Below, piece by piece: positions 1-64,000 of a stretch of DNA of 64,000 bases (its first letter is position 1; the number at the start of each line of letters is the position of its first letter). Position numbers and translations under genes: made by a program. Where the stretch lies: contig JAPPLF010000025.1 of the NCBI GenBank assembly GCA_028874215.1, forward strand, positions 1-64,000. Reading direction: 5' to 3'. The notes under the pieces were generated by a model. It was not told the origin of the DNA and did no database searches. It was given only the letters and a program-made list of their open reading frames with translations. This stretch comes from Acidobacteriota bacterium. GTDB taxonomy: Bacteria > Acidobacteriota > UBA6911 > RPQK01 > JAJDTT01.

Positions 1-168
1 CGAAACAATAACGGCTCTCACGTCCCTTGAATCGACTTGTTCAGACCTTCCTTAGCACGGCGCCGGCGTCTGACAGGTTTTTCGAACGGTCCCCGCAGGG
101 GGAACCCACCCGCGCGTTGAACACATGGTCTTCCGCTCCTATGATGGAAAGCCGCCGATGCCTTGCCT
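1..168. other. Non-coding leader, nothing recognised
   Basis: I see no credible gene here. The open frames that cross this stretch are rich in Arg, Ser and Pro, match no family I know, and run antiparallel or out of frame to the rhomboid gene. It may hold that gene's promoter, but I see no clear -35/-10 pair. Confidence 0.5.
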
Positions 169-864
169 ATGAAGACGGAATTCAACTGGACACAGCCGCG
201 GATCGTCGTCAAGAGGACCCTCCTCTCGCAGAAGCCGGCCGAGAACAGCGGCCTGATCGCGGCCGCCATCGCCATGGTCATCCTGTTCGTGACCATTCTG
301 GTCTGGAGGGACTCTCCCGGCCTCATGCGACTCTCGGCCGCCGTGCCCTCCCGGGTCCTGGACGAGCACGAATATTGGCGGCTGTTTTCCGCTATGGCCG
401 TCCATTCCGACTGGAAGCACCTGTTCTCCAATCTTCCCTTCGTGGTCTTCTTCGGCTACCTCCTTTACGGCTATTTCGGGTTCGGAGTCTATCCCTTGGG
501 CGTCACCGTTCTGGGCGCCCTCACCAACTACCTCTCGCTACTGACCTATCCCCCCGAGGTTCACCTGGTGGGGGCATCGGGCATGACCCACGTGATGGGC
601 GGATTCTGGTTGACCGCCTATATCCTGGTGGAGCGGAGCCTCCCCATGAAGAAACGCGTGCTGCGAAGCCTGGGTGTGGCTCTGATCCTCTTCCTGCCCT
701 CGGCTGTTCAACCGGAGATCAGCTACCGGGCCCACGCCATCGGACTGTTGCTGGGCATCGTCGCGGCGGCGGTCTTTTTCCAGCGCTACAAGCGCCGGAT
801 CCGGGCGGCGGAAGTCCTGGAGATCGAGGAAGATGACGACGCCTCCGGGCTGGTCGTCATGTGA
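169..864 (+). CDS. Rhomboid-family intramembrane serine protease
   Basis: The 231-residue protein is a predicted polytopic membrane protein. The rhomboid hallmarks are in order: H84 and N88 (HLFSN) in one membrane segment, the GASG motif with candidate nucleophile S137, and a late AHAIG segment with candidate catalytic H189. The family cleaves transmembrane substrates inside the bilayer. A basic and acidic cytosolic tail follows the last helix. I chose ATG 169; a TTG two codons upstream is also in frame. It stands alone, with the CBS gene about 115 nt downstream on the same strand. No substrate can be guessed from the neighbours. The family call is strong because serine, histidine and asparagine are all present. 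Confidence 0.85.
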   Translation: MKTEFNWTQPRIVVKRTLLSQKPAENSGLIAAAIAMVILFVTILVWRDSPGLMRLSAAVPSRVLDEHEYWRLFSAMAVHSDWKHLFSNLPFVVFFGYLLYGYFGFGVYPLGVTVLGALTNYLSLLTYPPEVHLVGASGMTHVMGGFWLTAYILVERSLPMKKRVLRSLGVALILFLPSAVQPEISYRAHAIGLLLGIVAAAVFFQRYKRRIRAAEVLEIEEDDDASGLVVM

Positions 865-980
865 CCGTCCGGCCTCTCCCGGGATGCAGGGACGGTCGAA
901 TGCCGTGACGACGTTCACCACGGGCTGGTATACTCGGCCCGTTCCTGCCTTGATTCTTCGAGGCTTGGGGAGGTGCTGGA

Positions 981-1415
981 ATGAAGGTGATCAAGTTGGC
1001 TCAGGTGCCGCCCCCGAGTGTGAAGGTCGACGCGACGGTGCTTTCGGCCGCCATGTCCATGCGGAACGCCAGGATCGGCGCCGCCGCCGTCCTGGAGGGG
1101 GACGAACTGGTCGGAATCTTCTCCGAACGGGATGTCATGGTGAGAGTCGTCGTACCGCGGTTGGATCCCGAAGCCACGACCGTTCGCGATGTCATGACCA
1201 CGGCCGTGCAGACGGTTGGGGAAGAGGCGGAAGCGGGAGAAGCCCTGGAACTCATGGTCGCCCGGCACATCCGGCACCTGCCGGTGGTGAACTCGGAGAA
1301 TCGCGTCACCGGACTCTTGTCGGTTCGCAATCTGCTCCAGCATCACATCGAGGAACTGGCGGATCAGCTGAATTCCCTGGAAGCCTACTTCAGCGCGGAC
1401 GGCCCGGGCGGGTAG
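981..1415 (+). CDS. Tandem CBS-domain protein
   Basis: A 144-residue soluble protein made almost entirely of two CBS repeats. The first is around residues 7-60, with a G-I-F-S-E-R-D motif. The second is around 68-125, opening with RDVM and closing with GLLSVRNLL. Stand-alone CBS pairs usually bind adenine nucleotides (AMP, ATP, SAM) and act as sensors. No effector domain is fused, so the partner is unknown. Start ATG 981 follows a GGGAGG-like Shine-Dalgarno sequence. The short C-terminal helix ending in Gly-rich residues is unremarkable. Confidence 0.85.
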   Translation: MKVIKLAQVPPPSVKVDATVLSAAMSMRNARIGAAAVLEGDELVGIFSERDVMVRVVVPRLDPEATTVRDVMTTAVQTVGEEAEAGEALELMVARHIRHLPVVNSENRVTGLLSVRNLLQHHIEELADQLNSLEAYFSADGPGG

Positions 1416-1542
1416 CCCTTTCCGGCCGGAGCCTCCCCGATCCCGGTCCCTCGCCTCTCTTTCCTCATTTCCCTTTTCTCGCGCTGGTCTACGACGTATG
1501 CTTCGGGTCGGCTTTCGAAGAAACGACGCACAGGAGGAGTAG

Positions 1543-3009
1543 ATGAAAGGGCGTTTTCCACTATCCATCGGCTTGCTGGTCCTGCTCACGCTGGGGTCGG
1601 CCGAGTCCCGTCCCTCCAGCCATGGCCAGAAGATGAAACCTCTGGACATCGGCTCCAACTTGGAACTCTTCGTCGACGATTACCTGATCGAATCCATGAA
1701 GGGAGTGCGGCTCCAGCTTCAGGAGGCGCGGCCGGCGGGGACCGTCCTTGAGTTCGACAAACCGTGGGAGGGGACCACGTCGCTCTACCACACCGTTTTC
1801 AAGGACGGCGACCTCTACCGCATGTACTACCGCGGCAGCAGTCATGCCGGCTACACCTTTCCCAAGTTCGTGGGTCCCGGCGAGACGGTGATCCCCGAGC
1901 ACGAGGAGGTTGCCTGCTACGTCGAGAGCCGCGACGGCATCACCTGGACCCGGCCGTCTCTGGGACTCATCGAGTTCGAGGGATCCAAGGACAACAACAT
2001 CGTCTGGATCGGCAGGGGCAGCCACAATTTCGCTCCCTTCAAGGACGGCAACCCGGAAGCGGATCCGGCGCAGCCTTACAAGGCGTTGGCGGGCGGGCCG
2101 CTGCTGGCGCTGGCTTCGACCGACGGTATCCGCTGGACCAAGATCCAGGAGGAGCCGGTCATCAGCGACGGGGCGTTCGATTCGTTGAACGTGCCCTTCT
2201 GGGATCCGGTCCGGCAGCTCTACGTTGCCATCTACCGTGATTTCACGGACGGAGTCCGCAGCATGAAGTGCGCCACTTCCGAGGATTTCATCCACTGGAC
2301 GAAAGGGGAGTGGGCCGACTACGGAGACGCGCCGCGGGAGCACTTTTACACCAACGCCACCCAGCCCTATTTCCGCGCTCCCCAGATCTATCTGGCCTTT
2401 CCCAAGCGTTTCGTTCCCTGGAGGACCTACCACGACAACGCGGCGGGGGCCGGCGTCTCCGACGCCGTTTTCATGACCAGCCGCGACGGGGTGCACTGGG
2501 ACCGGCGGTTTGGGGAAGCCTTCATTCGTCCGGGGCGGGATCCCAAGAACTGGGTGCATCGGACCAACATGGTCTCTTCCGGCGTCGTTCCCACGGGTGA
2601 CGACGAGATCTCCCTTTACGTGGCCCGGCACTACACTTCACCCAGCGCCCACCTGGAACGAATGACGGTGCGCATGGACGGGTTTGCTTCCCTCCGTGCC
2701 GATTACCAGGGAGGGGAGATGGTGACCAAGCCCTTCGTCTTCAAGGGAGACGACCTGGTCTTGAACTTTTCCACGTCGGCCGCGGGAAGCATCCGGATCG
2801 AGGTCCAGGACATGCATGGCCACCCGGTGCCCGGGTTCGCGCTGGAAGACTCGCCCCTGGTCTTTGGAGACGAGGTCGAGCACACGGTCAAGTGGGACCG
2901 GGGCCACCCGAAGGCGAGACGGGATACCCTGAACCGGATCGCCGGCAAGCCGGTTCGGCTGAGGATCGTGATGCGGGACGCGGATCTCTACTCCCTTCGC
3001 TTCCGTTAG
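1543..3009 (+). CDS. Secreted glycosidase-like five-blade propeller protein (paralog 1)
   Basis: A 488-residue protein with a Sec signal peptide (about residues 1-22). After it comes an ELFVDDYLIES motif, then repeated blade-like segments (YRMYYRG, SRDGITWTRPSLG) typical of GH32/GH43/GH130-like five-bladed propellers. The C-terminal 120 residues form a conserved beta-sandwich-like module. It starts RMDGFASL and ends with LRIVMRDADLYSLRF. Three other genes in this window share this plan (7299-8759, 36667-38172, 46255-47871). I cannot place catalytic acids with confidence, so substrate and even enzymatic activity are open. GGAGGAG lies just before the ATG. Confidence 0.7.
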   Translation: MKGRFPLSIGLLVLLTLGSAESRPSSHGQKMKPLDIGSNLELFVDDYLIESMKGVRLQLQEARPAGTVLEFDKPWEGTTSLYHTVFKDGDLYRMYYRGSSHAGYTFPKFVGPGETVIPEHEEVACYVESRDGITWTRPSLGLIEFEGSKDNNIVWIGRGSHNFAPFKDGNPEADPAQPYKALAGGPLLALASTDGIRWTKIQEEPVISDGAFDSLNVPFWDPVRQLYVAIYRDFTDGVRSMKCATSEDFIHWTKGEWADYGDAPREHFYTNATQPYFRAPQIYLAFPKRFVPWRTYHDNAAGAGVSDAVFMTSRDGVHWDRRFGEAFIRPGRDPKNWVHRTNMVSSGVVPTGDDEISLYVARHYTSPSAHLERMTVRMDGFASLRADYQGGEMVTKPFVFKGDDLVLNFSTSAAGSIRIEVQDMHGHPVPGFALEDSPLVFGDEVEHTVKWDRGHPKARRDTLNRIAGKPVRLRIVMRDADLYSLRFR

Positions 3010-3061
3010 TCCGATAGGTGCCGCCGCAATTTGGGATATGGACCGGTAAGGAGAAAAAGCC

Positions 3062-4480
3062 ATGAGAATGTTCGTACAAGGTGAGTGGACCGAGACCCCG
3101 CAACTGATCGAAGTCAGGAATCCTTACGACGACTCGGTGGTGGACACCGTCCCCAAGGCCGGGGCCGCCGACGTGGACGCGGCGTTGGCGGGCGCCGTCG
3201 AGGGGGCCCGCGTGATGCGGAACATGCCTGCTTACGACCGGTCGCGAATCCTGACCAGGGCGGCGGACATCATGGAGGAGCGGACCGAGGAACTGGCCCG
3301 GACCATCAGCTCCGAGGAGGGCAAGATCCTGGCGGAAGCACGGATCGAAGCGGTACGCGCGGCCGAGATCATCCGGCTTTCGGGTGAGGAGGCCAAGAGG
3401 ATCACCGGCGAGGTGCTCCCCCTCGACGCGGCCCCCGGTTGCGCCGGACGCCTCGGCTTCACGCTCCGGGTGCCCTGCGGCGTGGTGGCGGCCATCACGC
3501 CGTTCAACTTTCCGTTGCACCTGGTCTGCCACAAGGTGGGACCCGGACTGGCCGGCGGCAACGCCGTCGTGGTCAAGCCGGCCACCGACACGCCCCTGTC
3601 GGCCCTCAAGCTGGTGGAGATCCTGCTGGAAGCGGGGACGCCGCCCCAGGCCCTGGCCTGCCTGACGGGTCCCGGCAGCGAGGTGGGCGACTTTCTCTCG
3701 GGCGACCCTCGAGTCCGCAAGATCAGCTTCACCGGCAGCTACGAAGTGGGGGACCACATCTGCCGGGTTGCCGGAATGAAGAAGGTCACCATGGAACTGG
3801 GGTCCAACGCCCCGCTGTTGGTTATGGACGACGCCGATCTGGACAAGGTGGCCGCGGCCACGGTGGCCACCGGATACGCCAATGCGGGACAGGTCTGCAT
3901 CTCGGCCCAGCGGGTTCTGGCAGCGGACCGGATCTACGACGATTTCCTGGATCGTCTCAAGACGGGCGTCGAGAACATTCGCATCGGAGATCAGCTCCAG
4001 GACGGGACCACCATGGGGCCGCTGGTTCGGGAATCGGACGCCATCCGCGTGTCCAACTGGATTCAGGAAGCCGCGAACGGGGGAGCCCGCCTGCTCACCG
4101 GAGGAGCCCGCAACGGGGCCCTGGTGGAACCGGCCATCCTGGCCGACGTGGACCCGGCCATGAAGATCAGTTGCGATGAGCTCTTCGGCCCCGCCGTGGC
4201 CGTGAATCGCTTCGACGACATCGACCAGGCCATCGACATGGCCAACGACACCCGCTACGGCCTTTCGGCGGCCATCTTCACCCAGGACATCGACCGGGCC
4301 CTGCGATTCGCCCAGGAAGTGGACAGCGGCAACCTGCACATCAACTGGGGCACCCAGTGGAGGGCCGACCTCATGCCCTACGGAGGCCTCAAGGACAGCG
4401 GCATGGGCAAGGAAGGCCCCCGTTACGCCGTGGAAGAGATGACCGAGTCCAAGATGGTCGTCGTCCACCTCGACGGCTAA
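3062..4480 (+). CDS. NAD(P)-dependent aldehyde dehydrogenase
   Basis: A full-length (472 residues) aldehyde dehydrogenase superfamily member. Visible catalytic elements are N149 in PFNF, K172 in VKPA, general base E245 in MELG and nucleophile C279 in GQVCISAQR. It should oxidise an aldehyde to the acid in the cytosol. The sequence around the active site resembles the branch holding lactaldehyde and non-phosphorylating glyceraldehyde-3-phosphate dehydrogenases, but I cannot fix the substrate. It starts 52 nt after the glycosidase-like gene with a good AAGGAGA Shine-Dalgarno, so co-transcription is likely. A cluster of palindromic repeats begins 6 nt after its stop codon. Confidence 0.9.
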   Translation: MRMFVQGEWTETPQLIEVRNPYDDSVVDTVPKAGAADVDAALAGAVEGARVMRNMPAYDRSRILTRAADIMEERTEELARTISSEEGKILAEARIEAVRAAEIIRLSGEEAKRITGEVLPLDAAPGCAGRLGFTLRVPCGVVAAITPFNFPLHLVCHKVGPGLAGGNAVVVKPATDTPLSALKLVEILLEAGTPPQALACLTGPGSEVGDFLSGDPRVRKISFTGSYEVGDHICRVAGMKKVTMELGSNAPLLVMDDADLDKVAAATVATGYANAGQVCISAQRVLAADRIYDDFLDRLKTGVENIRIGDQLQDGTTMGPLVRESDAIRVSNWIQEAANGGARLLTGGARNGALVEPAILADVDPAMKISCDELFGPAVAVNRFDDIDQAIDMANDTRYGLSAAIFTQDIDRALRFAQEVDSGNLHINWGTQWRADLMPYGGLKDSGMGKEGPRYAVEEMTESKMVVVHLDG

Positions 4481-4486
4481 GGGGAG

Positions 4487-4599
4487 CGGCGGCTTTCTTG
4501 CCGCCGAGGGAGCGGAGCGACCCAGGAGCGGCGGTTTTCCTACCGCCGGGAGCGGCGACATTCCTGTCGCCGATTGGAACGGCGGCTTTCCTGCCGCCA
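4487..4599. repeat. Array of four short palindromes with a TTCC/TTTCTT core
   Basis: Four hairpins lie at 4487-4506, 4529-4548, 4553-4572 and 4580-4599. The arms are CGGCGGC/GCCGCCG, CGGCGGT/ACCGCCG, CGGCGACA/TGTCGCCG and GGCGGC/GCCGCC. Stem changes are matched on both sides, while the 4-6 nt loop stays TTTCTT, TTTCCT or TTCC. A related GGGAC/GTCCC hairpin lies at 4614-4627. The array directly follows the aldehyde dehydrogenase stop codon. No T-tract follows, so these are not classical Rho-independent terminators. Related units occur at 11155, 11183, 29411, 29442, 29475, 32437 and 51293. Confidence 0.8.
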
Positions 4600-4666
4600 A
4601 TAGGGGGGGTAGCGGGACGGCAGTCCCCCCTATACGATTTCCGGCCCCTACATTATCCCGAAAATG

Positions 4667-4999
4667 TCACAGACCCCCGGAATGTGACATCGTCACATCC
4701 GGACCAGTGCGAAGTTTCGGTGTAACGGACAACTGCACGCCAAGCGCACCAAGGACCTTCATAACAGTTCCGATCCGAGGATCGCGTTCACCGGACAGTG
4801 CTTTGTACAAGCTTTGGCGTGCCAAGTTGGTCTTTGCAGCGATCAATGTCATGCCGTTGGCGCGAGCAACATTGCCAAGGGCCTTAACAAAGAACTCGGG
4901 ATCGTTTTCTTCGAGAGCGGCCTTCAGGTATTCAATGACTACGTCATCGTTATTGAGAAGTTCAGCGCTATCCCAAGGCGAATAAGTCTCCTTGCTCAT
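4667..4999 (-). CDS. HigA-type antitoxin (helix-turn-helix, addiction-module antidote)
   Basis: A 110-residue DNA-binding protein. The N-terminal part (LLNNDDVVIEYLKAALEENDPEFFVKALGNVARANG) and the central HTH (LIAAKTNLARQSLYKALS) match the probable addiction-module antidote family. The antitoxin neutralises the adjacent toxin and represses the operon. It lies downstream of the toxin, as in HigBA, with a 9-nt gap. ATG 4999 has a strong GAGGAGGG Shine-Dalgarno. The C-terminal tail beyond GALGVQLSV runs through a TGTGAC-ATC-GTCACA inverted repeat and may be an extension. Confidence 0.85.
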   Translation of the reverse strand: MSKETYSPWDSAELLNNDDVVIEYLKAALEENDPEFFVKALGNVARANGMTLIAAKTNLARQSLYKALSGERDPRIGTVMKVLGALGVQLSVTPKLRTGPDVTMSHSGGL

Positions 5000-5008
5000 G
5001 ATCCCTCC

Positions 5009-5302
5009 TCAGAGTTCGCCCGCCATTTGATGAGCCCGCCGTATATCTCGGGTCTGGCTCGACTTGGCACCGCCACACAGCAAAATCACCACCGTCATCT
5101 TCCGAATCGTGTAGTAGACCCGGTAACCCTTGCCGACGGGAATGCGCATTTCGCTGACGCCCTTGCCCACGGTTCTGTGATCACCGAAATTGCCTTCCTC
5201 GATACGATCTATCCGAACGATAATTCGTGCTTGGGCGCGCTTGTCGCGTAGTCCCTTCAACCAACGGAAAAAGGTCGTACTTCTGACGACCGAGAAACCC
5301 AC
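5009..5302 (-). CDS. RelE/HigB-type addiction-module toxin
   Basis: The core FRWLKGLRDKRAQARIIVRI...GEGVSELRI-like...GYRVYYT...LLCGGAKSSQTRDI is characteristic of the phage-derived Gp49/HigB-like killer family, a ribosome-dependent mRNA endonuclease fold. I prefer GTG 5302 (97 residues, the usual family length). It leaves a 22-bp perfect palindrome upstream as operator and puts GGAG 11 nt from the start. The alternative TTG at 5329 would put the start codon inside that palindrome. The antitoxin follows 9 nt downstream. Together they form a complete module on the minus strand, between the aldehyde dehydrogenase and TonB receptor genes. Confidence 0.85.
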   Translation of the reverse strand: MGFSVVRSTTFFRWLKGLRDKRAQARIIVRIDRIEEGNFGDHRTVGKGVSEMRIPVGKGYRVYYTIRKMTVVILLCGGAKSSQTRDIRRAHQMAGEL

Positions 5303-5308
5303 GTAGCG

Positions 5309-5330
5309 ATTGTCTCCAATTGGAGACAAT
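5309..5330. promoter_or_regulatory. 22-bp perfect palindrome, candidate HigBA operator
   Basis: The half-site ATTGTCTCCAA is followed immediately by its exact reverse complement. It lies 6 nt upstream of the preferred toxin start and includes the likely Shine-Dalgarno sequence on the minus strand. HTH antitoxins of this class autoregulate by binding such palindromes. That this is the operator is inference; the symmetry is seen directly. Confidence 0.65.
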
Positions 5331-5383
5331 CAGTCAAGAAGCTCGACCCTGCCAGAGCTGTGACCCGGTCGTTGCGCGACTCA

Positions 5384-7240
5384 CTACCTCAGCCGGAGCT
5401 GAATGCCGGCATAGACCAGGCGCGGGATGCCCAGTGAAGGCAGCGGCGTCAGCCGCACCACGTAATCCCGGTCCAGAAGGTTCTCCACGGCCAGAAAAAT
5501 CTCCAACGATTCGCCCAACGGTTTTCGTACGCTGGCGCCCAGGAGGAAGAAGCGCTCCAGAACCATGGTGTTGCGATCGTCCTCGAACTGGTCCCCGACC
5601 CATCGTCCCTGTAGCGAGGCCGTGAACGGCCCGTCGTAACGGACCTCCGCCGTGAGCTGATGGCGGGGGACCTGGGGGAGCCTCAGCCCCGTCTCCCGGA
5701 CCTCGGTCCGGGCGTAGAGATAGCCCATCCGCAGGCTCCACGGCAAGTCTCCCTGCAGCCCCGTCTCCAGCTCCAGACCCCGGACCCGCACCTGCCCCAG
5801 ATTCTGCCGCTGCCGCTGAATGAACCGGGGACCCACTGAAATCGTGGCGTTCCCCACCGGGTCCCGTAGCGAGTTCCAGAAGCCGTTGATCCGGACCAGC
5901 ACGGCGCCCGACGGATGCAAATCCGCTCCCAGCTCTCCCCCCCAGAGGTGCTCCTCGCCCAGATCGGGATTCTCGGCGGTCAGGACGTTGCCCACCCGGA
6001 AGGGGCGATAGAGCTCGTTCAGCGTGGGAGCCCGGAATCCACGGTAGGCCGAGCTGCGCAGGGTCAGCCACCGGGCGCCCCGCAACAGGATGCCCAGGCG
6101 GGGATTCAGCGAGGTCTCGGTGGTGCGGCCCTGCCACCAGTCCGTCCGGGCTCCGAGCTGCAGGTCCAGCCGGTTGTGGACGGGAACGGTCTGCTGGACG
6201 AACAGGCCGGCCAGGTTCTGCACCCGGTCCTGCCAACTGACTCGTCTCCAGTCGGTCCCCACCAGCAGTTGACCCCGCGGATTCCAGGTCAGCGACCCTC
6301 CGGTGCCCAGCGTGGGAAACTCCTGCCGGGCGGTCACGAATTCCTGGGAGCGGCCGGGAAGAATCCGGGAGAAGGTGTTCTTGAAGAGGCCCGACTGGAC
6401 GTAGAAGCGGCCCTGCCAGGCATCGCCCTCGACTCCCGTCTCCAGGAGTGCGATCCGGGAATTGTTCTGCTGGAGATGAGTCCCGTTGCTGCGCCGTTCG
6501 CGAAAAGTGTTGACGCCGACGTGGAACCGCTTGTAGGAGACCCGGCCGAAGAAGGTCTCGAACCGGCTGTTGGCCGGCGTGTCCACCTCTCCCCGGAGCG
6601 CCTCGTCGATGATGAAGAACCCGTCGGTGTCCAGGACCCGCGCCGAGGCCAGATATCCCCAGTCTCCCACCTGGTCCGACGCGGCCAGATCCAGGTCGGC
6701 GTAGCGGTGGTCCCCCAGCACGCCCCGGACGTCCAACCGGCGCTGGTTTCGGGCCGGACGAAGCTGGATGGTCCCTCCCAACCCGGTGCTCCCGTACAGC
6801 GGACTCGTGGCTCCCCGCACCACCTCCACGCTGTCCAGGGCCGTGCGGGGTATCCGGTTCCAGTAGACCCATCCGCCGAAGGGATCGTTCCAGGGGATGC
6901 CGTCGAACAGGACCAGCGTGCGGCTGGTTCCTGAGGGGCCGATGCCCCGCAAGGAGACGCCCTGGGTCGTGGGATGGGAGATCATGCTGCTGCTGCGCCG
7001 AAAGAGGCTGAACCCGGGGATCTGGCGCAGAGCGTCGTCCAGGACCAGAGCCGGAGACTCGCGCAGTTCCTCCCGGGAAAGGACGGTGACCAGAGCGGTA
7101 CTCTCGAGGAGAGGCTGCTCCTGCCGGCTCGCCGTGACGACGACGGTCTCGTGAGAACCCTTCGGCGTCTCCTCTTCTGATGGTTCCTTCTCCTGAGGAG
7201 GAGTCAGGAGAGCGAACAGAGCCAACGGTAGCCAGAGCAT
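5384..7240 (-). CDS. TonB-dependent outer-membrane receptor
   Basis: A 618-residue protein with a short signal peptide. A plug domain spans about residues 30-150 (ETVVVTASRQ TonB-box-like segment, DALRQIPGF, TQGVSLRGIGPSGTSRTLVLFDGIPWNDPFGGWVYW, VEVVRGATSPLYGSTGLGG). The rest is a beta-barrel ending in a terminal strand, LVYAGIQLRLR. The family imports siderophores, cobalamin, sugars or peptides using TonB energy. The composition of the barrel resembles BtuB/FepA-type members, but the ligand cannot be read from sequence. No TonB, ExbB or ExbD gene is nearby. The next gene upstream in transcription is the glycosidase-like protein at 7299-8759, 58 nt away on the same strand, so glycan-related uptake is a reasonable guess. 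Confidence 0.9.
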   Translation of the reverse strand: MLWLPLALFALLTPPQEKEPSEEETPKGSHETVVVTASRQEQPLLESTALVTVLSREELRESPALVLDDALRQIPGFSLFRRSSSMISHPTTQGVSLRGIGPSGTSRTLVLFDGIPWNDPFGGWVYWNRIPRTALDSVEVVRGATSPLYGSTGLGGTIQLRPARNQRRLDVRGVLGDHRYADLDLAASDQVGDWGYLASARVLDTDGFFIIDEALRGEVDTPANSRFETFFGRVSYKRFHVGVNTFRERRSNGTHLQQNNSRIALLETGVEGDAWQGRFYVQSGLFKNTFSRILPGRSQEFVTARQEFPTLGTGGSLTWNPRGQLLVGTDWRRVSWQDRVQNLAGLFVQQTVPVHNRLDLQLGARTDWWQGRTTETSLNPRLGILLRGARWLTLRSSAYRGFRAPTLNELYRPFRVGNVLTAENPDLGEEHLWGGELGADLHPSGAVLVRINGFWNSLRDPVGNATISVGPRFIQRQRQNLGQVRVRGLELETGLQGDLPWSLRMGYLYARTEVRETGLRLPQVPRHQLTAEVRYDGPFTASLQGRWVGDQFEDDRNTMVLERFFLLGASVRKPLGESLEIFLAVENLLDRDYVVRLTPLPSLGIPRLVYAGIQLRLR

Positions 7241-7298
7241 GGGAACGCCGGAAGATTCTGAATTCTAGGTGGACCCTTTTGTACGCTCGTCTGCGTGG

Positions 7299-8759
7299 TC
7301 AATCGGACTTCACCTGAAAGGCGTAAAGGTCCGTGTCCCGCAAATGGAATCGAATTCGCAGGCCGGCCTCCCGTCGAGGGACCAGATCCGCTCCGCTCCC
7401 CCAGGTGACGGCGTGGCGCAACGAGTCGCCGCGGACCGGATTGCACTGTCGCGCCCCGTATCCGGGAATCACGTTGCCGTCCTGGTCCAGGATCTCCGCC
7501 CGGAGATCGCCCCCCACCCGGGCGTTGACGGTCAATCGGCCGCCGCGAGTCTTAAGGAGCCTGGTCGTGACCGATCCTTCCCCCGGCGCCGTCAGCGAGA
7601 CGAATCCGTCCAGCCGCAAGGTGGCCAGGCCGGTGGCCCTCTGGATCCGCCGGCCGTCCCGGACCCAGCCCTCTTTCACCTTCCGGATGGCGTCCACGGT
7701 GTAGGGCATGTTCTCGCCCCAGTAATAGCACCAGATCCGCTCGCCGTGCACCACGGGAGCCACCGGGATGCTGAGCTTGCTGTCCCAGGCCGGATCCTCT
7801 CCCCGCTCCAGCACAAACGACCCGGGAAAGGGCCGGCTCCAGTGGACCCCGTCCCGGCTCACGGCCAACTCGGCCGCCGCCGCGACGAACTCCGTCGTCC
7901 CTCTCTGGAAGACCCAGAGCCAGCCCAGGTAGAGGTCCTCATAGAGGAACGCTGCCAGTCCCTTGAAGTGAAGATCGGGTTCGTCTGTCGCAGGAGCCAT
8001 CACCGTCTCGGGCTCCGACCAGGTGACGAAGTCGGGACTGACGGCCCGTCCTACCGTATTCTGCGCGGCGCGCATCCGCACGTAGAAGACGTAGCGCCGG
8101 ATGCGCGGATCCCAGCCCAACAGGTTGCCGTTATGAGGCCGCCGGAACCACGGCTTCCCGTCGCCGTTGAGATTCCAGTGGACTCCGTCGGCCGAATAGG
8201 CCTTGGTGATGGCCGGCTGTCCGTCGAAGACGTCCACGTAGGTCATCTTGAACCGGCGCTGCGGATCCGGATCGTGGAGGTCCTTGATGACGTTGGCCCG
8301 CCTCATCCAGTTGACGCCCCGGGGAATGAGATTGTTGTCACTGGAACCCTCCCAATCCACTTGACCCAGATTCGGCTTGCTCCAGTCGGCGCCGTCCTTG
8401 GAAACGGCGTAGGCCACCTTGTACCGGAACCCGCCCGGCGCCCCCTCTTCCATGTGGGAGGCCATGTACCACATCTTGAACTCGCCGGTCTCCCGGTCGA
8501 AGAGGACGGCCCTCCCGTTGGGTGAGATCAGCCACCGTTCCCAGGGACGGTCCCCCACCAGGACCGGATTGCCGGGATGACGTTCCAGCCGGTTCAGCCG
8601 GCGGGTCACTCCCCGGGTGGACTCCACGGCATGGTCGTCGATGAACAGCTGTTTCCGTTCGCCGATCTCTACACCGGCAGCAGGGGAACCGGGGAGGATG
8701 GAGGTGACGGAGACGGCGAGGATCGACACCGTCAGCATGACTTTCATTCGAGAAGACAT
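7299..8759 (-). CDS. Secreted glycosidase-like propeller protein (paralog 2)
   Basis: A 486-residue protein with a signal peptide (MSSRMKVMLTVSILAVS...PGSPAAG), then KQLFIDDHAVEST, blade motifs FKMWYMAS and AVSKDGADWSKPNLGQVDWEG, and a C-terminal module beginning TLRLDGFVSL and ending IRFHLRDTDLYAFQV. The plan matches the proteins at 1543, 36667 and 46255 throughout. An internal ATG at 8747 is an alternative start. It shares strand and close spacing with the TonB receptor gene downstream, suggesting an operon. Its 5' side is divergent from the LLM oxidoreductase at 8861. The fold call is from blade motifs; enzymatic activity is unproven. Confidence 0.7.
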   Translation of the reverse strand: MSSRMKVMLTVSILAVSVTSILPGSPAAGVEIGERKQLFIDDHAVESTRGVTRRLNRLERHPGNPVLVGDRPWERWLISPNGRAVLFDRETGEFKMWYMASHMEEGAPGGFRYKVAYAVSKDGADWSKPNLGQVDWEGSSDNNLIPRGVNWMRRANVIKDLHDPDPQRRFKMTYVDVFDGQPAITKAYSADGVHWNLNGDGKPWFRRPHNGNLLGWDPRIRRYVFYVRMRAAQNTVGRAVSPDFVTWSEPETVMAPATDEPDLHFKGLAAFLYEDLYLGWLWVFQRGTTEFVAAAAELAVSRDGVHWSRPFPGSFVLERGEDPAWDSKLSIPVAPVVHGERIWCYYWGENMPYTVDAIRKVKEGWVRDGRRIQRATGLATLRLDGFVSLTAPGEGSVTTRLLKTRGGRLTVNARVGGDLRAEILDQDGNVIPGYGARQCNPVRGDSLRHAVTWGSGADLVPRREAGLRIRFHLRDTDLYAFQVKSD

Positions 8760-8860
8760 GTGGAAACCCTCCGTGACGCGCCTGTTCCGGCTCGGCCGAA
8801 GTCTACCACCGCTCCGTCACCGGGGTGATAAGATGCCCGGACGGAGGGCACGGGAGAGGC

Positions 8861-9808
8861 ATGAAATTCGGAGTCGCCGTGACCACTTCGGTCACGCCGG
8901 CAGTCACCGCTGGAGCTCAGGCCGAATACGTCCGGAGAATGGCCGGGGCCATCGAGGACGCCGGATTCGACTCGGTCTGGGTCAGCGACCGGACCCTGTT
9001 CCCGGCGGATCTGGCCCGGCGTTATCCGGACCGGTTCGGTCCCGGCAAGGCCAGTCCGGACGCTCAGAACGTCCTGGAGTCCCTGGCCACCCTCAGCTTC
9101 GTGGGAGGCTCCACCCGCCGGTTGCGCCTGGGCGTCAGCGTCCTGGTTCTTCCTTTCCGGAATCCCCTCTTGAACGCCAAGATGATCACTACGCTGGACG
9201 TCCTCTCCGGCGGACGCGTGATCTACGGTGTGGGCGTGGGTTGGATGCCGGAAGAATTCGCCTCCATGGGTGCGCCCTACCACAGGCGGGGAGCAGTCAC
9301 CGACGAGCACATCGAGATCTTCAAGGCCGCCTGCGCCCAAGAGGTTCCGGAGTACCGGGGAAAGCACTTCCGCACCTCGGGGATGGTCTTTTTCCCGCGG
9401 CCGGTGCAGGAACCGCATCCCCCCATCTGGGTGGGTGGGAATTCCCGCTTCGCCCTGCGCCGGAGCGCTCGTCTGGGGGATGCGTGGCACGGGATCCGGC
9501 TCTCTCCCCGCCAGGTCGGGGAGGCCCGGCAGGACCTGGCTCGAATCTGCCGCGCAGAGGACCGCGACCCGCGGACGGTGGGCGTCACCCTGAGACACAC
9601 GCTGGTGCTGGGGGACGCCCGTTTCAACGGCAACGGAGATCGGCTCCACCTGACCGGCACCGCGGCGCAAGTCCGCGACGACATCCGCCGCTATGGCGAA
9701 GCGGGACTCGACTACCTGGTCCTCTCGGTGGATGCTCCGAGCACCCGGGAGACCCTGGATGCGGTCCGCCGGTTCGCGGACGAGATTCTGAGCGAAGAAC
9801 AGGAGTAA
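8861..9808 (+). CDS. LLM-class (luciferase-like) F420/FMN-dependent oxidoreductase
   Basis: A 315-residue TIM-barrel flavin or F420 enzyme. Recognisable segments are MKFGVAV at the N-terminus, AGAIEDAGFDSVWVSDR, RLRLGVSVLVLPFRNPLLNAKMITTLDVLSGGRVIYGVGVGWMPEEF and PHPPIWVGGNSRFALRR. The GRVIYGVGVGW stretch is typical of the F420-dependent subgroup. ATG 8861 is chosen because the protein then begins with the conserved strand; the longer in-frame start at 8825 adds twelve unrelated residues. It is followed 7 nt later by the ceramidase-like gene, probably co-transcribed. Substrate unknown. Confidence 0.85.
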   Translation: MKFGVAVTTSVTPAVTAGAQAEYVRRMAGAIEDAGFDSVWVSDRTLFPADLARRYPDRFGPGKASPDAQNVLESLATLSFVGGSTRRLRLGVSVLVLPFRNPLLNAKMITTLDVLSGGRVIYGVGVGWMPEEFASMGAPYHRRGAVTDEHIEIFKAACAQEVPEYRGKHFRTSGMVFFPRPVQEPHPPIWVGGNSRFALRRSARLGDAWHGIRLSPRQVGEARQDLARICRAEDRDPRTVGVTLRHTLVLGDARFNGNGDRLHLTGTAAQVRDDIRRYGEAGLDYLVLSVDAPSTRETLDAVRRFADEILSEEQE

Positions 9809-9815
9809 TCAGGTC

Positions 9816-11168
9816 ATGAAAAGATTTTCGCCTTGGACGATGGTGCTGCTCCTGCTCGTAGCGGACGCCGCGGCCGGTCAGAGGCCGTCCGGTTGGAGAG
9901 CGGGGGTGGCCAGTGTGCCCATCACCCCCAAGGAACCCATCTGGCTGGCGGGATACGGGTCGCGGACGCGCCCTTCGGGAGAGGTCCTTCAGGACATCCA
10001 CGCCAAGGCCCTGGCCCTGGAGGATGAGACCGGTGCAGTCACCGTCCTGGTGACCATCGACCTGCTGGGATTCAGCCGCCTTCTCTCGGACCAGGTCGCG
10101 GAGCGGGCCTGGCAGGAGTTCGGGCTGAGCCGGGACCGCCTCGGCCTGAACTTTTCCCACACCCACAGCGGGCCCGTCACCGGGGAGGTCCTGCGCCCGG
10201 CCTACCCGTTGGAAGAGGAGCACCTCCAGGTTGTCCGCCGCTACACCCGCCGGGTCCTGGACGAAATCGTGAAGGTGATCGGCCAGTCCATGGAAAGGCT
10301 CTCGCCGGCCCGGCTCTCCTTCGGTCAGGGGTCGGCCGGATTCGCCGTCAATCGCCGCCGGGCGCGGACCGGGAAACGCCATCTGCCCGGCCCGGTGGAC
10401 CACGATGTCCCGGTCCTGGCCGTGCGTGGCGTCGACGGCGGGTTGCGGGCCGTGGTCTTCGGATACGCCTGCCACGCCACGGTCCTGTCCGGCTATCAGA
10501 TCAACGGAGACTGGCCCGGGTTCGCCCAGGAATCGGTCCAGGAGAAGCATCCCGGCGCCACCGCGCTGTTCGTCACCGGCTGCGGAGCCGACGCCAACCC
10601 CTTGCCCCGCCGGTCGGTGCAGATGGCCCGGCATTACGGACAGATCCTGGCCTACGCCGTGGATTTGGTGCTGGACACAGAGATGGCGCCGGTCCGGGGA
10701 CCGCTCAAGAGCGCCTTCGAGCGGGTGGCGATCCCCTTCAGCAAGCCCCCTTCCCGCCGTGAGCTGGAAGCCCGGGTCGGACGGGATTCGGGAATGGCCA
10801 GGCGCCACGCCCAATTCCTCCTGGACAGAATCGAGCGGGAGGGGAGGCTGCCCGACAGCTATCCGTACCCGATTCAGGTGTGGCAGTTCGGGAACGACCT
10901 CACCCTGATCCATCTGGCGGGCGAGGTGGTGGTCGAATATTCCCTGCGGCTCAAGGGGGCTCACGGATGGGACAGGGTCTGGGTGGCCGGCTACTCCAAC
11001 GAGGTCTTCGCCTACATCCCGTCCCTGAGGGTCCTCAAGGAGGGCGGCTATGAAGGGGCGGGCGCCATGATCCCGTATGGGCAATCGGGTCCCTTCAGAG
11101 CGCCGGTGGAAGAGATCATCGTGGAAAAGGTGGGCGAACTCGTGAACCGCGGAGCGGCGGCTTTCTAG
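9816..11168 (+). CDS. Secreted neutral/alkaline ceramidase N-terminal domain protein
   Basis: A 450-residue protein with a signal peptide (about residues 1-20). The core matches the neutral/alkaline non-lysosomal ceramidase N-terminal domain: WRAGVASVPITP, LAGYGSR, VLVTIDLLG, then NFSHTHSGP with zinc-ligand candidates H115 and H117, and GYACHATVLSG with another histidine. Later come GCGADANP and YSNEVFAYIPS. It lacks the C-terminal immunoglobulin-like domain of true ceramidases, which are nearer 700 residues. Such short homologs are common and their substrate is unproven. The stop codon TAG lies in the loop of a CGGCGGC/GCCGCCG hairpin, so the last residues (RGAAAF) derive from the repeat. 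Confidence 0.8.
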   Translation: MKRFSPWTMVLLLLVADAAAGQRPSGWRAGVASVPITPKEPIWLAGYGSRTRPSGEVLQDIHAKALALEDETGAVTVLVTIDLLGFSRLLSDQVAERAWQEFGLSRDRLGLNFSHTHSGPVTGEVLRPAYPLEEEHLQVVRRYTRRVLDEIVKVIGQSMERLSPARLSFGQGSAGFAVNRRRARTGKRHLPGPVDHDVPVLAVRGVDGGLRAVVFGYACHATVLSGYQINGDWPGFAQESVQEKHPGATALFVTGCGADANPLPRRSVQMARHYGQILAYAVDLVLDTEMAPVRGPLKSAFERVAIPFSKPPSRRELEARVGRDSGMARRHAQFLLDRIEREGRLPDSYPYPIQVWQFGNDLTLIHLAGEVVVEYSLRLKGAHGWDRVWVAGYSNEVFAYIPSLRVLKEGGYEGAGAMIPYGQSGPFRAPVEEIIVEKVGELVNRGAAAF

Positions 11169-11201
11169 CCGCCGAACAGGAACGGCGATTTCCAATCGCC
11201 G
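11155..11201. repeat. Two short palindromes at the 3' end of the ceramidase-like gene
   Basis: The first (11155-11174) pairs CGGCGGC with GCCGCCG around TTTCTA and supplies the stop codon of the upstream gene. The second (11183-11201) pairs CGGCGATT with AATCGCCG around TCC. Both belong to the same family as the array at 4487-4599. The second unit replaces GG/CC by AT/AT in both arms, keeping the pairing. Confidence 0.75.
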
Positions 11202-11299
11202 AACTCCCGGCGCAGCCATGGCGCAGCACAGAATGGGCGATCTGCAATTCCTCTCTCCAGGTCGCCCCTCCATACCAGGGCGGTAGAATCGGATCATCC

Positions 11300-13810
11300 G
11301 TGAAGCCGAGCTCGATTCTCTTTCGCATCAACCGTTGCATCATCCTGTTTGCCGTGGCCGCTTTAGGCGCCTGCCGCCCGGGCTCCGAGACCGGTCCGTC
11401 CCCAGGACCGCCGGACCTCGAAAAGCGAGAGCTCCGTCCCGGGCTGGCCGCCCGCTACGAAGACGGACGGCATCGCGTTCACCTGGTGACGCCGGCTCCC
11501 CATTTCTACCTGGAGGAAGGGGAGTCCCTGCATCCTTCTCTGGAACGCGGTTTTCAAGCCGAATGGACGGGCATCCTTTCGATTTTTGAGACGGGCCGCT
11601 ATCGATTCGAGGTCGGCGGCCAGTTGGAGGTCGGCGGCAAGGAGGTTGGAGGCGAAGGCGTCACCCTGGCTCCGGGCCGGCATCGCATTCGGCTCAGGTT
11701 TCGCCGTTTGCCGGGGCCGGCCCAACTCCGGCTGCTCTGGGAATCGGAGCATTTTCCGCTGGAGCCGGTCCCTTCCCGGGTCCTGTTCCACGAATCGGAA
11801 AGCGCGCCCGGTTGGGACCAGGGCCCGGTCGAACGGGGCCGGGACCTGGTGGAGAACCTGGGGTGCGTCAACTGCCACGCAAGCGGGTCCGAGTCCCTGG
11901 ATCACCGCCGCGGACCCGGCCTGCACGCCGCCGCCCGCCTGGACCCTGCGTGGCTCCGCCGTTGGCTGCTTGATCCCGCAGCGGTCCGGCCCGAAGCGAC
12001 CATGCCGGCGCTGCTGGACGAGGCGGAAGCCAGGGACGTCACGGCCTACCTCGCTTCGCGGCCGGTCACCGGCCCGCCGGACCGGGTCCCGGACCGGCCG
12101 GCCGTGGACACCGCCCGGGGACGCGGCCTCTACGCCTCTTTGGGGTGCGCCGCATGCCACACGCCGGAGAGTCATGCCCTGGACGGCATCGGGTCCAAGA
12201 TGTCCGCCGCCGGTTTGGCCGCCTACCTGAAGGACCCCTCCCGCCACCATCCGGAAAGCCTCATGCCTTCACTGCATCTGGATGACACGGAGGCGTCTCG
12301 TATTGCCGCCTACCTGACCGATCCGGTACCGGATTCTCCGGAAGAGCCGCTGACGGGCGGCGACGCGGGCCGTGGAGAGGAACTGATCCGGTCCCGGGGA
12401 TGTCTCTCCTGTCACCGGATGGAAGACCGGGAACAACCCGCCGTTCCGGATCGCGGGCCGGCCGTGGCCCATCTCTCCCTCGATGGAGGATGTCTGGCGG
12501 AAAACCCTGGTCCCACTCTTCCCCGGTACCGGCTGGATGGAGAACAGCGGCAGGCGATTCGAGAATTCATTCGCGTTCAACAACGATTCCCCGATGTCAG
12601 TCCCGCGCCGGTCTACGACTTCTACCGGCGGATCCGCCGGCTTCGCTGCACCGCCTGTCACGTCATGGACCACTTCGAAGGCGGGCAGCCGGCCGGGGCG
12701 CCGGTCTTGACTGCGGCGGGGGAGAAGCTGCGGCTCGAATTCCTGAAGGAGGCGCTCCTGGGCAGGGTCGGCCTGCGGAGTTGGATTCCCCTGCGCATGC
12801 CCCGGTTTTCCCGAGACCAGGTGGAGCCGCTGATCCACGGGTTCGCCAAGGCTTCGGGCCTCGACCCATCGGCTCCCGCCGTGGAGTCGGTCGTGTCCCA
12901 GCAGGATACGAACAAGGGACTGACGCTGTTGGGGAAGGATTCGGAGGGGAAGAGCCTGGGCTGCATCGGCTGTCATGACTGGGCGGACTACCGGGCGCAG
13001 GGGGAGCGGGCGCCCCAGTTGGCCCGGGCCGCGGATCGCCTCCGCTATCCGTGGTACCGGCGTTTCATGTTGAATCCGGCCCGGATCCTGTCCGGGACCT
13101 CGATGCCGGAGCACTTCACGGACATCGCGCCGGAGGAGAGGGAAGTGAGCATCCGGAGGATCTGGGGAGCCCTCGGCGTCGGCTCGGGCGGCCGGTTCCT
13201 CCCCGGTCTGGATCCGGCGCCCGATCCCTGGCCGGCCGAAGCCCGTCCGGATCCTTCCCAAGGGGCCGTCGTGGTCCGGACCGTCATGCCGGAGGCGACT
13301 CCGGCGGCCATCGCCGTGGGCCTGCCCGGCGGCCTCTCCTACTGCTTCGACGCCGGCCCGCAACGTCTTCTGTATGCCTGGAGGGGGGCGTTCCTCGACC
13401 TCGAGGCCACCCTGCAACGGAAGACCGGTGACGATGGCTTCACTCTGACCCCCCGGATCCCGGGGACGCGCTTTTTCCGGTCGACCCGTTTCCCGTTCCG
13501 GCTGGCGGATTCCGGACGCATTCCTGAAACGCGTTTCAAGGGCTACCGCCTGCGGGACGGCGTCCCGGAATTCCAATACTCGGTGGGCGGAGCGGAGGTC
13601 TTCGAACTCATTCGCCCCAGCGAAACGAATGGCGGGTTCCGCTGGCGGTTCCGGATCGAACGGGTCCAGGTTCCGCTTCGTTTCGACGCGGGAGTCGAAG
13701 GTCCGATTCGAATCTCGGCGAGCCGGGGTGCCGTGGAGAAGGACAGCGTTCGGATTCGCATCGACGGGGACGCCCGATTCGAGATCCTGGTCGGGAGCAA
13801 AAGGGAATGA
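11300..13810 (+). CDS. Pentaheme c-type cytochrome lipoprotein with PA14-like domain
   Basis: An 836-residue exported lipoprotein (lipobox ALGAC, C25). A PA14-like module lies near residues 85-165 (FQAEWTGILSIFETGRYRFEV, then the RLLWESEHF strand). Five CXXCH heme sites follow, with first Cys at 189, 283, 368, 450 and 555. The first two sit in repeated mono-heme units with WLLDP...MPALLD and YLKDPSR...MPSL, where the methionines are likely axial ligands. The last 200 residues have no heme site. It probably passes electrons in the periplasm. GTG 11300 is the start. The ATGA overlap with the next gene points to coupled translation of the pair. Confidence 0.8.
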   Translation: MKPSSILFRINRCIILFAVAALGACRPGSETGPSPGPPDLEKRELRPGLAARYEDGRHRVHLVTPAPHFYLEEGESLHPSLERGFQAEWTGILSIFETGRYRFEVGGQLEVGGKEVGGEGVTLAPGRHRIRLRFRRLPGPAQLRLLWESEHFPLEPVPSRVLFHESESAPGWDQGPVERGRDLVENLGCVNCHASGSESLDHRRGPGLHAAARLDPAWLRRWLLDPAAVRPEATMPALLDEAEARDVTAYLASRPVTGPPDRVPDRPAVDTARGRGLYASLGCAACHTPESHALDGIGSKMSAAGLAAYLKDPSRHHPESLMPSLHLDDTEASRIAAYLTDPVPDSPEEPLTGGDAGRGEELIRSRGCLSCHRMEDREQPAVPDRGPAVAHLSLDGGCLAENPGPTLPRYRLDGEQRQAIREFIRVQQRFPDVSPAPVYDFYRRIRRLRCTACHVMDHFEGGQPAGAPVLTAAGEKLRLEFLKEALLGRVGLRSWIPLRMPRFSRDQVEPLIHGFAKASGLDPSAPAVESVVSQQDTNKGLTLLGKDSEGKSLGCIGCHDWADYRAQGERAPQLARAADRLRYPWYRRFMLNPARILSGTSMPEHFTDIAPEEREVSIRRIWGALGVGSGGRFLPGLDPAPDPWPAEARPDPSQGAVVVRTVMPEATPAAIAVGLPGGLSYCFDAGPQRLLYAWRGAFLDLEATLQRKTGDDGFTLTPRIPGTRFFRSTRFPFRLADSGRIPETRFKGYRLRDGVPEFQYSVGGAEVFELIRPSETNGGFRWRFRIERVQVPLRFDAGVEGPIRISASRGAVEKDSVRIRIDGDARFEILVGSKRE

Positions 13811-15333
13811 GAGAGACCGGCGCCCTGGCCCTGCTCTGCCTGGCGGCGGCGTGGATCGTTCCCTGCTCCGCCTGGGCGCAGGTTCCCCGGGAGTGCTACC
13901 GGATCGAGACCGTAAAGACTCCGCCGGGAGTGGCGCCGGAGGTGGGCGGGATCGATTTCGACCGGCGCGGCCGGCTGGTGGCCTGTTTTCGCCGCGGGGG
14001 CCTCTTCCGCCGGGATCCGGACTCGGGCCGCTGGAGCCGGTTCGCCACCGGACTGCAGGTCCCGCTGGGAATCGTCGCGGGGAAGCCGGGGGAATACTTC
14101 GTGGCCCAGCAGTCCGAGTTGACGCGGATCGTCGACACCGATGGAGATGGCCGGGCCGATCTCTACCAGACCCTCAGCGACGAATGGGGAATATCGGGCA
14201 ACTACCACGAGTATGCCTACGGCCTGGTCCGGGACGGGGAAGGGAACTTCTACGTGGGGTTGGGACTGGCCTCGGGTTCGAGCCGGCACAAGTTCTCGGG
14301 CCGGGGGCCGGCGACGACCCGGAGCCTGGTCGCCGAAAACCCCAAACCCGGAACCGTGGCCCGGTTGCGGCACAATTCACCCGTTTCCTACCGGGGCTGG
14401 GTGATCAAGATCACCCCCGGCGGAAAATTCGTGCCTCTCGCCTCCGGTTTCCGGCAGCCCAACGGCCTGGGGTTCAACCGGGAGGGGGCGCTGTTCGCCA
14501 CCGACAATCAGGGAGGCTGGATCGGGACGTCTCCTCTTCACCATGTCACGCCCGGATCGTTCTATGGACACCCCTCCTCGCTGAATTGGCATCCGGACTT
14601 CCAGGGCATCAATCCCGTGGACATCGAGGTGGAGAACTTGGCGCGCCGGCGCAAGCCGCCGGCCGTCCAGATTCCTCAGAACGACATGGCCGGATCGCTG
14701 GGACAGCCCTTGGAGGACCGCACCGGAGGCCGGTTCGGTCCGTATGCGGGCCAGATGTTCATCGCCGACTGGACCTATCCCCGGATTCACCGGGTCTTTC
14801 TGGAAAAAGTGGAAGGGACCTGGCAGGGGGCCTGCTTCCCGTTCATCGAGGGGCGCGGGTTGCGCAAGGGAAACATGCGTCTGGCCTTCTCTCCGAAGGG
14901 AGATCTCTACGTGGCGCAGACCTCACGGATCTGGGGAATCGGAGAGGGATTGCAGCGGATGGCCTGGACGGGAAAGATCCCCCTGGACATTCAGGAGATG
15001 CGCCTGAGCGAATCGGGGTTCGACCTCGTATTCACCAAGCCGGTGGACCCGGACACGGCGGCGCTCGCCGACGACTACTCCCTGTTCCACTACTACTACC
15101 GGTACCACGGGGAGTACGGGTCTCCCAAGACCGACGTGACGCCGGTCCGGATCGAGAAGGTGTCCCTATCCGACACTGGACGCCGGGTTTCGCTCCACCT
15201 TTCGGATCCGTTGTTGACGGGACGTGTATACGAACTGCGTCCGGGGCAGGGAATTCGTTCCCAAGACGGCGAACCCCTGGTGACCAGGCTGGCCGCCTAT
15301 ACGGTGAACCGGCTCCGTGTGGGTGCCGAGTGA
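13807..15333 (+). CDS. Secreted six-bladed propeller protein, PQQ sugar-dehydrogenase-like
   Basis: A 508-residue protein with a signal peptide ending near SAWA. Blade motifs run through the first 330 residues: VGGIDFDRRGRLVACFR, LTRIVDTDGDGRADLY, HEYAYGLVRDGEGNFYVGLG, GFRQPNGLGFNREGALFATDNQG and LYVAQTSRIWGIG. These are typical of sorbosone or glucose-dehydrogenase-like propellers from Acidobacteriota and Planctomycetota. The C-terminal 120 residues form a separate beta domain. Its ATG overlaps the TGA of the pentaheme cytochrome gene (ATGA), which suggests the two products work together, the propeller as dehydrogenase and the cytochrome as acceptor. PQQ binding is not demonstrated by any residue I can name. 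Confidence 0.75.
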   Translation: MRETGALALLCLAAAWIVPCSAWAQVPRECYRIETVKTPPGVAPEVGGIDFDRRGRLVACFRRGGLFRRDPDSGRWSRFATGLQVPLGIVAGKPGEYFVAQQSELTRIVDTDGDGRADLYQTLSDEWGISGNYHEYAYGLVRDGEGNFYVGLGLASGSSRHKFSGRGPATTRSLVAENPKPGTVARLRHNSPVSYRGWVIKITPGGKFVPLASGFRQPNGLGFNREGALFATDNQGGWIGTSPLHHVTPGSFYGHPSSLNWHPDFQGINPVDIEVENLARRRKPPAVQIPQNDMAGSLGQPLEDRTGGRFGPYAGQMFIADWTYPRIHRVFLEKVEGTWQGACFPFIEGRGLRKGNMRLAFSPKGDLYVAQTSRIWGIGEGLQRMAWTGKIPLDIQEMRLSESGFDLVFTKPVDPDTAALADDYSLFHYYYRYHGEYGSPKTDVTPVRIEKVSLSDTGRRVSLHLSDPLLTGRVYELRPGQGIRSQDGEPLVTRLAAYTVNRLRVGAE

Positions 15334-15370
15334 GGCAGAGCTCCCCATTTGTTCTGCTTCGGAATTTCCG

Positions 15371-15383
15371 ATATTCTGAATAT
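15371..15383. promoter_or_regulatory. Palindrome ATATTC-T-GAATAT upstream of the AbrB-PIN operon
   Basis: A perfect 6-bp inverted repeat with a single-base spacer lies 43 nt before the antitoxin start. It is AT-rich in an otherwise GC-rich region, so it fits a promoter/operator. AbrB-type antitoxins bind such sites to autoregulate; here that is inferred. Confidence 0.5.
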
Positions 15384-15425
15384 ACGTAAAGTCAACGTCT
15401 GCAGGTTCGAAAAGGGAGGGTTGGA

Positions 15426-15677
15426 ATGCAGGAAACGTTGGTCGTGTCCAGTCGTGGCCAGATCACTCTGCCGGCTGTATTGCGGAAGCGCTTTGGAATC
15501 AAACGTGGTGATGTCCTGATCCTGGAAGATCGTGGCAATGAAATCGTACTCAAACCTGGTGTGGTGCTTGAGGTCGAATATTTTAGCGACGAACAAATCG
15601 CCGAGTGGGACGCCGCGGACGTGCTTTCAGACGAGGAGCGGGCCCGCATCCTCGATAAATTCAGCGGATCGGAATGA
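15426..15677 (+). CDS. AbrB/MazE-family antitoxin
   Basis: An 83-residue swapped-hairpin AbrB protein. The N-terminal half (TLVVSSRGQITLPAVLRKRFGIKRGDVLILEDRGNEIVLKP) is the complete DNA-binding domain. The acidic C-terminal half (YFSDEQIAEWDAADVLSDEERARILDKF) is of the type that wraps around a PIN toxin. ATG 15426 follows GGGAGGG at the proper distance. Its TGA overlaps the ATG of the PIN gene, so the pair is translationally coupled. It should bind the upstream palindrome and neutralise the nuclease. Confidence 0.88.
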   Translation: MQETLVVSSRGQITLPAVLRKRFGIKRGDVLILEDRGNEIVLKPGVVLEVEYFSDEQIAEWDAADVLSDEERARILDKFSGSE

Positions 15678-16078
15678 GGCTATTTCTTGACGCCAATGTT
15701 CTGTTTACTGCGGCAAACAATCCTCGGGGGAAAGCCGCACTGGTGATAGAGCTCTCCAGGCAAGGGCATTGGGAGATCTCTTCCAGTGCATACGCAATAG
15801 AGGAGGCCCGGCGAAATCTGGAACGGAAACTTCCCGAGTTCGTGCGGAACCTGGACGCGTTCTCGGATGTTCTGCAAATTGCTCCTCATGCGGTCGGACT
15901 TGAGTTTCCCCATTGGCTCCCAACGAAGGACCAACCCATTTTTCTGGCAGCCGTCACGTGTCGGGCCACCCACCTGCTGACCGGGGACCTAAAGGAGTTT
16001 GGTGCGTTCATGAACCAACCGGAAAAAACCTCCGGTATTCGAATCCAAACGGTGGCCAGTTTCCTCGATCGTCTTTGA
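15674..16078 (+). CDS. PIN-domain ribonuclease toxin (VapC-like)
   Basis: A 134-residue PIN-domain protein. It opens with MRLFLDANVLFTAA, which holds the first catalytic aspartate (D6). A central Glu-rich helix (AYAIEEARRNLERKL) follows, and the protein ends with LPTKDQPIFLAAVTCRATHLLTGDLKEFG carrying the remaining acidic metal ligands. PIN toxins of this class cut specific RNAs when the antitoxin is lost. The start codon overlaps the antitoxin stop (ATGA). It converges with the phosphatase gene 92 nt away. Confidence 0.88.
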   Translation: MRLFLDANVLFTAANNPRGKAALVIELSRQGHWEISSSAYAIEEARRNLERKLPEFVRNLDAFSDVLQIAPHAVGLEFPHWLPTKDQPIFLAAVTCRATHLLTGDLKEFGAFMNQPEKTSGIRIQTVASFLDRL

Positions 16079-16170
16079 ATCCAGCCGGGCTGAGCGATTC
16101 GCCCAATGCCTTGATCGATCGACAGACGCGAGATGCGGGCCGAACCTCGGTGGCCTGCCTTCGGTGCCGG

Positions 16171-16749
16171 CTATTGGGTCTCGCCCGGCCTGCCGGTCAC
16201 GGAGGCAGTCGAGGGCTCGGACCAGGATCGGACGTATTCCCTCTGTTCCCGGGTTTCCGGCGATATGGGGTGATAGTCGTTTTTTTCCATTCCCCGCCAC
16301 CACTCGGCGATCCGCCTCAGGGCTTCGCCGCCCGTCCTCCCGTGCCGGACCAGCCAGCAGCCCACCGTGGTCCCGGTTCGTCCCACGCCGCCCCAGCAGT
16401 GAACGTAAACCGTCCTGCCATCGCCGAGAGCGGCGTCGACGGCGTCGAGGATCTTGACCATCCGCTGCGGGGAAGAGGGGACGTTCAGGTCGACGATGGG
16501 ATGCCGCTCCCATCCGATTTCGAGGCCGCGTCGACGGGCCTCCCCGGCGATGATTCCGGAGTACGGCTCCAGCTCACCCTGCTCCGTCAGGTCGATGAAG
16601 TGGTCGATTCCCGCATCCAGCAGCTTGCGGACTTTTTCGGCCGCCCAGGCCCGGTCCCAATGGCCAGGGTACTCTCCCGCCGCGAAACGGCCTGGCCGAA
16701 TCCAGTAGCTGTTCTCCATGGGACGGTCTTGGCCGTCGTCGATGGACAT
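16171..16749 (-). CDS. Dual-specificity / tyrosine protein phosphatase
   Basis: A 192-residue cysteine phosphatase. The P-loop is H117-C118-W-G-G-V-G-R124-T (HCX5RT), and a later SPET..Q motif (163-169) resembles CDKN3-type phosphatases. The region before the P-loop (DHFIDLTEQGELEPYSG, then HPIVDLNVPS) should carry the general acid aspartate. It is likely cytosolic. It is the last gene of a minus-strand run: the lipoprotein at 17380, the membrane protein at 16775, then this gene after 25 nt. Substrate unknown; small bacterial members may act on phosphotyrosine, phosphoinositides or sugar phosphates. Confidence 0.85.
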   Translation of the reverse strand: MSIDDGQDRPMENSYWIRPGRFAAGEYPGHWDRAWAAEKVRKLLDAGIDHFIDLTEQGELEPYSGIIAGEARRRGLEIGWERHPIVDLNVPSSPQRMVKILDAVDAALGDGRTVYVHCWGGVGRTGTTVGCWLVRHGRTGGEALRRIAEWWRGMEKNDYHPISPETREQREYVRSWSEPSTASVTGRPGETQ

Positions 16750-16774
16750 TCCCGATGACTTCCTCTGCCGCCGG

Positions 16775-17332
16775 TCAGGGCCAGAGCCAGCCGAAGGTTC
16801 CGGCCGTCAGGAGGGAGTAGATCGCGCCGTCGAACATGGTGCGCAGCGTGGCGCCCCAGCCCCGGTGCCACCAGATGGCGCTCTGCAGGATCGCCAGCGA
16901 GTAACCGGCGAATGCGACGACGCTGACCATCTTGAAGACGGCCATGTAGTCGGCGCCGGGTCCGATGTGCAGTCCGGCGGCATATCCGGCGAAGACTCCG
17001 ACGAGCACGCAGTAGGCGAACCACAAGGCGAGGCTCTTGCCCATGTTCACGGGCCGGTTGGAAAGCACCGTCACCAGGGCAACCGGTCCCCTGTTGGTCT
17101 TCTCGACGAATTCCGGCGAGTTCATTTCCTTCGGGTCGGCGGCGTGCGGAATGCAGTAGTCGCCTGGCGGGATCTTGAACGGCCGGAGGGCATCCATCAC
17201 CGCGGCCTCGTCGGGAACCGGTCCCACGTCCGACCGGTGATACCGAAGCACCATGTGAATGATGGAGCTGACGATGAAGACCAGCACCGCCGAAAGCAGC
17301 ACCGGCAGCCAGAGTGAAACGACCGAAACCAT
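16775..17332 (-). CDS. Membrane protein, four predicted helices, unknown function
   Basis: A 185-residue protein. It has one N-terminal membrane helix (VSLWLPVLLSAVLVFIVSSIIHMVL), then a soluble stretch of about 65 residues (including PHAADPKEMNSPEFVEKTNRG), then three more helices from about residue 97. I recognise this layout as a hypothetical family seen in environmental genomes but know no function for it. ATG 17332 is fixed by AGAGGAGG seven nt upstream. The open frame extends far upstream to 18367, but that part is antisense to the lipoprotein gene and is not coding. It sits between the TIM-barrel lipoprotein and the phosphatase with short gaps. Confidence 0.75.
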   Translation of the reverse strand: MVSVVSLWLPVLLSAVLVFIVSSIIHMVLRYHRSDVGPVPDEAAVMDALRPFKIPPGDYCIPHAADPKEMNSPEFVEKTNRGPVALVTVLSNRPVNMGKSLALWFAYCVLVGVFAGYAAGLHIGPGADYMAVFKMVSVVAFAGYSLAILQSAIWWHRGWGATLRTMFDGAIYSLLTAGTFGWLWP

Positions 17333-17379
17333 ATCGACCTCCTCTCGGTCCGGATTTGTCCTGATCGGCCGGCGACCGA

Positions 17380-19017
17380 TCAGTAGAGAACGCTCACCAG
17401 GATGTCCTTCAAGCGCGGCGCCGGGCCGGCCGGGACAAGAATGCGGAAGTGATTGTATCCCGTCTGCAATTGGGTGGGCGAGATGGAATAGCGGAGTTCG
17501 TCCTGGACCCTCTCCGCAGCTTCCAACCGATGACCATTCACTGATATCCGAACTGCCGTCCCCGGGTCCAGGTTTTCCAGTTGCACGCGTGCCTGCACGT
17601 TGGGACGGTTGCCGATGACCGCGTGGTTCAGCGACCGGTCGGCCAGGTACATGGGGACGGTGTAGGTCTTGTCCGGTTCCAGCAACAGTGGGGAAAGTGG
17701 AGAAACAGGCTTCTGCGCCTTGTATTGTTCGAAGTCGTGGATGTACCGCTTGAAGGATTCCCGTCCCACCGGGTCCAGGCTGTAGAGCTTGTCCAGCCTC
17801 TCCAGGCCATTCGGGTCTCCGAGTTCGCGGTATTTCCGGTCGTGGTCCTCGTCGGGAAAGAGATTGAAGAGGTAGATCCCGTCCGCCCCCTGTTTCCAGG
17901 CCGTCAGGGCCTGCGCCCGGAAGGACTCCAGTGATTCGCGTTCCTCTCCCATCATGGACCTGCGGATGCACGGATAGACGGGAACGCCGTAACGGTGAGC
18001 GAGCCGGATGGTCTCCTCCCAGGGCGCCAGAGCCACCTCGCCGATGATCACCAGATCGACCAGGTCTTCGCGGAGCCAGGTCACCAGGTCCAGACCCATG
18101 TCGTGGTTCAATTCGGGCGAGTCCATGACCCGGACTGCGATCAGCAGGGGCCGTCCCCGCTCCCGGGCCCGGGCGTCGGCCATCCTGCGGACGCGACGCA
18201 TCAGCCGGGTCATGGAATCCGTTTCTGCCGGCGTGACCGGTTCTCCCCAGGCGTAGGTCTTGAAATAGGGAGGATGGCGCCAAAAATCGAGTTCCAGGCC
18301 GTCCAGGTCGTAGTTGGAGGCCATCTCCTCCAACACCTGGAAGGTCATGTTCCGGATCGGCTTCCAACTGAAATCGGCGCCGGACCAGTAGCCGTAGGGC
18401 GGCGGCTTCCGGGAGGAACCGAAAAGAGTGCGAGAGTGTTTCCGCTTGAACTTGGAACCCAGGACCGAAAACCGGTCGCTGCTGTCGTGCACGTCGTTCA
18501 TGCGCAGGGTGGCGAAGATCTCGACTCCCTCTTTCCTGCAGTATTCCGTCACGATCTCCAACGGGTCCGTCCCCTGTTCGGCGAATTCGCCGACCGGGTT
18601 CCGAAATCCCTCTCTCGGGAGATCCCGAACCAGGAGCTCGGCGACTTCACTGCGATGGGTGTAGGCGCCGATGCTCTGGGTGGTGCAGTAGAAGATGGAG
18701 TCGACCTGGGTTCCCATGACGGGGATGGTGCGCCGCTCCAGTAGATTTTGCGGCGTGGCCGGCAGGTCCGAGGGAAAGAAGAGAGCATCGTCTCCGTCGT
18801 TGTTGAAGATGAGGCGCCGCTTGCGCCACCGGGCCTTGTGCCTGAGATCTTCGATCTCCCCAGCGCCGCAAACCGTGTCTTTTTCGGCAGGTTGTTCCAA
18901 TCCCGGCGACGAAGCCGCCGGAGAGCAACCCAGGATCGGAACCAGCAGCAGAGCCGCCGCGGCGATGCGGGGCCCAATATGAAGCAATCTCATGAGAACC
19001 GGGGTGAATTCTCTCAT
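17380..19017 (-). CDS. Lipoprotein with TIM-barrel glycosidase-like domain (GHL family)
   Basis: A 545-residue exported lipoprotein (lipobox ILGC, C31). A barrel-like catalytic region follows: LIFNNDGDDALFF, VEIFATLRMNDVHDSS, YDLDGLELDFWRHPPYF, LVDLVIIGEVALAPWEE and GADGIYLFNLF. A C-terminal beta domain comes last. The DGLELDFWRHP motif, with acidic residues at a strand end, fits a glycosidase-like active site. It is a paralog of 49611-51284, from the FNNDG...FFP opening to the C-terminal strands. I chose ATG 19017; ATG 18993 is possible, while the frame upstream to 19110 runs into the divergent promoter. It heads a three-gene operon and is divergent from the PQQ dehydrogenase (92-nt gap). 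Confidence 0.7.
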   Translation of the reverse strand: MREFTPVLMRLLHIGPRIAAAALLLVPILGCSPAASSPGLEQPAEKDTVCGAGEIEDLRHKARWRKRRLIFNNDGDDALFFPSDLPATPQNLLERRTIPVMGTQVDSIFYCTTQSIGAYTHRSEVAELLVRDLPREGFRNPVGEFAEQGTDPLEIVTEYCRKEGVEIFATLRMNDVHDSSDRFSVLGSKFKRKHSRTLFGSSRKPPPYGYWSGADFSWKPIRNMTFQVLEEMASNYDLDGLELDFWRHPPYFKTYAWGEPVTPAETDSMTRLMRRVRRMADARARERGRPLLIAVRVMDSPELNHDMGLDLVTWLREDLVDLVIIGEVALAPWEETIRLAHRYGVPVYPCIRRSMMGEERESLESFRAQALTAWKQGADGIYLFNLFPDEDHDRKYRELGDPNGLERLDKLYSLDPVGRESFKRYIHDFEQYKAQKPVSPLSPLLLEPDKTYTVPMYLADRSLNHAVIGNRPNVQARVQLENLDPGTAVRISVNGHRLEAAERVQDELRYSISPTQLQTGYNHFRILVPAGPAPRLKDILVSVLY

Positions 19018-19109
19018 TTTTGTGCGCCCCGGGACTACGGAATGAGTTTTGCGGCCGCAGTCGGTAGTAAACTGGGCGTGAAGACCACGGTACCCGGAGT
19101 CTGTTTGCA

Positions 19110-21281
19110 ATGAGAATATCCCCCGTTCTTCCGGTCCTGGTGGCCTGTTTGCTGCCGCAGGCCGGCTGCGGGCCGTCGAGCGAGGCGGACCCGTCCGACT
19201 GGCCGGTCTACCTGGGGGACGCCGCGGCCTCCCACTTTTCCCCGTTGGATCAGATCAACCGGAACAACGTGCACCGGCTCCGTGTCGCCTGGACCTACAA
19301 CACCGGGGACAAGTCCGAGTTCAGCCAGATCCAATGCAATCCCCTCGTCGTCGGGGGCCGCCTGTTCGCCACCTCGCCGCAGTTGAAGGCCTTCTGCCTG
19401 GATGCGGCGACGGGCCGGGAGATCTGGGTGTACGATCCGGTCGAGGAGGCGGGGCTCAGCACGCTGGGCGTGAATCGGGGCCTCGTCCACTGGGAACGCG
19501 GGTCCGAGGCGAGGATCTTCTATACCGCCGGAAATCTCCTCTTCGCCCTGGACGCCGCAACCGGGCTCCCGGTCCCCACCTTTGGGGACAATGGCCGAAT
19601 CGACCTGAGGTTCGGCTTGGGCCTGGAAGACCCGGAAAAGTTCTGGGTCGTCTCCACCTCGCCGCCGGCCCTGTTCCGGGACCTCCTCATTGTCGGCAGC
19701 CGGGTGGGGGAGGGTCCCGGAGCCGCGGCGCCCGGTCACATCCGTGCCTTCGACGCCCGCACCGGCCGGATCCGGTGGACCTTCCACACGATTCCCAGGC
19801 CGGGCCAGGAGGGATACGAGACCTGGCCGCCGGACGCCTGGACCTACGCCGGCGGCGCCAACTCCTGGGCGGGGATGACGGTCGACGAGAAGCGCGGAAT
19901 CGTCTTCGCCTCCACCGGATCGCCCTCCTTCGACTTCTGGGGCGGCGACCGGAAGGGGAAGAACCTCTACGGCGACTGCGTCCTGGCCATCGACGCCGTT
20001 ACGGGCAAGCTCCGGTGGCACTACCAGACCCTGCACCACGATCTCTGGGACCGGGACCTGCCCGCTCCTCCCAACCTGGTCACATTGGAGCGGGAGGGCA
20101 AGAGGATCGATGCCGTCGCCCAGGTCACCAAGTTGGGAGTCGTCTTCGTTTTGGACCGGGACACCGGCGAACCTCTGTATCCGGTGGAAGAGAGGCCGGT
20201 TCCCGCGTCGGATCTGGAAGGGGAGCAGGCGTGGCCCACGCAGCCGTTTCCCCTCAAGCCGCCCCCTTTCTCCCGCCTGTCCTTCACCGAGGCGGATGTC
20301 ACGGACCTCTCCCCCCGCGCCCGCCAGGCCGTGCTGGAACGCTATCGCCAGGTGCGGACGGGCCACATCTTCGAGCCCCCCAGCACGCAGGGGACGCTGG
20401 TCTTTCCCGGGTTCAACGGCGGCGCCGAATGGGGCGGCGCGGCCTTCGACGCCTCCAGCGGCCGGTTGTACGTCAACTCCAGCGAGATCCCGTGGATTCT
20501 GACCATGATCCCGACCAAGGATCGCCAGCTTCCGGAGCCGTCGGTTGGATCCCGCGTCTACCAGGTCCACTGCGCCGGCTGCCATGGGGACCGCCGGCAA
20601 GGGAGTCCGCGCGGCAACAGTCCACCCCTCCCCTTGGAGCAGGTCTATCCGCGAAAGGAGACCCGGGACCTGATACGGCTGGGAATCGGCCGGATGGACG
20701 CCATGCCCCAGCTCAATGACTCGGAGCTGGATGCGGTGGTCGATTTTCTCGCCGGCGCCGATGCCGACAACGTCCCGCCCTGGGCCGTTACGGAAGGCGA
20801 GGTTCCCTACACTTTCTCCGGATACAATCATTTCCTGGATCCCGACGGATACCCGGCCATCAAGCCTCCGTGGGGCCAGTTGACGGCCATCGATCTCAAC
20901 GCGGGGACCATTGCCTGGCAGGTGACGCTGGGCCTGTACGACGAACTGATGGAGCGTGGGATTCCACCCACTGGAACCGAGAATTTCGGCGGTCCCGTGG
21001 TCACCGCCGGCGGCCTGCTCTTCATCGGAGCCACCGCCGACGAGCGGTTCCGGGCGTTCGACACCGATAGTGGAGGGATCGTCTGGGAGACCCGGCTTCC
21101 GGCAGGGGGCTACGCCACTCCCGCCACCTACGCGATTCGGGGCCGGCAGTACGTGGTCATTGCCGCCGGTGGAGGAAAAATGGGCACCCCAGCCGGAGAT
21201 GCCTACGTGGCCTTCGCGCTGCCCGAGGCAACCGAAACCCGCAAGCGGGCTAGCGGCGGACCAGCCTCACGAAACCCTTGA
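19110..21281 (+). CDS. PQQ-dependent dehydrogenase with inserted cytochrome c domain
   Basis: A 723-residue periplasmic quinoprotein, probably a lipoprotein (QAGC, C20). Propeller tryptophan-docking motifs recur (DAATGREIWVYDP, DARTGRIRWTFHTIP, DAVTGKLRWHYQTLHHDLWDRDLPAPP). A heme c module at about residues 480-550 (C488-A-G-C491-H492, candidate ligand M529 or M532) interrupts the propeller. The last blades follow it (GQLTAIDLNAGTIAWQV, GGPVVTAGGLLFIGATAD, YVVIAAGGG). It should oxidise an alcohol or sugar and pass electrons through the built-in heme. Its 3' end overlaps the convergent rlpA gene by 32 nt. Confidence 0.88.
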   Translation: MRISPVLPVLVACLLPQAGCGPSSEADPSDWPVYLGDAAASHFSPLDQINRNNVHRLRVAWTYNTGDKSEFSQIQCNPLVVGGRLFATSPQLKAFCLDAATGREIWVYDPVEEAGLSTLGVNRGLVHWERGSEARIFYTAGNLLFALDAATGLPVPTFGDNGRIDLRFGLGLEDPEKFWVVSTSPPALFRDLLIVGSRVGEGPGAAAPGHIRAFDARTGRIRWTFHTIPRPGQEGYETWPPDAWTYAGGANSWAGMTVDEKRGIVFASTGSPSFDFWGGDRKGKNLYGDCVLAIDAVTGKLRWHYQTLHHDLWDRDLPAPPNLVTLEREGKRIDAVAQVTKLGVVFVLDRDTGEPLYPVEERPVPASDLEGEQAWPTQPFPLKPPPFSRLSFTEADVTDLSPRARQAVLERYRQVRTGHIFEPPSTQGTLVFPGFNGGAEWGGAAFDASSGRLYVNSSEIPWILTMIPTKDRQLPEPSVGSRVYQVHCAGCHGDRRQGSPRGNSPPLPLEQVYPRKETRDLIRLGIGRMDAMPQLNDSELDAVVDFLAGADADNVPPWAVTEGEVPYTFSGYNHFLDPDGYPAIKPPWGQLTAIDLNAGTIAWQVTLGLYDELMERGIPPTGTENFGGPVVTAGGLLFIGATADERFRAFDTDSGGIVWETRLPAGGYATPATYAIRGRQYVVIAAGGGKMGTPAGDAYVAFALPEATETRKRASGGPASRNP

Positions 21282-22014
21282 AGCCTTGTCCCTTGAGTTT
21301 TCTCAGGCGCTTGTTCGCCGCCTCTTTCGTTCCGCCCGCAACGACGACCCGGTAGAGTTTCGAACTCCCGCGCCGAAACGGCCTCACCTCGACGCGGTGC
21401 CCCTTCTGCTTGGCGGCCCAGGCCAGAGTCTTCGCGTTCGCTTCAATCTTGAAGACTCCGATCTGAATTTCGTACGCACCCCTCGCCGGTGCGGGTCTCG
21501 ACTCGGCGGTGCGGCTACTCCGTTTCGGGCGTTTTCGCTTTCCACCGGGACCGTCGATGACGGTGAGGCGGACTCGAACCGTGCCCGCTCCGATCATCTG
21601 GATCTCCGACGCGGCGGCTCTGGAAAGATCGATGATGTACCGGGCGGTAAACGGCCCCCGGTCGTTGATCCGGACCTGTGTGGACCTTCCGTTCCGGAGA
21701 TTCCGGACGTTGACCCAGGTGCCGAACGGCAGCCGCGTATGGGCGGCGGTCATCTTGTTCATGTCGTAGGTCTCGCCGTTGCTGGTCTGGCGCCCGTGGT
21801 AGGGATGCCCGTACCAACTGGCGATGCCGACCTCGGACCACCCTCTCTTGGCTTCCACGGGCGGCGGGAGCTTGATTTTCTTGCGCCCGCCGCACCCACT
21901 GAGGGCGACAACGGCCGCCAGCAGAGCGCAGAGCCGGACGCCCGGAATCGCCGGTTTCCGTCGGAGAGTTCCTGGTGGTGGCGAGGTTCGGCCCGGTGCG
22001 TGCTGTGTTACCAT
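21250..22014 (-). CDS. rlpA: Septal-ring lytic transglycosylase RlpA with SPOR domain
   Basis: A 254-residue envelope lipoprotein (lipobox ALSGC, C41, after an arginine-rich N-region). The double-psi beta-barrel is complete: GIASWYGHPYHGRQTSNGE, AAHTRLPFGTWVNVRNL and VRINDRGPF with the catalytic aspartate candidate. The C-terminal 80 residues form a SPOR domain (YEIQIGVFKIEANAKTLAWAAKQKG...YRVVVAGGTKEAANKRLRKLKGQGFKGFV) that targets denuded septal glycan. RlpA cleaves such glycan during daughter-cell separation. ATG 22014 is chosen because it precedes a normal signal sequence. The gene overlaps the PQQ dehydrogenase tail and is divergent from the YbdK-type gene. Confidence 0.9.
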   Translation of the reverse strand: MVTQHAPGRTSPPPGTLRRKPAIPGVRLCALLAAVVALSGCGGRKKIKLPPPVEAKRGWSEVGIASWYGHPYHGRQTSNGETYDMNKMTAAHTRLPFGTWVNVRNLRNGRSTQVRINDRGPFTARYIIDLSRAAASEIQMIGAGTVRVRLTVIDGPGGKRKRPKRSSRTAESRPAPARGAYEIQIGVFKIEANAKTLAWAAKQKGHRVEVRPFRRGSSKLYRVVVAGGTKEAANKRLRKLKGQGFKGFVRLVRR

Positions 22015-22239
22015 TCTTTTCTTCGTGCTGGAGCAGATGCCGCTGGTCGATGACCTCAATGGACGTTGGGGGTCGGAAATCGCCGGATCGACGATTTGCC
22101 CGCCTCGCAACCTGCCGGTGACTCGGCCCGCCGGAACCACTCCAGTTCCGGAACCGGTGAGACACATGCTGAATTCGAGAGAAATCTACTGGACGACCCC
22201 GACGTTCGGGACCCCTCTTCCGGTCGCCAGGGTCCCAGG

Positions 22240-23397
22240 ATGAACCGGGTGAGCAAGGACCTGGAAATCACGCTCGGGATCGAGGAGGAATTTTTTCTCG
22301 TCGACCCCGAGACCCGAGACCTGGTTGCCGATCCCGATCCGGCCATCTACGACGCCTGCGAGCGGAATCGAGGGCCGCACAAGGTGGTGACCGAGTTCCT
22401 CCGCTCCCAGATCGAGACCAACACCCGGGTCTGCGCTTCCGTCGCAGAAGTCCGTGAGGCGTTGGTGGAGACCCGGCGCCTGGTGATCGAGGCGGCGTCG
22501 CAGCACGGCGCGGCGGTGCTGGCCGCGTCCACCCACCCCTTCGCGTCGTGGACGGCTCAGATGCCCACGCCCAAGAAAAGGTACGAGCGATTCGAGGTCA
22601 CCTTCCAGGAGGCCGTGCGGCGGCTGCTCATCGGCGGCATGCACATTCACGCCGGCTTCGGCGATCCGGAGGAGCGGATCTGCGTCATGACCGCAATTCG
22701 CCAGTACCTGCCCCTGCTCCATGCGCTGTCCACGTCGTCCCCGTTCAACGCGGGAAATCTCACCGGATTGAAGTCGTATCGGCTCAGTCTGTTCGGCGTG
22801 CTCCCACGCACCAGCCTGCCCGGCCCCCTGTATTCCCGGGAGGAATACGATCAGCTCGTGGAGGACTACAAGCGCCTGCATTTCATCGAGGGCGCCAATG
22901 AGCTGTGGTGGGACATCCGGCCCGCCGACCTCCATCCCACGGTGGAGATGCGCATCTGCGACGTCTGTCCGCTCATCGACGATGCGGTCGGCATCGCGGC
23001 GCTCTACGCGTCGTTGATCCGGTGGCTGCTGCGGCAGCATCGAGCCGGCGCCCTGCCTCCGGAGCCGCGCACCGAGATCATTGCCGAGAATCGCTGGCTG
23101 GCGCAGCGCTACGGAGCCTTCGCGTTTCTCGGGGACACCCGCCATGGCGGACGCATGGACATCAATGACTACGCCCTGGGCCTGCTGGAGGAACTGGACG
23201 GCGACGCCGGCGCCCTCGGCTGCCGGGAGGAGTTGAGCCGCGTGTCCTCCATCATCCGTGAAGGCAGCGGCGCCGACCGGCAACTCGACCACTACCGCCT
23301 GGCTCGTCTGGAGGGGGCCACCAAGATGGAAGCCTTGCGTTCGGTGGTCGATCTGGTGATCGCCGAAACCGGCCAAGGCGTCGACGCGGACATTTGA
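22240..23397 (+). CDS. Carboxylate-amine ligase, YbdK / glutamate-cysteine ligase 2 family
   Basis: A 385-residue ATP-grasp-like ligase of the GCS2 family. Family signatures are LGIEEEFFLVDPETRDL at the N-terminus, GGMHIHAGFGDPEERI, the LSTSSPFNAGNLTGLKSYR segment and ELWWDIRPADLHPTVEMRICDVCP. E. coli YbdK has weak glutamate-cysteine ligase activity and its physiological role is unclear. The same caution applies here. ATG 22240 is chosen at the conserved N-terminus; the frame is open further upstream but reads low-complexity sequence opposite rlpA. The 3' end converges on an SDR gene 32 nt away. Confidence 0.88.
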   Translation: MNRVSKDLEITLGIEEEFFLVDPETRDLVADPDPAIYDACERNRGPHKVVTEFLRSQIETNTRVCASVAEVREALVETRRLVIEAASQHGAAVLAASTHPFASWTAQMPTPKKRYERFEVTFQEAVRRLLIGGMHIHAGFGDPEERICVMTAIRQYLPLLHALSTSSPFNAGNLTGLKSYRLSLFGVLPRTSLPGPLYSREEYDQLVEDYKRLHFIEGANELWWDIRPADLHPTVEMRICDVCPLIDDAVGIAALYASLIRWLLRQHRAGALPPEPRTEIIAENRWLAQRYGAFAFLGDTRHGGRMDINDYALGLLEELDGDAGALGCREELSRVSSIIREGSGADRQLDHYRLARLEGATKMEALRSVVDLVIAETGQGVDADI

Positions 23398-23429
23398 CGG
23401 CGTCTGCCGGCCAGGGTCCGCCGAGCGCG

Positions 23430-24188
23430 TCAGCCGCGGCCGACGAGGGGCATCTTGGTCGCCATCACGGTCATGAACTGGACGTTGGCCTCCAGCGGCA
23501 GGTCGGCCATGTAGACCACCGCGTTGGCGATGTCCTCCACATCCATGTAGGGCTCGACCATGACCGTCCCGTGCGCCTGCGGGAGTCCCTTCTCCGCCCT
23601 GCGGGTCATTTTCGTCAGCGCGTTCCCGATGTCGATCTGGCCGCAGGCGATGTTGTATTTTCGGCCGTCCAGGGAAGTGGACCGGGTCAGGCCGGTGATG
23701 GCGTGCTTGGTGGAGGTGTAGGGCGCCGAATTGACGCGGGGCACCTGGGCCGAGACCGACCCGTTGTTGATAATCCGCCCGCCCATGGGGTCCTGGCTCT
23801 TCATCATGCGGAATGCTTCCCGGGTGCAGAGGAAGGAGCCGGTCAGGTTGACATCGACCACGGCCTGCCACTGTTGGTAGGTCAGATCCTCCAGCAGAAC
23901 CGCGGGAGCCGGGATTCCGGCGTTGTTGAAGAGGAGATCGAGCCGGCCGAAAGTTTCCCGGGTTCGCGAAAAGAGGTTCGAGACCGCTTCCGGGTCGCCG
24001 ACGTCGGTGGAGACCGCCAGGGTTCGCGAGCCGCCGGTTTCCGCCAGGCGGGCCGTTTCTTCCAAGGCGTCGAGCCGCCTTCCCGCCAGAACCACACTGT
24101 ATCCGATACGTAGCAGAGCCCAGGTGGAGTGCCGGCCGATTCCCGATCCGGCGCCCGTGACGACGGCGATCTTTCCTTCGTTCTTCAT
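23430..24188 (-). CDS. SDR-family oxidoreductase
   Basis: A 252-residue classical short-chain dehydrogenase: TGAGSGIG cofactor loop at 11-18, NNAG at 88-91, catalytic S144, Y157 and K161. The C-terminal part ([12 protein letters not shown] in place of the usual PG-motif, then [17 protein letters not shown]) matches the group that regularly lists a glutamine-isoleucine-aspartate motif. It is the last gene of an operon with three PhyH dioxygenases upstream (82-nt gap), so it may oxidise the hydroxylated product of one of them. Substrate unproven. Confidence 0.88.
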
Positions 24189-24270
24189 GGTCCAGGTCCT
24201 TTTTGTCTGGGGAATATCCCTTGTTCGTCCGGGTGGAGAAGGCCGGCGGCACTCCCCCGGTGATCCCGAA

Positions 24271-25143
24271 TCAACCCCAACGTTCGGGCGAGATGCCAGT
24301 GGCCTCCCTCGCCATGTTGTCCGGGCGGTTCGGCAGATCGAATTCGATGTTCCGCGTGTTGAGGCTCCCGAAATACTTGCGGACGGCCGGAGGGAGACCG
24401 GCCACCTTTTCCGGATCGCGCTCCGGAACGTCGTCGATGGGCCCCGCCCAAGTGGGGCGGTAGGCGATGGCCAGCATGCGGCGAACCCGGTCGCTGTAGT
24501 TGGGAAAGTTGGCGTGAAACACTTTCTGGTTGATGATCACCGCCGAGCCGGCGCGGCAGGTCACCATCACCTCGGCACTGTGGGACAGGTAGCGGTTGTA
24601 GGGGTTGGCGTCGCGATGCAGCGACAAATGAGAGCGTGGGATCACCTTGAATGGGGAACACTCCGGGGTCAGGTCGTCCAGGTAGTAGAGGACGCGGACC
24701 AGGCACGGCGAGCTGGCCTGGACCCCGAATATCTTGGAGCCGTAGGGCTGGGAATCGGTATGAATGGCGATTCCCGGGTGGCCGGGCCTGGACTCGGCAT
24801 ATTGGCAGGAGGTGCAGATCAACTCGTCTCCGAAGAGCTCTCTGACGAACTCCACCGTGGCCGGCAGGCCGATCACCGAGGTGGCCCGGGGCGAGTCGGT
24901 CCACTGGAGATCGGGGCAACCCCGCTGATGGGGGCTGTAATCGACTGCCGTGGTGGGCACCCTGGAGGTTTCCTCCCGGATCTCCTCCATCAGTTCCTTG
25001 CTCAGCAGATCCGGAATGACGACGAAACCCTCCAACTCGATGGACCGAAACTGTTCGGCCCGGGTCAACCCGTACCAATGGCTTTCCGGGATCCGGTTCG
25101 CCCGCTCCAGACTGTCTCGACTGTTGGTGAATGAAGTGTCCAT
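24271..25143 (-). CDS. Phytanoyl-CoA dioxygenase family protein (PhyH copy A)
   Basis: A 290-residue Fe(II)/2-oxoglutarate dioxygenase. Metal ligands are H128-T-D130 and H210 (KVFHANFP). The arginine for 2-oxoglutarate is likely in [10 protein letters not shown] (221-229). Copies B and C start with the same MDTSFTNSR and align without gaps except at the C-terminus. The chief differences sit just after the HTD motif (SKIFGVQ here, NQSSGVL in B), near the expected substrate pocket. The family hydroxylates small organic acids and natural products; here the substrate is unknown. It is third in the operon C-B-A-SDR. Confidence 0.9.
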
Positions 25144-25212
25144 TTCTCTAACTATCCTCTCTTCGTTCTTCCCGGCCTGATTCTATAGCTGTCGGGGCAA
25201 GTCCGGTACATT

Positions 25213-26127
25213 TCACGCGAAAAACCGCGGCGTCCCGCGCCCAAAGCCCTGGTCGGCCCCCCAGCGCCGGGGCGAAATGCCCGGGGCAGCTCTGGCCATG
25301 TTGTCCGGACGGTTCGGAAAATCGAACCTGATCTTCCTGGTGTTGAGGCTCCTGAAGTATTTGCGGACGGCCGCGGGGAGGCCGGACACCTTGTCCGGGT
25401 CGCGTTCGGGAACCACGTCGATGGGACCCGCCCAAGCGGGCCGGTAGGCGATGGCCAGCATGCGGCGGATCCGGTCGCTGTGGTTGGGGAAATTGCCGTG
25501 AAACACCTTCTGGTTGATGATCACCGCCGAGCCGGCGCGGCAGGTCACCATCAGCTCATGGCCGTGGGAAAGGTAGCGGTTGTAGGGGTTGGCGTCGCTG
25601 TGCAGCGACACGTGGGAGCGCGGAATCACCTTGAAGGGGGAGCACTCCGGAGTCAGGTCGTCCAGGTAGTAGAGGACGCGGACCAGGCAGGGCGAACTGG
25701 TCAGGACTCCGGACGACTGGTTCCCGTAGGGCTGGGCATCGGTGTGAATGGAGATTCCCGGGTGGCCCGGCCTGGATTCGGCGTAAGTGCACGAGGTGCA
25801 GATCAGTTCGTCGCCCAAGAGCTCTTCCAGGAGTTCGACCGCGGCCGGCAGCGCGACGACCGAGGTGGCGTGTGGTGAGTCGGTCCACTGCACATCGGGA
25901 AAGTACCGTTGATGCTCGCTGTAGTCGACCGCCGTCGTGGGGAGCCTGGAAGTCTCCTCGCGGATCTCCTCCACCAGTTCCTTGCTCAGCAGATCAGGAA
26001 TGACGACGAAACCCTCCAGCTCGATGGAACGAAACTGCCCGGCCCGGGTCAGACCGGTCCAATGGCTCTCCCGGACGCGTTTCGCCCGCTCCAGGCTTTC
26101 CCGGCTGTTGGTGAAAGAGGTGTCCAT
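25213..26127 (-). CDS. Phytanoyl-CoA dioxygenase family protein (PhyH copy B)
   Basis: A 304-residue tandem duplicate of copies A and C. HTD and the distal HGNFP histidine are intact, so it should be active. It differs from the others after the metal motif (HTDAQPYGNQSSGVLTS). It also carries a 14-residue C-terminal tail (ADQGFGRGTPRFFA) beyond the point where A and C stop, as if the original stop codon was lost. ATG 26127 is the start shared by all three; the open frame continues upstream into copy C but is not coding there. It lies 23 nt after copy C and 69 nt before copy A. Confidence 0.9.
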   Translation of the reverse strand: MDTSFTNSRESLERAKRVRESHWTGLTRAGQFRSIELEGFVVIPDLLSKELVEEIREETSRLPTTAVDYSEHQRYFPDVQWTDSPHATSVVALPAAVELLEELLGDELICTSCTYAESRPGHPGISIHTDAQPYGNQSSGVLTSSPCLVRVLYYLDDLTPECSPFKVIPRSHVSLHSDANPYNRYLSHGHELMVTCRAGSAVIINQKVFHGNFPNHSDRIRRMLAIAYRPAWAGPIDVVPERDPDKVSGLPAAVRKYFRSLNTRKIRFDFPNRPDNMARAAPGISPRRWGADQGFGRGTPRFFA

Positions 26128-26150
26128 TGCTCTACGAGTCCTGACTCGGA

Positions 26151-27023
26151 TCAGCTCCAGCGGTCGGTCGAAATGCCCGCGGCATGCCTCGCCATGTTGT
26201 CCGGACGGTTCGGCAGATCGAACCTGATTTTCCTCGTGTTGAGGCTCCTGAAGTATTTTCGGACGGTTGGAGGAAGGCCGGCCACCTTCTCCGGATCCCG
26301 CTCCGGAACGTCGCCTATGGGACCCGCCCAAGCGGGCCGGTAGGCAATGGCCAGCATGCGGCGGACCCGGTCGCTGTAGTTGGGGAAATTGCCGTGAAAC
26401 ACTTTCTGGTTGATGATCACCGCCGAGCCGGAGCGGCAGGTCACCATCAACTCATCGTCGTGGGAGAGGTATTTGGTGTACGGGTTGGCGTCGCTGTGCA
26501 GCGACAGGTGGGAGCGCGGAATCACCTTGAAGGGGGAACGCTCCGGAGTCAGGTCGTCCAGGTAGTAGAGGACGCGGACCAGGCAGGGGGAGCTGGACTG
26601 GACTCCGAAGATCTGGGACCCGTAGGGCTGGGCGTCGGTGTGAATGGCGATTCCCGGGTGGCCCGGCCCGGACTCGACGTACGAGCAGGAAGTGCAGATC
26701 AGCTCGTCGCCCAAGAGTTCTTCCAGGAACTCCACCGTGGCCGGCAGGGAAATCACCGAGACGGCATGGGGCGAGCCGGTCCACTGCACATCGGAAATGT
26801 ATCGCTGGTGCTCGCTGTAGTCGACCGATGTGGTGGGAAGCTTGGAGGTCTCCTCGCGGATCTTCTCCATGAGTTCCTCGTCCAGCAGATTCGGAATCAC
26901 GACGAAACCCTCCAACTCGAGGGAACGAAACTGCCGCGCCCGGGTCAGACCGGTCCAATGGCTCTCCGGGACGCGGTTCGCCCGCTCCAGGCTTTCCCGG
27001 CTGTTGGTGAACGAAGTGTCCAT
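26151..27023 (-). CDS. Phytanoyl-CoA dioxygenase family protein (PhyH copy C)
   Basis: A 290-residue Fe(II)/2-oxoglutarate dioxygenase, first gene of the PhyH operon. It has HTDAQPYGSQIFGVQ with the HxD metal pair, and [29 protein letters not shown] with the distal histidine and arginine. It starts at ATG 27023. Upstream is a 201-nt divergent intergenic region shared with the Ldh genes, where joint regulation could occur. I see no transcription factor gene nearby. Confidence 0.9.
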   Translation of the reverse strand: MDTSFTNSRESLERANRVPESHWTGLTRARQFRSLELEGFVVIPNLLDEELMEKIREETSKLPTTSVDYSEHQRYISDVQWTGSPHAVSVISLPATVEFLEELLGDELICTSCSYVESGPGHPGIAIHTDAQPYGSQIFGVQSSSPCLVRVLYYLDDLTPERSPFKVIPRSHLSLHSDANPYTKYLSHDDELMVTCRSGSAVIINQKVFHGNFPNYSDRVRRMLAIAYRPAWAGPIGDVPERDPEKVAGLPPTVRKYFRSLNTRKIRFDLPNRPDNMARHAAGISTDRWS

Positions 27024-27224
27024 TGGACCCGCAGTTCCCGCCCGCCCGACATCCGGCGGTTCAAGGATCATTGCTCCGATCCGCGAACGCCTCCACGACG
27101 TTGGCGGCCTCCATTTTGCCAACGGGAAGCCGCGCCTGGCAATCTCCCCGCCGATACTCGCCGGATCCGCGGCTGACAGCAGGGACCCCATCCTTTACAA
27201 TCCGCCGCTGGAGAAAGTACCGCC
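27024..27224. promoter_or_regulatory. Divergent intergenic region between PhyH and Ldh operons
   Basis: This 201-nt gap separates two diverging operons and must hold both promoters. By eye I find no strong palindrome or clear sigma-70 boxes, so no site is called. Confidence 0.4.
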
Positions 27225-28280
27225 GTGCCCCTAGTCCAAGCCGAAACCTTGCGCCGGATCGGCCACCAGTTGTTCGAGGCCGCCGGATGCGATCCCGAAG
27301 ACGCCCGGGTCGTGACCCATCACCTGGTGGAGTCGAACCTCTTCGGCCACGACTCCCACGGGGTCATCCGCTACCCCGAATACATGGACGCCATCCGGAC
27401 GGGGCGTTTCCAGGCCAAGGCCCAACCCAGGGTGGTGCGGGACCATCCCTCCTGCGCGGTGGTGGACGCCGCCGGCGCGCTGGGTCAGGTGGGCGCCGCC
27501 TTCGCCACCCGCCTGGCCATGGACAAGGCTTCCCGCCATGGAGTGGCCGCGGTGGCGCTGCGGAACACGAGCCACGTGGGCCGGGTCGGGGCCTACCCGC
27601 TGATGGTGGGACGGGCCGGAATGATCGGCCAGGCCTTTGTCAACGGGGGCCGCTTCGGGAATCAGATCGCTCCCTTCGGCGGCATCGACGCGCGTCTCAC
27701 CACCGATCCTCTGGCCTTCGCGGCGCCCCGGCGGGACGCGGAGCCCATCTTCCTGGACATGACCACGTCGGTGGCCGCCGAGGGCAAGGTGCGGGTCGCT
27801 TCCTACGCCGGTAAAAAGGTGCCGGAAGGATGGCTCATCGATCACGATGGGCGCCCGACCACCGATCCCGACAGTTTTCGCGCCACGCCGAAAGGCGCCA
27901 TCCTGCCCCTGGGAGGAATCGCCTCTCACAAGGGCTACGGCATGAGCCTCATGGTGGAGCTTCTGGCCGGGACCTTGAGCGGCCAGGGCTGTTGTGTCGG
28001 AGAGTCCGAGATGGTCAGCAACGGCATGCTCCTGGCGGTCCACCGGATCGATCACTTCATCGACCCGGAGGACTACTACCGGGAGGTGGAGGCGCTGATC
28101 CGGTACGTCCGGTCGAGTCCTCCCGCGCCCGGCTTCAAGGAGATCCTGCTTCCGGGGGAGCCAGAGCTCCGGTCGGCCAGCCGAAGAGAAGCGGATGGAA
28201 TCGACCTCGACGACAAGACCTGGTCCCTCATCGGCGCGGATCTGGAAAGCTTCGGCTTGCCCGTTCCGCCGGCCGGCTAG
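27225..28280 (+). CDS. Ldh-family (malate/L-lactate) NAD(P) oxidoreductase, copy 1
   Basis: A 351-residue member of the malate/L-lactate dehydrogenase (LDH2/MDH2) family, unrelated to classical LDH. Signatures include LVESNLFGHDSHGVIRYPEY with the catalytic histidine region, GALGQVGAAFATRLAMDKA, LRNTSHVGRVGAYPLM, LTTDPLAFAAPR, DMTTSVAAEGKVRVA and GGIASHKGYGMSLMVELLAGTLSG. It reduces or oxidises 2-hydroxy/2-oxo acids. GTG 27225 is the start. The next gene is a tandem paralog. The divergent PhyH-SDR operon suggests a shared pathway through a 2-hydroxy acid; that link is inference. Confidence 0.9.
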   Translation: MPLVQAETLRRIGHQLFEAAGCDPEDARVVTHHLVESNLFGHDSHGVIRYPEYMDAIRTGRFQAKAQPRVVRDHPSCAVVDAAGALGQVGAAFATRLAMDKASRHGVAAVALRNTSHVGRVGAYPLMVGRAGMIGQAFVNGGRFGNQIAPFGGIDARLTTDPLAFAAPRRDAEPIFLDMTTSVAAEGKVRVASYAGKKVPEGWLIDHDGRPTTDPDSFRATPKGAILPLGGIASHKGYGMSLMVELLAGTLSGQGCCVGESEMVSNGMLLAVHRIDHFIDPEDYYREVEALIRYVRSSPPAPGFKEILLPGEPELRSASRREADGIDLDDKTWSLIGADLESFGLPVPPAG

Positions 28281-28307
28281 CACTTGTCTCAGGAAAGGAA
28301 TGCCCCT

Positions 28308-29351
28308 TTGCCCAGATTTTCCCCACAGGCTCTGAGGGAACTCGGCTATCGGCTCTTCCAGGCCGCGGGTTGCCGTTCGGAGGATGCCCGGGCCGTGGTG
28401 GACCACCTGGTGGAGTCGAGCCTCTTCGGCCACGATTCCCATGGAGCCATCCGCTTCTACGAGTACGCCCAAGGGATTCGCGACGGCCGCTTCAATCCCG
28501 CCGCCCGTCCCAAGGTGGTCCGGGAGCGCCCCTGCTCGGCGGTGGTGGACGGAGGAGGCGCCCTGGGACAGGTGGGCGCCGCCTTCGCGACTCGCATCGC
28601 CATGGACAAGGCTCGTGACCATGGCATGGCGACGGTCACGCTGCGCAACACCTGCCACATCGGCCGGGTGGGCGCCTATCCGTTGATGGCCGCCCGGGCC
28701 GGCTTCATGGCCCAGCTCTTCGCCAACGCCGGCCACCTGGGGGCTCAGGTGATTCCCTTCGGGGGCCGGGAAGGGCGGCTGTCCACCAATCCGATGGCCT
28801 TCGCTGCACCCCGCCGCGGCCACGAACCGCTGCTGTTGGACATGACCACCTCGGTGGTGGCCGAAGGGAAGGTCCGCGTGGCCATCAACCGCGGCGAGTC
28901 CATCCCCGAGGGTTGGGCCGTAGACGCCCAGGGCCGTTCCACCACCGATCCGAGGCAGGTCAAATCCGATCCGCCCGGGGCGCTCCTGCCTCTGGGTGGG
29001 GTGGTGGCTCACAAGGGCTACGGCCTATCCATGATGGTGGAAGTCATGGGAGGAGCCGTGGGCGGGGAGGGCTGCGCGGCCGGCGCCCCCCCGTTCGTCA
29101 GCAACGGAGTGCTCCTGACCGTCTACCACATCGAGCACTTCACCGGCCTGGAGACCTACTACGACGAACTGGACGCCATGATCGCCCACGTTCGGACCAG
29201 CCGCCTGGCTCCCGGGTTCCAGGGGATCCTGCTTCCCGGCGAGCCCGAATTCCGGAGCGCCCGGAGGCGGGAGGCGGAAGGCATCGAGGTGGATGACGAA
29301 ACCTGGGGTCAGATCCGCCGGCAGATGGAGTATTTCGGGGTCGGAGATTAG
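28308..29351 (+). CDS. Ldh-family (malate/L-lactate) NAD(P) oxidoreductase, copy 2
   Basis: A 348-residue tandem paralog of copy 1 along its whole length (HLVESSLFGHDSHGAIRFYEY, GALGQVGAAFATRIAMDKA, MTTSVVAEGKVRVA, GVVAHKGYGLSMMVEVMGGAVGG). I choose TTG 28308: it aligns exactly with the first codon of copy 1, and AGGAAAGG lies about 9 nt upstream. The TTG at 28284 would place that Shine-Dalgarno inside the gene. Two adjacent copies with different pocket residues suggest related but distinct substrates. Confidence 0.88.
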   Translation: MPRFSPQALRELGYRLFQAAGCRSEDARAVVDHLVESSLFGHDSHGAIRFYEYAQGIRDGRFNPAARPKVVRERPCSAVVDGGGALGQVGAAFATRIAMDKARDHGMATVTLRNTCHIGRVGAYPLMAARAGFMAQLFANAGHLGAQVIPFGGREGRLSTNPMAFAAPRRGHEPLLLDMTTSVVAEGKVRVAINRGESIPEGWAVDAQGRSTTDPRQVKSDPPGALLPLGGVVAHKGYGLSMMVEVMGGAVGGEGCAAGAPPFVSNGVLLTVYHIEHFTGLETYYDELDAMIAHVRTSRLAPGFQGILLPGEPEFRSARRREAEGIEVDDETWGQIRRQMEYFGVGD

Positions 29352-29410
29352 GAGCTTCCCCACCGGCCCATGCCCGGCGAAATGCCGTTGGAAAAAGGAC
29401 GGGAGCGGAG

Positions 29411-29494
29411 CGGCGACTTTCCTGCCGCGGCTCCTGAACATCGGCGGTTGGGAAACCGCCGCCCCCCTGAAGATCGGCGGTTAGGAAACCGCCG
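29411..29494. repeat. Three short palindromes between the Ldh and formate dehydrogenase genes
   Basis: Hairpins at 29442-29461 and 29475-29494 both pair CGGCGGTT with AACCGCCG around GGGA and AGGA. They are the reverse-oriented form of the family (their complements have a TCCC or TCCT core). A degenerate unit lies at 29411-29430 (CGGCGAC-TTTCCT-GCCGCGG). They lie between convergent genes and could act as mRNA 3' ends, but there is no T-tract. Confidence 0.7.
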
Positions 29495-29497
29495 CCC

Positions 29498-32335
29498 CTA
29501 TGCCTTGGCCAGGGCCGGCTCCCGGTGATCCATCGGCACCGGCTCGCCTTCGATGGTCACGTCGGGCAGGGCGAAGCTCTCTTCGATCCCGGTAGCGACC
29601 TTCTCCAGCCGAACCGCGCTCACCTTGTACTCGGGACAACCGGTGAATTCGTCCTTGGCGTCTCCCACCAGGATGTTGGTGCGGGTCTCGGGATAGTGGA
29701 AGGTCATGAAGACGGTGCCCACGTTGCTGGCCTTGGTGATCTCGGCCTTGACCCGGACCCGTCCCCGGCGGGAGATCACGTCCACCAATTCCCCTTCCTC
29801 GATGCCCAGGGTCCGGGCGTCGCGGGGATGGATCCGCACTGTCTCTTCCCGGGCCTTGTCCAGCTTGCTCACGGCGGTACGGCGGGTCTGGGTGCCCACG
29901 TTGTAGTGGAAGAGCATGCGGCCGGTGGTGAGATAGAAGGGGAACTCGTCGTCGGGCAGCTCTCCCGGTTCCTGCCAGGGTGTGACCGTCAACTGCGCCT
30001 TGCCGCGCAGGAAGTCCCCTCCCTCATGGACGATCTCCGTTCCCGGATGGTTCTCGTCCCAGCAGGGCCACTGGAGGAAGCCCTCCTTCTCCAGCCGGTC
30101 GTAGCGGACGCCGCCCCACTTGGGAGTGAGCCGGGCGATCTCGTCCATGATCCGGCTGGGGTCGATGGAGGTCCCCGGTCCGTCGTCGAAACCCAGGTCG
30201 AACCCCATGCGGCGGGCCACCGTGTTGACCACGTCGCCGTCGGCCAGGAGGCTGCCGGGCGGCGGCGCCACTTTGCGCACGCACTGGATCCGGCGGTCGG
30301 AGTTGGTGAAGGTGCCGTCCTTTTCCAGGAACGTGGAGCCGGGCAGCACCACGTCGGCGTACTTGGCCGTCTCGCACATGAAGATGTCCTGCACCACCAG
30401 GAAGTCCAGCTTCTCCAGGGCTCCCACCACATGGGCCGTGTCCGGGTCCGACTGGGCGATGTCTTCGGCCAGCACGTACATGGCCTTGAGAGTGCCTTCG
30501 TGGGCCGCGTCGAACATGTCGGGGATGCGCAAACCGGCGTTGTCCGGCATGGAACAACCCCAGACCGCCTCGTGCTCGGCCCGCGCCTGGGGATCGGTGG
30601 TCTGGCGGTAGTCGCTGAAGACGTTGGGCAGCGCGCCCATGTCGGATGCGCCCTGCACGTTGTTCTGTCCCCGGATGGGACAGGTTCCTGTGCCCGGCCG
30701 CCCGATGTTTCCGGTCATGACCGCCATGTTGATCATGCCGAAGACGGCGTTGGAGCCGTGTCCGGCCTCGGTCACTCCCAGACCCCACAGGATCTGGCTG
30801 GCGCCGCTGGCCGCATACATCCGGGCCGCCTTGCGAATCAGGCCGGGCTCCACCCCGCTGATCTCGCCGGCCCACTCGGGCGTGCAGGATGCCAACTCGG
30901 CCCGGAGTTCGTCGAATCCTTCGCTGTACCGGTCGATGAAGTCCTGGTCGATGAGCCCTTCCGTGAGCAGGACGTGCTGCATGGCGTTGATCACGGCCAC
31001 GTTGGAGCCGGGCTTCAACGGCAAGTGCAGGTCGGACCATCTCGCCAGTTCCGTGTTCCGGGGGTCCAGGACGATGAGCTGGCAACCCTTGAGGACGGCC
31101 TGTTTCATCCGGGCCCCGAAGACCGGATGGGCCTCGGTGGGGTTGGCGCCCACGATCATGAGCAGCTTCGACTTCTCCACATCCTGGAAGCTGTTGGTCC
31201 CGGCCCCCGTCCCCAACGCGGCGCCCAGAGCGAAGGCGGAGGGGGAGTGGCAGACTCGTGAGCAGTTGTCCACGGAGTTGGTCCGCATGATGGTGCGGGT
31301 GAACTTCTGGGTCAGGAAATTCTCTTCGTTGGTGCAGCGGGAGGAACTGATGAAGGCGAACCCTTCCGGGCCGTACCGTTCCCGGACCTCCAGCAGATTG
31401 CTGGCGATCAGGTCGAAGGCCTCGTCCCAGGAGGCCTCGCGGAAGTTGCCTTCGCCGTCCTTGATCAGGGGAACCCGCAGCCGGTCCTTGCTCTTCCCGA
31501 ACTGATGGGCGAACCGCCCCTTGACGCAGGTGTGGCCCAGATTCGCGCTCCCCTCGGGATTCGGCTCGATGTTGACGATCTCGCCGTCCTTCATGTTCAC
31601 GTTCAGCGAACAGCCGACCCCGCAGTAGCTGCAGGTGGTGGTGACGGTCTCGTCAGGCAGGCCGTGGGCCCGGGTCTGGGTCTCCTCCAGTGCGGCCACG
31701 GGACACTCGAACACACACTGGCCGCAACTGACGCAGTCGGCCTCCTCGAACCCGGTGTCGTTCCCCGCGATGACCTGGACGTCGTACCCGCGGCCGGACA
31801 TTCCCAGGATGAAGGAACCCTGGATCTCGTCGCAGGCCCGCACGCACCGGGCGCAGCCGATGCACTTGTCCATCTCCAGCTTGATGAAGGGATGGGTGTT
31901 GTCCATGGGGGGTGTGTGCGTGCGCGGGTTCTCGTAGCGAGGAGTGCGCAGACCCACGTCCTGAGCCAGGGACTGGAGCTCGCAACGCCCGTTGGCGGTG
32001 CAGTCCAGGCATTCCAGCGGATGGTCCGAGACGATCAGCTCGGTGATGTTGCGACGCAGACGGGTGAGCAGGGGCGACCGGGTGGTGTAGACGCCGCCTT
32101 CCCGAACCTGCGTGTGACACGACGCGACCGGTTTCCCTCCATCCTGTTCCACCAGGCAGGTCCGGCAGGCGCCGAACGGCTCCATGCGATCGGAGTAGCA
32201 GAGCGTGGGAACGGTGCTCCCAATGGGCTTCATGGCCTCCAGGATGGTCGCTCCGCGCGGGACCATGACGGACTGCCCATCGATGGTCGCGGATACGTGC
32301 CCATTCCGGGAGCCGTGCCCGTTCTGTTGGCTCAT
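29498..32335 (-). CDS. NAD-dependent formate dehydrogenase alpha subunit (Mo/W, Cys type)
   Basis: A 945-residue catalytic subunit. It has an N-terminal NuoG-like [2Fe-2S] domain (C46, C57, C60, C73), then a His/Cys cluster (H105, C109, C112, C118). Two ferredoxin [4Fe-4S] motifs follow (C158/161/164/168 and C201/204/207/211), then the FDH [4Fe-4S] (C235, C238, C242, C270) and the bis-MGD domain. The active-site loop is VCHSPS with C362 as metal ligand where some enzymes have selenocysteine. It oxidises formate to CO2 and passes electrons to the FMN subunit at 32494-34254. The pair matches the soluble alpha-beta formate dehydrogenase of methylotrophs. No FdhD-type chaperone gene is in the window. 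Confidence 0.92.
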   Translation of the reverse strand: MSQQNGHGSRNGHVSATIDGQSVMVPRGATILEAMKPIGSTVPTLCYSDRMEPFGACRTCLVEQDGGKPVASCHTQVREGGVYTTRSPLLTRLRRNITELIVSDHPLECLDCTANGRCELQSLAQDVGLRTPRYENPRTHTPPMDNTHPFIKLEMDKCIGCARCVRACDEIQGSFILGMSGRGYDVQVIAGNDTGFEEADCVSCGQCVFECPVAALEETQTRAHGLPDETVTTTCSYCGVGCSLNVNMKDGEIVNIEPNPEGSANLGHTCVKGRFAHQFGKSKDRLRVPLIKDGEGNFREASWDEAFDLIASNLLEVRERYGPEGFAFISSSRCTNEENFLTQKFTRTIMRTNSVDNCSRVCHSPSAFALGAALGTGAGTNSFQDVEKSKLLMIVGANPTEAHPVFGARMKQAVLKGCQLIVLDPRNTELARWSDLHLPLKPGSNVAVINAMQHVLLTEGLIDQDFIDRYSEGFDELRAELASCTPEWAGEISGVEPGLIRKAARMYAASGASQILWGLGVTEAGHGSNAVFGMINMAVMTGNIGRPGTGTCPIRGQNNVQGASDMGALPNVFSDYRQTTDPQARAEHEAVWGCSMPDNAGLRIPDMFDAAHEGTLKAMYVLAEDIAQSDPDTAHVVGALEKLDFLVVQDIFMCETAKYADVVLPGSTFLEKDGTFTNSDRRIQCVRKVAPPPGSLLADGDVVNTVARRMGFDLGFDDGPGTSIDPSRIMDEIARLTPKWGGVRYDRLEKEGFLQWPCWDENHPGTEIVHEGGDFLRGKAQLTVTPWQEPGELPDDEFPFYLTTGRMLFHYNVGTQTRRTAVSKLDKAREETVRIHPRDARTLGIEEGELVDVISRRGRVRVKAEITKASNVGTVFMTFHYPETRTNILVGDAKDEFTGCPEYKVSAVRLEKVATGIEESFALPDVTIEGEPVPMDHREPALAKA

Positions 32336-32380
32336 AAGCGAGTTCCTATACCGTACCCACCAGTTTACTACGTTTTAGCG

Positions 32381-32432
32381 GGAATCTTCTACGCGCTCCG
32401 GTACTTGTCGATTTCTTCCGGAAAGAACTCCG
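32381..32432 (-). repeat. Diverged second copy of the formate dehydrogenase beta C-terminus
   Basis: Minus-strand codons here read PEFFPEEIDKYRSA then stop. The true 3' end of the beta-subunit gene reads MEFFPDEIDRHRR then stop. The similarity is seen at DNA level too (TTCTTTCC...GAGATC/GAAATC). It lies about 75 nt downstream of the genuine stop, after the palindrome at 32437. It looks like a local duplication of the gene end. Confidence 0.6.
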
Positions 32433-32436
32433 GGAG

Positions 32437-32456
32437 GGGGGACATTCCTGTCCCCC
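32437..32456. repeat. Short palindrome GGGGGACA-TTCC-TGTCCCCC
   Basis: This member keeps the 20-nt length and TTCC loop of the palindrome family but has wholly different outer stem bases (GGGG/CCCC instead of CGGC/GCCG). It lies between the two copies of the beta-subunit 3' end. Confidence 0.7.
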
Positions 32457-32493
32457 TCTTCATAGCCGACCCGGAACCGGACTATTTCCTCGT

Positions 32494-34254
32494 TCATCTG
32501 CGGTGCCGATCGATCTCATCGGGAAAGAACTCCATCAAATTCTCGATGGGAATGGGGATCATTCCGCCCAAAGCGCAGAGGCTGCCGTATTTCATGGTCT
32601 CGCACAATTCCGAGAGCAACCGCAGTTTGTCGTCGGTCACGCCGGAGCCGTCGGGGTCCAGGAACTGGTCGAACATTTCGGTGCCCCGCACGGCGCCGAT
32701 GCGGCAGGGGAAGCACTTCCCGCAGCTTTCCACGGCGCAGAAGGCCATCAGGGCGCGGCCGATCTCCACCAGGTCGTCCCTTTGGGAATAGACCACCACC
32801 CCGGCATGCCCCAGGATGCCGCCGGCTTCGGCCATGGTCTCGAACGCCAGGGGGGTGTCCAGCTTGCTCTCGGGCAGGATGCCTCCCAAGGGTCCTCCCA
32901 CCTGGACCGCCTTGAAGACCTCTCCGGGCGCCAATCCTCCAGCCCGGCGGAAGATCAGGTCCCGCAGGGTGACGCCCAACTCGATCTCGTAGAGCCCCGG
33001 ACGCCGGACCCGGGTGTTGAGGCTCACCAGCTTGGTCCCCCGGGATTTCCCATGTCCGAAAGCGGCATAGGCCTCCCCGCCGTGTTCGATGATCCAGGGG
33101 AGGTTGTGCAGCGTCTCGACGTTGTTCACTGCAGTGGGGCAGCCGTAGAGCCCCTTCTCGGCCGGGAATGGGGGTTTGAAGCTGACGATGGCCGGGACCC
33201 CTTCGATGGACCGGAGCAGCGAGGTCTCCTCGCCGCAGATATAGGCCCCCTGACCCTTGACGATCCGCACCTGGCACGAGAAATCGCTTCCCAATAGGTT
33301 TGATCCCACGAGGCCGGCTCCTTCGGCCTCGGCGATCGCCTGGCGCATGACTCGAAGCAGGCGGGGGTACTCGAAGCGGATGTAGAGGATGACCTCCTGG
33401 GCGCCGCACGAGTACGCGGCCAGCAGCGCGCCTTCCAACTGGGTGTGGGGATCGCGCTCCATCAGTTCCTTGTCGATATAGGAGCCCGCGTCCCCTTCGT
33501 CGCAATTGACCACCACGAACTTGCGGCCGTCGGCCGAAGCGGACCGTGACACCGTTTCCAACTTGATGCCCGACGGAAAACCGGCTCCCCCGCGTCCGCG
33601 AAGCTGGCTGGCCTTGATCTCGTCGATCACCTGTTGGGGACTCATGGACGCCAGAGCCTTCTCCAGGGAACCGTAGGCTCCAGCCTCGCGGGCGCCCCGG
33701 AGAGACGCGACGTCGCGGTCGAACCGCCTGAGCAGGATGCACGGTTCCCCGTCACGCGGCATGTGGATCGGGTTGTTGGGTTCGTTCAGTCCATGCGAAG
33801 CGCCGGACCGGGCGTACTCCAGCACCGATTCGAGCGCTCCTTCGCCGGCCATGCTGACCGGCTCATTGTCCAGCATGACGTTGGGTCCCAAGCCGCAATA
33901 GCCGAGACAGGTGACGTGCTCCACCCGCACCCCGTTGGCGCCGACGCCCCCGGGAGCGTCGAGGCCGCAGGCTTCAAGAAGCTTTTCCTCGCAGGAAACG
34001 AAGCCGGCGACGCGGCAAGCCTCGCCGTTGCAGACCTTGACGACGCGTTCGGCCGGCCGGTCGTGGGTGAGCTCCTCGTAGAACTTGGCCGTGGCGCGGA
34101 TCTGCTGCGGAGGGAGATGGTGCTGCCGCGCCAGACGGTCGATGTCCCGATCGCCGATGTAGCCCTGCCGCTCGTGAAGCTTCGAAAGCTCGTCGTAGAC
34201 GGTCTGTCCATGGCCCAGAAACTTGTTCTGGAGGGCGATCAGGTTCTCGCTCAT
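32494..34254 (-). CDS. Formate dehydrogenase beta subunit, NuoE-NuoF fusion
   Basis: A 586-residue fusion. Residues 1-150 are a NuoE/thioredoxin-like [2Fe-2S] domain (C75, C80, C116, C120). Residues 170-586 are NuoF-like, with the NADH/FMN motif RGRGGAGFPSG (219-229), EGDAGSY and the [4Fe-4S] cysteines in ESCGKCFPCR (C511, C514, C517) plus C560 in SLCALGG. It takes electrons from the alpha subunit and reduces NAD+. The gene precedes the alpha subunit on the minus strand by about 158 nt. That spacer holds the repeat and duplicated tail. Stop to start with the GGT gene upstream is about 20 nt, so all three may be co-transcribed. Confidence 0.92.
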   Translation of the reverse strand: MSENLIALQNKFLGHGQTVYDELSKLHERQGYIGDRDIDRLARQHHLPPQQIRATAKFYEELTHDRPAERVVKVCNGEACRVAGFVSCEEKLLEACGLDAPGGVGANGVRVEHVTCLGYCGLGPNVMLDNEPVSMAGEGALESVLEYARSGASHGLNEPNNPIHMPRDGEPCILLRRFDRDVASLRGAREAGAYGSLEKALASMSPQQVIDEIKASQLRGRGGAGFPSGIKLETVSRSASADGRKFVVVNCDEGDAGSYIDKELMERDPHTQLEGALLAAYSCGAQEVILYIRFEYPRLLRVMRQAIAEAEGAGLVGSNLLGSDFSCQVRIVKGQGAYICGEETSLLRSIEGVPAIVSFKPPFPAEKGLYGCPTAVNNVETLHNLPWIIEHGGEAYAAFGHGKSRGTKLVSLNTRVRRPGLYEIELGVTLRDLIFRRAGGLAPGEVFKAVQVGGPLGGILPESKLDTPLAFETMAEAGGILGHAGVVVYSQRDDLVEIGRALMAFCAVESCGKCFPCRIGAVRGTEMFDQFLDPDGSGVTDDKLRLLSELCETMKYGSLCALGGMIPIPIENLMEFFPDEIDRHRR

Positions 34255-34273
34255 GGGGCAATCCCTCCCGGCG

Positions 34274-35887
34274 TCAGGTTAGCAGAGCCATCCCGCCGCT
34301 GCCGGTGTCGGCGCCTCCCGAGAGCTGTCCGGTCTCGGGATCGATGACGATGGCATGAACCAGTCCCATCCCGCCGTGACTCAGGGGCAGCCGCTCGATG
34401 GGATGGTTCCGGCGGACCTGGGCGCAGACGAATTCGGGGATCCGGGCCTGGCAGCGGATCAGGTCTCCCTGGCAGTCGAAGCGGGGAGCCAGCACGGCGT
34501 CGCTGGCGCTCATCTCGAAATCCAGGATGTTGACCAGGACCTGGAGGACGGAAGTGATGATTCGAGTCGCGCCGGGAGCGCCGATCACCACCACCGGACG
34601 ATCCCCCTTGTAGACCAGGGTCGGCGTCATTCCCGTGGTTCGCCCCTTGCCCGGCGCGATGGAGTTGGGATGCCCGGCCAGGGGGTGAAAGTTGATCATG
34701 GAGTTGTTGTACATGAAGCCCAGTCCCGGCGTGATCACTCCGGACGACATCCCCAGGGAATGGGTCAGAGAGACGCAGTTTCCCTCGGAGTCCACCACGC
34801 TGACCTGGGTCGTGTCGGGCGGTTCCGGTGCCATGGGCTCCACGGTGATGGCGCCGCCCTCCTCGATGGTGCGGCGCCAGTGGGTGGCGCGTTCCTTGGA
34901 GGTCATCCAGTCCAGGGGAACGTCCACGAAATCCGGATCGGCCAGATGCAGGCTCCGGTCGGCGAAGGCGGCCTTCATGGCCATGGCGACGCGCTCGATA
35001 TAGGCCGGGGAGTTGTGCCGCAGGCTGGAAAGGTCCCAGCCTTCCAGGATGTTCAGAATGGCCGCCAGAGTCGGTCCTCCGTGGGGAGATTGGGAACTGA
35101 CGACCCGATATCCCCGATAGCTTCCCACCACGGGTTCCGGATCCCGGAGCCGGTAGTCCGCCAGATCGCCGGCGGTCACGTAGCTGCCGTTGGCCGCGAG
35201 GTCGGCGCATATGGTCTCCGCCAATTCCCCGCGATAGAAATCTTCGGGTCCGGCTTCGGCCAAGTGCTCGAGGGTCGAGGCGTAGTCGGGGTTGGCGACC
35301 CGATCCCCGACCTCGCGGGGAAGTCCCTCCTCGTTGAGATAGATCCGGCTCGCCTCGGCATTGCCCCGGACGTAGTCCATCAGGCAGGAAGCTTCGGGGT
35401 AGGCCGGCCTGGCCCTCCATCCGTCGGCCAGGGATTTGTCCACCAGGAACCCCTCCCGGGCGATTCTGGCCGCCGGCTCCAGGACTGCCTTCCAGGAAAG
35501 GGTTCCCCAGCGCTCCAGCATGGCGGCGAATCCCTTGACCGCTCCGGGGACGCAGACCGACTGGTAACCCAGGTCGTTGACCTTGTCCTTCAGGAAGAAG
35601 CCCCAGCCGTCGGGGTTGGGTCCCAGGATCGCCTTCTCCCACATGGCGGGAGAGACCTTCGACCCCGCCAGAGCGGGGGCATCCAGGACCCGTCCGTTCC
35701 CGCCGGAATCGCCGGCGAGGTGGAGGGTCGTAATGATGTAGCCACCGATCCCGCACATGTGGGGGCTCGCGACCGACTGCACCAGGGCGCAGGTGACGGC
35801 GGCGTCCACGGCGTTGCCGCCCGCCATCAGGACCTTGGCCCCCTCTTCCACGGCTACGGGCTGGGGAGCGACGATCATTCCGGGCAT
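34274..35887 (-). CDS. Gamma-glutamyltransferase family protein (no signal peptide)
   Basis: A 537-residue Ntn-hydrolase. The nucleophile is the first Thr of PDTTQVSVVD (T359), preceded by the large-subunit motifs GGNAVDAAVTCALVQSVASPHMCGIGGY and followed by GMSSGVITPGLGFMYNN and GRTTGMTPTLVYKGDRPVVVIGAPGATRI. The precursor should self-cleave before T359. It starts right at the conserved domain, so it lacks the export signal of E. coli GGT and may be cytosolic. Homologs annotated as GGT include cephalosporin acylase-like and other amidases. It lies about 20 nt upstream of the formate dehydrogenase genes, a pairing I do not know a reason for. Confidence 0.88.
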   Translation of the reverse strand: MPGMIVAPQPVAVEEGAKVLMAGGNAVDAAVTCALVQSVASPHMCGIGGYIITTLHLAGDSGGNGRVLDAPALAGSKVSPAMWEKAILGPNPDGWGFFLKDKVNDLGYQSVCVPGAVKGFAAMLERWGTLSWKAVLEPAARIAREGFLVDKSLADGWRARPAYPEASCLMDYVRGNAEASRIYLNEEGLPREVGDRVANPDYASTLEHLAEAGPEDFYRGELAETICADLAANGSYVTAGDLADYRLRDPEPVVGSYRGYRVVSSQSPHGGPTLAAILNILEGWDLSSLRHNSPAYIERVAMAMKAAFADRSLHLADPDFVDVPLDWMTSKERATHWRRTIEEGGAITVEPMAPEPPDTTQVSVVDSEGNCVSLTHSLGMSSGVITPGLGFMYNNSMINFHPLAGHPNSIAPGKGRTTGMTPTLVYKGDRPVVVIGAPGATRIITSVLQVLVNILDFEMSASDAVLAPRFDCQGDLIRCQARIPEFVCAQVRRNHPIERLPLSHGGMGLVHAIVIDPETGQLSGGADTGSGGMALLT

Positions 35888-36133
35888 GGGCGACCTTCCT
35901 GTCAGATTCTAACTCTATTCAGCACTATGGTTTGCCCGCCATCTTCCGTTTCCCGGTCTTTTTGGCGAGCCAATCGGAAAATGCCGATGAACCCCGGTCA
36001 CAATGCCTGAAACGATCATGCAAGTCGAGTCGTGGCGGTCCACCGGGAGAGAATGTTTGGACGTCGAACTTGTAGCGCGACCGTTGTATCCTGACGAGTG
36101 TCCACGTCCGCAACAACTATAGGAACCAGGTAA
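35888..36133. other. Intergenic region, nothing recognised
   Basis: This 246-nt gap is divergent between the GGT gene and the ribbon-helix-helix gene. It has no coding signal and I could not pick out a convincing promoter or palindrome. Confidence 0.4.
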
Positions 36134-36388
36134 ATGACATCTATGATGACAACAAAACTTTCGATGGACACGAAACTCCTGGGACGGATTGAGAAACGCG
36201 CTCAGCAACTCGGTACAACACGATCCGCGTTTACCCGGGAGGCCTTGCGGGCCGCGTTGGACCGCTACGACGAAGCGGAATCGGAAGCGCAGCACCGAGC
36301 CGGTTATCGTCGGCTTCCGACCATCCCGGGAGAGTTTTTGGTTCCGGAAGAGGACTTCGTTCGGGGCGATCGTGCATGGAGTGATTGA
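36134..36388 (+). CDS. Ribbon-helix-helix (CopG-type) antitoxin
   Basis: An 84-residue protein. The short beta-strand TTKLSMDTKLLGRIEKRAQQLGTTRSAFTREALRAALDRY is a standard ribbon-helix-helix DNA-binding domain. The acidic tail (IPGEFLVPEEDFVRGDRAWSD) is of the toxin-binding kind. ATG 36134 follows GGAACCAGG. A start codon reading MHRGEI, the usual beginning of MazF/PemK toxins, follows 2 nt after its stop, but that frame is broken. This is probably an antitoxin that has lost its toxin. Confidence 0.8.
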   Translation: MTSMMTTKLSMDTKLLGRIEKRAQQLGTTRSAFTREALRAALDRYDEAESEAQHRAGYRRLPTIPGEFLVPEEDFVRGDRAWSD

Positions 36389-36390
36389 CT

Positions 36391-36477
36391 ATGCACCGTG
36401 GTGAGATCCGATGTTGTCGAACCGGGCAGCGTTACTGGCGAGACATCTGTCGGCTGCCGTATCATCGTTGAGCAGCC
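36391..36477 (+). pseudogene. Possible remnant of a MazF/PemK toxin
   Basis: Two nt after the antitoxin stop, ATG 36391 reads MHRGEI, the classic N-terminus of MazF/PemK endoribonucleases. The frame then turns to nonsense (RCCRTGQRYW...) and stops at the TGA ending about 36471. A shifted frame reads DVVEPGSVTGETSVGCRIIVEQ, loosely like the continuation. A small deletion at the expected Trp codon plus loss of the 3' part would explain it. The call rests on position and six residues. Confidence 0.35.
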
Positions 36478-36657
36478 ATGCGGGAGATTGTCTTCGTCGT
36501 CGAGGAAGCCCCAGAGAGCGGATTCACTGCGCGTGCCTTGGGTGTTTCGATTTTTACTGAAGCCGACACGCTTCCGGAGCTTCACGCAGCGATGCGGGAT
36601 GCTGTCCGGTGTCACTTTGAAGAGCGCGATCGACCGAAAGTTATTCGGCTACATTAA
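36478..36657 (+). CDS. HicB-like small protein (single-domain)
   Basis: A 59-residue protein (ATG 36478, TAA 36655-36657). It reads MREIVFVVEEAPESGFTARA, then LGVSIFTEADTLPELHAAMR, then DAVRCHFEERDRPKVIRLH. This matches the short HicB-like family that normally precedes a HicA mRNA interferase. No HicA follows: the next 10 nt lead into the convergent gene at 36667. It is therefore an orphan antitoxin domain, or the toxin was lost. Confidence 0.7.
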   Translation: MREIVFVVEEAPESGFTARALGVSIFTEADTLPELHAAMRDAVRCHFEERDRPKVIRLH

Positions 36658-36666
36658 CAAAGTCCG

Positions 36667-38172
36667 CTATTCGCTCCCCACCACATAGACGGCGTAAAGG
36701 CGAGCGTCTTCCGGGTAAATTCCTTCCCAATTCACGCGGACGCGGATTGGCCCGTCCACGCCTGCCAGTTGGTCCTTGCCGCGCCACGTCACCCGTTGCC
36801 GCAGGCCCGGTTCCTGCAGCGCAATCGAGGCGTCTCCCGAATAACCGGGCAACGGCCGGAGCCGGTGGTCCAGGACCTCGACCCGGAGCTGGCTCTTCTC
36901 CGACAGCCCGGAGGCGTTGACGTAGATCTCCGCTTGCGGGGAATCCAATTCGATCGGCGTGGAGAGGAAATGGGCGCCTTCCGTCCGGGGCGCCGCGGCG
37001 AAATATCCCAGCCGGTCCCGGCCCCAGGTGGCCAGACGGACTCCCGAGGGACTCTCCGGGTTGAACGCGACCCAGATGCTGTACCAGAAGAGGGTCCGGT
37101 CGCCGATGTTCTCGAACCCCTGACCCTGGAGCAGCCGCGGTTCGGCGCCGTCCGGTTCCTCGTAGGAGGGAAGGATCTTGAAGTCGGGGATCGGCTCCTT
37201 GAAGTGGATGGCGTCGGGGCTCACCACCAGGCCCAGGTCGCAGGTGGAGTAGCGCCGGTCGTTGGTCTGGTTGTCGTATTGGCCGTAAAAACCAATGATC
37301 ACGTTGCCCCGGTTCCAGAGGCTGGCCCCCATGTGCACCTGTGCGCCGCGATGGATCTCGAAGTTGTCGAGGGGACGCGGCGGGAGGGGATTCCTCCGGA
37401 AGCTGAGGTGGGCCGCTTCGCTCCAGTGGTCGAAGTCGTGGGAGATGTAAGTGACCATCTTTCGACCCCGGGCCTTGGGGACGGGGTGGGGGATCGGTCC
37501 CCCCTGTCCGTTCAGGTAGTAGAAGCCGTTGAACCGGATCAGGCCGCCCGTCTCCATGCCGCTGCCCTTGATGATGGGGTTGTTGGGAGAATCGGTCCAG
37601 CTCAGCCCGTCCGGGCTGTACGCTGCCATGATGGCTCGCGGGTGCTCCTCCCGGACCATCTTGAAGCGCCGGCCGGGGTCGGGGTCTTCCGGCTCATGGA
37701 GTACCAGGACGAAGACCCCCTTCATGGGGTCCTTGCCGTTTGACAGCACCAGGTTGTTCCGCCGGTTCCCGTTGTACTCGACGAGTCCCAGGTCCGGCTT
37801 GTCCCAGCGGACGCCGTCCCGGGAGACGGCATAGAGGACCTGCCGTTTCCGGTCCTTGTCCCAACCGGAGTACCACATGCGGTACTCCCCATCGATCTTC
37901 AGGACGGTGCCGTAGTAGTAGACCCGCGGGTGGTCCGGGTCTCCCGGCTTGCCCGGAGGGACGACCGGTTTGCTGGGGTGCAGGGGATCGGTTCCGTGCC
38001 CCGTATTGACCGCGCTTTTCTTGCCCGGGACCAGTTCTAGCACCAAACCCTTGCTGAACGGGACGCTGTAGTCGTCAAACGGGAAAAGGACCGTTTCCTT
38101 GCCGGCGCCGGCGCTCGGCTGCAGAGACAGGCCGAGACCGATGAGAACAGCCAAAATCATGCGAAGAGTCAT
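36667..38172 (-). CDS. Secreted glycosidase-like propeller protein (paralog 3)
   Basis: A 501-residue protein with a signal peptide (MTLRMILAVLIGLGLSLQPSAGA). Blade motifs include KIDGEYRMWYSGWDKDRKRQVLYAVSRDGVRWDKPDLGLVEYNGNRRNNL, MAAYSPDGLSWTDSPNNPIIKG and FNGFYYLNGQGG. The C-terminal module (LSTPIELDSPQAEIYVNASG...LRVEVLDHRLRPLPGYS...VRVNWEGIYPEDARLYAVYVV) matches the other three paralogs. ATG 38172 is fixed by GGGAGG upstream. The DNA is divergent from the TPR lipoprotein gene at 38326. Activity unproven. Confidence 0.7.
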   Translation of the reverse strand: MTLRMILAVLIGLGLSLQPSAGAGKETVLFPFDDYSVPFSKGLVLELVPGKKSAVNTGHGTDPLHPSKPVVPPGKPGDPDHPRVYYYGTVLKIDGEYRMWYSGWDKDRKRQVLYAVSRDGVRWDKPDLGLVEYNGNRRNNLVLSNGKDPMKGVFVLVLHEPEDPDPGRRFKMVREEHPRAIMAAYSPDGLSWTDSPNNPIIKGSGMETGGLIRFNGFYYLNGQGGPIPHPVPKARGRKMVTYISHDFDHWSEAAHLSFRRNPLPPRPLDNFEIHRGAQVHMGASLWNRGNVIIGFYGQYDNQTNDRRYSTCDLGLVVSPDAIHFKEPIPDFKILPSYEEPDGAEPRLLQGQGFENIGDRTLFWYSIWVAFNPESPSGVRLATWGRDRLGYFAAAPRTEGAHFLSTPIELDSPQAEIYVNASGLSEKSQLRVEVLDHRLRPLPGYSGDASIALQEPGLRQRVTWRGKDQLAGVDGPIRVRVNWEGIYPEDARLYAVYVVGSE

Positions 38173-38325
38173 GTTTGGGACCTCCCTGATCACGCAGCGC
38201 CAAGTTGTCGAACCTGGCGCCCGAAAACGAACTTTCCAGATATAATCGGAAGCATACAAGGATACGGTTCCCGTCGGCGAATTTCGCGCCCCGAGGCATC
38301 GGGGAGTTTCGGACCCGAGTGAAAA

Positions 38326-39108
38326 ATGTCCCTACGATTCCGGGACGCCGCCATCATCGTCTTGACCGGTTTGCTCCTGGGTTGCGGCTCTTCGCGGATC
38401 AAGAAGTTGCCGGTTCCACAGGAGAAAGTGATCGAGGCCTACCGTCTCATGGGAGAGGCGGACGAGATGATGAAGGAAGGGAAGGACCATCTGGCGGTGC
38501 TGAAATACGTCGAGGCGACGACGCTGAATCCGTATCACGAGGCCATCTTCAACAAGTTGGCCATCGCCTATTGCCGGACCGGGCGGTACTGGCAGGGAAG
38601 GAAAGCCGCCGAGCGCTCCGTCCGGCTCCACCCGGGATACGCCTCCGGCCACAACACGTTGGGAATCGTCTCCCTTTCGAATCGAAAATACAAACAGGCG
38701 GCCGCCTACTTCCAGGAGGCCATCGATCTGGATGCGCGGCCGTCCTACTACGTCAACCTGGGATATGCCGAAATGATGCGGAACCGCTACGAAGCGTCCC
38801 GCGAAGCCTACCTCCAGGCCGCCCTCCTGGACCCGGAAGTCTTCAAGAAATCGAGCGTATCCCGCCTGACCTATCCGGACCCCATGGGAGTGGACTCGGA
38901 GACGAACTACAATCTGGCCCGCCTCTTCGCCGAAATGGGGGACGAGCCCCAATGCCTGAAGTACCTGGGGAAAGCGTTGTCGGCTGGATTCACCGACCAG
39001 GAGCGGCTGGCGGCGGATGAGTCCTTCGACAAACTGCGTCAAAGTCAGGACTTCATCGACCTCTTGAGCCTTTACGGACTGACGGCCGCCGGCAAGGGTT
39101 CCGGCTGA
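38326..39108 (+). CDS. TPR-repeat lipoprotein
   Basis: A 260-residue lipoprotein (lipobox LLLGC, C20). At least four tetratricopeptide units follow: DHLAVLKYVEATTLNPYHEAI, YWQGRKAAERSVRLHPGYASG, YKQAAAYFQEAIDLDARPSYY and YEASREAYLQAALLDPEVF. TPR lipoproteins act as scaffolds in outer-membrane or periplasmic complexes. I cannot name a partner. It stands alone between the divergent glycosidase-like gene and the PhyH gene. Confidence 0.8.
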   Translation: MSLRFRDAAIIVLTGLLLGCGSSRIKKLPVPQEKVIEAYRLMGEADEMMKEGKDHLAVLKYVEATTLNPYHEAIFNKLAIAYCRTGRYWQGRKAAERSVRLHPGYASGHNTLGIVSLSNRKYKQAAAYFQEAIDLDARPSYYVNLGYAEMMRNRYEASREAYLQAALLDPEVFKKSSVSRLTYPDPMGVDSETNYNLARLFAEMGDEPQCLKYLGKALSAGFTDQERLAADESFDKLRQSQDFIDLLSLYGLTAAGKGSG

Positions 39109-39224
39109 CCATCAGAGCACCGTAACCGGAAGATCCCACCTTCCAGCTATGCTTTGCTCCGAAAGATAGCTGCGTCTATATTGTTGTGCTTCAGTCGGCA
39201 AGAAGATCCAGAGAAGGAGAATCG

Positions 39225-39986
39225 ATGAGCCTCAAGAGCTTCTTTGACGAGAACGGTTACGTCACCGTGGACAACGTCTTCACTCCTGCGGAAATGGACG
39301 AACTCATGGTCCGGATCGACGGCATGGAAAGAAGGGAGATTCCATACCCCGAAAGCGACATCAAGTGGGAGCCGGCCAATCCTTCCGCGCTCCGCAACGC
39401 CTTCGGGTTGCTGCATCGAGACCCGGTCTTCCGGTCCGTCGCCACGCATCCCAAGCTGGCCGCGGTCGTCGAGCAGATCCTGGGTCCCGACCTGGACATC
39501 TACGCCGACGGACTCTTTGCCAAACCGGCGCTGGACGGGGGCCTGGTCCCGCCCCACCAGGACATGTACTACTGGAGTTTCCAGCCCTTCGAGATGCTCA
39601 CCGCCTGGATCGCGTTGGAGGATGCGACCCGCGAGAACGGATGCCTCACCGTGATCCCCGGGAGCCACAAGTTGGGCCTCCTGGACCACGAGCATTCCAA
39701 CGTGCCCGGGAATACGTGGAAGCTGACCCAGGAGGCTCTGAGCCATCTGGGGGACGAGATTCCGGTGGAGCTGAGCAAGGGGAGCGTTGGATTCCACCAC
39801 TGCCTGACCTATCACCGGAGCGAGCCCAACCGGAGTCCGCATTCCCGGCGCGCCTACACCGTGATCTTCATGACCGGCGAATCCCGCTGGGTGGGAGAGG
39901 AGGACTACCGGTACCCCTTCCTTCACGTTCAGGGCAAACCGTCCCCGGCCTACGAGGCCATGAAGCACGTCCTGGTGGACCGGTAA
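39225..39986 (+). CDS. Phytanoyl-CoA dioxygenase family protein (divergent PhyH)
   Basis: A 253-residue Fe(II)/2-oxoglutarate dioxygenase, only distantly related to the three tandem copies. Metal ligands are H111-Q-D113 and the histidine in LTYHRSEPN (H197). The arginine is in SRRAYTVIF. LEDATRENGCLTVIPGSHKLG is the typical core strand and turn. ATG 39225 is chosen over 39186 because it follows AGAAGGAGAA and starts at the conserved FFDENGYVTVDNVFT. The next gene is the DUF4143 fragment. Substrate unknown. Confidence 0.9.
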   Translation: MSLKSFFDENGYVTVDNVFTPAEMDELMVRIDGMERREIPYPESDIKWEPANPSALRNAFGLLHRDPVFRSVATHPKLAAVVEQILGPDLDIYADGLFAKPALDGGLVPPHQDMYYWSFQPFEMLTAWIALEDATRENGCLTVIPGSHKLGLLDHEHSNVPGNTWKLTQEALSHLGDEIPVELSKGSVGFHHCLTYHRSEPNRSPHSRRAYTVIFMTGESRWVGEEDYRYPFLHVQGKPSPAYEAMKHVLVDR

Positions 39987-40053
39987 GCCGGGAACGCGTG
40001 CCGGGTCCGACCACGCACCCACGAGCGGAGGCATACTCGTTCCTTCGGAATTC

Positions 40054-40731
40054 ATGGACGGTCTCTTTCCTCGGAGTGGATATATCCGGACTTACCTGGA
40101 GCGTGACGTCGCCCTGTTCGGGCCCCGCCTCCCCGCGGAGACGCTGGAGCGCCTTTGGATCATGCTGGCCCACAGCCAGGGAGGCCTGTTGAATGCTTCC
40201 CGGTTGGCTTCGTCATTGGGTGTCAGCGTGCAAACCGTAAATCGCTATATCGGACTCTTGACCGATCTGCTGCTGGTGCGGCGCCTGGCTCCTTTGCACG
40301 CCGATGTCGGGAAAAGGCTGGTGAAATCGCCGAAGATCTACATACGCGACAGCGGCCTGCTGCACGCTCTGCTCGGCATTGGCGATTTCAATGCGCTGGC
40401 CGGCCATCCTGTGGCCGGCGCCAGTTGGGAAGGGTATGTGATCGAGAATCTGCTCGCAGCCGCCCCGGAACGGACGACGGCCAGTTTTTACCGCACTTCC
40501 GCCGGCGCCGAGGTCGATCTCGTGCTTCAGTTGCCGAACGGCGAACTGTGGGCGATCGAGATCAAGCGGGGTCGCGCCCCGAGACCGGACCGCGGCTTTT
40601 ACAACGCCCGCGCGGACCTGCGGCCTGACCATGCGTTCGTCGCGTATTCCGGGGACGAACGCTTCCCGATCAGCGAAGGCGTTGAGGCGATCGGCGTCTT
40701 CGAACTGGCGATGTTGCTTCAGAACGGATGA
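40054..40731 (+). pseudogene. N-terminally truncated DUF4143 ATPase (C-terminal half)
   Basis: 225 residues matching the C-terminal half of AAA/DUF4143 proteins (about 380-400 residues when complete): YIRTYLERDVALFGPRLPAETLERLWIMLAHSQGGLLNASRLASSLGVS, then the winged-helix region and nuclease-like tail VDLVLQLPNGELWAIEIKRGRAPR. The P-loop ATPase half is missing. The frame is open a little further upstream, reading GGILVPSEF like the family's GGFP...SFL, then ends against the PhyH gene. It is most likely an inactive fragment left by a deletion. Confidence 0.75.
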
Positions 40732-41187
40732 CAAGCAGGGAGCGGGTGATCATGATGGAAAGCGACCGGGTCACCACCAGCAAGCAGGCGGCAGTCACCA
40801 TCAGTTGCGCGTCGGCGCGCATCGTGTTGACCAGCGTGATCATCAGCGCGGGCCGAACTACAGTGACCTGTCCCGGATCGTGACGGACTGATCGGAAGGA
40901 ATCGCAAACGATAGGGACACAATAGGTTAGCGTACATCGCACTGAGCGCTGTATCACTTCAGATTCCCGCTTCCGTGCTGGAATCCATGCGGTTGCATCA
41001 GAAGTCACCGGACTTAGCCGTTCGGTCAGGCCGTGGGATTGGCCTCGTGCCGGTTCGCCCCCAAGTGTGACACCCGGCAGATTCCACAAGTCGCTGGCGG
41101 CCTTTCGGTTGCGCCACGGCCAGCGGAGCGCGAATGCCGATCCGCGCTCCCCGTCCCCACCGTCCCCGCGCCCGCCGCCCACCGCGC
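40732..41187. other. 456-nt decayed region between DUF4143 fragment and acyltransferase
   Basis: No intact gene. It contains the fragment of the C69-like peptidase gene at 40821-40884 described separately. The rest, including 40890-41180, matches nothing I recognise. The open frames there are full of Arg and Ser and look non-coding. Confidence 0.6.
40821..40884 (+). pseudogene. Internally deleted relic of the C69-like peptidase gene
   Basis: Bases 40821-40847 match 44826-44852 of the intact gene at 24 of 27 positions. They are followed without a gap by a stretch that matches 45225-45264 with a single mismatch in about 38 bases. The junction is at a shared CAGC, so about 376 bp present in the intact gene are missing here. 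Same orientation as the intact gene. Together they bracket the acyltransferase and P450 genes. Confidence 0.75.
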
Positions 41188-42381
41188 TCAAGTCGCCCTT
41201 CTCGGATAGCGGCGCCCGTTCAGCTGTTTCCCGATGAACGTCGGTCGTACGAAGTAGTGGTAGGTCACCAGGATCAGGCCGGTCGCCATGATCGCGACGA
41301 GCGCGAGCTTGACGATCCCCGGAAGCGGCACGTTTGCCAGAACAAGGGGCAGCAGCATGACGAGCGGCACGTGCACGATGTAGATCCAGTACGAGGCGTC
41401 CGCCAGGTACCGCCAGCGCGGGCTCGGCCTGTCCATGTAGCGCAGGAACAGGCCGATCAGGCTATACGCCATGAACCACATGGAAAGCGCGAGGAAGACG
41501 ACCGCCGGCAGGTGCCCATCGCCAGCTTCCGGGCACGTCCTGTCCGGCCTGGGGGGGCAACCGATCTCGAAGAAGTGCCGGTATACGAAGAAGCACAGGA
41601 TGCCGCCGGCGAGGAGAGCCCATGCGGGGCGCTTGAAGCCCTCCAGCGTCTGCCGTCTGCGAAACAGCAGCCAGCCGAATACGAAGAACAGGGCGTAGAG
41701 TGCCAACTGGCGCGGGGCGGGAAACGGGCCGGCGTAGTAGTCGATGGCCCACGACTCCATCCGGTACAGCAGGAGGCCCGCGGCCAGAATCAGCACCGCG
41801 ATGCCTCCACGGTGCACCCAGCGCTCGAAGAGGTCCATCGCACGGGCGCGCACGCCCGCGGGAATCCGGCCGGCGAGCGCGCTCAGTGCGCTCGCGGCCA
41901 CGCACAGGATCATCAGGTGGTAGAGGAACCACAGATGCAGGAACAGGTGGTCAAGGGCCCTGGACGAGGTCAGTTCCGGAAGACTGTAGGTAGCGTTTGG
42001 CGGGGTGGCGCTGAAGCGGGCCGCGAACGGCACGATGAAGAACATCGTGACCGCAAGGAGGGGCCATGCCGCCAGGAACGGAACCCCGATCCGGCTCCAT
42101 CGGTGCCGGAGGAATTCTCGAGTTCCGCGTGTCTTGAGCAGGTACGCCGCAAAGAATCCCGCAATCGCGAAGAAGACCGGCAGGTTGAATACGCGGATGA
42201 AGATCACCACCCAGTAGGCGAGCATGTCGGCCTGGGGATCCCGGTATGGCCACTCGAAGAAGACCGTGGGCACGTAGCTGACCGCCGCGTGGCGAACCAA
42301 GCCGAGCATCATCATGGACGCGCGCAGCTGGTCGAGGGAGTGATACCGGGGAAGTTTCGCCTGTGGCTGTGTGCCGGTCAC
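41188..42381 (-). CDS. Membrane acyltransferase (acyltransferase-3 / OpgC-like)
   Basis: A 397-residue polytopic protein with about ten membrane helices. The family's N-terminal helix carries a histidine (LGLVRHAAVSYVP). Other acyltransferase-3 features include VFFAIAGFFAAYLL, HRWSRIGVPFLAAWPLL, HLWFLYHLMIL and SYWIYIVHVPLVMLLP. Such enzymes move acyl groups, often succinyl or acetyl, onto glycans, lipids or antibiotics at the membrane. The downstream end faces the decayed region. The P450 gene is 7 nt upstream on the same strand, so the two are probably one transcription unit, and the P450 product could be the acyl acceptor (inference). Confidence 0.85.
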   Translation of the reverse strand: MTGTQPQAKLPRYHSLDQLRASMMMLGLVRHAAVSYVPTVFFEWPYRDPQADMLAYWVVIFIRVFNLPVFFAIAGFFAAYLLKTRGTREFLRHRWSRIGVPFLAAWPLLAVTMFFIVPFAARFSATPPNATYSLPELTSSRALDHLFLHLWFLYHLMILCVAASALSALAGRIPAGVRARAMDLFERWVHRGGIAVLILAAGLLLYRMESWAIDYYAGPFPAPRQLALYALFFVFGWLLFRRRQTLEGFKRPAWALLAGGILCFFVYRHFFEIGCPPRPDRTCPEAGDGHLPAVVFLALSMWFMAYSLIGLFLRYMDRPSPRWRYLADASYWIYIVHVPLVMLLPLVLANVPLPGIVKLALVAIMATGLILVTYHYFVRPTFIGKQLNGRRYPRRAT

Positions 42382-42388
42382 CAGGACT

Positions 42389-44386
42389 TTATGCCGTCGT
42401 CGGGACGTCGTGTGTCCGTCGGTGCAGGATGCGGATGCTGAAACGGACGGGCTGCATGGTCGGGAACGACCTCACGCGCAGCACATGGTCGGGCGCGAGC
42501 GGCTCCAGCACGAGCTCCCTCAGGATCGTAGCCATGGTGAGCGCGAGCTGAACCGGGACGAGACCGGCGCCGAGACATCGGTGGGTGCCGGCCCCGAAGG
42601 GAGCATAGGCGCCGCGCTGCCGGTGTTCGCCGCGAGTCTGCGTGAAGCGGTCGATGTCGAAGCGCTCCGGACCGGGGAAGTACTCTTCGAGCGTGTGCCC
42701 GACCGCCGTACCGATCATGACCTGCGTGCCCGCGCGAACCCTGTGACCTGCGAACTCAAACGAGTTGGCGGTCGTCCGAAGTACGGCGGGCGAAACCGGA
42801 TGGAGCCGCAGGGTTTCCATCGCTACGCGGCGCGTGACATCGAGCCTCTTCAAGCCCACGGCGCTCACGCTGCCCTGATCGAACAGGGCGTCCGCCTCGG
42901 CGGTGATGCGCTCCATGAGCTGCGGCCGCTTGAGCACGTTGTAGATCATGAACGAGCATGTGCTCGCTGTGGTGTCCAGTCCGACCATGTAGGGTGCGAG
43001 CACCGTCAGGGGCAGGTTGGTCTCGGGAAGAAGCTGCGGATCGGCGTCGCGCAGCTCCAGCATCAGGTCGATGAAGTCCGGCCTCGTTCTACGCGGACCC
43101 ACCCTGCGCTTGTGTGCGAGGACTGCCCGGGCCAGCTCGCGGCCTCGCTCGCGTGCGTCGCGGAATCGCGGGAGCTTCATGACGTGCGGAGTCGTCGAAG
43201 CGCCCAGTAGCAGCCCGCCGAGGAGCGTGGACAGCTCGCGCGTGTAGCCCTGCGGCGAATAGTCGGCCATCATGTGACCCATCTGCTCGGCGATCACGTT
43301 CTGGAACGCCGGCAACGCCTCGAACGGCTTCCCCAACGGCCACTTGCCGATCTCGTCGCGCGTGATGTCGACGACCTCTTGTGACCGGTCCCTGATGACC
43401 CGGACTGCGTATCCCTTAGCCTGGGCCCTCCGCGTGGTGACGTGATCGATCCCGTCCATGGTCAGGATCGAGCGTGACGAGTCCATCAGGTTGTGGAAAC
43501 TCGCCATGGGCTCGAGCGATCGGAACACGATCTTTCCGTGCGAGGTGAGGAAATTGGTCGCTTCCGGCCCTGCCATGCACACGAACCGGCGCGAGGGAGC
43601 GCGTATCCTGAAGATCGGGCCCAATTCGCGGTACTGGCGGGAAAGGAAGGCGACCAGTCCCTTCCGCATGGCCAGGCCGTTGCCCAGCAGGGGAAGCCCC
43701 GGCACCACCGGAATTTCTTTCGGTCGCCGAGGCTCCGGACGTGGTTCATCGGGCGCCTCGAGTCCTTCGATCGCCAGGCTCATCGTCCGGCCGATCAGAT
43801 CGATATTCTTCAGCAGATCGATGCGATCCTGGACCTGCACCCGCTCCTCCGATGACAGGATCGTGCGGAATACGCCGCAGACGTTTGCGAGGGCAATGAG
43901 CGCGATGTCCGGCGGGTCGGGAATATCATTGTTGAACAAGATCCGCATGATCCGCAGCTTGGCTTCCTCGACCGGCCGCACGTCAACGGCGGGATAGCGC
44001 CGCGACCGCGACACCGACGGGGCGAGGAACACGAGCCCGTCCGCCTCGGATCTCAGGATGCCGCGCTCAATCAGGCGAGCCAGCGCGGCGCGTCGGATCT
44101 GGTCAGCCTGCCCAGCGATCCGTCCGAGCCAATAGCCCGTGTCGCGCGGCTGGACGTCACTTGCGATCTCGGCGAGCGTGGGATCGAGGATGTCGTCGCC
44201 GAACGGCGTGGGATCCACGAGCACCAGGCGCTTGAGATCGGTGTCGATGCGGTCCTGGAGCGCGAGATCCATCAGCACGGCTCCGGCGAGCGCCAGGTCG
44301 AGTGAGCGGGGGGGCAGGCTGGCGGCCAAATCTCCCCGCTCCTCGTCCAGGACGAGAACCAGGATTTCCTCCGCGAACCTCAGCAT
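42389..44386 (-). CDS. GPP34 (Golgi phosphoprotein 3-like) domain fused to cytochrome P450
   Basis: A 665-residue fusion. Residues 1-205 form a GPP34/GOLPH3-like helical domain: LRFAEEILVLVLDEERGDL, LDLALAGAVLMDLALQDRIDTD, LARLIERGILRSE and IALIALANVCGVFRTIL. After a Pro/Glu/Arg linker (210-226), residues 230-655 are a P450: I-helix VGLDTTAST (468-476), ETLRLHP (E524, R527), PERFDIDRF, and the heme loop F597-GAGTHR-C604-LG. No reductase domain is fused. GPP34 binds phosphoinositide in eukaryotes, so here it may guide the P450 to a membrane lipid. ATG 44386 is preferred; the frame is open to 44485. The acyltransferase follows 7 nt downstream. Confidence 0.85.
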   Translation of the reverse strand: MLRFAEEILVLVLDEERGDLAASLPPRSLDLALAGAVLMDLALQDRIDTDLKRLVLVDPTPFGDDILDPTLAEIASDVQPRDTGYWLGRIAGQADQIRRAALARLIERGILRSEADGLVFLAPSVSRSRRYPAVDVRPVEEAKLRIMRILFNNDIPDPPDIALIALANVCGVFRTILSSEERVQVQDRIDLLKNIDLIGRTMSLAIEGLEAPDEPRPEPRRPKEIPVVPGLPLLGNGLAMRKGLVAFLSRQYRELGPIFRIRAPSRRFVCMAGPEATNFLTSHGKIVFRSLEPMASFHNLMDSSRSILTMDGIDHVTTRRAQAKGYAVRVIRDRSQEVVDITRDEIGKWPLGKPFEALPAFQNVIAEQMGHMMADYSPQGYTRELSTLLGGLLLGASTTPHVMKLPRFRDARERGRELARAVLAHKRRVGPRRTRPDFIDLMLELRDADPQLLPETNLPLTVLAPYMVGLDTTASTCSFMIYNVLKRPQLMERITAEADALFDQGSVSAVGLKRLDVTRRVAMETLRLHPVSPAVLRTTANSFEFAGHRVRAGTQVMIGTAVGHTLEEYFPGPERFDIDRFTQTRGEHRQRGAYAPFGAGTHRCLGAGLVPVQLALTMATILRELVLEPLAPDHVLRVRSFPTMQPVRFSIRILHRRTHDVPTTA

Positions 44387-44813
44387 CGTGTGCCCCCACC
44401 CGCAGGGACCCTCGATGAACCGGTCGTATGGCAGGGGCCGAAGTGCCTCAAGAAGATGGTCATTGGCACCTCGTACATCTTGCAAGACAAGATATCACGA
44501 TACCGAAACCCATAGGCGCGGAGTTGTGAAAATATGGCGATCAGGAAGTGGGGGCTGTCCCAATCATAGTTGGAGGTTGAGGTGGCTCCCGGGCATTTCA
44601 TGCTACGATGCGAACTGCTCGATCCTCGCCTTGCCATCCTTTTCGCTCAGCTTCCATGCCGCCCGCAGAACCGGCCGCGCCTGGTCGTGCAGCGTCTTCG
44701 GCAAGTGGCCAGGAACGTTGCGCATCTTGTGGATCCGGCAGCGCTGCACCCGGCGCGCCTCCCCTTTTTTTGTCAGGATTGTGCCGGCCGCCAACAAGAA
44801 TGAGGACACTGCC
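44387..44813. other. Intergenic region upstream of the P450 and C69-like genes
   Basis: This 427-nt divergent gap contains a transposase relic (44603-44752) and otherwise no gene I recognise. Promoters for both flanking genes must lie here. The DNA from 44490 to 44600 is less GC-rich than its surroundings. Confidence 0.5.
44603..44752 (-). mobile_element. Relic of an IS256/Mutator-type transposase
   Basis: Minus-strand codons read RVQRCRIHKMRNVPGHLPKT and continue LHDQARPVLRAAWKLSEKDGKARIEQFAS, then stop. This matches the (R)CxxHKxRNV region of IS256-family transposases, whose full length is about 400 residues. Both ends are missing, so only about 50 codons remain. It shows that an IS once sat here, beside the P450 gene. 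Confidence 0.6.
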
Positions 44814-46244
44814 ATGAGAGTACGTATCGTGCTGACCAGTTTGATCATCAGCCTTGCCAACGGCACCAGTGCCGTGGCCAGCTATGCCATCTACGTGGGG
44901 AAGAACCTGACCCGAGACGGCAGTGTCTTCCTCGGGGGATACGGCGACGAGCCGTCCAGCCATTGGTTGGAGATCGTGCCTCGCCGGACGCATCCCCCCG
45001 GATCCACTCTGACGGTGGGAGCGACTCCGGAATCCCGTTATCCCGGCGAACTCATTCAGATCCCGCAGGCGCCCATCACGTTTCGCTACCTGACCATGAA
45101 CTATTCCTACTTCGCGGGTTTCCCGGCGCCCCTCACCAACGGCGGCCTGAACGAGCATGGCGTCGCCGCCCGGGACGTGTCGTCGGGCTCCCGGATCGAG
45201 CTGCGGGAGATGACGCCCAATCCACAGCGCGGGCCGAACTACAGCGACCTGTCCCGGATCGTGATGGAACGGGCCCGCAGCGCGCGCGAGGCCGTCCGGA
45301 TCGTGGGCGACCTGATCGGCGAGTACGGCTTCTCCACCTACGGAGGCAACTCCCACTTGTTCGCCGACGCCGACGAGGGATGGATCCTGATCAACTTCGC
45401 GGGCGGTCAGGGCCTCTGGATCGCCGAGCGATTGGGACCGGACGACATCCGGGTTTCTCGTGGGGGCTACATCCATGAGGTGCCGCTCAACTACCGGGAG
45501 CATCCCGGCTTCATGGGATCCGCGAATCTGATTTCATTCGCCGTGGAACGGGGCTGGTTCGACCCGGACTCGGGAGAACCCTTTCACGTGGGAAAGGTGT
45601 ACGGACATTCGGCCGAAAAGGCCGCAGCGGTCCAGATGATCGAGGATCGCCTGCGGGCCCGGGCCGGCCGAATCGGACTGCCGGACATGATCGAGGTGGT
45701 CAGGACTCCGGAACTGACTCGCGATTCCGCCGGTTACGGTCAGGTGGCCCACCTGCGGAAAGGACTCCACCAGGAGTTGGAGACCTTGTGGGTGGCGCCG
45801 GCCCCTCCGGTAGCGGCGCCGTTCGTCCCCTACCGTATCGGCGTGCGGGACGTGCCGCCCGAATTCAAGAGGCACCGCTACCTCACCGCAGGCGAGGCCA
45901 CCCGCCACATCAGGGACCATCACATGGGGCCGGAATCGACGCGGTACGCGTTCCGCGCCTGCAAGCGCCTGTTCTATCTGGCCAAATCGCACGAGGAGAA
46001 ATTCCTGCCGGAGGTCGTGGAAGCCTTGACCGCCTTCGAGTCCCGGCTGATCGACGAGCAGGCCGCGGTGGAGGGAATCGCGCTGGCGCTCTTGCAGGCC
46101 GGTGAACGGGTTCTGGCCCAGGATGCCCTCACCTACTACAGCCGGACCGAAGCTCTGAATGGCCTCAGATTGGTGGAAGCCTTGTCCGAGGGTCTTGAGG
46201 CGCGCACCAAGGTGCTGTTCGGAATCCGCTCGGCGGATCCCTGA
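44814..46244 (+). CDS. Peptidase C69 (dipeptidase)-like secreted protein with Ser at nucleophile position
   Basis: A 476-residue exported protein. After a signal peptide (MRVRIVLTSLIISLANGTSAVA) the mature chain would begin S23-YAIYVGKNLTRDGSVFLGGYGDEPSSHWLEIVP. The C69 family has a catalytic Cys at this mature N-terminus; here it is Ser. Family features continue: NYSYFAGFPAPLTNGGLNEHGVAARDV, GPNYSDLSRIVMERARSAREAV, YGFSTYGGNSHLFADADEGW. ATG 44814 follows TGAGGAC. A short relic of the same gene lies 4 kb upstream at 40821-40884. Activity may be lost or serine-based; I cannot decide. Confidence 0.8.
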   Translation: MRVRIVLTSLIISLANGTSAVASYAIYVGKNLTRDGSVFLGGYGDEPSSHWLEIVPRRTHPPGSTLTVGATPESRYPGELIQIPQAPITFRYLTMNYSYFAGFPAPLTNGGLNEHGVAARDVSSGSRIELREMTPNPQRGPNYSDLSRIVMERARSAREAVRIVGDLIGEYGFSTYGGNSHLFADADEGWILINFAGGQGLWIAERLGPDDIRVSRGGYIHEVPLNYREHPGFMGSANLISFAVERGWFDPDSGEPFHVGKVYGHSAEKAAAVQMIEDRLRARAGRIGLPDMIEVVRTPELTRDSAGYGQVAHLRKGLHQELETLWVAPAPPVAAPFVPYRIGVRDVPPEFKRHRYLTAGEATRHIRDHHMGPESTRYAFRACKRLFYLAKSHEEKFLPEVVEALTAFESRLIDEQAAVEGIALALLQAGERVLAQDALTYYSRTEALNGLRLVEALSEGLEARTKVLFGIRSADP

Positions 46245-46254
46245 AAGCCCTGAC

Positions 46255-47871
46255 ATGTTCGTCGATGGTCTGCGAACACCGCCTCTTTCGGCAATGCGCC
46301 CCGCCAACCCTTTCGCCGCAGCCGTCCCTTCGTTCCGAGGCCGTAGACCGGAAACCGCCTTTCGGCATGCCGGGCCGCCGGCGGGGGGAATCCTCGACCT
46401 GTGGCGCCGCCGCGCACGCCTCGTATCGTTTGTGATCACTCTCTTCGCCCCGGCCCATGCCGGCGAGCCGGATGGCGGCCCCGTTCTACAATTCGGCGAT
46501 CGAAAGCAGCTCCTGGTGGACGATCACGTCATTGCCGGGAAGCATCTCCTGGCGCGCCGGCTCGGGCGTCCCGTCAAGGCGAATGGCGGCCGCCCGGTCA
46601 TCGTCGACGACACGCCTTGGGAAGACTTCGGTGTGCCGATCGTCGGTTCCGTGCTGCGGGAGGACGGCCGGTTCCGCATCTGGTACCGGGCCGCCGGCTC
46701 CGGCCAGGATTCGGCGACCTACTGCTATGCCGAATCCCGGGACGGCGTCCGCTGGGTCAAGCCCCGGCTCGGACTCGTGGAATTCGACGGCAGCCGGGCC
46801 AACAGCATCTATCAGATCGGCCGTCCCCAGGTGTACTGCCCCTTTCCGGATCCCAACGAGAAGGACCCGCGCCACAAGTACAAGTCGGCCGTCGGAGCCG
46901 CGAAGGGATACGGCGCCACCACCGCCCTGGCCTATTCTCCCGACGGTCTTCGCTGGAGCTACTACGACCAGGGCCGGCCCATCACCGGGCGGGCCGCCGA
47001 CACCATCAACCAGGTGCTCTGGGATCCGTATGCGAGGGTCTACCGCCTCTACACCCGTACCGACTATGGAACGGGAGGAGGGCAGGGAGAAATCCGGGGA
47101 ACCCGGGACATGGTGAACTCACAGGTGGATCTCCGCAATCGACCTGGAGACTGGACAACCGTGCGCGAGTGGTGTCTGGGGCGGGAGAACGGCAGAAGGG
47201 ACTACGAGTGGACCCGCCAGATCTACAGCTTGAACGGATGGATCTACGAGGGTGTCCAATTCGGGTTGATCTGGTCGCTGGAAAGGCCGGGCGGAAGCGA
47301 GGAGATGGACTTCTATCTGGCCACCACTCGCCGGCATGACCCCTGGAACCTGGAGTGGGTGTACCGCGACCAGCCGTTCCTGCCCCGCGGTCCCGAGGGA
47401 AGCTTCGACGCCAAGTGGATCCAGCCGGCCCCCAACGTCGTCACCTGGAAGGACCGGCACTGGTTCTACTATGTCGGCCGTCCCCTTTCCCACAGCGGAC
47501 AGGGCAACTCCCCGGCGCCCACCGGCATCGGACTGGCCACGGTCCCGCTGGACCGGTTCGTTTCGTTGACGGCATCCCACCGAATGGGCTGGGCCGTCAC
47601 CCGGCCGTTTCGGGTCGAGGGCAGCGATTTGGGGGTCAATCTGGCAGCTCCGAACGGTGAACTCGCAGTCGAGGTGCTGGATGCCGAAGGTGAGCCCATC
47701 CCCGGTTTTTCCCGCGGGGAGTCCCTCGTCCTGCGGCAGGTCGACGAGCTGCGGGCGAAGGTGCGCTGGAAGAGTCGGCAGGACCTCAGCCCACTGCTGG
47801 GCAGAGTCGTGAAATTGCGTTTCTGGCTCCGTCAGGGAAGTCTCTACGCGTTTCGCATTCGCGGGGATTGA
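46255..47871 (+). CDS. Secreted glycosidase-like propeller protein (paralog 4)
   Basis: A 538-residue protein, longest of the four paralogs. An N-terminal extension of about 55 residues precedes a signal-like helix (ARLVSFVITLFAPAHA). Then come LQFGDRKQLLVDDHVIAGK, the blade motifs FRIWYRAAGSG, AESRDGVRWVKPRLGLVEFDGSRANS and ALAYSPDGLRWSYYDQG, and the C-terminal module (PLDRFVSLTAS...ELAVEVLDAEGEPIPGFS...VVKLRFWLRQGSLYAFRI). The start is uncertain: ATG 46255 or 46294 both leave the signal helix internal, so a later alternative start is possible. It begins 10 nt after the C69-like gene and may be co-transcribed. Confidence 0.65.
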   Translation: MFVDGLRTPPLSAMRPANPFAAAVPSFRGRRPETAFRHAGPPAGGILDLWRRRARLVSFVITLFAPAHAGEPDGGPVLQFGDRKQLLVDDHVIAGKHLLARRLGRPVKANGGRPVIVDDTPWEDFGVPIVGSVLREDGRFRIWYRAAGSGQDSATYCYAESRDGVRWVKPRLGLVEFDGSRANSIYQIGRPQVYCPFPDPNEKDPRHKYKSAVGAAKGYGATTALAYSPDGLRWSYYDQGRPITGRAADTINQVLWDPYARVYRLYTRTDYGTGGGQGEIRGTRDMVNSQVDLRNRPGDWTTVREWCLGRENGRRDYEWTRQIYSLNGWIYEGVQFGLIWSLERPGGSEEMDFYLATTRRHDPWNLEWVYRDQPFLPRGPEGSFDAKWIQPAPNVVTWKDRHWFYYVGRPLSHSGQGNSPAPTGIGLATVPLDRFVSLTASHRMGWAVTRPFRVEGSDLGVNLAAPNGELAVEVLDAEGEPIPGFSRGESLVLRQVDELRAKVRWKSRQDLSPLLGRVVKLRFWLRQGSLYAFRIRGD

Positions 47872-48315
47872 ATGCTCCGAAGCCGGGGGAAGACGCCATG
47901 ATGATGAAGGCAGATGAAGGGGACAGTCCCGTTTTCACTCGCCGCTTCCCACACGTCGGCCAATTGTCGATCGCATCAGCGTCCAATCGATATTTAATGA
48001 TCGTCTGATCGATAATCTTACCGTGGCGGAGCGAGCCGCAATGAGCGCGCCGACGGAGTTGAGTCCGGCCGCGGCGCCGGGTTTCGTCACGGCCTGGGGA
48101 CCCCCGCCGCGATGATTTCGACGTTGATTTGGCGGTCCCACGAAAGGATCTCCTCATCGACAAATTTGATTCTCTTTCCGGAAAAGTCTCGCCGAAGAGG
48201 GTGGCGCCTCAGGGAGCGTGGCCACTACAATCGCCGTGCCGCCGGCGGTCTGCACGATTCTGAATCGCTTACGCCAGCGGTATTGGATCGAACCTGGAAT
48301 CTGGAGGAATTGGAA
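47872..48315. other. 444-nt intergenic region, no gene recognised
   Basis: Unexplained stretch between the glycosidase-like and Gfo/Idh/MocA genes. It holds a small GGGAC-A-GTCCC palindrome (47920-47930) and an AT-richer patch near 47960-48020. The frames open through it are short and match nothing I know. It may be decayed mobile DNA. Confidence 0.4.
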
Positions 48316-49548
48316 ATGCAGAGACGCAGATTTCTTGGCTACGCTCTGCCTTCGGTGGCGGCAGCGGGAAGCTTGGGACGGGAGGCACCGGGGGGCGGCG
48401 AACCGCTGGGATCGAGCAGCGGCGTCCTTCCACCGAGACCCGGACCCAGTTCCATCCGGGAAGGATCGCTGGTGATGGGAGCCATCTCCGGCCACGGCCA
48501 TGCGGGAGGGCACGTGCGGGTCCTGGACCAACTTCCCGAGGTGGGCAAGATCCATGTCTGCGCCGCCACCGATCTGGCCGACGTGGAAAAACTCGCCTCC
48601 GAATCCTCCAAGGTGGCCACGAAATCCGCCGATCTGGGCAAATTCCTGGCGAGAGACGACCTGGACGCGGTGACGGTCTGCGCGCGTCCCGACCAGGCGC
48701 CCGGCATTCTGGAGCAGGTCGTCTCAGCCGGTCTGCCGGTCCTTTACGACAAACCGGCGACCACCCATTCCTCCCACCTCCGCCGGGTGGCGGAAGTGGC
48801 GGAAGAGAAGGGTGTGACGGCCGGCGCCATGCTGCAGTGGCGCTACAATCCCATGGTCATGGACTTCAAGCGGGCCCTGGACGACGGAGCCTTGGGCCGC
48901 GTCATGACCATCGAGGCCAAGCTCCTGAACGGTCTGGTGGAATACCGGGACACCTCCAGCTACATCTTCGATCCCAAGACCGCCGGCAGCGGAATCATGT
49001 CCTGGTTGGGGTGCCACTGCCTGGACCTGGTGCTGTACCTGATGCAGGAGCGGGTGGTCGAAGTCATGGCGCTGGTGGGCAACCTGAATCCGGAGCAGAT
49101 TCCCGTTGAAGACACGGGTTTGCTCTTGCTGAGCTTCGAGAGCGGCAAGATGGGAACGTTCCAGGCCGGATATCACTTGAAGGGGAGCCGGGCCGTCTAC
49201 GACTTCTACGTCGGCATGCGGGGAACGGAAGGGTATTCCATTTTGCCGCTGGTGGAGCCGGTGGAGCACGGGACGACGAATGCCGCCGTTGCGGGCGGAA
49301 CCTACACCCTCTACAGCGAGGCCCGGCATTGGGTCAGCGGCCGCCGTCACCGCAAGACCTACATGATTCCCCAGACGCCGGGCTACGGCGGCATCATGGC
49401 CGAAGAACTCTTTCGCGACTTCCTGGAGGCGTCCCGAACCGGGGCCCCGGCGCCTTCGCCGATTCAGGACAACGTCCACATGCTGGAGATCATCGAAGCG
49501 GCGAAGGAGTCGTCGGCCACCCGCCGGGCCGTGCGAATTCCGGCCTGA
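48316..49548 (+). CDS. Gfo/Idh/MocA-family oxidoreductase, probably exported
   Basis: A 410-residue NAD(P)-dependent oxidoreductase-like protein. The N-terminus MQRRRFLGYALPSVAAAGS carries a twin-arginine-like motif, as in exported members of the family. Rossmann-domain features follow, including VMGAISGHGHAGG, KIHVCAATD, LDAVTVCARPDQAPGILEQVVSAGLPVLYDKPATT with the catalytic lysine and proline, and MLQWRYNPMVMDFKRALDDGALG. The C-terminal domain holds the sugar-binding site. ATG 48316 has GGAGGAA upstream; the frame is open earlier but non-coding there. Two further carbohydrate-related genes follow on the same strand. Confidence 0.85.
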   Translation: MQRRRFLGYALPSVAAAGSLGREAPGGGEPLGSSSGVLPPRPGPSSIREGSLVMGAISGHGHAGGHVRVLDQLPEVGKIHVCAATDLADVEKLASESSKVATKSADLGKFLARDDLDAVTVCARPDQAPGILEQVVSAGLPVLYDKPATTHSSHLRRVAEVAEEKGVTAGAMLQWRYNPMVMDFKRALDDGALGRVMTIEAKLLNGLVEYRDTSSYIFDPKTAGSGIMSWLGCHCLDLVLYLMQERVVEVMALVGNLNPEQIPVEDTGLLLLSFESGKMGTFQAGYHLKGSRAVYDFYVGMRGTEGYSILPLVEPVEHGTTNAAVAGGTYTLYSEARHWVSGRRHRKTYMIPQTPGYGGIMAEELFRDFLEASRTGAPAPSPIQDNVHMLEIIEAAKESSATRRAVRIPA

Positions 49549-49610
49549 TGATCATTTGACACGGTTCAAGAGCCGGAGGCCGCTTTGACCGGCCTCACGG
49601 GAGGATCCTC

Positions 49611-51284
49611 GTGGCGAAGAAGCTGAGCCGGAGGGAGTTTCAACGGAACGTGGGTGCGCTGACGCTGGCGGGGACCGGTGTGGCGTCGGCGGGACCGTCC
49701 GAGGCCGGAACCCGGCGCCTGTCGCTGCCTCCGCTTTTCTACAACAACGACGGCAGCTTCCTCTTCTTCCCGGACCCGCCCAGGACGCCTGAGGACTTCG
49801 TCTACGAAGCGGTGGGCCGGTTTGCCGGAACCCAGATCGGCGCCGTGGTCTGCCACATGTTCGGGTTCGGCGACGCGGTTCCCCTGTTTCCCACCCGGGT
49901 TCGGGAGGCGGAGGGGATCGACCGGGACAGCTTTCTCCACGTCAGCGAGTGGAAACAGCAGACTTGTATCCGCGGACTGCTGGACCAGGGCATCGATCCC
50001 TGGCAGCTCTCTCTGGAACGGGCCCACGAAGCCGGCATGCAGTACTGGATCGGCATGCGTTTCAATGACCTTCATGGACCCCGCTTCCAATGGCCCAGCC
50101 GGTTCCGGGTCGCCCATCGGGAGTACGAACTGGGAGAAAACTGCGGCACCGGGGTCCACGGTCCCGAAAGCGTCTACGGGGAAAAATGCGTCGGCCTCAA
50201 TTTCGCCATTCCCGAGGTCCGGGCGCACCGGCTCGAGCTGATCGAGGACGTGTGCACCCGTTACGACGCGGAAGGTTTCGAGTGGGACCTCCTGCGCGAG
50301 CCGGGCCATTATTTCCCCGACATCGACCGGGGAAGGACGATCCTGACCGGGTATCTGCGGGAGGCCCGGGCCCTGTTCCAGCGCATCGGAACCGACCGGG
50401 GCCGGCCCCTGGGATTCGGGATCCGGGTCCCGGCGACGCTGGAGAAGTGCCATGAGATCGGACTGGAGCTGAAGACCTGGATCCACGAGGGGTTGGTCGA
50501 CTACATCTCTCCCGGCGTCCATTGGGACACGGCCACCGGCATGCCCTACGGCGAGTTCGTCGCCCTGGCGAAGGGGACTTCCTGCAAGGTCTACGCTTGT
50601 ACCTCCGAACAGGTGGGCCCGGGCTACCATCGGCGGCCGCCTGCCGCGACGCTCCGGGCCGGCGCCGCCAACGCCTGGCGCCAGGGAGTCGACGGGATCT
50701 ACATGTTCAACTTCCACCACCACATCGGCCACAACCTGAAGGAAGCCGAAGTGGTGTTCCAGGAGCTGGGTGACCCCAAGACGCTGGAGCACAAGGACAA
50801 GCTCTACACCGAGGTCGGGTGTTACGACTGCCTGAAGAAGTACCCCCGCAGCAGCGACGTCTTCCAGGCCTTCGTTCACCAATTGCCCGAGGCGCTGGCC
50901 GAGGGGAAGACCAAGACGGTGGATGTCCTGGTGGCCGACGATCTGGACATGGCGCGGCGAAGGGGCATGCTCCAGGAGATCAGGTTGAGCCTGACCGTGG
51001 TGGGCCTGACCTGGGAGGATGTCCTGGAGTTGAACTGGAACGGGCGTCCGTTGCCGGAAAACCCTCGGCTGGAGATCCCCATGAACCGGGTCGGTCCGGG
51101 GCCCATCGAGTACCAGGGCAACTACATCATGTCCTACGACCTGACGCACGGAGACTGGATCCGGCAGGGGGTCAACCGGCTGGAGGCCACCCTCCGGAAG
51201 CGCAACCCCCAGGTCCGCGTCGAAATGATCCTCCACAGCCTGGAGTTGACCATCGAGTACCGGACGCTGCCCACTCGGGTATGA
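49611..51284 (+). CDS. Exported TIM-barrel glycosidase-like protein (paralog of 17380-19017)
   Basis: A 557-residue protein starting GTG 49611 with a strong GGGAGGA. The N-terminus KKLSRREFQRNVGALTLAG resembles a twin-arginine signal. The barrel region has LPPLFYNNDGSFLFFPDPPRTPEDF, MQYWIGMRFNDLHGPRF, YDAEGFEWDLLREPGHYF, GLVDYISPGVHWDTATGMPY and GVDGIYMFNFHHH. The protein at 17380 has an equivalent of each (FNNDGDDALFFPSDLPATP, LELDFWRHPPYF, GADGIYLFNLFP). A beta domain closes the chain. The acidic pair in FEWDLLREP is a candidate active site. It follows the Gfo/Idh/MocA gene, probably as one operon with the LLM gene after it. Confidence 0.7.
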   Translation: MAKKLSRREFQRNVGALTLAGTGVASAGPSEAGTRRLSLPPLFYNNDGSFLFFPDPPRTPEDFVYEAVGRFAGTQIGAVVCHMFGFGDAVPLFPTRVREAEGIDRDSFLHVSEWKQQTCIRGLLDQGIDPWQLSLERAHEAGMQYWIGMRFNDLHGPRFQWPSRFRVAHREYELGENCGTGVHGPESVYGEKCVGLNFAIPEVRAHRLELIEDVCTRYDAEGFEWDLLREPGHYFPDIDRGRTILTGYLREARALFQRIGTDRGRPLGFGIRVPATLEKCHEIGLELKTWIHEGLVDYISPGVHWDTATGMPYGEFVALAKGTSCKVYACTSEQVGPGYHRRPPAATLRAGAANAWRQGVDGIYMFNFHHHIGHNLKEAEVVFQELGDPKTLEHKDKLYTEVGCYDCLKKYPRSSDVFQAFVHQLPEALAEGKTKTVDVLVADDLDMARRRGMLQEIRLSLTVVGLTWEDVLELNWNGRPLPENPRLEIPMNRVGPGPIEYQGNYIMSYDLTHGDWIRQGVNRLEATLRKRNPQVRVEMILHSLELTIEYRTLPTRV

Positions 51285-51292
51285 GCCGGAAG

Positions 51293-51311
51293 CGGCGGTT
51301 GCCAACCGCCG
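51293..51311. repeat. Short palindrome CGGCGGTT-GCC-AACCGCCG
   Basis: A 19-nt member of the dispersed palindrome family, 9 nt after the stop codon of the glycosidase-like gene and 20 nt before the LLM start codon. The Shine-Dalgarno of the LLM gene lies just 3' of it. Confidence 0.7.
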
Positions 51312-51331
51312 ACGAAAGGAGACAACAGCGC

Positions 51332-52459
51332 ATGAACGGTGACACCGACGGTGGAGCGCGATCCATCAAATACGGCATGTTCATCATGCCCTACCATCCT
51401 TCCGGCAAGCCGCTGGCCCAGTGCTTCGACGAGGACGTCGAACTGGTCATCCGGGCGGAGGAGCTCGGTTTCGACGAGTTCTGGATCGGCGAGCACCACA
51501 CGATGAGGTTCGAGCCCATCGTGGTCCCGGAGGTGTTCATCGGACGCGTGCTTGGCGTGACGGAGCGGATTCGTCTGGGAGCCGCGCCCGTATGCCTCAA
51601 TCTGCACCATCCGGCGTACGTGGCCACGCGGCTCGGCTTTCTGGATCATCTTTCAAAAGGAAGGCTCAATCTCTGCTTCGCGCCCAACAGCGTCAGCACC
51701 GACATGGAACTCTACGGCTACCATCCGAAAGATGGCGGCGCCATGACGAGGGAAGCGCTGGACGTCATCCTCGACTTGTGGGCGTCGGACCCGCCCTACC
51801 ACCACGAAGGCAAATTCTGGCAGTTCTCGCTGGAGGAGAACGTCGATGAGGCGACGGGGATCGGTTTCATTTTCAAGCCTCTGCAGCAGCCGCATCCACC
51901 CATCGCCATGCCGGGCCTCAGCCGCAACTCGGGCACCCTCACCCTGGCCGGCCAGCGCGGGTACGCTCCCTTCTCGGCCGCCCTGGCCACCGGAAACGTC
52001 CTGGCGGACAACTGGGCCACCTACGCCCGGGCCGCCGCCGAAGCGGGCCGCGAACCCGATCCCGGGACCTGGAAGGTCTGCCGCGCCATCTTCCTGGCCG
52101 ACACGACCGAGGAGGCGGTGAAGCTCGCCCGCAACAACTCGGTGGGGGGGAACTACGAGTACATCGCGTCCCTGATGGACAACTCACTGGGGCACCGGGA
52201 CATCCTGAAGCGCGACCTCGACATGCCGGACGCCGAGTGCAACATGGATTTCTGGCTCAAGGAGCAGATCATCGCCGGCGACGTCGACGAGGTGCTCCGG
52301 CGGTTGCTGGAGCTCATGGAAGAGAGCGGACCTTTCGGCACCCTGGTCCTGATGGGCTTCGACTGGGACGACAAGCCGAGTTGGATCCGCAACCTGGAAC
52401 TGTTCGCCAATGAGCTGATGCCCGCCTTGAACAAGGCCGTTTCCGGCGTTACGGCGTGA
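51332..52459 (+). CDS. LLM-class flavin-dependent oxidoreductase (bacterial luciferase-like)
   Basis: A 375-residue flavin monooxygenase-like TIM barrel. Segments: IKYGMFIMPYHPSGKPL, VIRAEELGFDEFWIGEHHTM, RIRLGAAPVCLNLHHPAYVATRLGFLDHLSKGRLNLCFAPNSVSTDMELYG, QQPHPPIAMPGLSRNS and NVLADNWATYARAAAEAG. The WIGEHHT motif is typical of the FMN-dependent, LuxA-like subgroup, unlike the F420-type gene at 8861. ATG 51332 follows AAAGGAGA. It closes the carbohydrate-related operon. Substrate unknown. Confidence 0.88.
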   Translation: MNGDTDGGARSIKYGMFIMPYHPSGKPLAQCFDEDVELVIRAEELGFDEFWIGEHHTMRFEPIVVPEVFIGRVLGVTERIRLGAAPVCLNLHHPAYVATRLGFLDHLSKGRLNLCFAPNSVSTDMELYGYHPKDGGAMTREALDVILDLWASDPPYHHEGKFWQFSLEENVDEATGIGFIFKPLQQPHPPIAMPGLSRNSGTLTLAGQRGYAPFSAALATGNVLADNWATYARAAAEAGREPDPGTWKVCRAIFLADTTEEAVKLARNNSVGGNYEYIASLMDNSLGHRDILKRDLDMPDAECNMDFWLKEQIIAGDVDEVLRRLLELMEESGPFGTLVLMGFDWDDKPSWIRNLELFANELMPALNKAVSGVTA

Positions 52460-52561
52460 ACGCCTCCGGTGTGCTGAGCTGCCTGTAGAGGGGATGGAAT
52501 CTGACTTATTGCAGGCAGGTTCGGCCAGATTCCTGTGGTAGCATGATGGTAGTTGGCACCT

Positions 52562-52573
52562 CTTGGATCCAAG
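52562..52573. promoter_or_regulatory. 12-bp palindrome CTTGGATCCAAG upstream of a DUF433 gene
   Basis: A perfect palindrome 46 nt before the antitoxin start. Position and symmetry make it a candidate operator for the toxin-antitoxin operon; short palindromes occur by chance, so this is tentative. Confidence 0.35.
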
Positions 52574-52619
52574 TTTTTCGGAAAGCGGACGGAAGGCGCT
52601 TAGCCGAGGAGGAGACCAG

Positions 52620-53315
52620 ATGTTCGATCGAGCAGTAGGGGACCTCCGCGAGCTTCCCTCCTACACAGTTTCCGAGGTTGCGCACTACCTTACCGTGCCG
52701 CCGTCGACCATCCGGTTTTGGTCCGTTGGCCGGGGTCCTTATGAGCCACTCATTGAACTCCCCGACTGTTCCCCAAACAACCCAACGCTGCTCTCGTTCC
52801 TTAACCTCGTTGAACTCCACGTTCTCGCTGCCGTCAGGCGCAAGCATGGTGTAGCAATGCCGAAGGTCCGAAAGGCCATCAAGTACTTGATGGAGACCGC
52901 TCCATCCGTAACCGACCAGCGGCATCCGTTGATCAGTTACGAAATGGAGACAGACGGCCTGGATCTGTTCATCGAACGCTATGGACGGCTGATCAATATC
53001 AGTCAGTCGGGTCAGTTGGCGATGCGGGAGCTTATCCAAACTGCCTTACATCGGATCGTGCGCGACTCCCGCAAGGTGCCCATCAGGCTGTATCCATTCA
53101 CCCGAACCGAAATGCGAGATGCACCCGAGATGGTGGTCATAGACCCAAGGCTGTCTGCTGGCCGACCCGTGATCGCCGGAACCGGGCTCACAACCCAGAT
53201 CATTGCCGAGCGCTACAAGGCGGGTGAGTCAGTCACCCAGCTAGCAAGAGACTACGGGCGTGAAGAATCGGAAATCGAAGAAGCGCTCCGGTGTGAGATC
53301 AAGCTCGCCGCGTGA
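52620..53315 (+). CDS. DUF433-domain antitoxin with MerR-like N-terminal helix-turn-helix
   Basis: A 231-residue protein. The N-terminal part (YTVSEVAHYLTVPPSTIRFWSVGRG) is a MerR-like DNA-binding segment. The C-terminal 60 residues (VVIDPRLSAGRPVIAGTGLTTQIIAERYKAGESVTQLARDYGREESEIEEALRCE) form the DUF433 domain. Both are typical of antitoxins paired with PIN-like nucleases. ATG 52620 has GAGGAGGAG just before it. Its 3' end overlaps the PIN-like gene by 56 nt in a different frame. Confidence 0.82.
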   Translation: MFDRAVGDLRELPSYTVSEVAHYLTVPPSTIRFWSVGRGPYEPLIELPDCSPNNPTLLSFLNLVELHVLAAVRRKHGVAMPKVRKAIKYLMETAPSVTDQRHPLISYEMETDGLDLFIERYGRLINISQSGQLAMRELIQTALHRIVRDSRKVPIRLYPFTRTEMRDAPEMVVIDPRLSAGRPVIAGTGLTTQIIAERYKAGESVTQLARDYGREESEIEEALRCEIKLAA

Positions 53316-53718
53316 GGAACCCACCCTCTTCCTGGATCGCAATCTCGGAAGGCACATCATTGCAAACCGGCTTCGGCGGGAAGGCATGAAAGTCGAGGTG
53401 CATGATGACCACCTGCCGACAGATGCGCCAGACGAAGAATGGATTGCTCTCGTCGGAGAGAGGGGCTGGATTGCGCTCACGAAAGATCGCAACCTCCGCT
53501 ACCGGGCTGCTGAGATCAAATCTGTTGCTCAAAATGCAGCTCGGATCATCGTAATTCGAGCCAAGAATGCAACAGGGTCCGATATTGCTGAGTTGTTGGT
53601 GAAAGGAGGGCGCCAGATCGCTCGCTTCGCAGCGAAGCAGGATGCTCCATTCGTTGCTGCAATTTATCGTAGCGGCAGGGTGAAAAGGTATCCCGTGGAC
53701 CTCTCGAGCAGAGTATGA
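53260..53718 (+). CDS. PIN-like nuclease toxin (VapC45/DUF5615-type)
   Basis: A 152-residue PIN-like protein. LFLDRNLGRHIIANRLRREGMKVEVHDDHLP carries the first acidic residue. DEEWIALVGERGWIALTKDRNLRYRAAEI carries the second pair, in the arrangement of the PIN-like VapC45 group. The start GTG 53260 lies inside the antitoxin gene. The first 20 residues (KNRKSKKRSGVRSSSPREE) are basic and may be translated from overlap only. A later start near the conserved LFLD is also possible. It should be an RNase held by the DUF433 partner. Confidence 0.8.
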   Translation: MKNRKSKKRSGVRSSSPREEPTLFLDRNLGRHIIANRLRREGMKVEVHDDHLPTDAPDEEWIALVGERGWIALTKDRNLRYRAAEIKSVAQNAARIIVIRAKNATGSDIAELLVKGGRQIARFAAKQDAPFVAAIYRSGRVKRYPVDLSSRV

Positions 53719-53819
53719 ACCACCGGATTTGTTGTCTGGCCAGAGCCGCGGCTTGGTTGTTCACAGATAGTTGACACAATTTACAAACCGATAACTGTCT
53801 CTCTGGTGAGAGGTTCAGG
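53719..53819. other. Convergent spacer with no gene
   Basis: A 101-nt gap between the PIN-like gene and the SDR gene, AT-richer than its surroundings. I see no clear terminator hairpin or T-tract. Confidence 0.3.
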
Positions 53820-54578
53820 TCAGGCCAGAGCCGCTCCGTCGACGTTCATTACTTGTCCGGCGACGAAGGAGGCTTTGTCCGAACACAACCAAACGATGGC
53901 CTCGGCGATTTCCTCGGGCCGTCCCATGCGACCGATTCTAAGACTGTCTCGATATTCTTTGACTAATGCGGGATAGTCCAACTCCTGCTGGTCGACCATT
54001 TCCGTCTGGACGAATCCGGGATTGATGGCGTTCACACGAATATTCCTGGCGACCAGGTCGACCGCGGCCGCCCGTGTCAGCATGGTGACAGCCACCTTGG
54101 ACGCTCCATATACCGCCAGGTCGGGGGTTCCCGCCCCACCGGCGACAGAGGCGATGTTCACGATCACTCCGGACCCCTGCCGAAGCATCTGGATGATTTC
54201 ATATTTCATGCACAGCCAGATGCCCTTGGTGTTGGTTGCCATCACACGATCGTAGTTTTCCTCGGTGCACTCATGGATCTTGCCCATTTCTCCCAGAATG
54301 CCGGCAACGTTGATCCCGCAATCCAGCCGGCCATGGCGGCTCACGCAGGCTTGGACCAGCGCCTCGACTTCGGCGGCTTTCGACACATCGCAGCCAACGG
54401 CCATCGCCTCCCCACCGGCCGCTTGGACCAACCGGACGGTCTCGCTCGCTTTGTCCTGTTGCACATCAGCCACGACCACTTCGGCGCCTTCCCGGGCAAG
54501 CAGTAGACAGGTGGCTCGGCCAATTCCTGAGGCCCCGCCCGTTACCAAAGCAATTCGGTTGTTGAGACTGGCTGCCAT
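53820..54578 (-). CDS. SDR-family oxidoreductase (FabG/glucose-dehydrogenase-like)
   Basis: A 252-residue classical SDR with all marks: TGGASGIG (13-20), D63-V for cofactor, NVAG, S144, Y157 and K161, then NAINPGFVQTEM and the C-terminal FVAGQVMNVDGA. The D in VVVADVQQD at the end of the second strand favours NAD+ over NADP+. It should oxidise or reduce an alcohol/ketone. No partner gene lies on the same strand immediately around it: the PIN-like gene is convergent and the CRTAC1 gene upstream ends 140 nt away. Confidence 0.9.
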   Translation of the reverse strand: MAASLNNRIALVTGGASGIGRATCLLLAREGAEVVVADVQQDKASETVRLVQAAGGEAMAVGCDVSKAAEVEALVQACVSRHGRLDCGINVAGILGEMGKIHECTEENYDRVMATNTKGIWLCMKYEIIQMLRQGSGVIVNIASVAGGAGTPDLAVYGASKVAVTMLTRAAAVDLVARNIRVNAINPGFVQTEMVDQQELDYPALVKEYRDSLRIGRMGRPEEIAEAIVWLCSDKASFVAGQVMNVDGAALA

Positions 54579-54718
54579 GAGAACCTCCTTCGAGCGTCAA
54601 TGGTGTTTTCGGATCTGCGGACGAGAATTCCTATTGTCACTAATAGTTTCTCTCTGTTTCCAGATCTATTGAAAGATGACTGGGAGCTCCAACGCCGCTC
54701 TTGGGGAAACCTGGTCCA

Positions 54719-56476
54719 CTACGGCTTCCACGGTATTCCGGAGCCTTCCTGGAGGGTGACGAGGCGATCCGCTTCCACCCCTTCCCAGGTCTCGCTGCCA
54801 CCCCCGGGCCAGTGGACGATGACGGCCTCGACCTCTTTGTCCCGGCCCAAGCCGAAGTGCACCCGATGGTCGTTGGCGTTCAGATAGCTGCCGTCGGTAT
54901 GTGCGCGGCGCCATAACGTGCTCTGACCCTGGCGCTGCACTCCCACCCGGGCTCCCACCCCGTAGCGGTTGCTTTGCGTCCCCTCCAGTTGAATTTGCAG
55001 CCAGTGGTGCCGCGACCCGGTCCCGTTCAACAGCAACCGTACGGGCCCGTTGTTGTTGGTGATCAGAATGTCCACGTCACCATCGTTGTCGATATCGCCA
55101 AAGGCGGCTCCCCGGCTCACTTCCGACAGTTGCAGGGCCGCTCCCGCCTCGGCGGTCGTTTCCCGATAGTTCCCGTCTCCCTCGTTATGGAACAGTTGGT
55201 TGATTTGATCGTAGGCATAATCGGCCGGTTCGGCCAGCCGCGTCATTCGCACCGCGCCATTGGCCATGAACAGATCCAGGTGCCCGTCGTTGTCGTAGTC
55301 GAACCACCGGGTGCCGAAACCGGTGTAATTGTGAACCCGGGTCAATCCGAAACGGCTGGTCTGGTCGGAAAAGCCGCCGGCGCCATCGTTCAGGTAGAGG
55401 GTATGGGTCTCTTCCGTCAGATGGGTCATGAAGAGGTCTTCGCTGCCGTCGTTGTTGAAATCGGCGGCCGTGACCCCCATGCTGGCTTCCGCTTGGCCGT
55501 CGACGTTGAACGCCGTCCCTGAGAACAACCCCGCCTCTTCGAAGCTTCCGTTTCCCCGGTTGAGCCAGAGTTGATTGGGAGTCTTGTCATTGGCGACGTA
55601 GATATCCGTCCAACCGTCATCATTGAAGTCCGCGCAAACGACGCCCAATCCATTGCCGAACGCGGCCGCCAGGCCCGCCTGCTCCGTCACGTCGACAAAT
55701 CGGCGCCCGCCGTCGTTGCGAAAGAACCGGTCCGGCAATGGGGAATAGACTGTGGGGAAACAGTAATCCCTGGCGCCCGCGGTTCTGCAAACCTGGTTTC
55801 CCGCGACCGTGAACCCAACGTAGTTTGTCAGGAACAAATCTAGGTCGCCGTCGCGATCGTAGTCCAGGAAGGCGGCGCTGGTGGTCCAGCGGGAATCCTC
55901 GGCTCCCACTCCCTTCATTGGGGTGAAGGTCCCGTCTCCGTTGTTGCGATACAAGAGATTGGGTCCGTAGTTGGTCAGGTAGAGGTCGAGGTCTCCGTCG
56001 TTGTCGTAGTCCCCAACCGCGGCCCCCATCCCGTAGCTGACCGAGTCGACTCCGGCTTGGGCGGTGACCTCCCTGAACTTGAGACTTCCGCCGGGGATCA
56101 GATCGTTTCGATACAACCGGTGCCCCGGTTTCCACCCGGGATCTGGAGGAAACCAGGACTGGGAGGGAGTCTTGGCCGGTTCCAGCATCGCGCCTTGCAC
56201 CAGGTAGACATCCAGGTCGCCGTCGCCGTCGTAGTCCAACAGGGCGGCTCCGGAGCCCACGATTTCAGGCAGGTAAAACTTGCCGCCGGCCCCGTTGAAG
56301 TGCTGGAAATCCAGCCCCACCCGGGAAGCCGCTTCCGAGAAAAGGGGAGTTGGAAGCGATGGGTCTTGCGCCACAAGAGCCGGCCAGGCCGAGGCTCCCC
56401 AGAGGAGTCCGGCCAGCAGCCGGCCGGCGGGCCGTCGGCAGGACCGCCGGGCCGGAGAGGCAGCCACATTTCTCAT
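54719..56476 (-). CDS. CRTAC1-type FG-GAP/VCBS repeat protein with ASPIC/UnbV domain
   Basis: A 585-residue exported protein with an arginine-rich signal region. Seven calcium-binding DxDxDGxxD-type motifs occur through the chain (DYDGDGDLDVYL, DYDNDGDLDLYL, DYDRDGDLDLFL, DFNDDGWTDIYV, DFNNDGSEDLFM, DYDNDGHLDLFM, DIDNDGDVDILI), forming an integrin-like propeller. The last 80 residues are an ASPIC/UnbV domain (RYGVGARVGV, SYLNANDHRVHFGLG, VHWPGGGSETWEGV). Function is not established. Its start overlaps the stop of the TPR gene (ATGA), so translation is coupled. Extracellular or surface location is likely. Confidence 0.88.
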   Translation of the reverse strand: MRNVAASPARRSCRRPAGRLLAGLLWGASAWPALVAQDPSLPTPLFSEAASRVGLDFQHFNGAGGKFYLPEIVGSGAALLDYDGDGDLDVYLVQGAMLEPAKTPSQSWFPPDPGWKPGHRLYRNDLIPGGSLKFREVTAQAGVDSVSYGMGAAVGDYDNDGDLDLYLTNYGPNLLYRNNGDGTFTPMKGVGAEDSRWTTSAAFLDYDRDGDLDLFLTNYVGFTVAGNQVCRTAGARDYCFPTVYSPLPDRFFRNDGGRRFVDVTEQAGLAAAFGNGLGVVCADFNDDGWTDIYVANDKTPNQLWLNRGNGSFEEAGLFSGTAFNVDGQAEASMGVTAADFNNDGSEDLFMTHLTEETHTLYLNDGAGGFSDQTSRFGLTRVHNYTGFGTRWFDYDNDGHLDLFMANGAVRMTRLAEPADYAYDQINQLFHNEGDGNYRETTAEAGAALQLSEVSRGAAFGDIDNDGDVDILITNNNGPVRLLLNGTGSRHHWLQIQLEGTQSNRYGVGARVGVQRQGQSTLWRRAHTDGSYLNANDHRVHFGLGRDKEVEAVIVHWPGGGSETWEGVEADRLVTLQEGSGIPWKP

Positions 56477-57882
56477 GGCCGCTTGCCCGCCTGCCGCAAC
56501 CTTTGCAGGAACTTCCCGACATCGGCCGCCAGTTCACGCTTCCCCATGGAAAAGGCCTTTGCCTGGGCCTTTACGGCAGAGTCGACGGCTTTATCCAGCT
56601 CGCCCAGGCGGGCGTAGCTGTGAGCCAGTACGTAATGGCGCACCGGGGTTCCCTCATCCTCTACCGTCAGGGTCTTCAGGAAGTGACCGATCGCCTCCGC
56701 ATCCCTCCCTTGTTTCTGAAGCAGCAGCCCCAGCTGAAAATGGGCATCCATGAAATGCGACCGATTCTCGATGGCCAGGCGGAAGCGTTCTTCCGCCTCT
56801 CTCACCTGACCGCCGTTTGCCAGATTGGCGCCCAATAGGTAATGCGACTCGGCCCGGTAAGGATCGAGTTCCAGAGCTTTCCGGAACGCTTCTTCAGCTT
56901 CCTGACCGCGACTCTGAAGCGTTCGTAGAATACCCAGATTGTGGTGGATTTCGTGAAGCCGGGGATCGAGTCTGTGCGCCGCCTGGTAATGTTCTTCCGC
57001 CTTGACCAGATCTCCCAGGGTGAGAAAGTTGAAGAACAGGTTGGCGTGCGCCCCGGCGTGCCGGGGGTCTTCTTTCAGGGCCCGCTCAAACTCGCCAAGC
57101 GCTTCAGAGATTTGCGCTTTCCTCTGAAATCCCAGTCCTCGCAGGTAGTGGTATTCCGCCTTGGATTGAAGCCGGCGGAGCGAATCCAACAGAGGGTCCA
57201 CCAAGGGAGGCGGATCCCCCTGAACCCGTTGAAAAAGGAGTAGGTGCCGGCGAGCCTTCTCTTTTTTTCCCAGGCTGCGGTACACGGTGCCGAGCCCATA
57301 GTGGGCGGCCCCGAAATCGGGCGCCAACCGGGAAGCGGTCCGGTAGCTCTTCAAGGCTGCCCGAGTCTCGCCTCGAGCAAACCGGACCCGGCCGAGTCCG
57401 TAATGGGCACGTGCAGAATCGGGATGTTGCCGAACCACCTCGCGATAAATCTTTCCGCTCTCGTCCCAGTCGCCCACCGTCCGAAGCAGTTTGCCGAGTC
57501 TCAGTTGCGCCGGAAGATAGTCCGGGGCCAATTCGACGGCTCTCCGAAGAGCGGGAATCGCTTCTGCATCCCGGCCGATCGCGGTCATCGCGACGCCCAG
57601 ATAGTACGGCCAGCGAAAGTTGGATGGTTCGATGGACCCGACTCGCCGGTAAAACGTGGAGGCGAGTTCATATTGTCCGAAACCGTGCAGAAGCATTGCC
57701 AGCCGGCCATTGAGTTCGCTATCCGCCGGGTTTTCCAGAGCTTCCCGATAGGTTTCAAGCAGCCGTTGACGGTCACGGGGCTCGAAAGCTTCCAGCAACC
57801 GTTCGGCCAATTGGGGCGGTGGAGGCGATTCCGGGGTCGCGGCAGCGATGAAAACCAAACTCAAGGTCCAAAGCGGCAGCAT
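56473..57882 (-). CDS. Exported TPR-repeat protein coupled to the CRTAC1 gene
   Basis: A 469-residue protein with a signal peptide (MLPLWTLSLVFIAAATP). About ten TPR units follow, for example YELASTFYRRVGSIEPSNFRW, AIPALRRAVELAPDYLPAQLRLGKLL, WDESGKIYREVVRQHPDSARAHYGLGRV, ALGEFERALKEDPRHAGAHANL and AEEAFRKALELDPYRAESHYLLGANL. The gene lies directly upstream of the CRTAC1 gene with a 4-nt overlap. The 183-nt gap beyond it is divergent from the GWxTD gene. The TPR array suggests a scaffold for the CRTAC1 protein or for its cytochrome neighbour. Confidence 0.88.
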   Translation of the reverse strand: MLPLWTLSLVFIAAATPESPPPPQLAERLLEAFEPRDRQRLLETYREALENPADSELNGRLAMLLHGFGQYELASTFYRRVGSIEPSNFRWPYYLGVAMTAIGRDAEAIPALRRAVELAPDYLPAQLRLGKLLRTVGDWDESGKIYREVVRQHPDSARAHYGLGRVRFARGETRAALKSYRTASRLAPDFGAAHYGLGTVYRSLGKKEKARRHLLLFQRVQGDPPPLVDPLLDSLRRLQSKAEYHYLRGLGFQRKAQISEALGEFERALKEDPRHAGAHANLFFNFLTLGDLVKAEEHYQAAHRLDPRLHEIHHNLGILRTLQSRGQEAEEAFRKALELDPYRAESHYLLGANLANGGQVREAEERFRLAIENRSHFMDAHFQLGLLLQKQGRDAEAIGHFLKTLTVEDEGTPVRHYVLAHSYARLGELDKAVDSAVKAQAKAFSMGKRELAADVGKFLQRLRQAGKRP

Positions 57883-58065
57883 GGTCCTGATGATACCTGT
57901 TTGCCAAAAATGGGCTCAAGATGAGGGGCGCACCGGCGAACACCGGAATTGCTGACAAGAAAAGCGTTTTCTGACCGGGCCGTCCGTGTTTGTTGTACCG
58001 AACGGAGCGGAGGGTATAATGGGACCAATTCACCGTCGGTCGGGGTCAGGTTCTCCGAGGTGCCA
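57883..58065. promoter_or_regulatory. Divergent promoter region of the CRTAC1 and GWxTD operons
   Basis: A 183-nt gap with promoters for both sides. By eye I see no palindrome strong enough to call an operator. Confidence 0.35.
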
Positions 58066-59694
58066 ATGTCAAGAACCTTCGCAGGTTCTCCCGTGAGTGG
58101 CAGGTTCCTTCTGCTTGCCTTGTTTCTGGTTCTGCTCCCGGTCCAGGCCAAAGAGAAGAAGCGGGACGACCGGGCCGTTCTCCAGGAAGAGCAGGAGGAC
58201 TACTTCAAGAAGTGGCTCAAGGAGGACGTCGTCTACATCATCACCGATGAGGAGCGGGGCGTGTTCAACGGCTTGGGCACCATGGACGAGAAGGAACAGT
58301 TCATCGAGCAGTTCTGGCGCCGGCGCGACCCGGATGCGAGAACGGCCGTCAACGAATACAAGGAAGAACATTACCGTCGTATTGCCTACGCCAACGATCA
58401 TTTCTTCAGCGCCAAGGCCGGGTGGAGAACAGATCGCGGCAGGACCTACATCCTCTGGGGCCCGCCCGACGACCGCGAAATGCGTCCCTCGGGCGGCCGC
58501 TATGAAAGGCTGATCTACGAGGGCGGGGGAACGACGACGACTTATCCCTTCGAGCGCTGGATCTATCGCCACATTCCAGGGATCGGGTCCGATGTCGAGT
58601 TGGAATTTGTCGACCAGTCAGGTACCGGTGAATACCGTCTGGCGCTGGGTATGGAGGAGAAAGATGCGCTCCTCCACAGCGAAGGCGGATTGACCATGGC
58701 AGAACAACTCGGGATGATGGACAAGTCCGAACGCCCTTATTTCACTCCATCCAATGCCCATAACCCCTTTATTCAGGGGATCACGGGCATGCGCGCAAAA
58801 GATCGTCCTTTCGCTCGCATGGCGCGCTACTTCGATGTTCAGAAGGCTCCCGATATTCGGTACAAGGACCTCCAGAAGCTGGTCGACAGCAGAGTCTTGT
58901 ATCACAGCCTGCCGTTCGACCTCAGCAGCAACGCGATCAAACTGGACGATGCCAGGGCGCTGGTTGCCATTACCGTGGAGGTGCGCAACCAGGATCTGAC
59001 ATTTCAGGAGAATTCCGGCATCCGCCAGGCCCACCTTCGACTCTATGGACGCGTGCTGAACGTGAGCGGCCGAATGCTGACCGAGTTTGAGCAGGAACTG
59101 GCCATCGACTACGAAGCCGAAGAATTCGAAACCAGCTTGACGGAACGGTCCGTTTATCAGAATCAGATCGCAGTCCCGGCTGGCCTCTACAAGCTGACTC
59201 TGATCCTTGAAGACTTGCACGGTGAAAGGATGGGTTCAACGGAGACTCGTATACCGGCTCCCAGATATGACGAAAGCCAACTTGCCGCCTCTCTGATTCT
59301 GGCCCAGTCGATTCAGCAGCTTGGTGCGGTGCCGGATACGATCCGGATGTTCGTGCTCGGCGACCTGAAAGTGATCCCCAGTGTCAGCCGTACGTTTGTC
59401 TCTGACGCTTCACTGCCGGTCTATCTTCAGGTGTACAATCTGCAGGTGGATCAGGCACTGGCCAGACCGGATCCTGAAATCGTCTACGAAATCAGCAGGA
59501 AGGGGAAAGTCGTCAAGACCGTCTCCGGCATTGGCGGCCGGAACCTTGCCTATTTCTCACCGGAACGCGCGGTTTTCGTTCGACATCTTGACTTGGAGGG
59601 ACTCCCGCTTGGGGACTATTCGTTGCGAGTGGCCGTACGTGACGGCATTTCCGGAGAATCGTCCGTAACCCGCGATCGATTCAAGATTCAATGA
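58066..59694 (+). CDS. GWxTD-domain protein
   Basis: A 542-residue exported protein with signal peptide up to about residue 28 (LVLLPVQA). The acidic segment DVVYIITDEERGVFNGLGTMDEKEQFIEQFWRRRDPDARTAVNEYKEEHYRRIAYANDHFF leads into the family motif G119-W-R-T-D123, followed by GRTYILWGPPDD. This is the GWxTD domain, found mainly in Acidobacteriota and Bacteroidota and of unknown function. The C-terminal 250 residues are beta-rich. ATG 58066 is chosen because it starts the signal sequence; the upstream frame from 57949 is unlikely. The cytochrome/TPR gene follows 7 nt after its stop, as one operon. Confidence 0.88.
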   Translation: MSRTFAGSPVSGRFLLLALFLVLLPVQAKEKKRDDRAVLQEEQEDYFKKWLKEDVVYIITDEERGVFNGLGTMDEKEQFIEQFWRRRDPDARTAVNEYKEEHYRRIAYANDHFFSAKAGWRTDRGRTYILWGPPDDREMRPSGGRYERLIYEGGGTTTTYPFERWIYRHIPGIGSDVELEFVDQSGTGEYRLALGMEEKDALLHSEGGLTMAEQLGMMDKSERPYFTPSNAHNPFIQGITGMRAKDRPFARMARYFDVQKAPDIRYKDLQKLVDSRVLYHSLPFDLSSNAIKLDDARALVAITVEVRNQDLTFQENSGIRQAHLRLYGRVLNVSGRMLTEFEQELAIDYEAEEFETSLTERSVYQNQIAVPAGLYKLTLILEDLHGERMGSTETRIPAPRYDESQLAASLILAQSIQQLGAVPDTIRMFVLGDLKVIPSVSRTFVSDASLPVYLQVYNLQVDQALARPDPEIVYEISRKGKVVKTVSGIGGRNLAYFSPERAVFVRHLDLEGLPLGDYSLRVAVRDGISGESSVTRDRFKIQ

Positions 59695-59701
59695 CAAGCA
59701 G

Positions 59702-62047
59702 GTGTCTGGAAAAGTACTGATCGGAACCGGCGTCGCCGGGTGGGCCATCCTGGCCTTTGCGGCGGTGCTTCCGGCGCTCTTTCCACAGGGTTCTGCCGGC
59801 CAGACCACACCTCTCTCCACAGCCGAGCCTCGTCACGCCGAAGGCTATGCCGGGCAAGAGACGTGCGCGAGCTGCCACAGGGAAATCACCGACTCCTACC
59901 AACGTGTTGCGATGTCACGGTCGTTCTCTCGACCCACGCCTGCGAACACGATTGAGGACTACGAAAAAAACAACAGTTTTTTCCACGAAAAGTCGGAATT
60001 TCACTACACCATGCTCAAGCGCGGCGGGCGCTATTTTCAGCGCCGCAGCCTCAAGAACAAGCAGGGGGAGCCCGTTCACGTTCATGAAGAGGAGATCACC
60101 TACATCCTGGGTTCGGGTGATCATGCCCGCTCCTATTTTCATCATCATCCCAATGGCGTGATCACCAAGTTGCCCGTCACCTGGTACACACAGGAACAAC
60201 GCTGGGGAATGTCTCCCGGCTACGACGTCCCGGATCATCTCGACTTCACCCGCCCCATACCGCAGGGGTGTTTTTTTTGCCACACGTCCTACCCTCGGCT
60301 CATCCCGCAAAGGTCCGAGGACGAGGTCTACTTCCCCAACTCTCTTCCGGCCGGCATCGGTTGCGAGCGTTGCCACGGACCGGGCAGCGAACATGTCCGC
60401 CTGGTCTTGGAGAAAGCTCCCGCGGAAGAGTTCAAGAAGGCGATCTACCACCCCGGGCTGGATTCGAAACAGGCTCAGAGAGATCTCTGTTACCAATGCC
60501 ACGTGGAGACCAACGTCTACAGCGTGGCAACCAGAGTCATCGTGCCGGGCCGGGAAACCTTCTCCTACCGGCCGGGAGAAACTTTTTCCGATTACGCAGT
60601 CCGCTTCAAGCTTCGGGGCGTGGACGACAAGAGCAAACAATTCGACATGGTGAAGCAGCATGGCGATCTGATGGAAGAATCGAAATGCTTTCAAGCCAGC
60701 AGCGGCGCCATGACCTGTACCACCTGCCATGATCCCCACGTGAAGGTCTCTCATGAGGAGAGCGCCGATTTCTACCGCGGCCGCTGCCTTTCCTGCCATG
60801 TCTCAAGTGAGCTCAACAACACCCACAAGCCGGTCGAAGTCGAAGGAAACTGTGCCCATTGCCACATGCCCTCCGGAGACCCGACCGGCGATAGCCCCGA
60901 TATTTCGTTCGAGGAGCTTCGGCGGGGAAATCAGCGCACCCGGCACATCGTTTTTACCAACCATAGAATCGGTATCCACTCCAGAGGAGAAGTGCCCGCC
61001 GATCTGGGTCAGAACACCCTCTACGAACTGGAAACTTCAAGCTCGTTGCTGTCCGAGACCGAGAATCTTTTTTTTATGGGGGCGGCATTCTTGGACGCCA
61101 CTCCGGCTGAACTGAGCGAACGCCCGAAACAGTTGGAAACCGGAATGGGGTTGTTGGAACAGTACGTCGAGCGGGCCGGCGGACGCTACCGGACCGAAGC
61201 CTTCGCCCTGCTGGGAAAAGGCTATGAAGTTTCGGGGAAAATCGATCAGGCTGTGGCAGCTTACGAGCGCTCGCTGGAAGGTCGGCCGGGCCAGTTGCTG
61301 CCTTTGAGCAATCTGGCTTTGATCTACGCCAATCGGGGAGACCACGAACGCGGCAAATCTTACTTCTCCCGAGTGCTGGAGCGATTCCCGGAAAATGTTC
61401 CGGCACTTCACGGGCTGGGCGTCCTGGCTGCCGGGGCCGGAAAAAAGCAGGAGGCGATCGGGTATTTCGAAAGAGCGACCCAGTTGTTTCCGCTTGCCGT
61501 CTTTTCCCACTATCACCTGGCCCAAATGTACTTGCGCGACCAGGAGTGGGACAAAGCCTTTGCCGCGATCATGCGCACCTTGGCTGTTTCTCCAAGATTC
61601 GCTCCGGCATATCTGGACCTGGGAAATCTTCACGCCCTCCAGAACCGGTTGTCCCAGGCCGAAGAAGCCTTCGAGCGGTTGCTGAAATTGGATCCGAACA
61701 ACGAAACCGCCTACAACGCGGTTTCAATCGTCGCGGCGCGGCAGGGCGCTTTCGAGCGCGCTATGGAAGTGCTCGAGGAGGCAGTCGAAAAGGGTGCTGC
61801 CGCGGAGGAAACCTTCCTGAATCTCGGTCGCGTCCGGGCTCAAGCCGGCGATCTGGAGGGATCCATCGAGTCACTGAACGAGGCGCTATCCCGGAACCCT
61901 CAAGCCGAAGAGACTCTCGTGACCTTGGCGATGGTGCACTCGTTGAAAGGTGAGCGTGCATTGGCGAGACAATTCCTCCAGCAGGTGCTCAAGCGGAATC
62001 CGGACCACGCGGAGGCTCGCCTCCTCTTGGAGAGGCTTGGGCGGTAG
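59702..62047 (+). CDS. Heptaheme cytochrome c / TPR fusion protein
   Basis: A 781-residue exported protein (signal-anchor MSGKVLIGTGVAGWAILAFAAVLPALF). Seven CXXCH heme sites begin at residues 55, 190, 221, 263, 339, 362 and 384, in a cytochrome c554-like module with many nearby His. From about residue 480 there are seven or eight TPR units (DQAVAAYERSLEGRPGQLLPLSNLALIY, AIGYFERATQLFPLAVFSHYHLAQMY, LEGSIESLNEALSRNPQAEETLVTLAM). It can carry electrons, while the TPRs bind a partner. GTG 59702 lies 7 nt after the GWxTD stop. The whole block 54719-62047 seems to form one functional set. Confidence 0.88.
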   Translation: MSGKVLIGTGVAGWAILAFAAVLPALFPQGSAGQTTPLSTAEPRHAEGYAGQETCASCHREITDSYQRVAMSRSFSRPTPANTIEDYEKNNSFFHEKSEFHYTMLKRGGRYFQRRSLKNKQGEPVHVHEEEITYILGSGDHARSYFHHHPNGVITKLPVTWYTQEQRWGMSPGYDVPDHLDFTRPIPQGCFFCHTSYPRLIPQRSEDEVYFPNSLPAGIGCERCHGPGSEHVRLVLEKAPAEEFKKAIYHPGLDSKQAQRDLCYQCHVETNVYSVATRVIVPGRETFSYRPGETFSDYAVRFKLRGVDDKSKQFDMVKQHGDLMEESKCFQASSGAMTCTTCHDPHVKVSHEESADFYRGRCLSCHVSSELNNTHKPVEVEGNCAHCHMPSGDPTGDSPDISFEELRRGNQRTRHIVFTNHRIGIHSRGEVPADLGQNTLYELETSSSLLSETENLFFMGAAFLDATPAELSERPKQLETGMGLLEQYVERAGGRYRTEAFALLGKGYEVSGKIDQAVAAYERSLEGRPGQLLPLSNLALIYANRGDHERGKSYFSRVLERFPENVPALHGLGVLAAGAGKKQEAIGYFERATQLFPLAVFSHYHLAQMYLRDQEWDKAFAAIMRTLAVSPRFAPAYLDLGNLHALQNRLSQAEEAFERLLKLDPNNETAYNAVSIVAARQGAFERAMEVLEEAVEKGAAAEETFLNLGRVRAQAGDLEGSIESLNEALSRNPQAEETLVTLAMVHSLKGERALARQFLQQVLKRNPDHAEARLLLERLGR

Positions 62048-62073
62048 TTGAGCTCGGTATTGGCTCTCTACCG

Positions 62074-62856
62074 CTACCTTTGACTGCCATGCCCTCTCAG
62101 GCGGGCGGCCGAGGTGTCGATGGCACGCGCCAAGTGCGCCCAATCCACTCCCATGAGCACCCATTGGATCCCCTTTTCCGTCCACTCCATGAGCGCTTCC
62201 GGATCATCGGCCAGACCGATCCCGGGAAAGACGCCGGCTTGATGTGCCGTGGTCACGACCGTTTCAACGGCGGTCTGCACCTCCGGATGCTGAGGATTTC
62301 CCATATACCCCATGGAACCGGCCAAGTCGTTGACTCCGATCATGATCGCGGTGAGTCCCGGCACGCGAACCATTTCCTCAATCACGTTGACGGCGTCGAT
62401 GTGCTCGATCTGCACGATGCAGACGATTTCCCGGTTGGCGCGCCGGCAGTACTCTGCGTCCCCGATGCGACCGTATCGAATCGGCCGTCGTGGACCGAAT
62501 CCCCGCTCTCCCTCCGGCGGATACAAGCAGGCCGAGACGGCTAGCTGAACGTCTTCGACCGTGCGGACGAGCGGGACCACAATTCCGTCTGCCCCGATGT
62601 CCAACACCGGCTTGATCAAGACGGCATCATTCCAGGCAACACGCACCAACGCCGCGGCGTCGCTACCCTTGGTCGCCATGATGTGACCCTGAACCGTTTC
62701 CAGGGAATGACCATTGTGCTCCATGTCGATGAAGGCAAAATCGAGCGTGTGAGAGATCAGCTCGGTCACGGTGGGATCCGAAAAGCTCACTCCGCAACCA
62801 AGCGGGATCTGTCCGCTTTCCAGCTTGGCCCTGAACGTGTTGGCGTTCTCCATCAA
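62074..62856 (-). CDS. HpcH/HpaI-family aldolase
   Basis: A 260-residue class II, metal-dependent aldolase of the HpaI/GarL family. Signatures: LGCGVSFSDPTVTELISHTLDFAFIDMEHNGHS, VLDIGADGIVVPLVRTVEDVQ, GERGFGPRRPIRYG, IVQIEHIDAVNVIEEMVRVPGLTAIMIGVNDLAGSMG. The ligand residues E and D in VQIEH and GVNDLAGS are present. It cleaves 2-keto-3-deoxy acids to pyruvate and an aldehyde. It lies on the same strand as the isomerase at 62970, 113 nt apart, and both could belong to a sugar-acid pathway. Confidence 0.9.
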   Translation of the reverse strand: MMENANTFRAKLESGQIPLGCGVSFSDPTVTELISHTLDFAFIDMEHNGHSLETVQGHIMATKGSDAAALVRVAWNDAVLIKPVLDIGADGIVVPLVRTVEDVQLAVSACLYPPEGERGFGPRRPIRYGRIGDAEYCRRANREIVCIVQIEHIDAVNVIEEMVRVPGLTAIMIGVNDLAGSMGYMGNPQHPEVQTAVETVVTTAHQAGVFPGIGLADDPEALMEWTEKGIQWVLMGVDWAHLARAIDTSAARLRGHGSQR

Positions 62857-62969
62857 AACCCCCTTCTTGGATCGCTTGAAAGCTGTTGCGTCGATTGAAA
62901 ACTAATGGTTGATCTGTCGCTTGGCCGTTTCGGAAACAGGGGTTGGGGTGGTCAAAATGAATTCAACCA

Positions 62970-63857
62970 CTATCCGATTCCTATCGATCTCAAGTACTCC
63001 CGGTTTCGCTTGGCGATGGGCAATGGTTTGTCGAACGCCACGGGATACATGTCTTGTTCAACAATGGCCCAGCCGTCATATTCGATTTCCTGCAGCAAAT
63101 CTCGCAAGGCAATGTAATCCACCACTCCTTTTGAGAGTTCACAGAACATGCCCATGGCGACGGCATGAATAAACGGTATTTCCTCAGCCACCACTTGCCG
63201 GCGAAGTTCAGGGTCCACGCTCTTGAGATGAAGGTAAGGGATCCTCTCGTGATGCTTGCGCACGAAGGCGACCGGGTCCACCCCGCGGTAGGCCAGATGA
63301 CCAACGTCCTGGCCCAGGGAGATCACCTCGGGGTCGGTATCTTCCAGTAGCTTCTCGATCTGGTCTTCAAAGGCGACGTGGGAATCGGGGCTGGAATGAT
63401 AAACCAACTGGATATCGAATTTTTCCCGCACCAGGATCGCCGCCCTGTGGGTGGCATCGATCAGGCGCTTCCACGCATCCTCATCCAGTCGTTCGGGCTT
63501 GATTCGTTCGCCGGTAAACCAATCCGTGTGCAGGTCGTCGATCAAGACCAGAAATCGCGCGTCCAGTCCCGCCAGCAACTCTCCGACTTCCAATAGCTGC
63601 GACTCCAACCCCGGCCAGGCTTCCAGGTCTTCCAGATGAGCCATCAGAAAGGTGCCCGTGACCTTCAGATTCCGCCGGCTCAATTGCCGGCGCAAGACGT
63701 TGAGATCTTGCGGGAAATAACCATAAGGACCCAGTTCGATCCACTCATAGCCGGCCTCCGCCACCTCGTCGAGAAACCTCCGCCAGGGGATTTGTTTGGG
63801 ATCTTCCCCGAACCACACGCCCCAGGAATCCGGACAGCTACCCACCTTGACGTTCAT
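62970..63857 (-). CDS. Sugar phosphate isomerase/epimerase (xylose isomerase-like TIM barrel)
   Basis: A 295-residue TIM-barrel protein. It opens MNVKVGSCPDSWGVWF, a signature of the IolE/Hyi-type branch, and has LDEVAEAGYEWIELGPYGYFP, LVYHSSPDSHVAF, VISLGQDVGHLAYRGVDPVAFVRKHHERIPYLHLKSVD and WAIVEQD. The acidic and histidine residues in the strand ends are the likely divalent-metal ligands. IolE-type enzymes act on keto-inositol or related sugar substrates. The gene lies upstream of the aldolase. The next gene (63877) begins upstream of it on the same strand, and the three may be co-transcribed. Confidence 0.85.
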   Translation of the reverse strand: MNVKVGSCPDSWGVWFGEDPKQIPWRRFLDEVAEAGYEWIELGPYGYFPQDLNVLRRQLSRRNLKVTGTFLMAHLEDLEAWPGLESQLLEVGELLAGLDARFLVLIDDLHTDWFTGERIKPERLDEDAWKRLIDATHRAAILVREKFDIQLVYHSSPDSHVAFEDQIEKLLEDTDPEVISLGQDVGHLAYRGVDPVAFVRKHHERIPYLHLKSVDPELRRQVVAEEIPFIHAVAMGMFCELSKGVVDYIALRDLLQEIEYDGWAIVEQDMYPVAFDKPLPIAKRNREYLRSIGIG

Positions 63858-63876
63858 TGTTGGAATCTCCTATTGG

Positions 63877-64000
63877 TTATTGATCCGGACGTAAAACTGC
63901 GTCTTCCTGCGCCAGATTGTCGATCTCTTCCGCCAGACGAGCCAGTTCCTGCCCCTTTTCAGCCTGTTCCGCCGCCAGGCGTCTTCTGGCCTCTTCGAGG
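63877..64000 (-). CDS. C-terminal end of a coiled-coil protein (partial)
   Basis: The window's right edge cuts this gene. The 40 visible codons read LEEARRRLAAEQAEKGQELA then RLAEEIDNLAQEDAVLRPDQ and stop. The heptad-like spacing and Glu/Arg/Leu richness indicate a helical coiled coil. Nothing more can be said about identity. It ends 19 nt before the isomerase start. Confidence 0.6.
   Translation of the reverse strand, partial: LEEARRRLAAEQAEKGQELARLAEEIDNLAQEDAVLRPDQ

What the first reader, a model, noticed from the sequence alone, without database searches (positions are those of the whole stretch)
40821..46244. C69 relic and intact C69-like gene bracket the acyltransferase-P450 pair
A 64-nt piece at 40821-40884 matches two separated parts of the intact gene at 44814 (44826-44852 and 45225-45264), joined at a shared CAGC. 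Same orientation as the intact gene. Between them lie acyltransferase and P450; next to them are a truncated DUF4143 gene and an IS256 relic. This fits an insertion or duplication event in which the P450 cassette came in and the left copy decayed.
Basis: partly seen in the sequence, partly recalled or inferred. Interest (0 to 1): 0.55.

Follow-up and report, generated by a model that had tools for sequence, protein, structure and literature searches.

The report
Gene scar at an insertion hotspot
In a bacterium related to uncultured Acidobacteriota, a short broken copy of a peptidase gene marks where extra DNA carrying an acyltransferase and a P450 enzyme came to lie next to the intact gene, at a spot where a related species carries other extra genes; this is ordinary bacterial gene gain.

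Summary
The relic is real. Window 40818-40847 matches 44823-44852 (26/30) and 40844-40887 matches 45225-45268 (42/44); the pieces share one CAGC, consistent with a 376-bp deletion between CAGC repeats. A search of the own genome found no third copy. In two congeners (G002, G003) an intact AAA_14-DUF4143 gene runs through the same linker straight into a C69 gene (G003's is cut by its contig end) with no P450 cassette, so the relic is the positional equivalent of their C69 5' end. The window's intact C69 has a different 5' end, shared with a third congener (G001): two 5' types now bracket the acyltransferase/P450 segment. The segment is absent from this interval in the three held congeners and is tetranucleotide-atypical. 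In G001 the interval holds a ~14-kb defence island bracketed by copies of the PhyH 3' end. So the PhyH-C69 interval looks like an insertion hotspot, and the window shows an insertion scar. Insertion with a decayed left copy is the best reading, but which side is the newcomer is unsettled, because the DUF4143 block also shows interspecies transfer. The 'P450' is a GPP34-P450 fusion. This is ordinary genome plasticity; interest is low.

The parts
39186..39986 (+). PhyH (phytanoyl-CoA dioxygenase) gene, left conserved border of the variable interval
   Evidence: Pfam PF05721 E 3.8e-42; 90-96% nt identical to G001-G003
40054..40731 (+). DUF4143 ORF, 5'-truncated remnant of a 389-aa AAA_14-DUF4143 ATPase gene; about 563 bp missing (against G002) at the 40081/40083 junction, one TATCC retained
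40732..40817 (+). linker between DUF4143 and the relic, shared with G002 and G003 where it supplies the likely start of their C69 gene
40818..40887 (+). C69 relic: 30 nt from codon 4 on, joined at a shared CAGC to nt 403-446 (counted from 44823) of the same gene; 376-bp internal deletion, frameshifted
40888..41187 (.). stretch without C69 similarity; 41088-41150 resembles a piece of G003:C128 (87%)
41188..42381 (-). acyltransferase-3 family membrane protein (weakly MdoC-like)
   Evidence: Pfam PF01757 E 4.9e-26; NF003014 156.3 bits, below cut-off 338; best other match in 60 genomes 38% (G005)
42389..44485 (-). GPP34-cytochrome P450 fusion protein (698 aa)
   Evidence: Pfam GPP34 E 5.6e-36 at residues 38-235 and p450 E 2.2e-50
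44609..44752 (-). IS256-type transposase fragment (profile 210-258 of 338)
   Evidence: NCBIfam NF033543 E 4.9e-6, far below cut-off; 44480-44822 has no other match in 9 genomes searched
44790..44822 (+). native-type C69 leader and first codons; of the four genomes shared with G001 only
44814..46244 (+). intact C69-like peptidase gene (476 aa), right border; the first ~54 nt from codon 4 differ from G003 far more than the rest
   Evidence: Pfam PF03577 E 1.9e-17

Best explanation
The interval between the PhyH and C69 genes is an insertion hotspot in this genus. The ancestor of the window strain carried PhyH, AAA_14-DUF4143, linker, C69 (as G002 and G003 do). A DNA piece from a strain with the native-leader C69 5' end, carrying the acyltransferase, the GPP34-P450 and an IS256 fragment upstream of that 5' end, recombined by homology in the first part of C69 (breakpoint about 44876). 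A single crossover with a circular molecule, or a one-ended homology-anchored event with an illegitimate left joint, gives the observed order: old C69 5' end on the left, cargo, new C69 5' end fused to the resident body on the right. The redundant left copy then lost 376 bp between CAGC repeats and decayed. Shown: the relic, the site without the cassette in congeners, two 5' types, a divergence step in C69 against G003. Inferred: the direction, the donor, the circular or linear form, the order of events.
For: G002 and G003 are colinear with window 40083-40847 (92.5% and 90.2%) and then with 44823 onward, without the cassette; no acyltransferase or GPP34-P450 match in the stretches held of this locus in G001-G003. 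The right copy shares its leader with G001, the left relic its linker with G002/G003. Window C69 vs G003: 10/54 differences in the first 54 nt from codon 4, 52/1022 in the rest, Fisher p 0.0006; change point at nt 53, 26 of 1000 permutations as strong. Cassette 41188-44485: 0 of 74 equal-length stretches of 90 kb of own sequence deviate as much in tetranucleotides, the P450 ORF 0 of 122. Acyltransferase: best other match in 60 genomes 38%. P450 fusion: best other matches 58% over a contig-end fragment in G003, 45% in the own genome, 46% in another genus. Same kind of scar in G001: two PhyH 3' copies with 2/109 differences bracket a ~14-kb defence island.
Against: The DUF4143 block does not follow the flanks: at fourfold sites window-G003 differ 23/117 against 86/706 in flanking genes (p 0.038), window-G002 only 10/118 against 107/408 (p 1.6e-5), so the left block may be the newcomer. 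G003 rather than the window could carry the replaced C69 5' end. The acyltransferase alone is not composition-atypical (11% of 219 stretches deviate as much), and GC and third-position GC are ordinary. The tetranucleotide background is small and includes the cassette. The change-point test is modest (26 of 1000), and signal-peptide-like codons vary anyway.
Confidence: 0.52

Rival explanations
1. The left side is the newcomer. The cassette sat (or arrived earlier) upstream of a native-leader C69; a transferred block ending in DUF4143-linker-C69 5' fragment landed between PhyH and the cassette, and its C69 tail is the relic. In G003 the same kind of block replaced the C69 5' end by homologous recombination.
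For: The DUF4143 block is closer to G002 and G001 than to the sister G003 at fourfold sites, against the flanks; G001 and G002 blocks are 96% identical while their other compared stretches are 84-90%. The 5' divergence step between window and G003 can equally lie on the G003 side.
Against: The first 54 nt of C69 in G003 are no closer to G002 (7/54) than the body is (127/1022), so no sign of a G002-like import there; the window copy has the larger excess toward G001 (12/54 against 129/1022). Both leanings are weak. It needs separate events for the cassette and for the block.
Confidence: 0.27
2. The ancestor had two C69 5' ends in tandem with cargo between, and G002 and G003 lost the cargo by recombination between the two copies; the window keeps the old state with a decayed left copy.
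For: Collapse between direct repeats is a common event (general knowledge); it would yield the linker-C69 junction of G002/G003.
Against: Needs parallel collapses (G002 and G003) and loss of the left copy in G001; the cassette genes are not found at this locus in the three congeners.
Confidence: 0.1
3. IS256-mediated (composite transposon) insertion of the cassette.
For: A transposase fragment lies at the right end of the cassette.
Against: Only about 48 codons of one IS were found; 44480-44822 has no second match in the own genome or in 8 others, so no left copy; and the flanking duplication is of gene 5' ends of different types, not a short target duplication.
Confidence: 0.05
4. Misassembly joined two strains' sequences.
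For: The three congeners are titled MAGs, and the own genome is in 113 contigs, so it may be one too; the two halves resemble different congeners.
Against: The longest exact word shared by left and right C69 pieces is 20 nt, short for an assembly join; the relic carries its own substitutions and deletion; PhyH and C69 on both sides match the sister G003 at 93.5-96%.
Confidence: 0.06

Closest known systems
Chromosomal hotspots of horizontal gene transfer (PMC5635113; title and abstract start seen in a search listing)
   Same: Conserved border genes with different accessory cargo in related genomes; here PhyH and C69 border a cassette, a defence island, or only AAA_14-DUF4143
   Different: Only four genomes of one genus are held, so turnover is seen but not quantified; no tRNA found in the window
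Homology-facilitated illegitimate recombination (PMC3240628; listing and one abstract passage seen)
   Same: One homologous joint (C69) and one apparently non-homologous joint (left)
   Different: The relic holds C69 sequence downstream of the inferred crossover, which fits a circular donor or unequal exchange better than a simple linear donor
Transformation-generated merodiploids in pneumococcus (PMC3784515; 12 passages seen)
   Same: Partial duplication left by recombination with taken-up DNA, one copy free to decay
   Different: There duplications of 3 kb to over 900 kb are observed directly; here only a decayed scar is left

Membership tests
insertion hotspot between conserved genes | same border genes conserved in related genomes | tested here: met
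   PhyH and C69 colinear in G000-G003; the gene after C69 also in G001 and G002, while the G003 contig ends inside C69
insertion hotspot between conserved genes | different cargo in different genomes | tested here: met
   window: acyltransferase and GPP34-P450; G001: ~14-kb defence island; G002, G003: AAA_14-DUF4143 only; four genomes only
homology-facilitated illegitimate recombination | homologous joint on one side | tested here: inconclusive
   divergence step near 44876 against G003, but it may lie on the G003 side
homology-facilitated illegitimate recombination | non-homologous joint on the other side | tested here: inconclusive
   C69 similarity stops at 40887; the original joint is blurred by decay
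IS256 composite transposon | two IS copies flanking the cargo | tested here: not met
   one fragment only; no second match of 44480-44822 in the own genome
peptidase family C69 (right-hand gene) | family profile above cut-off | tested here: met
   PF03577 63.8 bits against 23; the NCBIfam C69_fam_dipept equivalog is not reached (58.7 of 250)
cytochrome P450 | family profile above cut-off | tested here: met
   PF00067 172.2 bits against 22.8
GPP34 | family profile above cut-off | tested here: met
   PF05719 124.9 bits against 29.1
GPP34 | phosphoinositide binding (recalled for the eukaryotic members) | not testable with these tools
   needs a binding assay

The most novel reading that the evidence does not exclude
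The PhyH-C69 interval is an integration site of a kind not yet described, where incoming islands regenerate the end of a bordering gene (PhyH 3' end in G001, C69 5' end in the window) and leave the old end as a scar, so that cargo as different as a defence island and a GPP34-P450 pair enters by the same route.
Probability: 0.08. Interest if true: 0.5.

Novelty: new member of a known kind. Interest (0 to 1): 0.22.

Why it matters
It gives a readable scar of gene gain in a genus of largely uncultured bacteria, and suggests that border-gene fragments can mark insertion hotspots where no tRNA is found. It may help to find further cargo (here a defence island and an unusual GPP34-P450 protein) at the same locus in other species. 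It changes no general idea.

Tried and rejected
Further C69 remains in 40888-41190: none above shuffles. A repeat family made of the 64 nt: rejected, no third match in the own genome. An IS256-borne cassette: poorly supported. The linker peptide as an AbrB/MazE-type start, an idea from its look: no Pfam match at E up to 10 for three short versions (28-32 aa, so a weak test). Conserved acyltransferase plus P450 pairing: no acyltransferase match in the stretches held around 15 other GPP34-P450 places and 1 GPP34 fragment; 11 of the 15 stretches reach only 1.5 kb to each side. GC content and third-position GC: not informative. Intergenic distances between window and G003 (14/80, 11/66, 16/98, linker 17/86) are alike, so the linker alone does not show transfer. 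Literature on a bacterial GPP34-P450 fusion: three searches (3 papers, 20 listed of 33, none) gave no paper whose title or abstract start deals with such a fusion. Many of the listed GPP34 papers concern insecticidal proteins. No paper was read in full. No structure was predicted; a sequence comparison with the PDB gave 309 matches, and in the 60 rows shown the best stretch lies in the P450 part.

Rows left out of counts: the fourfold-site comparison used TPR, PhyH, C69 (after the first 54 nt) and the upstream gene at 36670-38259 for window-G003 but only TPR, PhyH and C69 for window-G002 and G001-G002; the omitted rows (window-G002 63/245 and 61/219; G001-G002 21/113 and 39/223) show the same high divergence. 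The gene at 46498 was left out for G003, whose contig ends before it.
Full report
What was claimed.

The two matches are 40818-40847 to 44823-44852 (26/30) and 40844-40887 to 45225-45268 (42/44), sharing one CAGC. In the intact gene the two CAGC sites lie 376 bp apart, and the corresponding positions in three congeners lie 376 bp apart as well, although in G001 the first site reads CAGT. Shuffles of the left sequence do not reach either score (0 of 300 each), and the sequence after 40887 has no C69 similarity above shuffles. The own genome gave no further match at E <= 0.001. The deletion is not a multiple of three, so the relic is out of frame.

The site in related genomes. The window is contig C25 of a 5.7-Mb genome, G000. 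Three congeners are held: G001, G002 and G003, whose contigs agree in length with the named records JAJDTT010000304.1, CATOST010000033.1 and JAPOYZ010000459.1; the first two are titled Acidobacteria/Acidobacteriota MAGs and the third a Candidatus Aminicenantes MAG. Of 31 genomes searched, 8 including the own have a C69 match, one in each of the four congeneric genomes. G003 is nearest to the window (93-96% in the upstream stretch, PhyH and the C69 stretches); G001 and G002 are at 83-91% outside the short PhyH tail (79% and 86%), the DUF4143 block and the linker.

In G002 and G003 window 40083-40847 (DUF4143, linker, first 30 nt of C69) is colinear at 92.5% and 90.2%, and runs directly into a C69 gene that matches 44823 onward; in G003 the contig ends at 361 of 476 residues of C69. 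There is no acyltransferase or P450 there. The left relic is therefore the positional equivalent of the C69 5' end of these two genomes. Their C69 frame is open back into the linker (MIEGDRVTTSKQ... in G002). The intact window gene instead has a leader and start like those of G001 (44790-44822). So the two sides of the cassette carry two different C69 5' ends. A plain duplication of one segment does not give that; recombination between two alleles does.

A divergence step supports this. Between window and G003 the first 54 nt from codon 4 differ at 10 sites and the next 1022 nt at 52 (Fisher p 0.0006; change point at nt 53, 26 of 1000 permutations as strong); none of the other five pairs shows a significant step (lowest p 0.059). 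The step can mean that the window took in a foreign 5' end with the cassette, or that G003 did with its DUF4143 block. First-54-nt distances (G002-G003 7/54, window-G001 12/54) lean weakly to the former.

Against a simple reading, the DUF4143 block is not vertical. At fourfold sites in DUF4143, window-G003 differ at 23/117 against 86/706 in four flanking genes (p 0.038), and window-G002 at 10/118 against 107/408 in three flanking genes (p 1.6e-5); G001-G002 at 7/125 against 106/413 (p 1.7e-7) (rows left out are told under Tried and rejected). This block has probably moved between species, and it may be the newcomer in the window too. I give the cassette-incoming reading 0.52 and the block-incoming reading 0.27.

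The DUF4143 truncation. G001, G002 and G003 carry 389-aa AAA_14-DUF4143 proteins with both Pfam domains. The window has lost about 563 bp (G002 coordinates), apparently between two TATCC words (read by eye), which removes the AAA_14 part and a palindromic leader that the three congeners share.

The cassette. Of 60 genomes, 8 including the own match the acyltransferase at E 1e-20, best 38% outside itself. The other ORF is a fusion of a GPP34 domain and a P450. Of 396 genomes of the phylum, 78 match it at E 1e-20; only two candidates per genome were scored, so counts are lower bounds. Matches spanning both domains appear in 16 of the 396: G000, G001, G003, G222 and 12 genomes of one other genus (g78, another family); the rest match by the P450 part or the GPP34 part alone. 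Pfam confirmed both domains for the own C64 and C92 paralogs and for G001:C279. The cassette is tetranucleotide-atypical: 0 of 74 stretches as deviant, although the background is only 90 kb of own sequence, includes the cassette itself, and two of its three stretches were fetched for their P450 paralogs; the acyltransferase alone is not atypical (11% of 219 stretches).

A hotspot. In G001 the PhyH gene is followed by a ~14-kb island with a PLD-SNF2 helicase, a type IIG/ISP restriction-methylase, GajA-like and GajB-like proteins and a PDC-S68 protein, then by a second PhyH 3' end (2 differences in 109 from the first) and AAA_14-DUF4143, followed by a third, diverged PhyH piece. So in two of four genomes cargo lies in this interval next to a partial copy of a border gene: PhyH 3' end in G001, C69 5' end in the window. 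ARAGORN found no tRNA gene in the window and no Rfam family reached its gathering score in 39900-45000.

Mechanism. A single crossover between the resident C69 and a circular molecule carrying another C69 5' end, or an event with one homologous and one illegitimate joint as described for competent bacteria and for conjugation (PMC3240628, abstract passage), would give the order seen. The relic includes C69 sequence downstream of the inferred crossover, which favours a circular donor or unequal exchange. This is inference; the donor is unknown.

Verdict. A real scar of gene gain at a variable locus. Ordinary in kind, fairly well resolved in detail, with the direction of transfer open.

Noticed in passing
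window 42389-44485 (-): GPP34-cytochrome P450 fusion protein; same two-domain layout elsewhere in the own genome (C64 45%, C92 34%), in G001, G003, G222 and 12 genomes of another genus (g78). Three paper searches gave no listed paper dealing with such a fusion in title or abstract start.
   Followed up: partly
L119 (G001:C172:35000-51000), 941-15062: Defence island at the same locus in a congener: PLD-SNF2 helicase, type IIG/ISP restriction-methylase, GajA/GajB-like pair, PDC-S68 protein, bracketed by PhyH 3' ends.
   Followed up: partly
G001, G002, G003 upstream of AAA_14-DUF4143 (e.g. L041 about 17425-17465): Perfect or near-perfect palindrome (ATCCTTGTAAATT.. / ..AATTTACAAGGAT) overlapping the start codon, with a compensating pair change in G002; possible autoregulatory operator. 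Lost in the window.
   Followed up: no
L043/L044 (G002, G003): C69 frame is open back into the former intergenic linker, giving a likely new N-terminus in front of the signal-peptide-like stretch.
   Followed up: partly
window 41088-41150: 63-nt piece 87% identical to G003:C128:302-364, outside the genes described here; possible small dispersed sequence.
   Followed up: no

Follow-up and report, generated by a model that had tools for sequence, protein, structure and literature searches.

GOLPH3 and Vps74 belong to the GPP34 domain family (PF05719). As an adaptor, GOLPH3 recruits client enzymes and binds client tails; its PI4P-binding residues are W81, R90, R171 and R174 (PMC13408441). No described function of bacterial GPP34 proteins was found in the searchable literature, and a full-text search of open-access papers returned no description of a GPP34 domain fused to a cytochrome P450. 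Fusion proteins are known among bacterial P450s; for example, the Methylococcus sterol 14alpha-demethylase (CYP51) carries a ferredoxin at its C-terminus. The I-helix motif of CYP51 is GQHTS, and P450s are usually assigned to one family at an identity of at least 40%. Another P450, the stand-alone WP_227398350, is encoded on a plasmid of Planktothrix agardhii; its gene cluster also specifies an oxidosqualene cyclase, a member of the squalene/phytoene-synthase family, an SdmB-like protein and a Rieske protein.

The stretch of DNA analysed here (the window; 64,000 nucleotides) encodes a protein combining a GPP34 domain with a P450. The gene lies on the minus strand, as do its parts and the acyltransferase gene given below, at positions 42389-44386, with an ATG start at 44386, and translates as a single uninterrupted frame of 665 amino acids. 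Its GPP34 domain (residues 5-202; 43781-44374) matched the Pfam model at 125.1 bits against a cut-off of 29.1 (E = 5.1e-36), covering profile positions 2-194 of 201. An inter-domain linker (residues ~205-224; 43715-43774), with a pLDDT below 50 at residues 211-221, leads to the P450 domain (residues ~225-655; 42422-43714), which has a P450 fold and belongs to the P450 superfamily by its Pfam score (172.5 bits against a cut-off of 22.8; E = 1.9e-50), its ExxR motif and its heme-cysteine loop. The ExxR motif (E524-R527; 42806-42817) and Cys604 of the heme-binding loop FGAGTHRCLG (42569-42598) are invariant in 24 fusions, and alignment placed the I-helix acid-alcohol pair at D471-T472 (42971-42976). 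The initial annotation had read the gene as a GPP34-like domain joined in frame to a P450 with E524, R527 and C604; both domains are indeed complete, and a frame break near residue 210 is excluded in practice by 10 intact relatives (70-86% identity) in which the fusion is likewise continuous. It also exists in three paralogue groups of greater divergence. With its 113 contigs, the draft window genome would leave room for an assembly or sequencing artefact, but such an origin is vanishingly improbable, since the fusion occurs without internal stops in many genomes, including the 3-contig G156, and dN/dS is low (about 0.16-0.37) among relatives. Judged by these comparisons of sequences, the GPP34-P450 fusion is real and not a one-off.

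The predicted structure of the GPP34 domain had a pLDDT of 91, and all eight fold matches at E-values up to 0.001, the sole significant structural matches, were GOLPH3 or Vps74. A profile of fused and solo GPP34 domains matched GOLPH3 in the PDB at 6e-14, with no significant match outside GOLPH3/Vps74. The window domain shares with GOLPH3/Vps74 the domain family, the fold and a membrane-facing hydrophobic beta-hairpin region, and differs from them in being fused to a P450, in its PI4P residues and in a 4-residue insertion in the hairpin region, which the alignment showed to be common to the fused members. Residues W81, R90, R171 and R174 of GOLPH3 align to P25, A34, an acidic residue and an arginine in the window protein; the R174 equivalent is the only PI4P residue kept, and only in some members. 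Because W81, R90 and R171 are replaced, phosphoinositide binding by the fused domain, the property for which the initial annotation considered GPP34 best known, is not supported by the alignment. The hairpin region, at about residues 111-131, is followed by RSRRYP in A-type fusions (the type of the window protein), by basic residues in A- and B-type members generally and by similar basic residues in solo GPP34s. This region could rest on the membrane, and a role of GPP34 as a membrane guide, as the initial annotation proposed, is possible.

Bacterial CYP51s were the closest PDB sequences to the P450 domain. CYP51s were also among its top fold matches, the first of which was the carotenoid hydroxylase CYP97C1. 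Identity to the CYP51 structures is ~23-24%, under the 40% family threshold, and the I-helix reads GLDTT where CYP51 has GQHTS; by these measures the window P450 is not a CYP51. The protein resembles the Methylococcus CYP51-ferredoxin in being a bacterial P450 fusion, but its additional domain is an N-terminal GPP34 instead of a C-terminal ferredoxin. NCBIfam gave weak matches to pentalenene oxygenase and albaflavenone monooxygenase, at 100 bits against a cut-off of 800. The nearest stand-alone P450 on plasmids was the Planktothrix protein (34.6% identity over 434 aa), which is alike in its P450 domain but has no GPP34, and whose cluster contains its own cyclase. The I-helix acid-alcohol pair is missing from the P450s of the C- and D-types (L078, L081-L090, L027 and L028), which are shorter by one residue at this place; the chemistry may therefore differ between groups and, in the C- and D-types, may depart from ordinary hydroxylation. 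At L128:7216-10035 (minus strand), a P450 is fused to two cyclic-nucleotide-binding domains and adjoins a KshA-like Rieske gene.

Only 7 nt downstream of the window fusion, and starting at 42381, lies a gene for an AT3-type membrane acyltransferase of 397 aa (41188-42381). It belongs to the AT3 family by its match to Acyl_transf_3 (PF01757; 92 bits against a cut-off of 31, E = 4.9e-26). OpgC/MdoC-like acyltransferases share this superfamily, but the window protein scored 156 bits against the 338-bit cut-off of the NCBIfam MdoC equivalog model, and it is partnered with a P450, not with glucan synthesis. The adjacency described in the initial annotation is a conserved one, since the acyltransferase is downstream of the fusion in all 17 A-type loci with enough sequence (the window, 10 intact or nearly intact relatives and six downstream fragments). 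An RND exporter follows the acyltransferase in five A-type loci, and one A-type fusion has an MMPL protein with a sterol-sensing domain upstream. Elsewhere in the window, a DUF4143 protein at 40054-40731 lacks the usual N-terminal ATPase part and is possibly a remnant.

Each of the other groups has characteristic neighbours. A sulfotransferase is downstream of the fusion in 11 of 11 B-type loci, and five species of one genus (L111, L133, L135, L137 and L138) have a squalene-hopene cyclase immediately upstream, which exceeds the NCBIfam cut-off for TIGR01507. The upstream cyclase of L114 (G164) and L134 (G172) is present only in pieces, with fusion and sulfotransferase intact. C- and D-type fusions are accompanied by varying combinations of an RND permease, in some cases with adaptor and outer-membrane genes, a Sterol_MT_C methyltransferase, a Rieske oxygenase resembling KshA/SdmA, an SdmB-like reductase and an FAD oxidase. 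The C-type fusion of the window genome itself adjoins an SMT-like gene. No full squalene or oxidosqualene cyclase was recognisable in the window genome (113-contig draft); A-type genes have no adjacent cyclase, and most of their genomes, which are drafts, have none. No redox partner gene is adjacent to the fusion. By coordinates, a solo GPP34 lies ~14 kb from a second squalene-hopene cyclase in G139, G156, G172, G202, G256 and G298.

The fusion is not confined to this locus. Two further GPP34-P450 fusions, at 45% and 34% identity, are encoded in the window genome, and scanning GTDB contigs brought up 20 close relatives at 70-86% identity. Dozens of fusions are spread over Gemmatimonadota, the phylum of the window and, in sporadic cases, MAGs with the label Alphaproteobacteria or Binatia. 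Of 297 genomes sampled from the phylum of the window, about a dozen carry fusions, mostly species of one genus, and the phylum of a Gemmatimonadota genome yielded 32 hits in 200 genomes, most of them full fusions. In the phylum of the 'Binatia' MAG and the class of the 'Alphaproteobacteria' MAG, no full fusions turned up outside the query genome, a pattern that suggests horizontal transfer or else misbinning. The NCBI label 'Gammaproteobacteria' of some loci was not counted toward the spread, because G078, which is L025, is listed within the phylum of the Gemmatimonadota genome. A plasmid collection contained no full-length fusion and one weak GPP34. Many relatives come from sponge-type metagenomes, and one is named rhopaloidicola; sterol clusters are found widely among bacterial sponge symbionts from overlapping phyla (PMC9531527), and in sponge-type settings they are common and horizontally transferred (PMC9531527; PMC10070321). 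The A-type gene pair has unrelated surroundings in different genomes. One A-type locus, L019:10001-12066, gave two matches that overlap (residues 1-87 and 69-664) and thus contains a short internal duplication or a frame change.

A GPP34-domain tree placed the fused domains in one clade (support 96/96) to which no stand-alone GPP34 belonged. Groups A, C and D also emerged from the P450 tree, in which B was unresolved. A stand-alone P450 (L088) was nested among the fusion P450s and has probably lost its GPP34; L110 formed a long branch of unsure place. The domain trees support one old fusion, which would then have split into paralogues with characteristic partners.

The heme loop of A-type fusions is also an integration site. 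Among the 20 close relatives, nine lose homology exactly after the heme cysteine codons, where a shared sequence replaces the rest of the gene; the 57 C-terminal residues absent from this point in G076 are encoded ~10 kb downstream, ahead of the acyltransferase. The intervening DNA (L071:2467-12579; G076:C42) is a tyrosine-integrase island of ~10 kb whose attachment site is the heme-loop codons, with left junctions in L011-L017, L023 and L026 and right junctions in L072-L076. Two GmrSD restriction genes are present in one copy together with three beta-propeller genes, and the tyrosine integrase lies beside the right end. A 14-bp att core, TGYCTCGGCAGCGG, is repeated at both ends. The window gene is island-free, and its equivalent of the core (42564-42577) is uninterrupted and of a different sequence, TGTCTCGGCGCCGG. 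Most island ends are 88-100% identical between hosts, whereas the N-terminal parts of the host P450s share only 86-94% identity, and two left ends are entirely different; islands were therefore inserted repeatedly at this site, in insertions that look independent and recent. Both gene halves of split relatives are open (dN/dS 0.157 and 0.193), which prompted us to consider a programmed, nifD-like gene interruption. We rejected this as the simplest reading, since the islands were inserted repeatedly. An integron attC in the tail after the junction was likewise dropped, because conservation continues beyond the supposed cut site. A scan of viral contigs found no island ends.

We consider it about an even chance (probability roughly 0.5) that the window protein is a P450 docked at the membrane which oxygenates a polycyclic lipid derived from squalene, of the sterol or hopanoid class, the product then being acylated by the AT3 enzyme. 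The GPP34 domain would hold the enzyme on the inner leaflet, probably via its hydrophobic beta-hairpin region, and the P450 would act on a lipid drawn from the membrane. In A-type loci the acyltransferase would esterify the product, most simply at the new hydroxyl; in B-type loci the sulfotransferase would cap it by sulfation, and where an RND pump is linked, the product may be exported. We infer the substrate class from the gene linkage of paralogues and relatives; docking by GPP34, hydroxylation over other P450 reactions and the site of acylation are presumed. Since the window genome lacks a full cyclase, the substrate would probably be imported from outside, perhaps from a host or from neighbouring bacteria.

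A two-step modification of a lipid or isoprenoid had been suggested at the outset from the window alone, and the linkage of relatives to squalene-hopene and oxidosqualene cyclases strengthens it. The completeness of both domains with their catalytic residues, the single clade of fused GPP34 domains and the matching paralogue groups of the P450s, the constant acyltransferase of the A-type, the neighbours of the B-, C- and D-types, the Planktothrix cluster, CYP51 as nearest PDB sequence, the MMPL protein with its sterol-sensing domain and the sterol clusters of sponge symbionts speak for the proposed membrane-docked enzyme and its triterpenoid substrate; against it stand the A-type genes with no cyclase nearby, the low identity to CYP51 (~23%), the missing I-helix pair in the C- and D-types and the lack of an adjacent redox partner. 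The P450 might instead act on another lipophilic isoprenoid, such as a sesqui- or diterpene, a carotenoid or a quinone side chain, which the acyltransferase would esterify, the squalene-cyclase linkage then being peculiar to the B-type. We regard this as unlikely: the absence of a cyclase from the window genome, CYP97C1 as first fold match and the pentalenene and albaflavenone oxygenase matches would fit it, but those NCBIfam scores are far under their cut-offs (100 against 800 bits), and triterpenoid-gene linkage recurs in the B, C and D groups and in the cyanobacterial relative. The role of GPP34 can also be read differently, as a protein adaptor or oligomerisation module that brings the P450 to the membrane acyltransferase or to a redox partner without touching lipid. 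The adaptor function of GOLPH3 itself, through client tails (PMC13408441), the loss of the PI4P pocket and the integral-membrane acyltransferase always encoded next door in the A-type are in line with such a module. However, GPP34 is kept throughout while the partner differs among the A-type (acyltransferase), the B-type (sulfotransferase) and the C- and D-types, and the same genomes contain solo GPP34s that lack these partners, so that this alternative seems doubtful, if somewhat less so than a different isoprenoid substrate.

Conjugated oxysterols have been detected in bacteria, and the enzymes of such downstream modifications are still to be identified (PMC10202945). The loci described here, which pair a P450 with an acyltransferase or with a sulfotransferase, are candidates for oxysterol conjugation, and in several species the run of genes with the sulfotransferase also includes a squalene-hopene cyclase. 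We tentatively propose, at somewhat less than even odds, that GPP34-P450 fusions form a previously undescribed class of membrane-docked triterpenoid oxygenases, which work with dedicated acyltransferases, sulfotransferases and RND exporters to produce conjugated oxysterols or oxyhopanoids in marine and host-associated bacteria. If this is true, the role of bacterial GPP34 domains would be to position enzymes at their lipid substrates. One ancient fusion to a single type of enzyme, together with consistent lipid-pathway neighbours, offers a concrete, testable role for bacterial GPP34.
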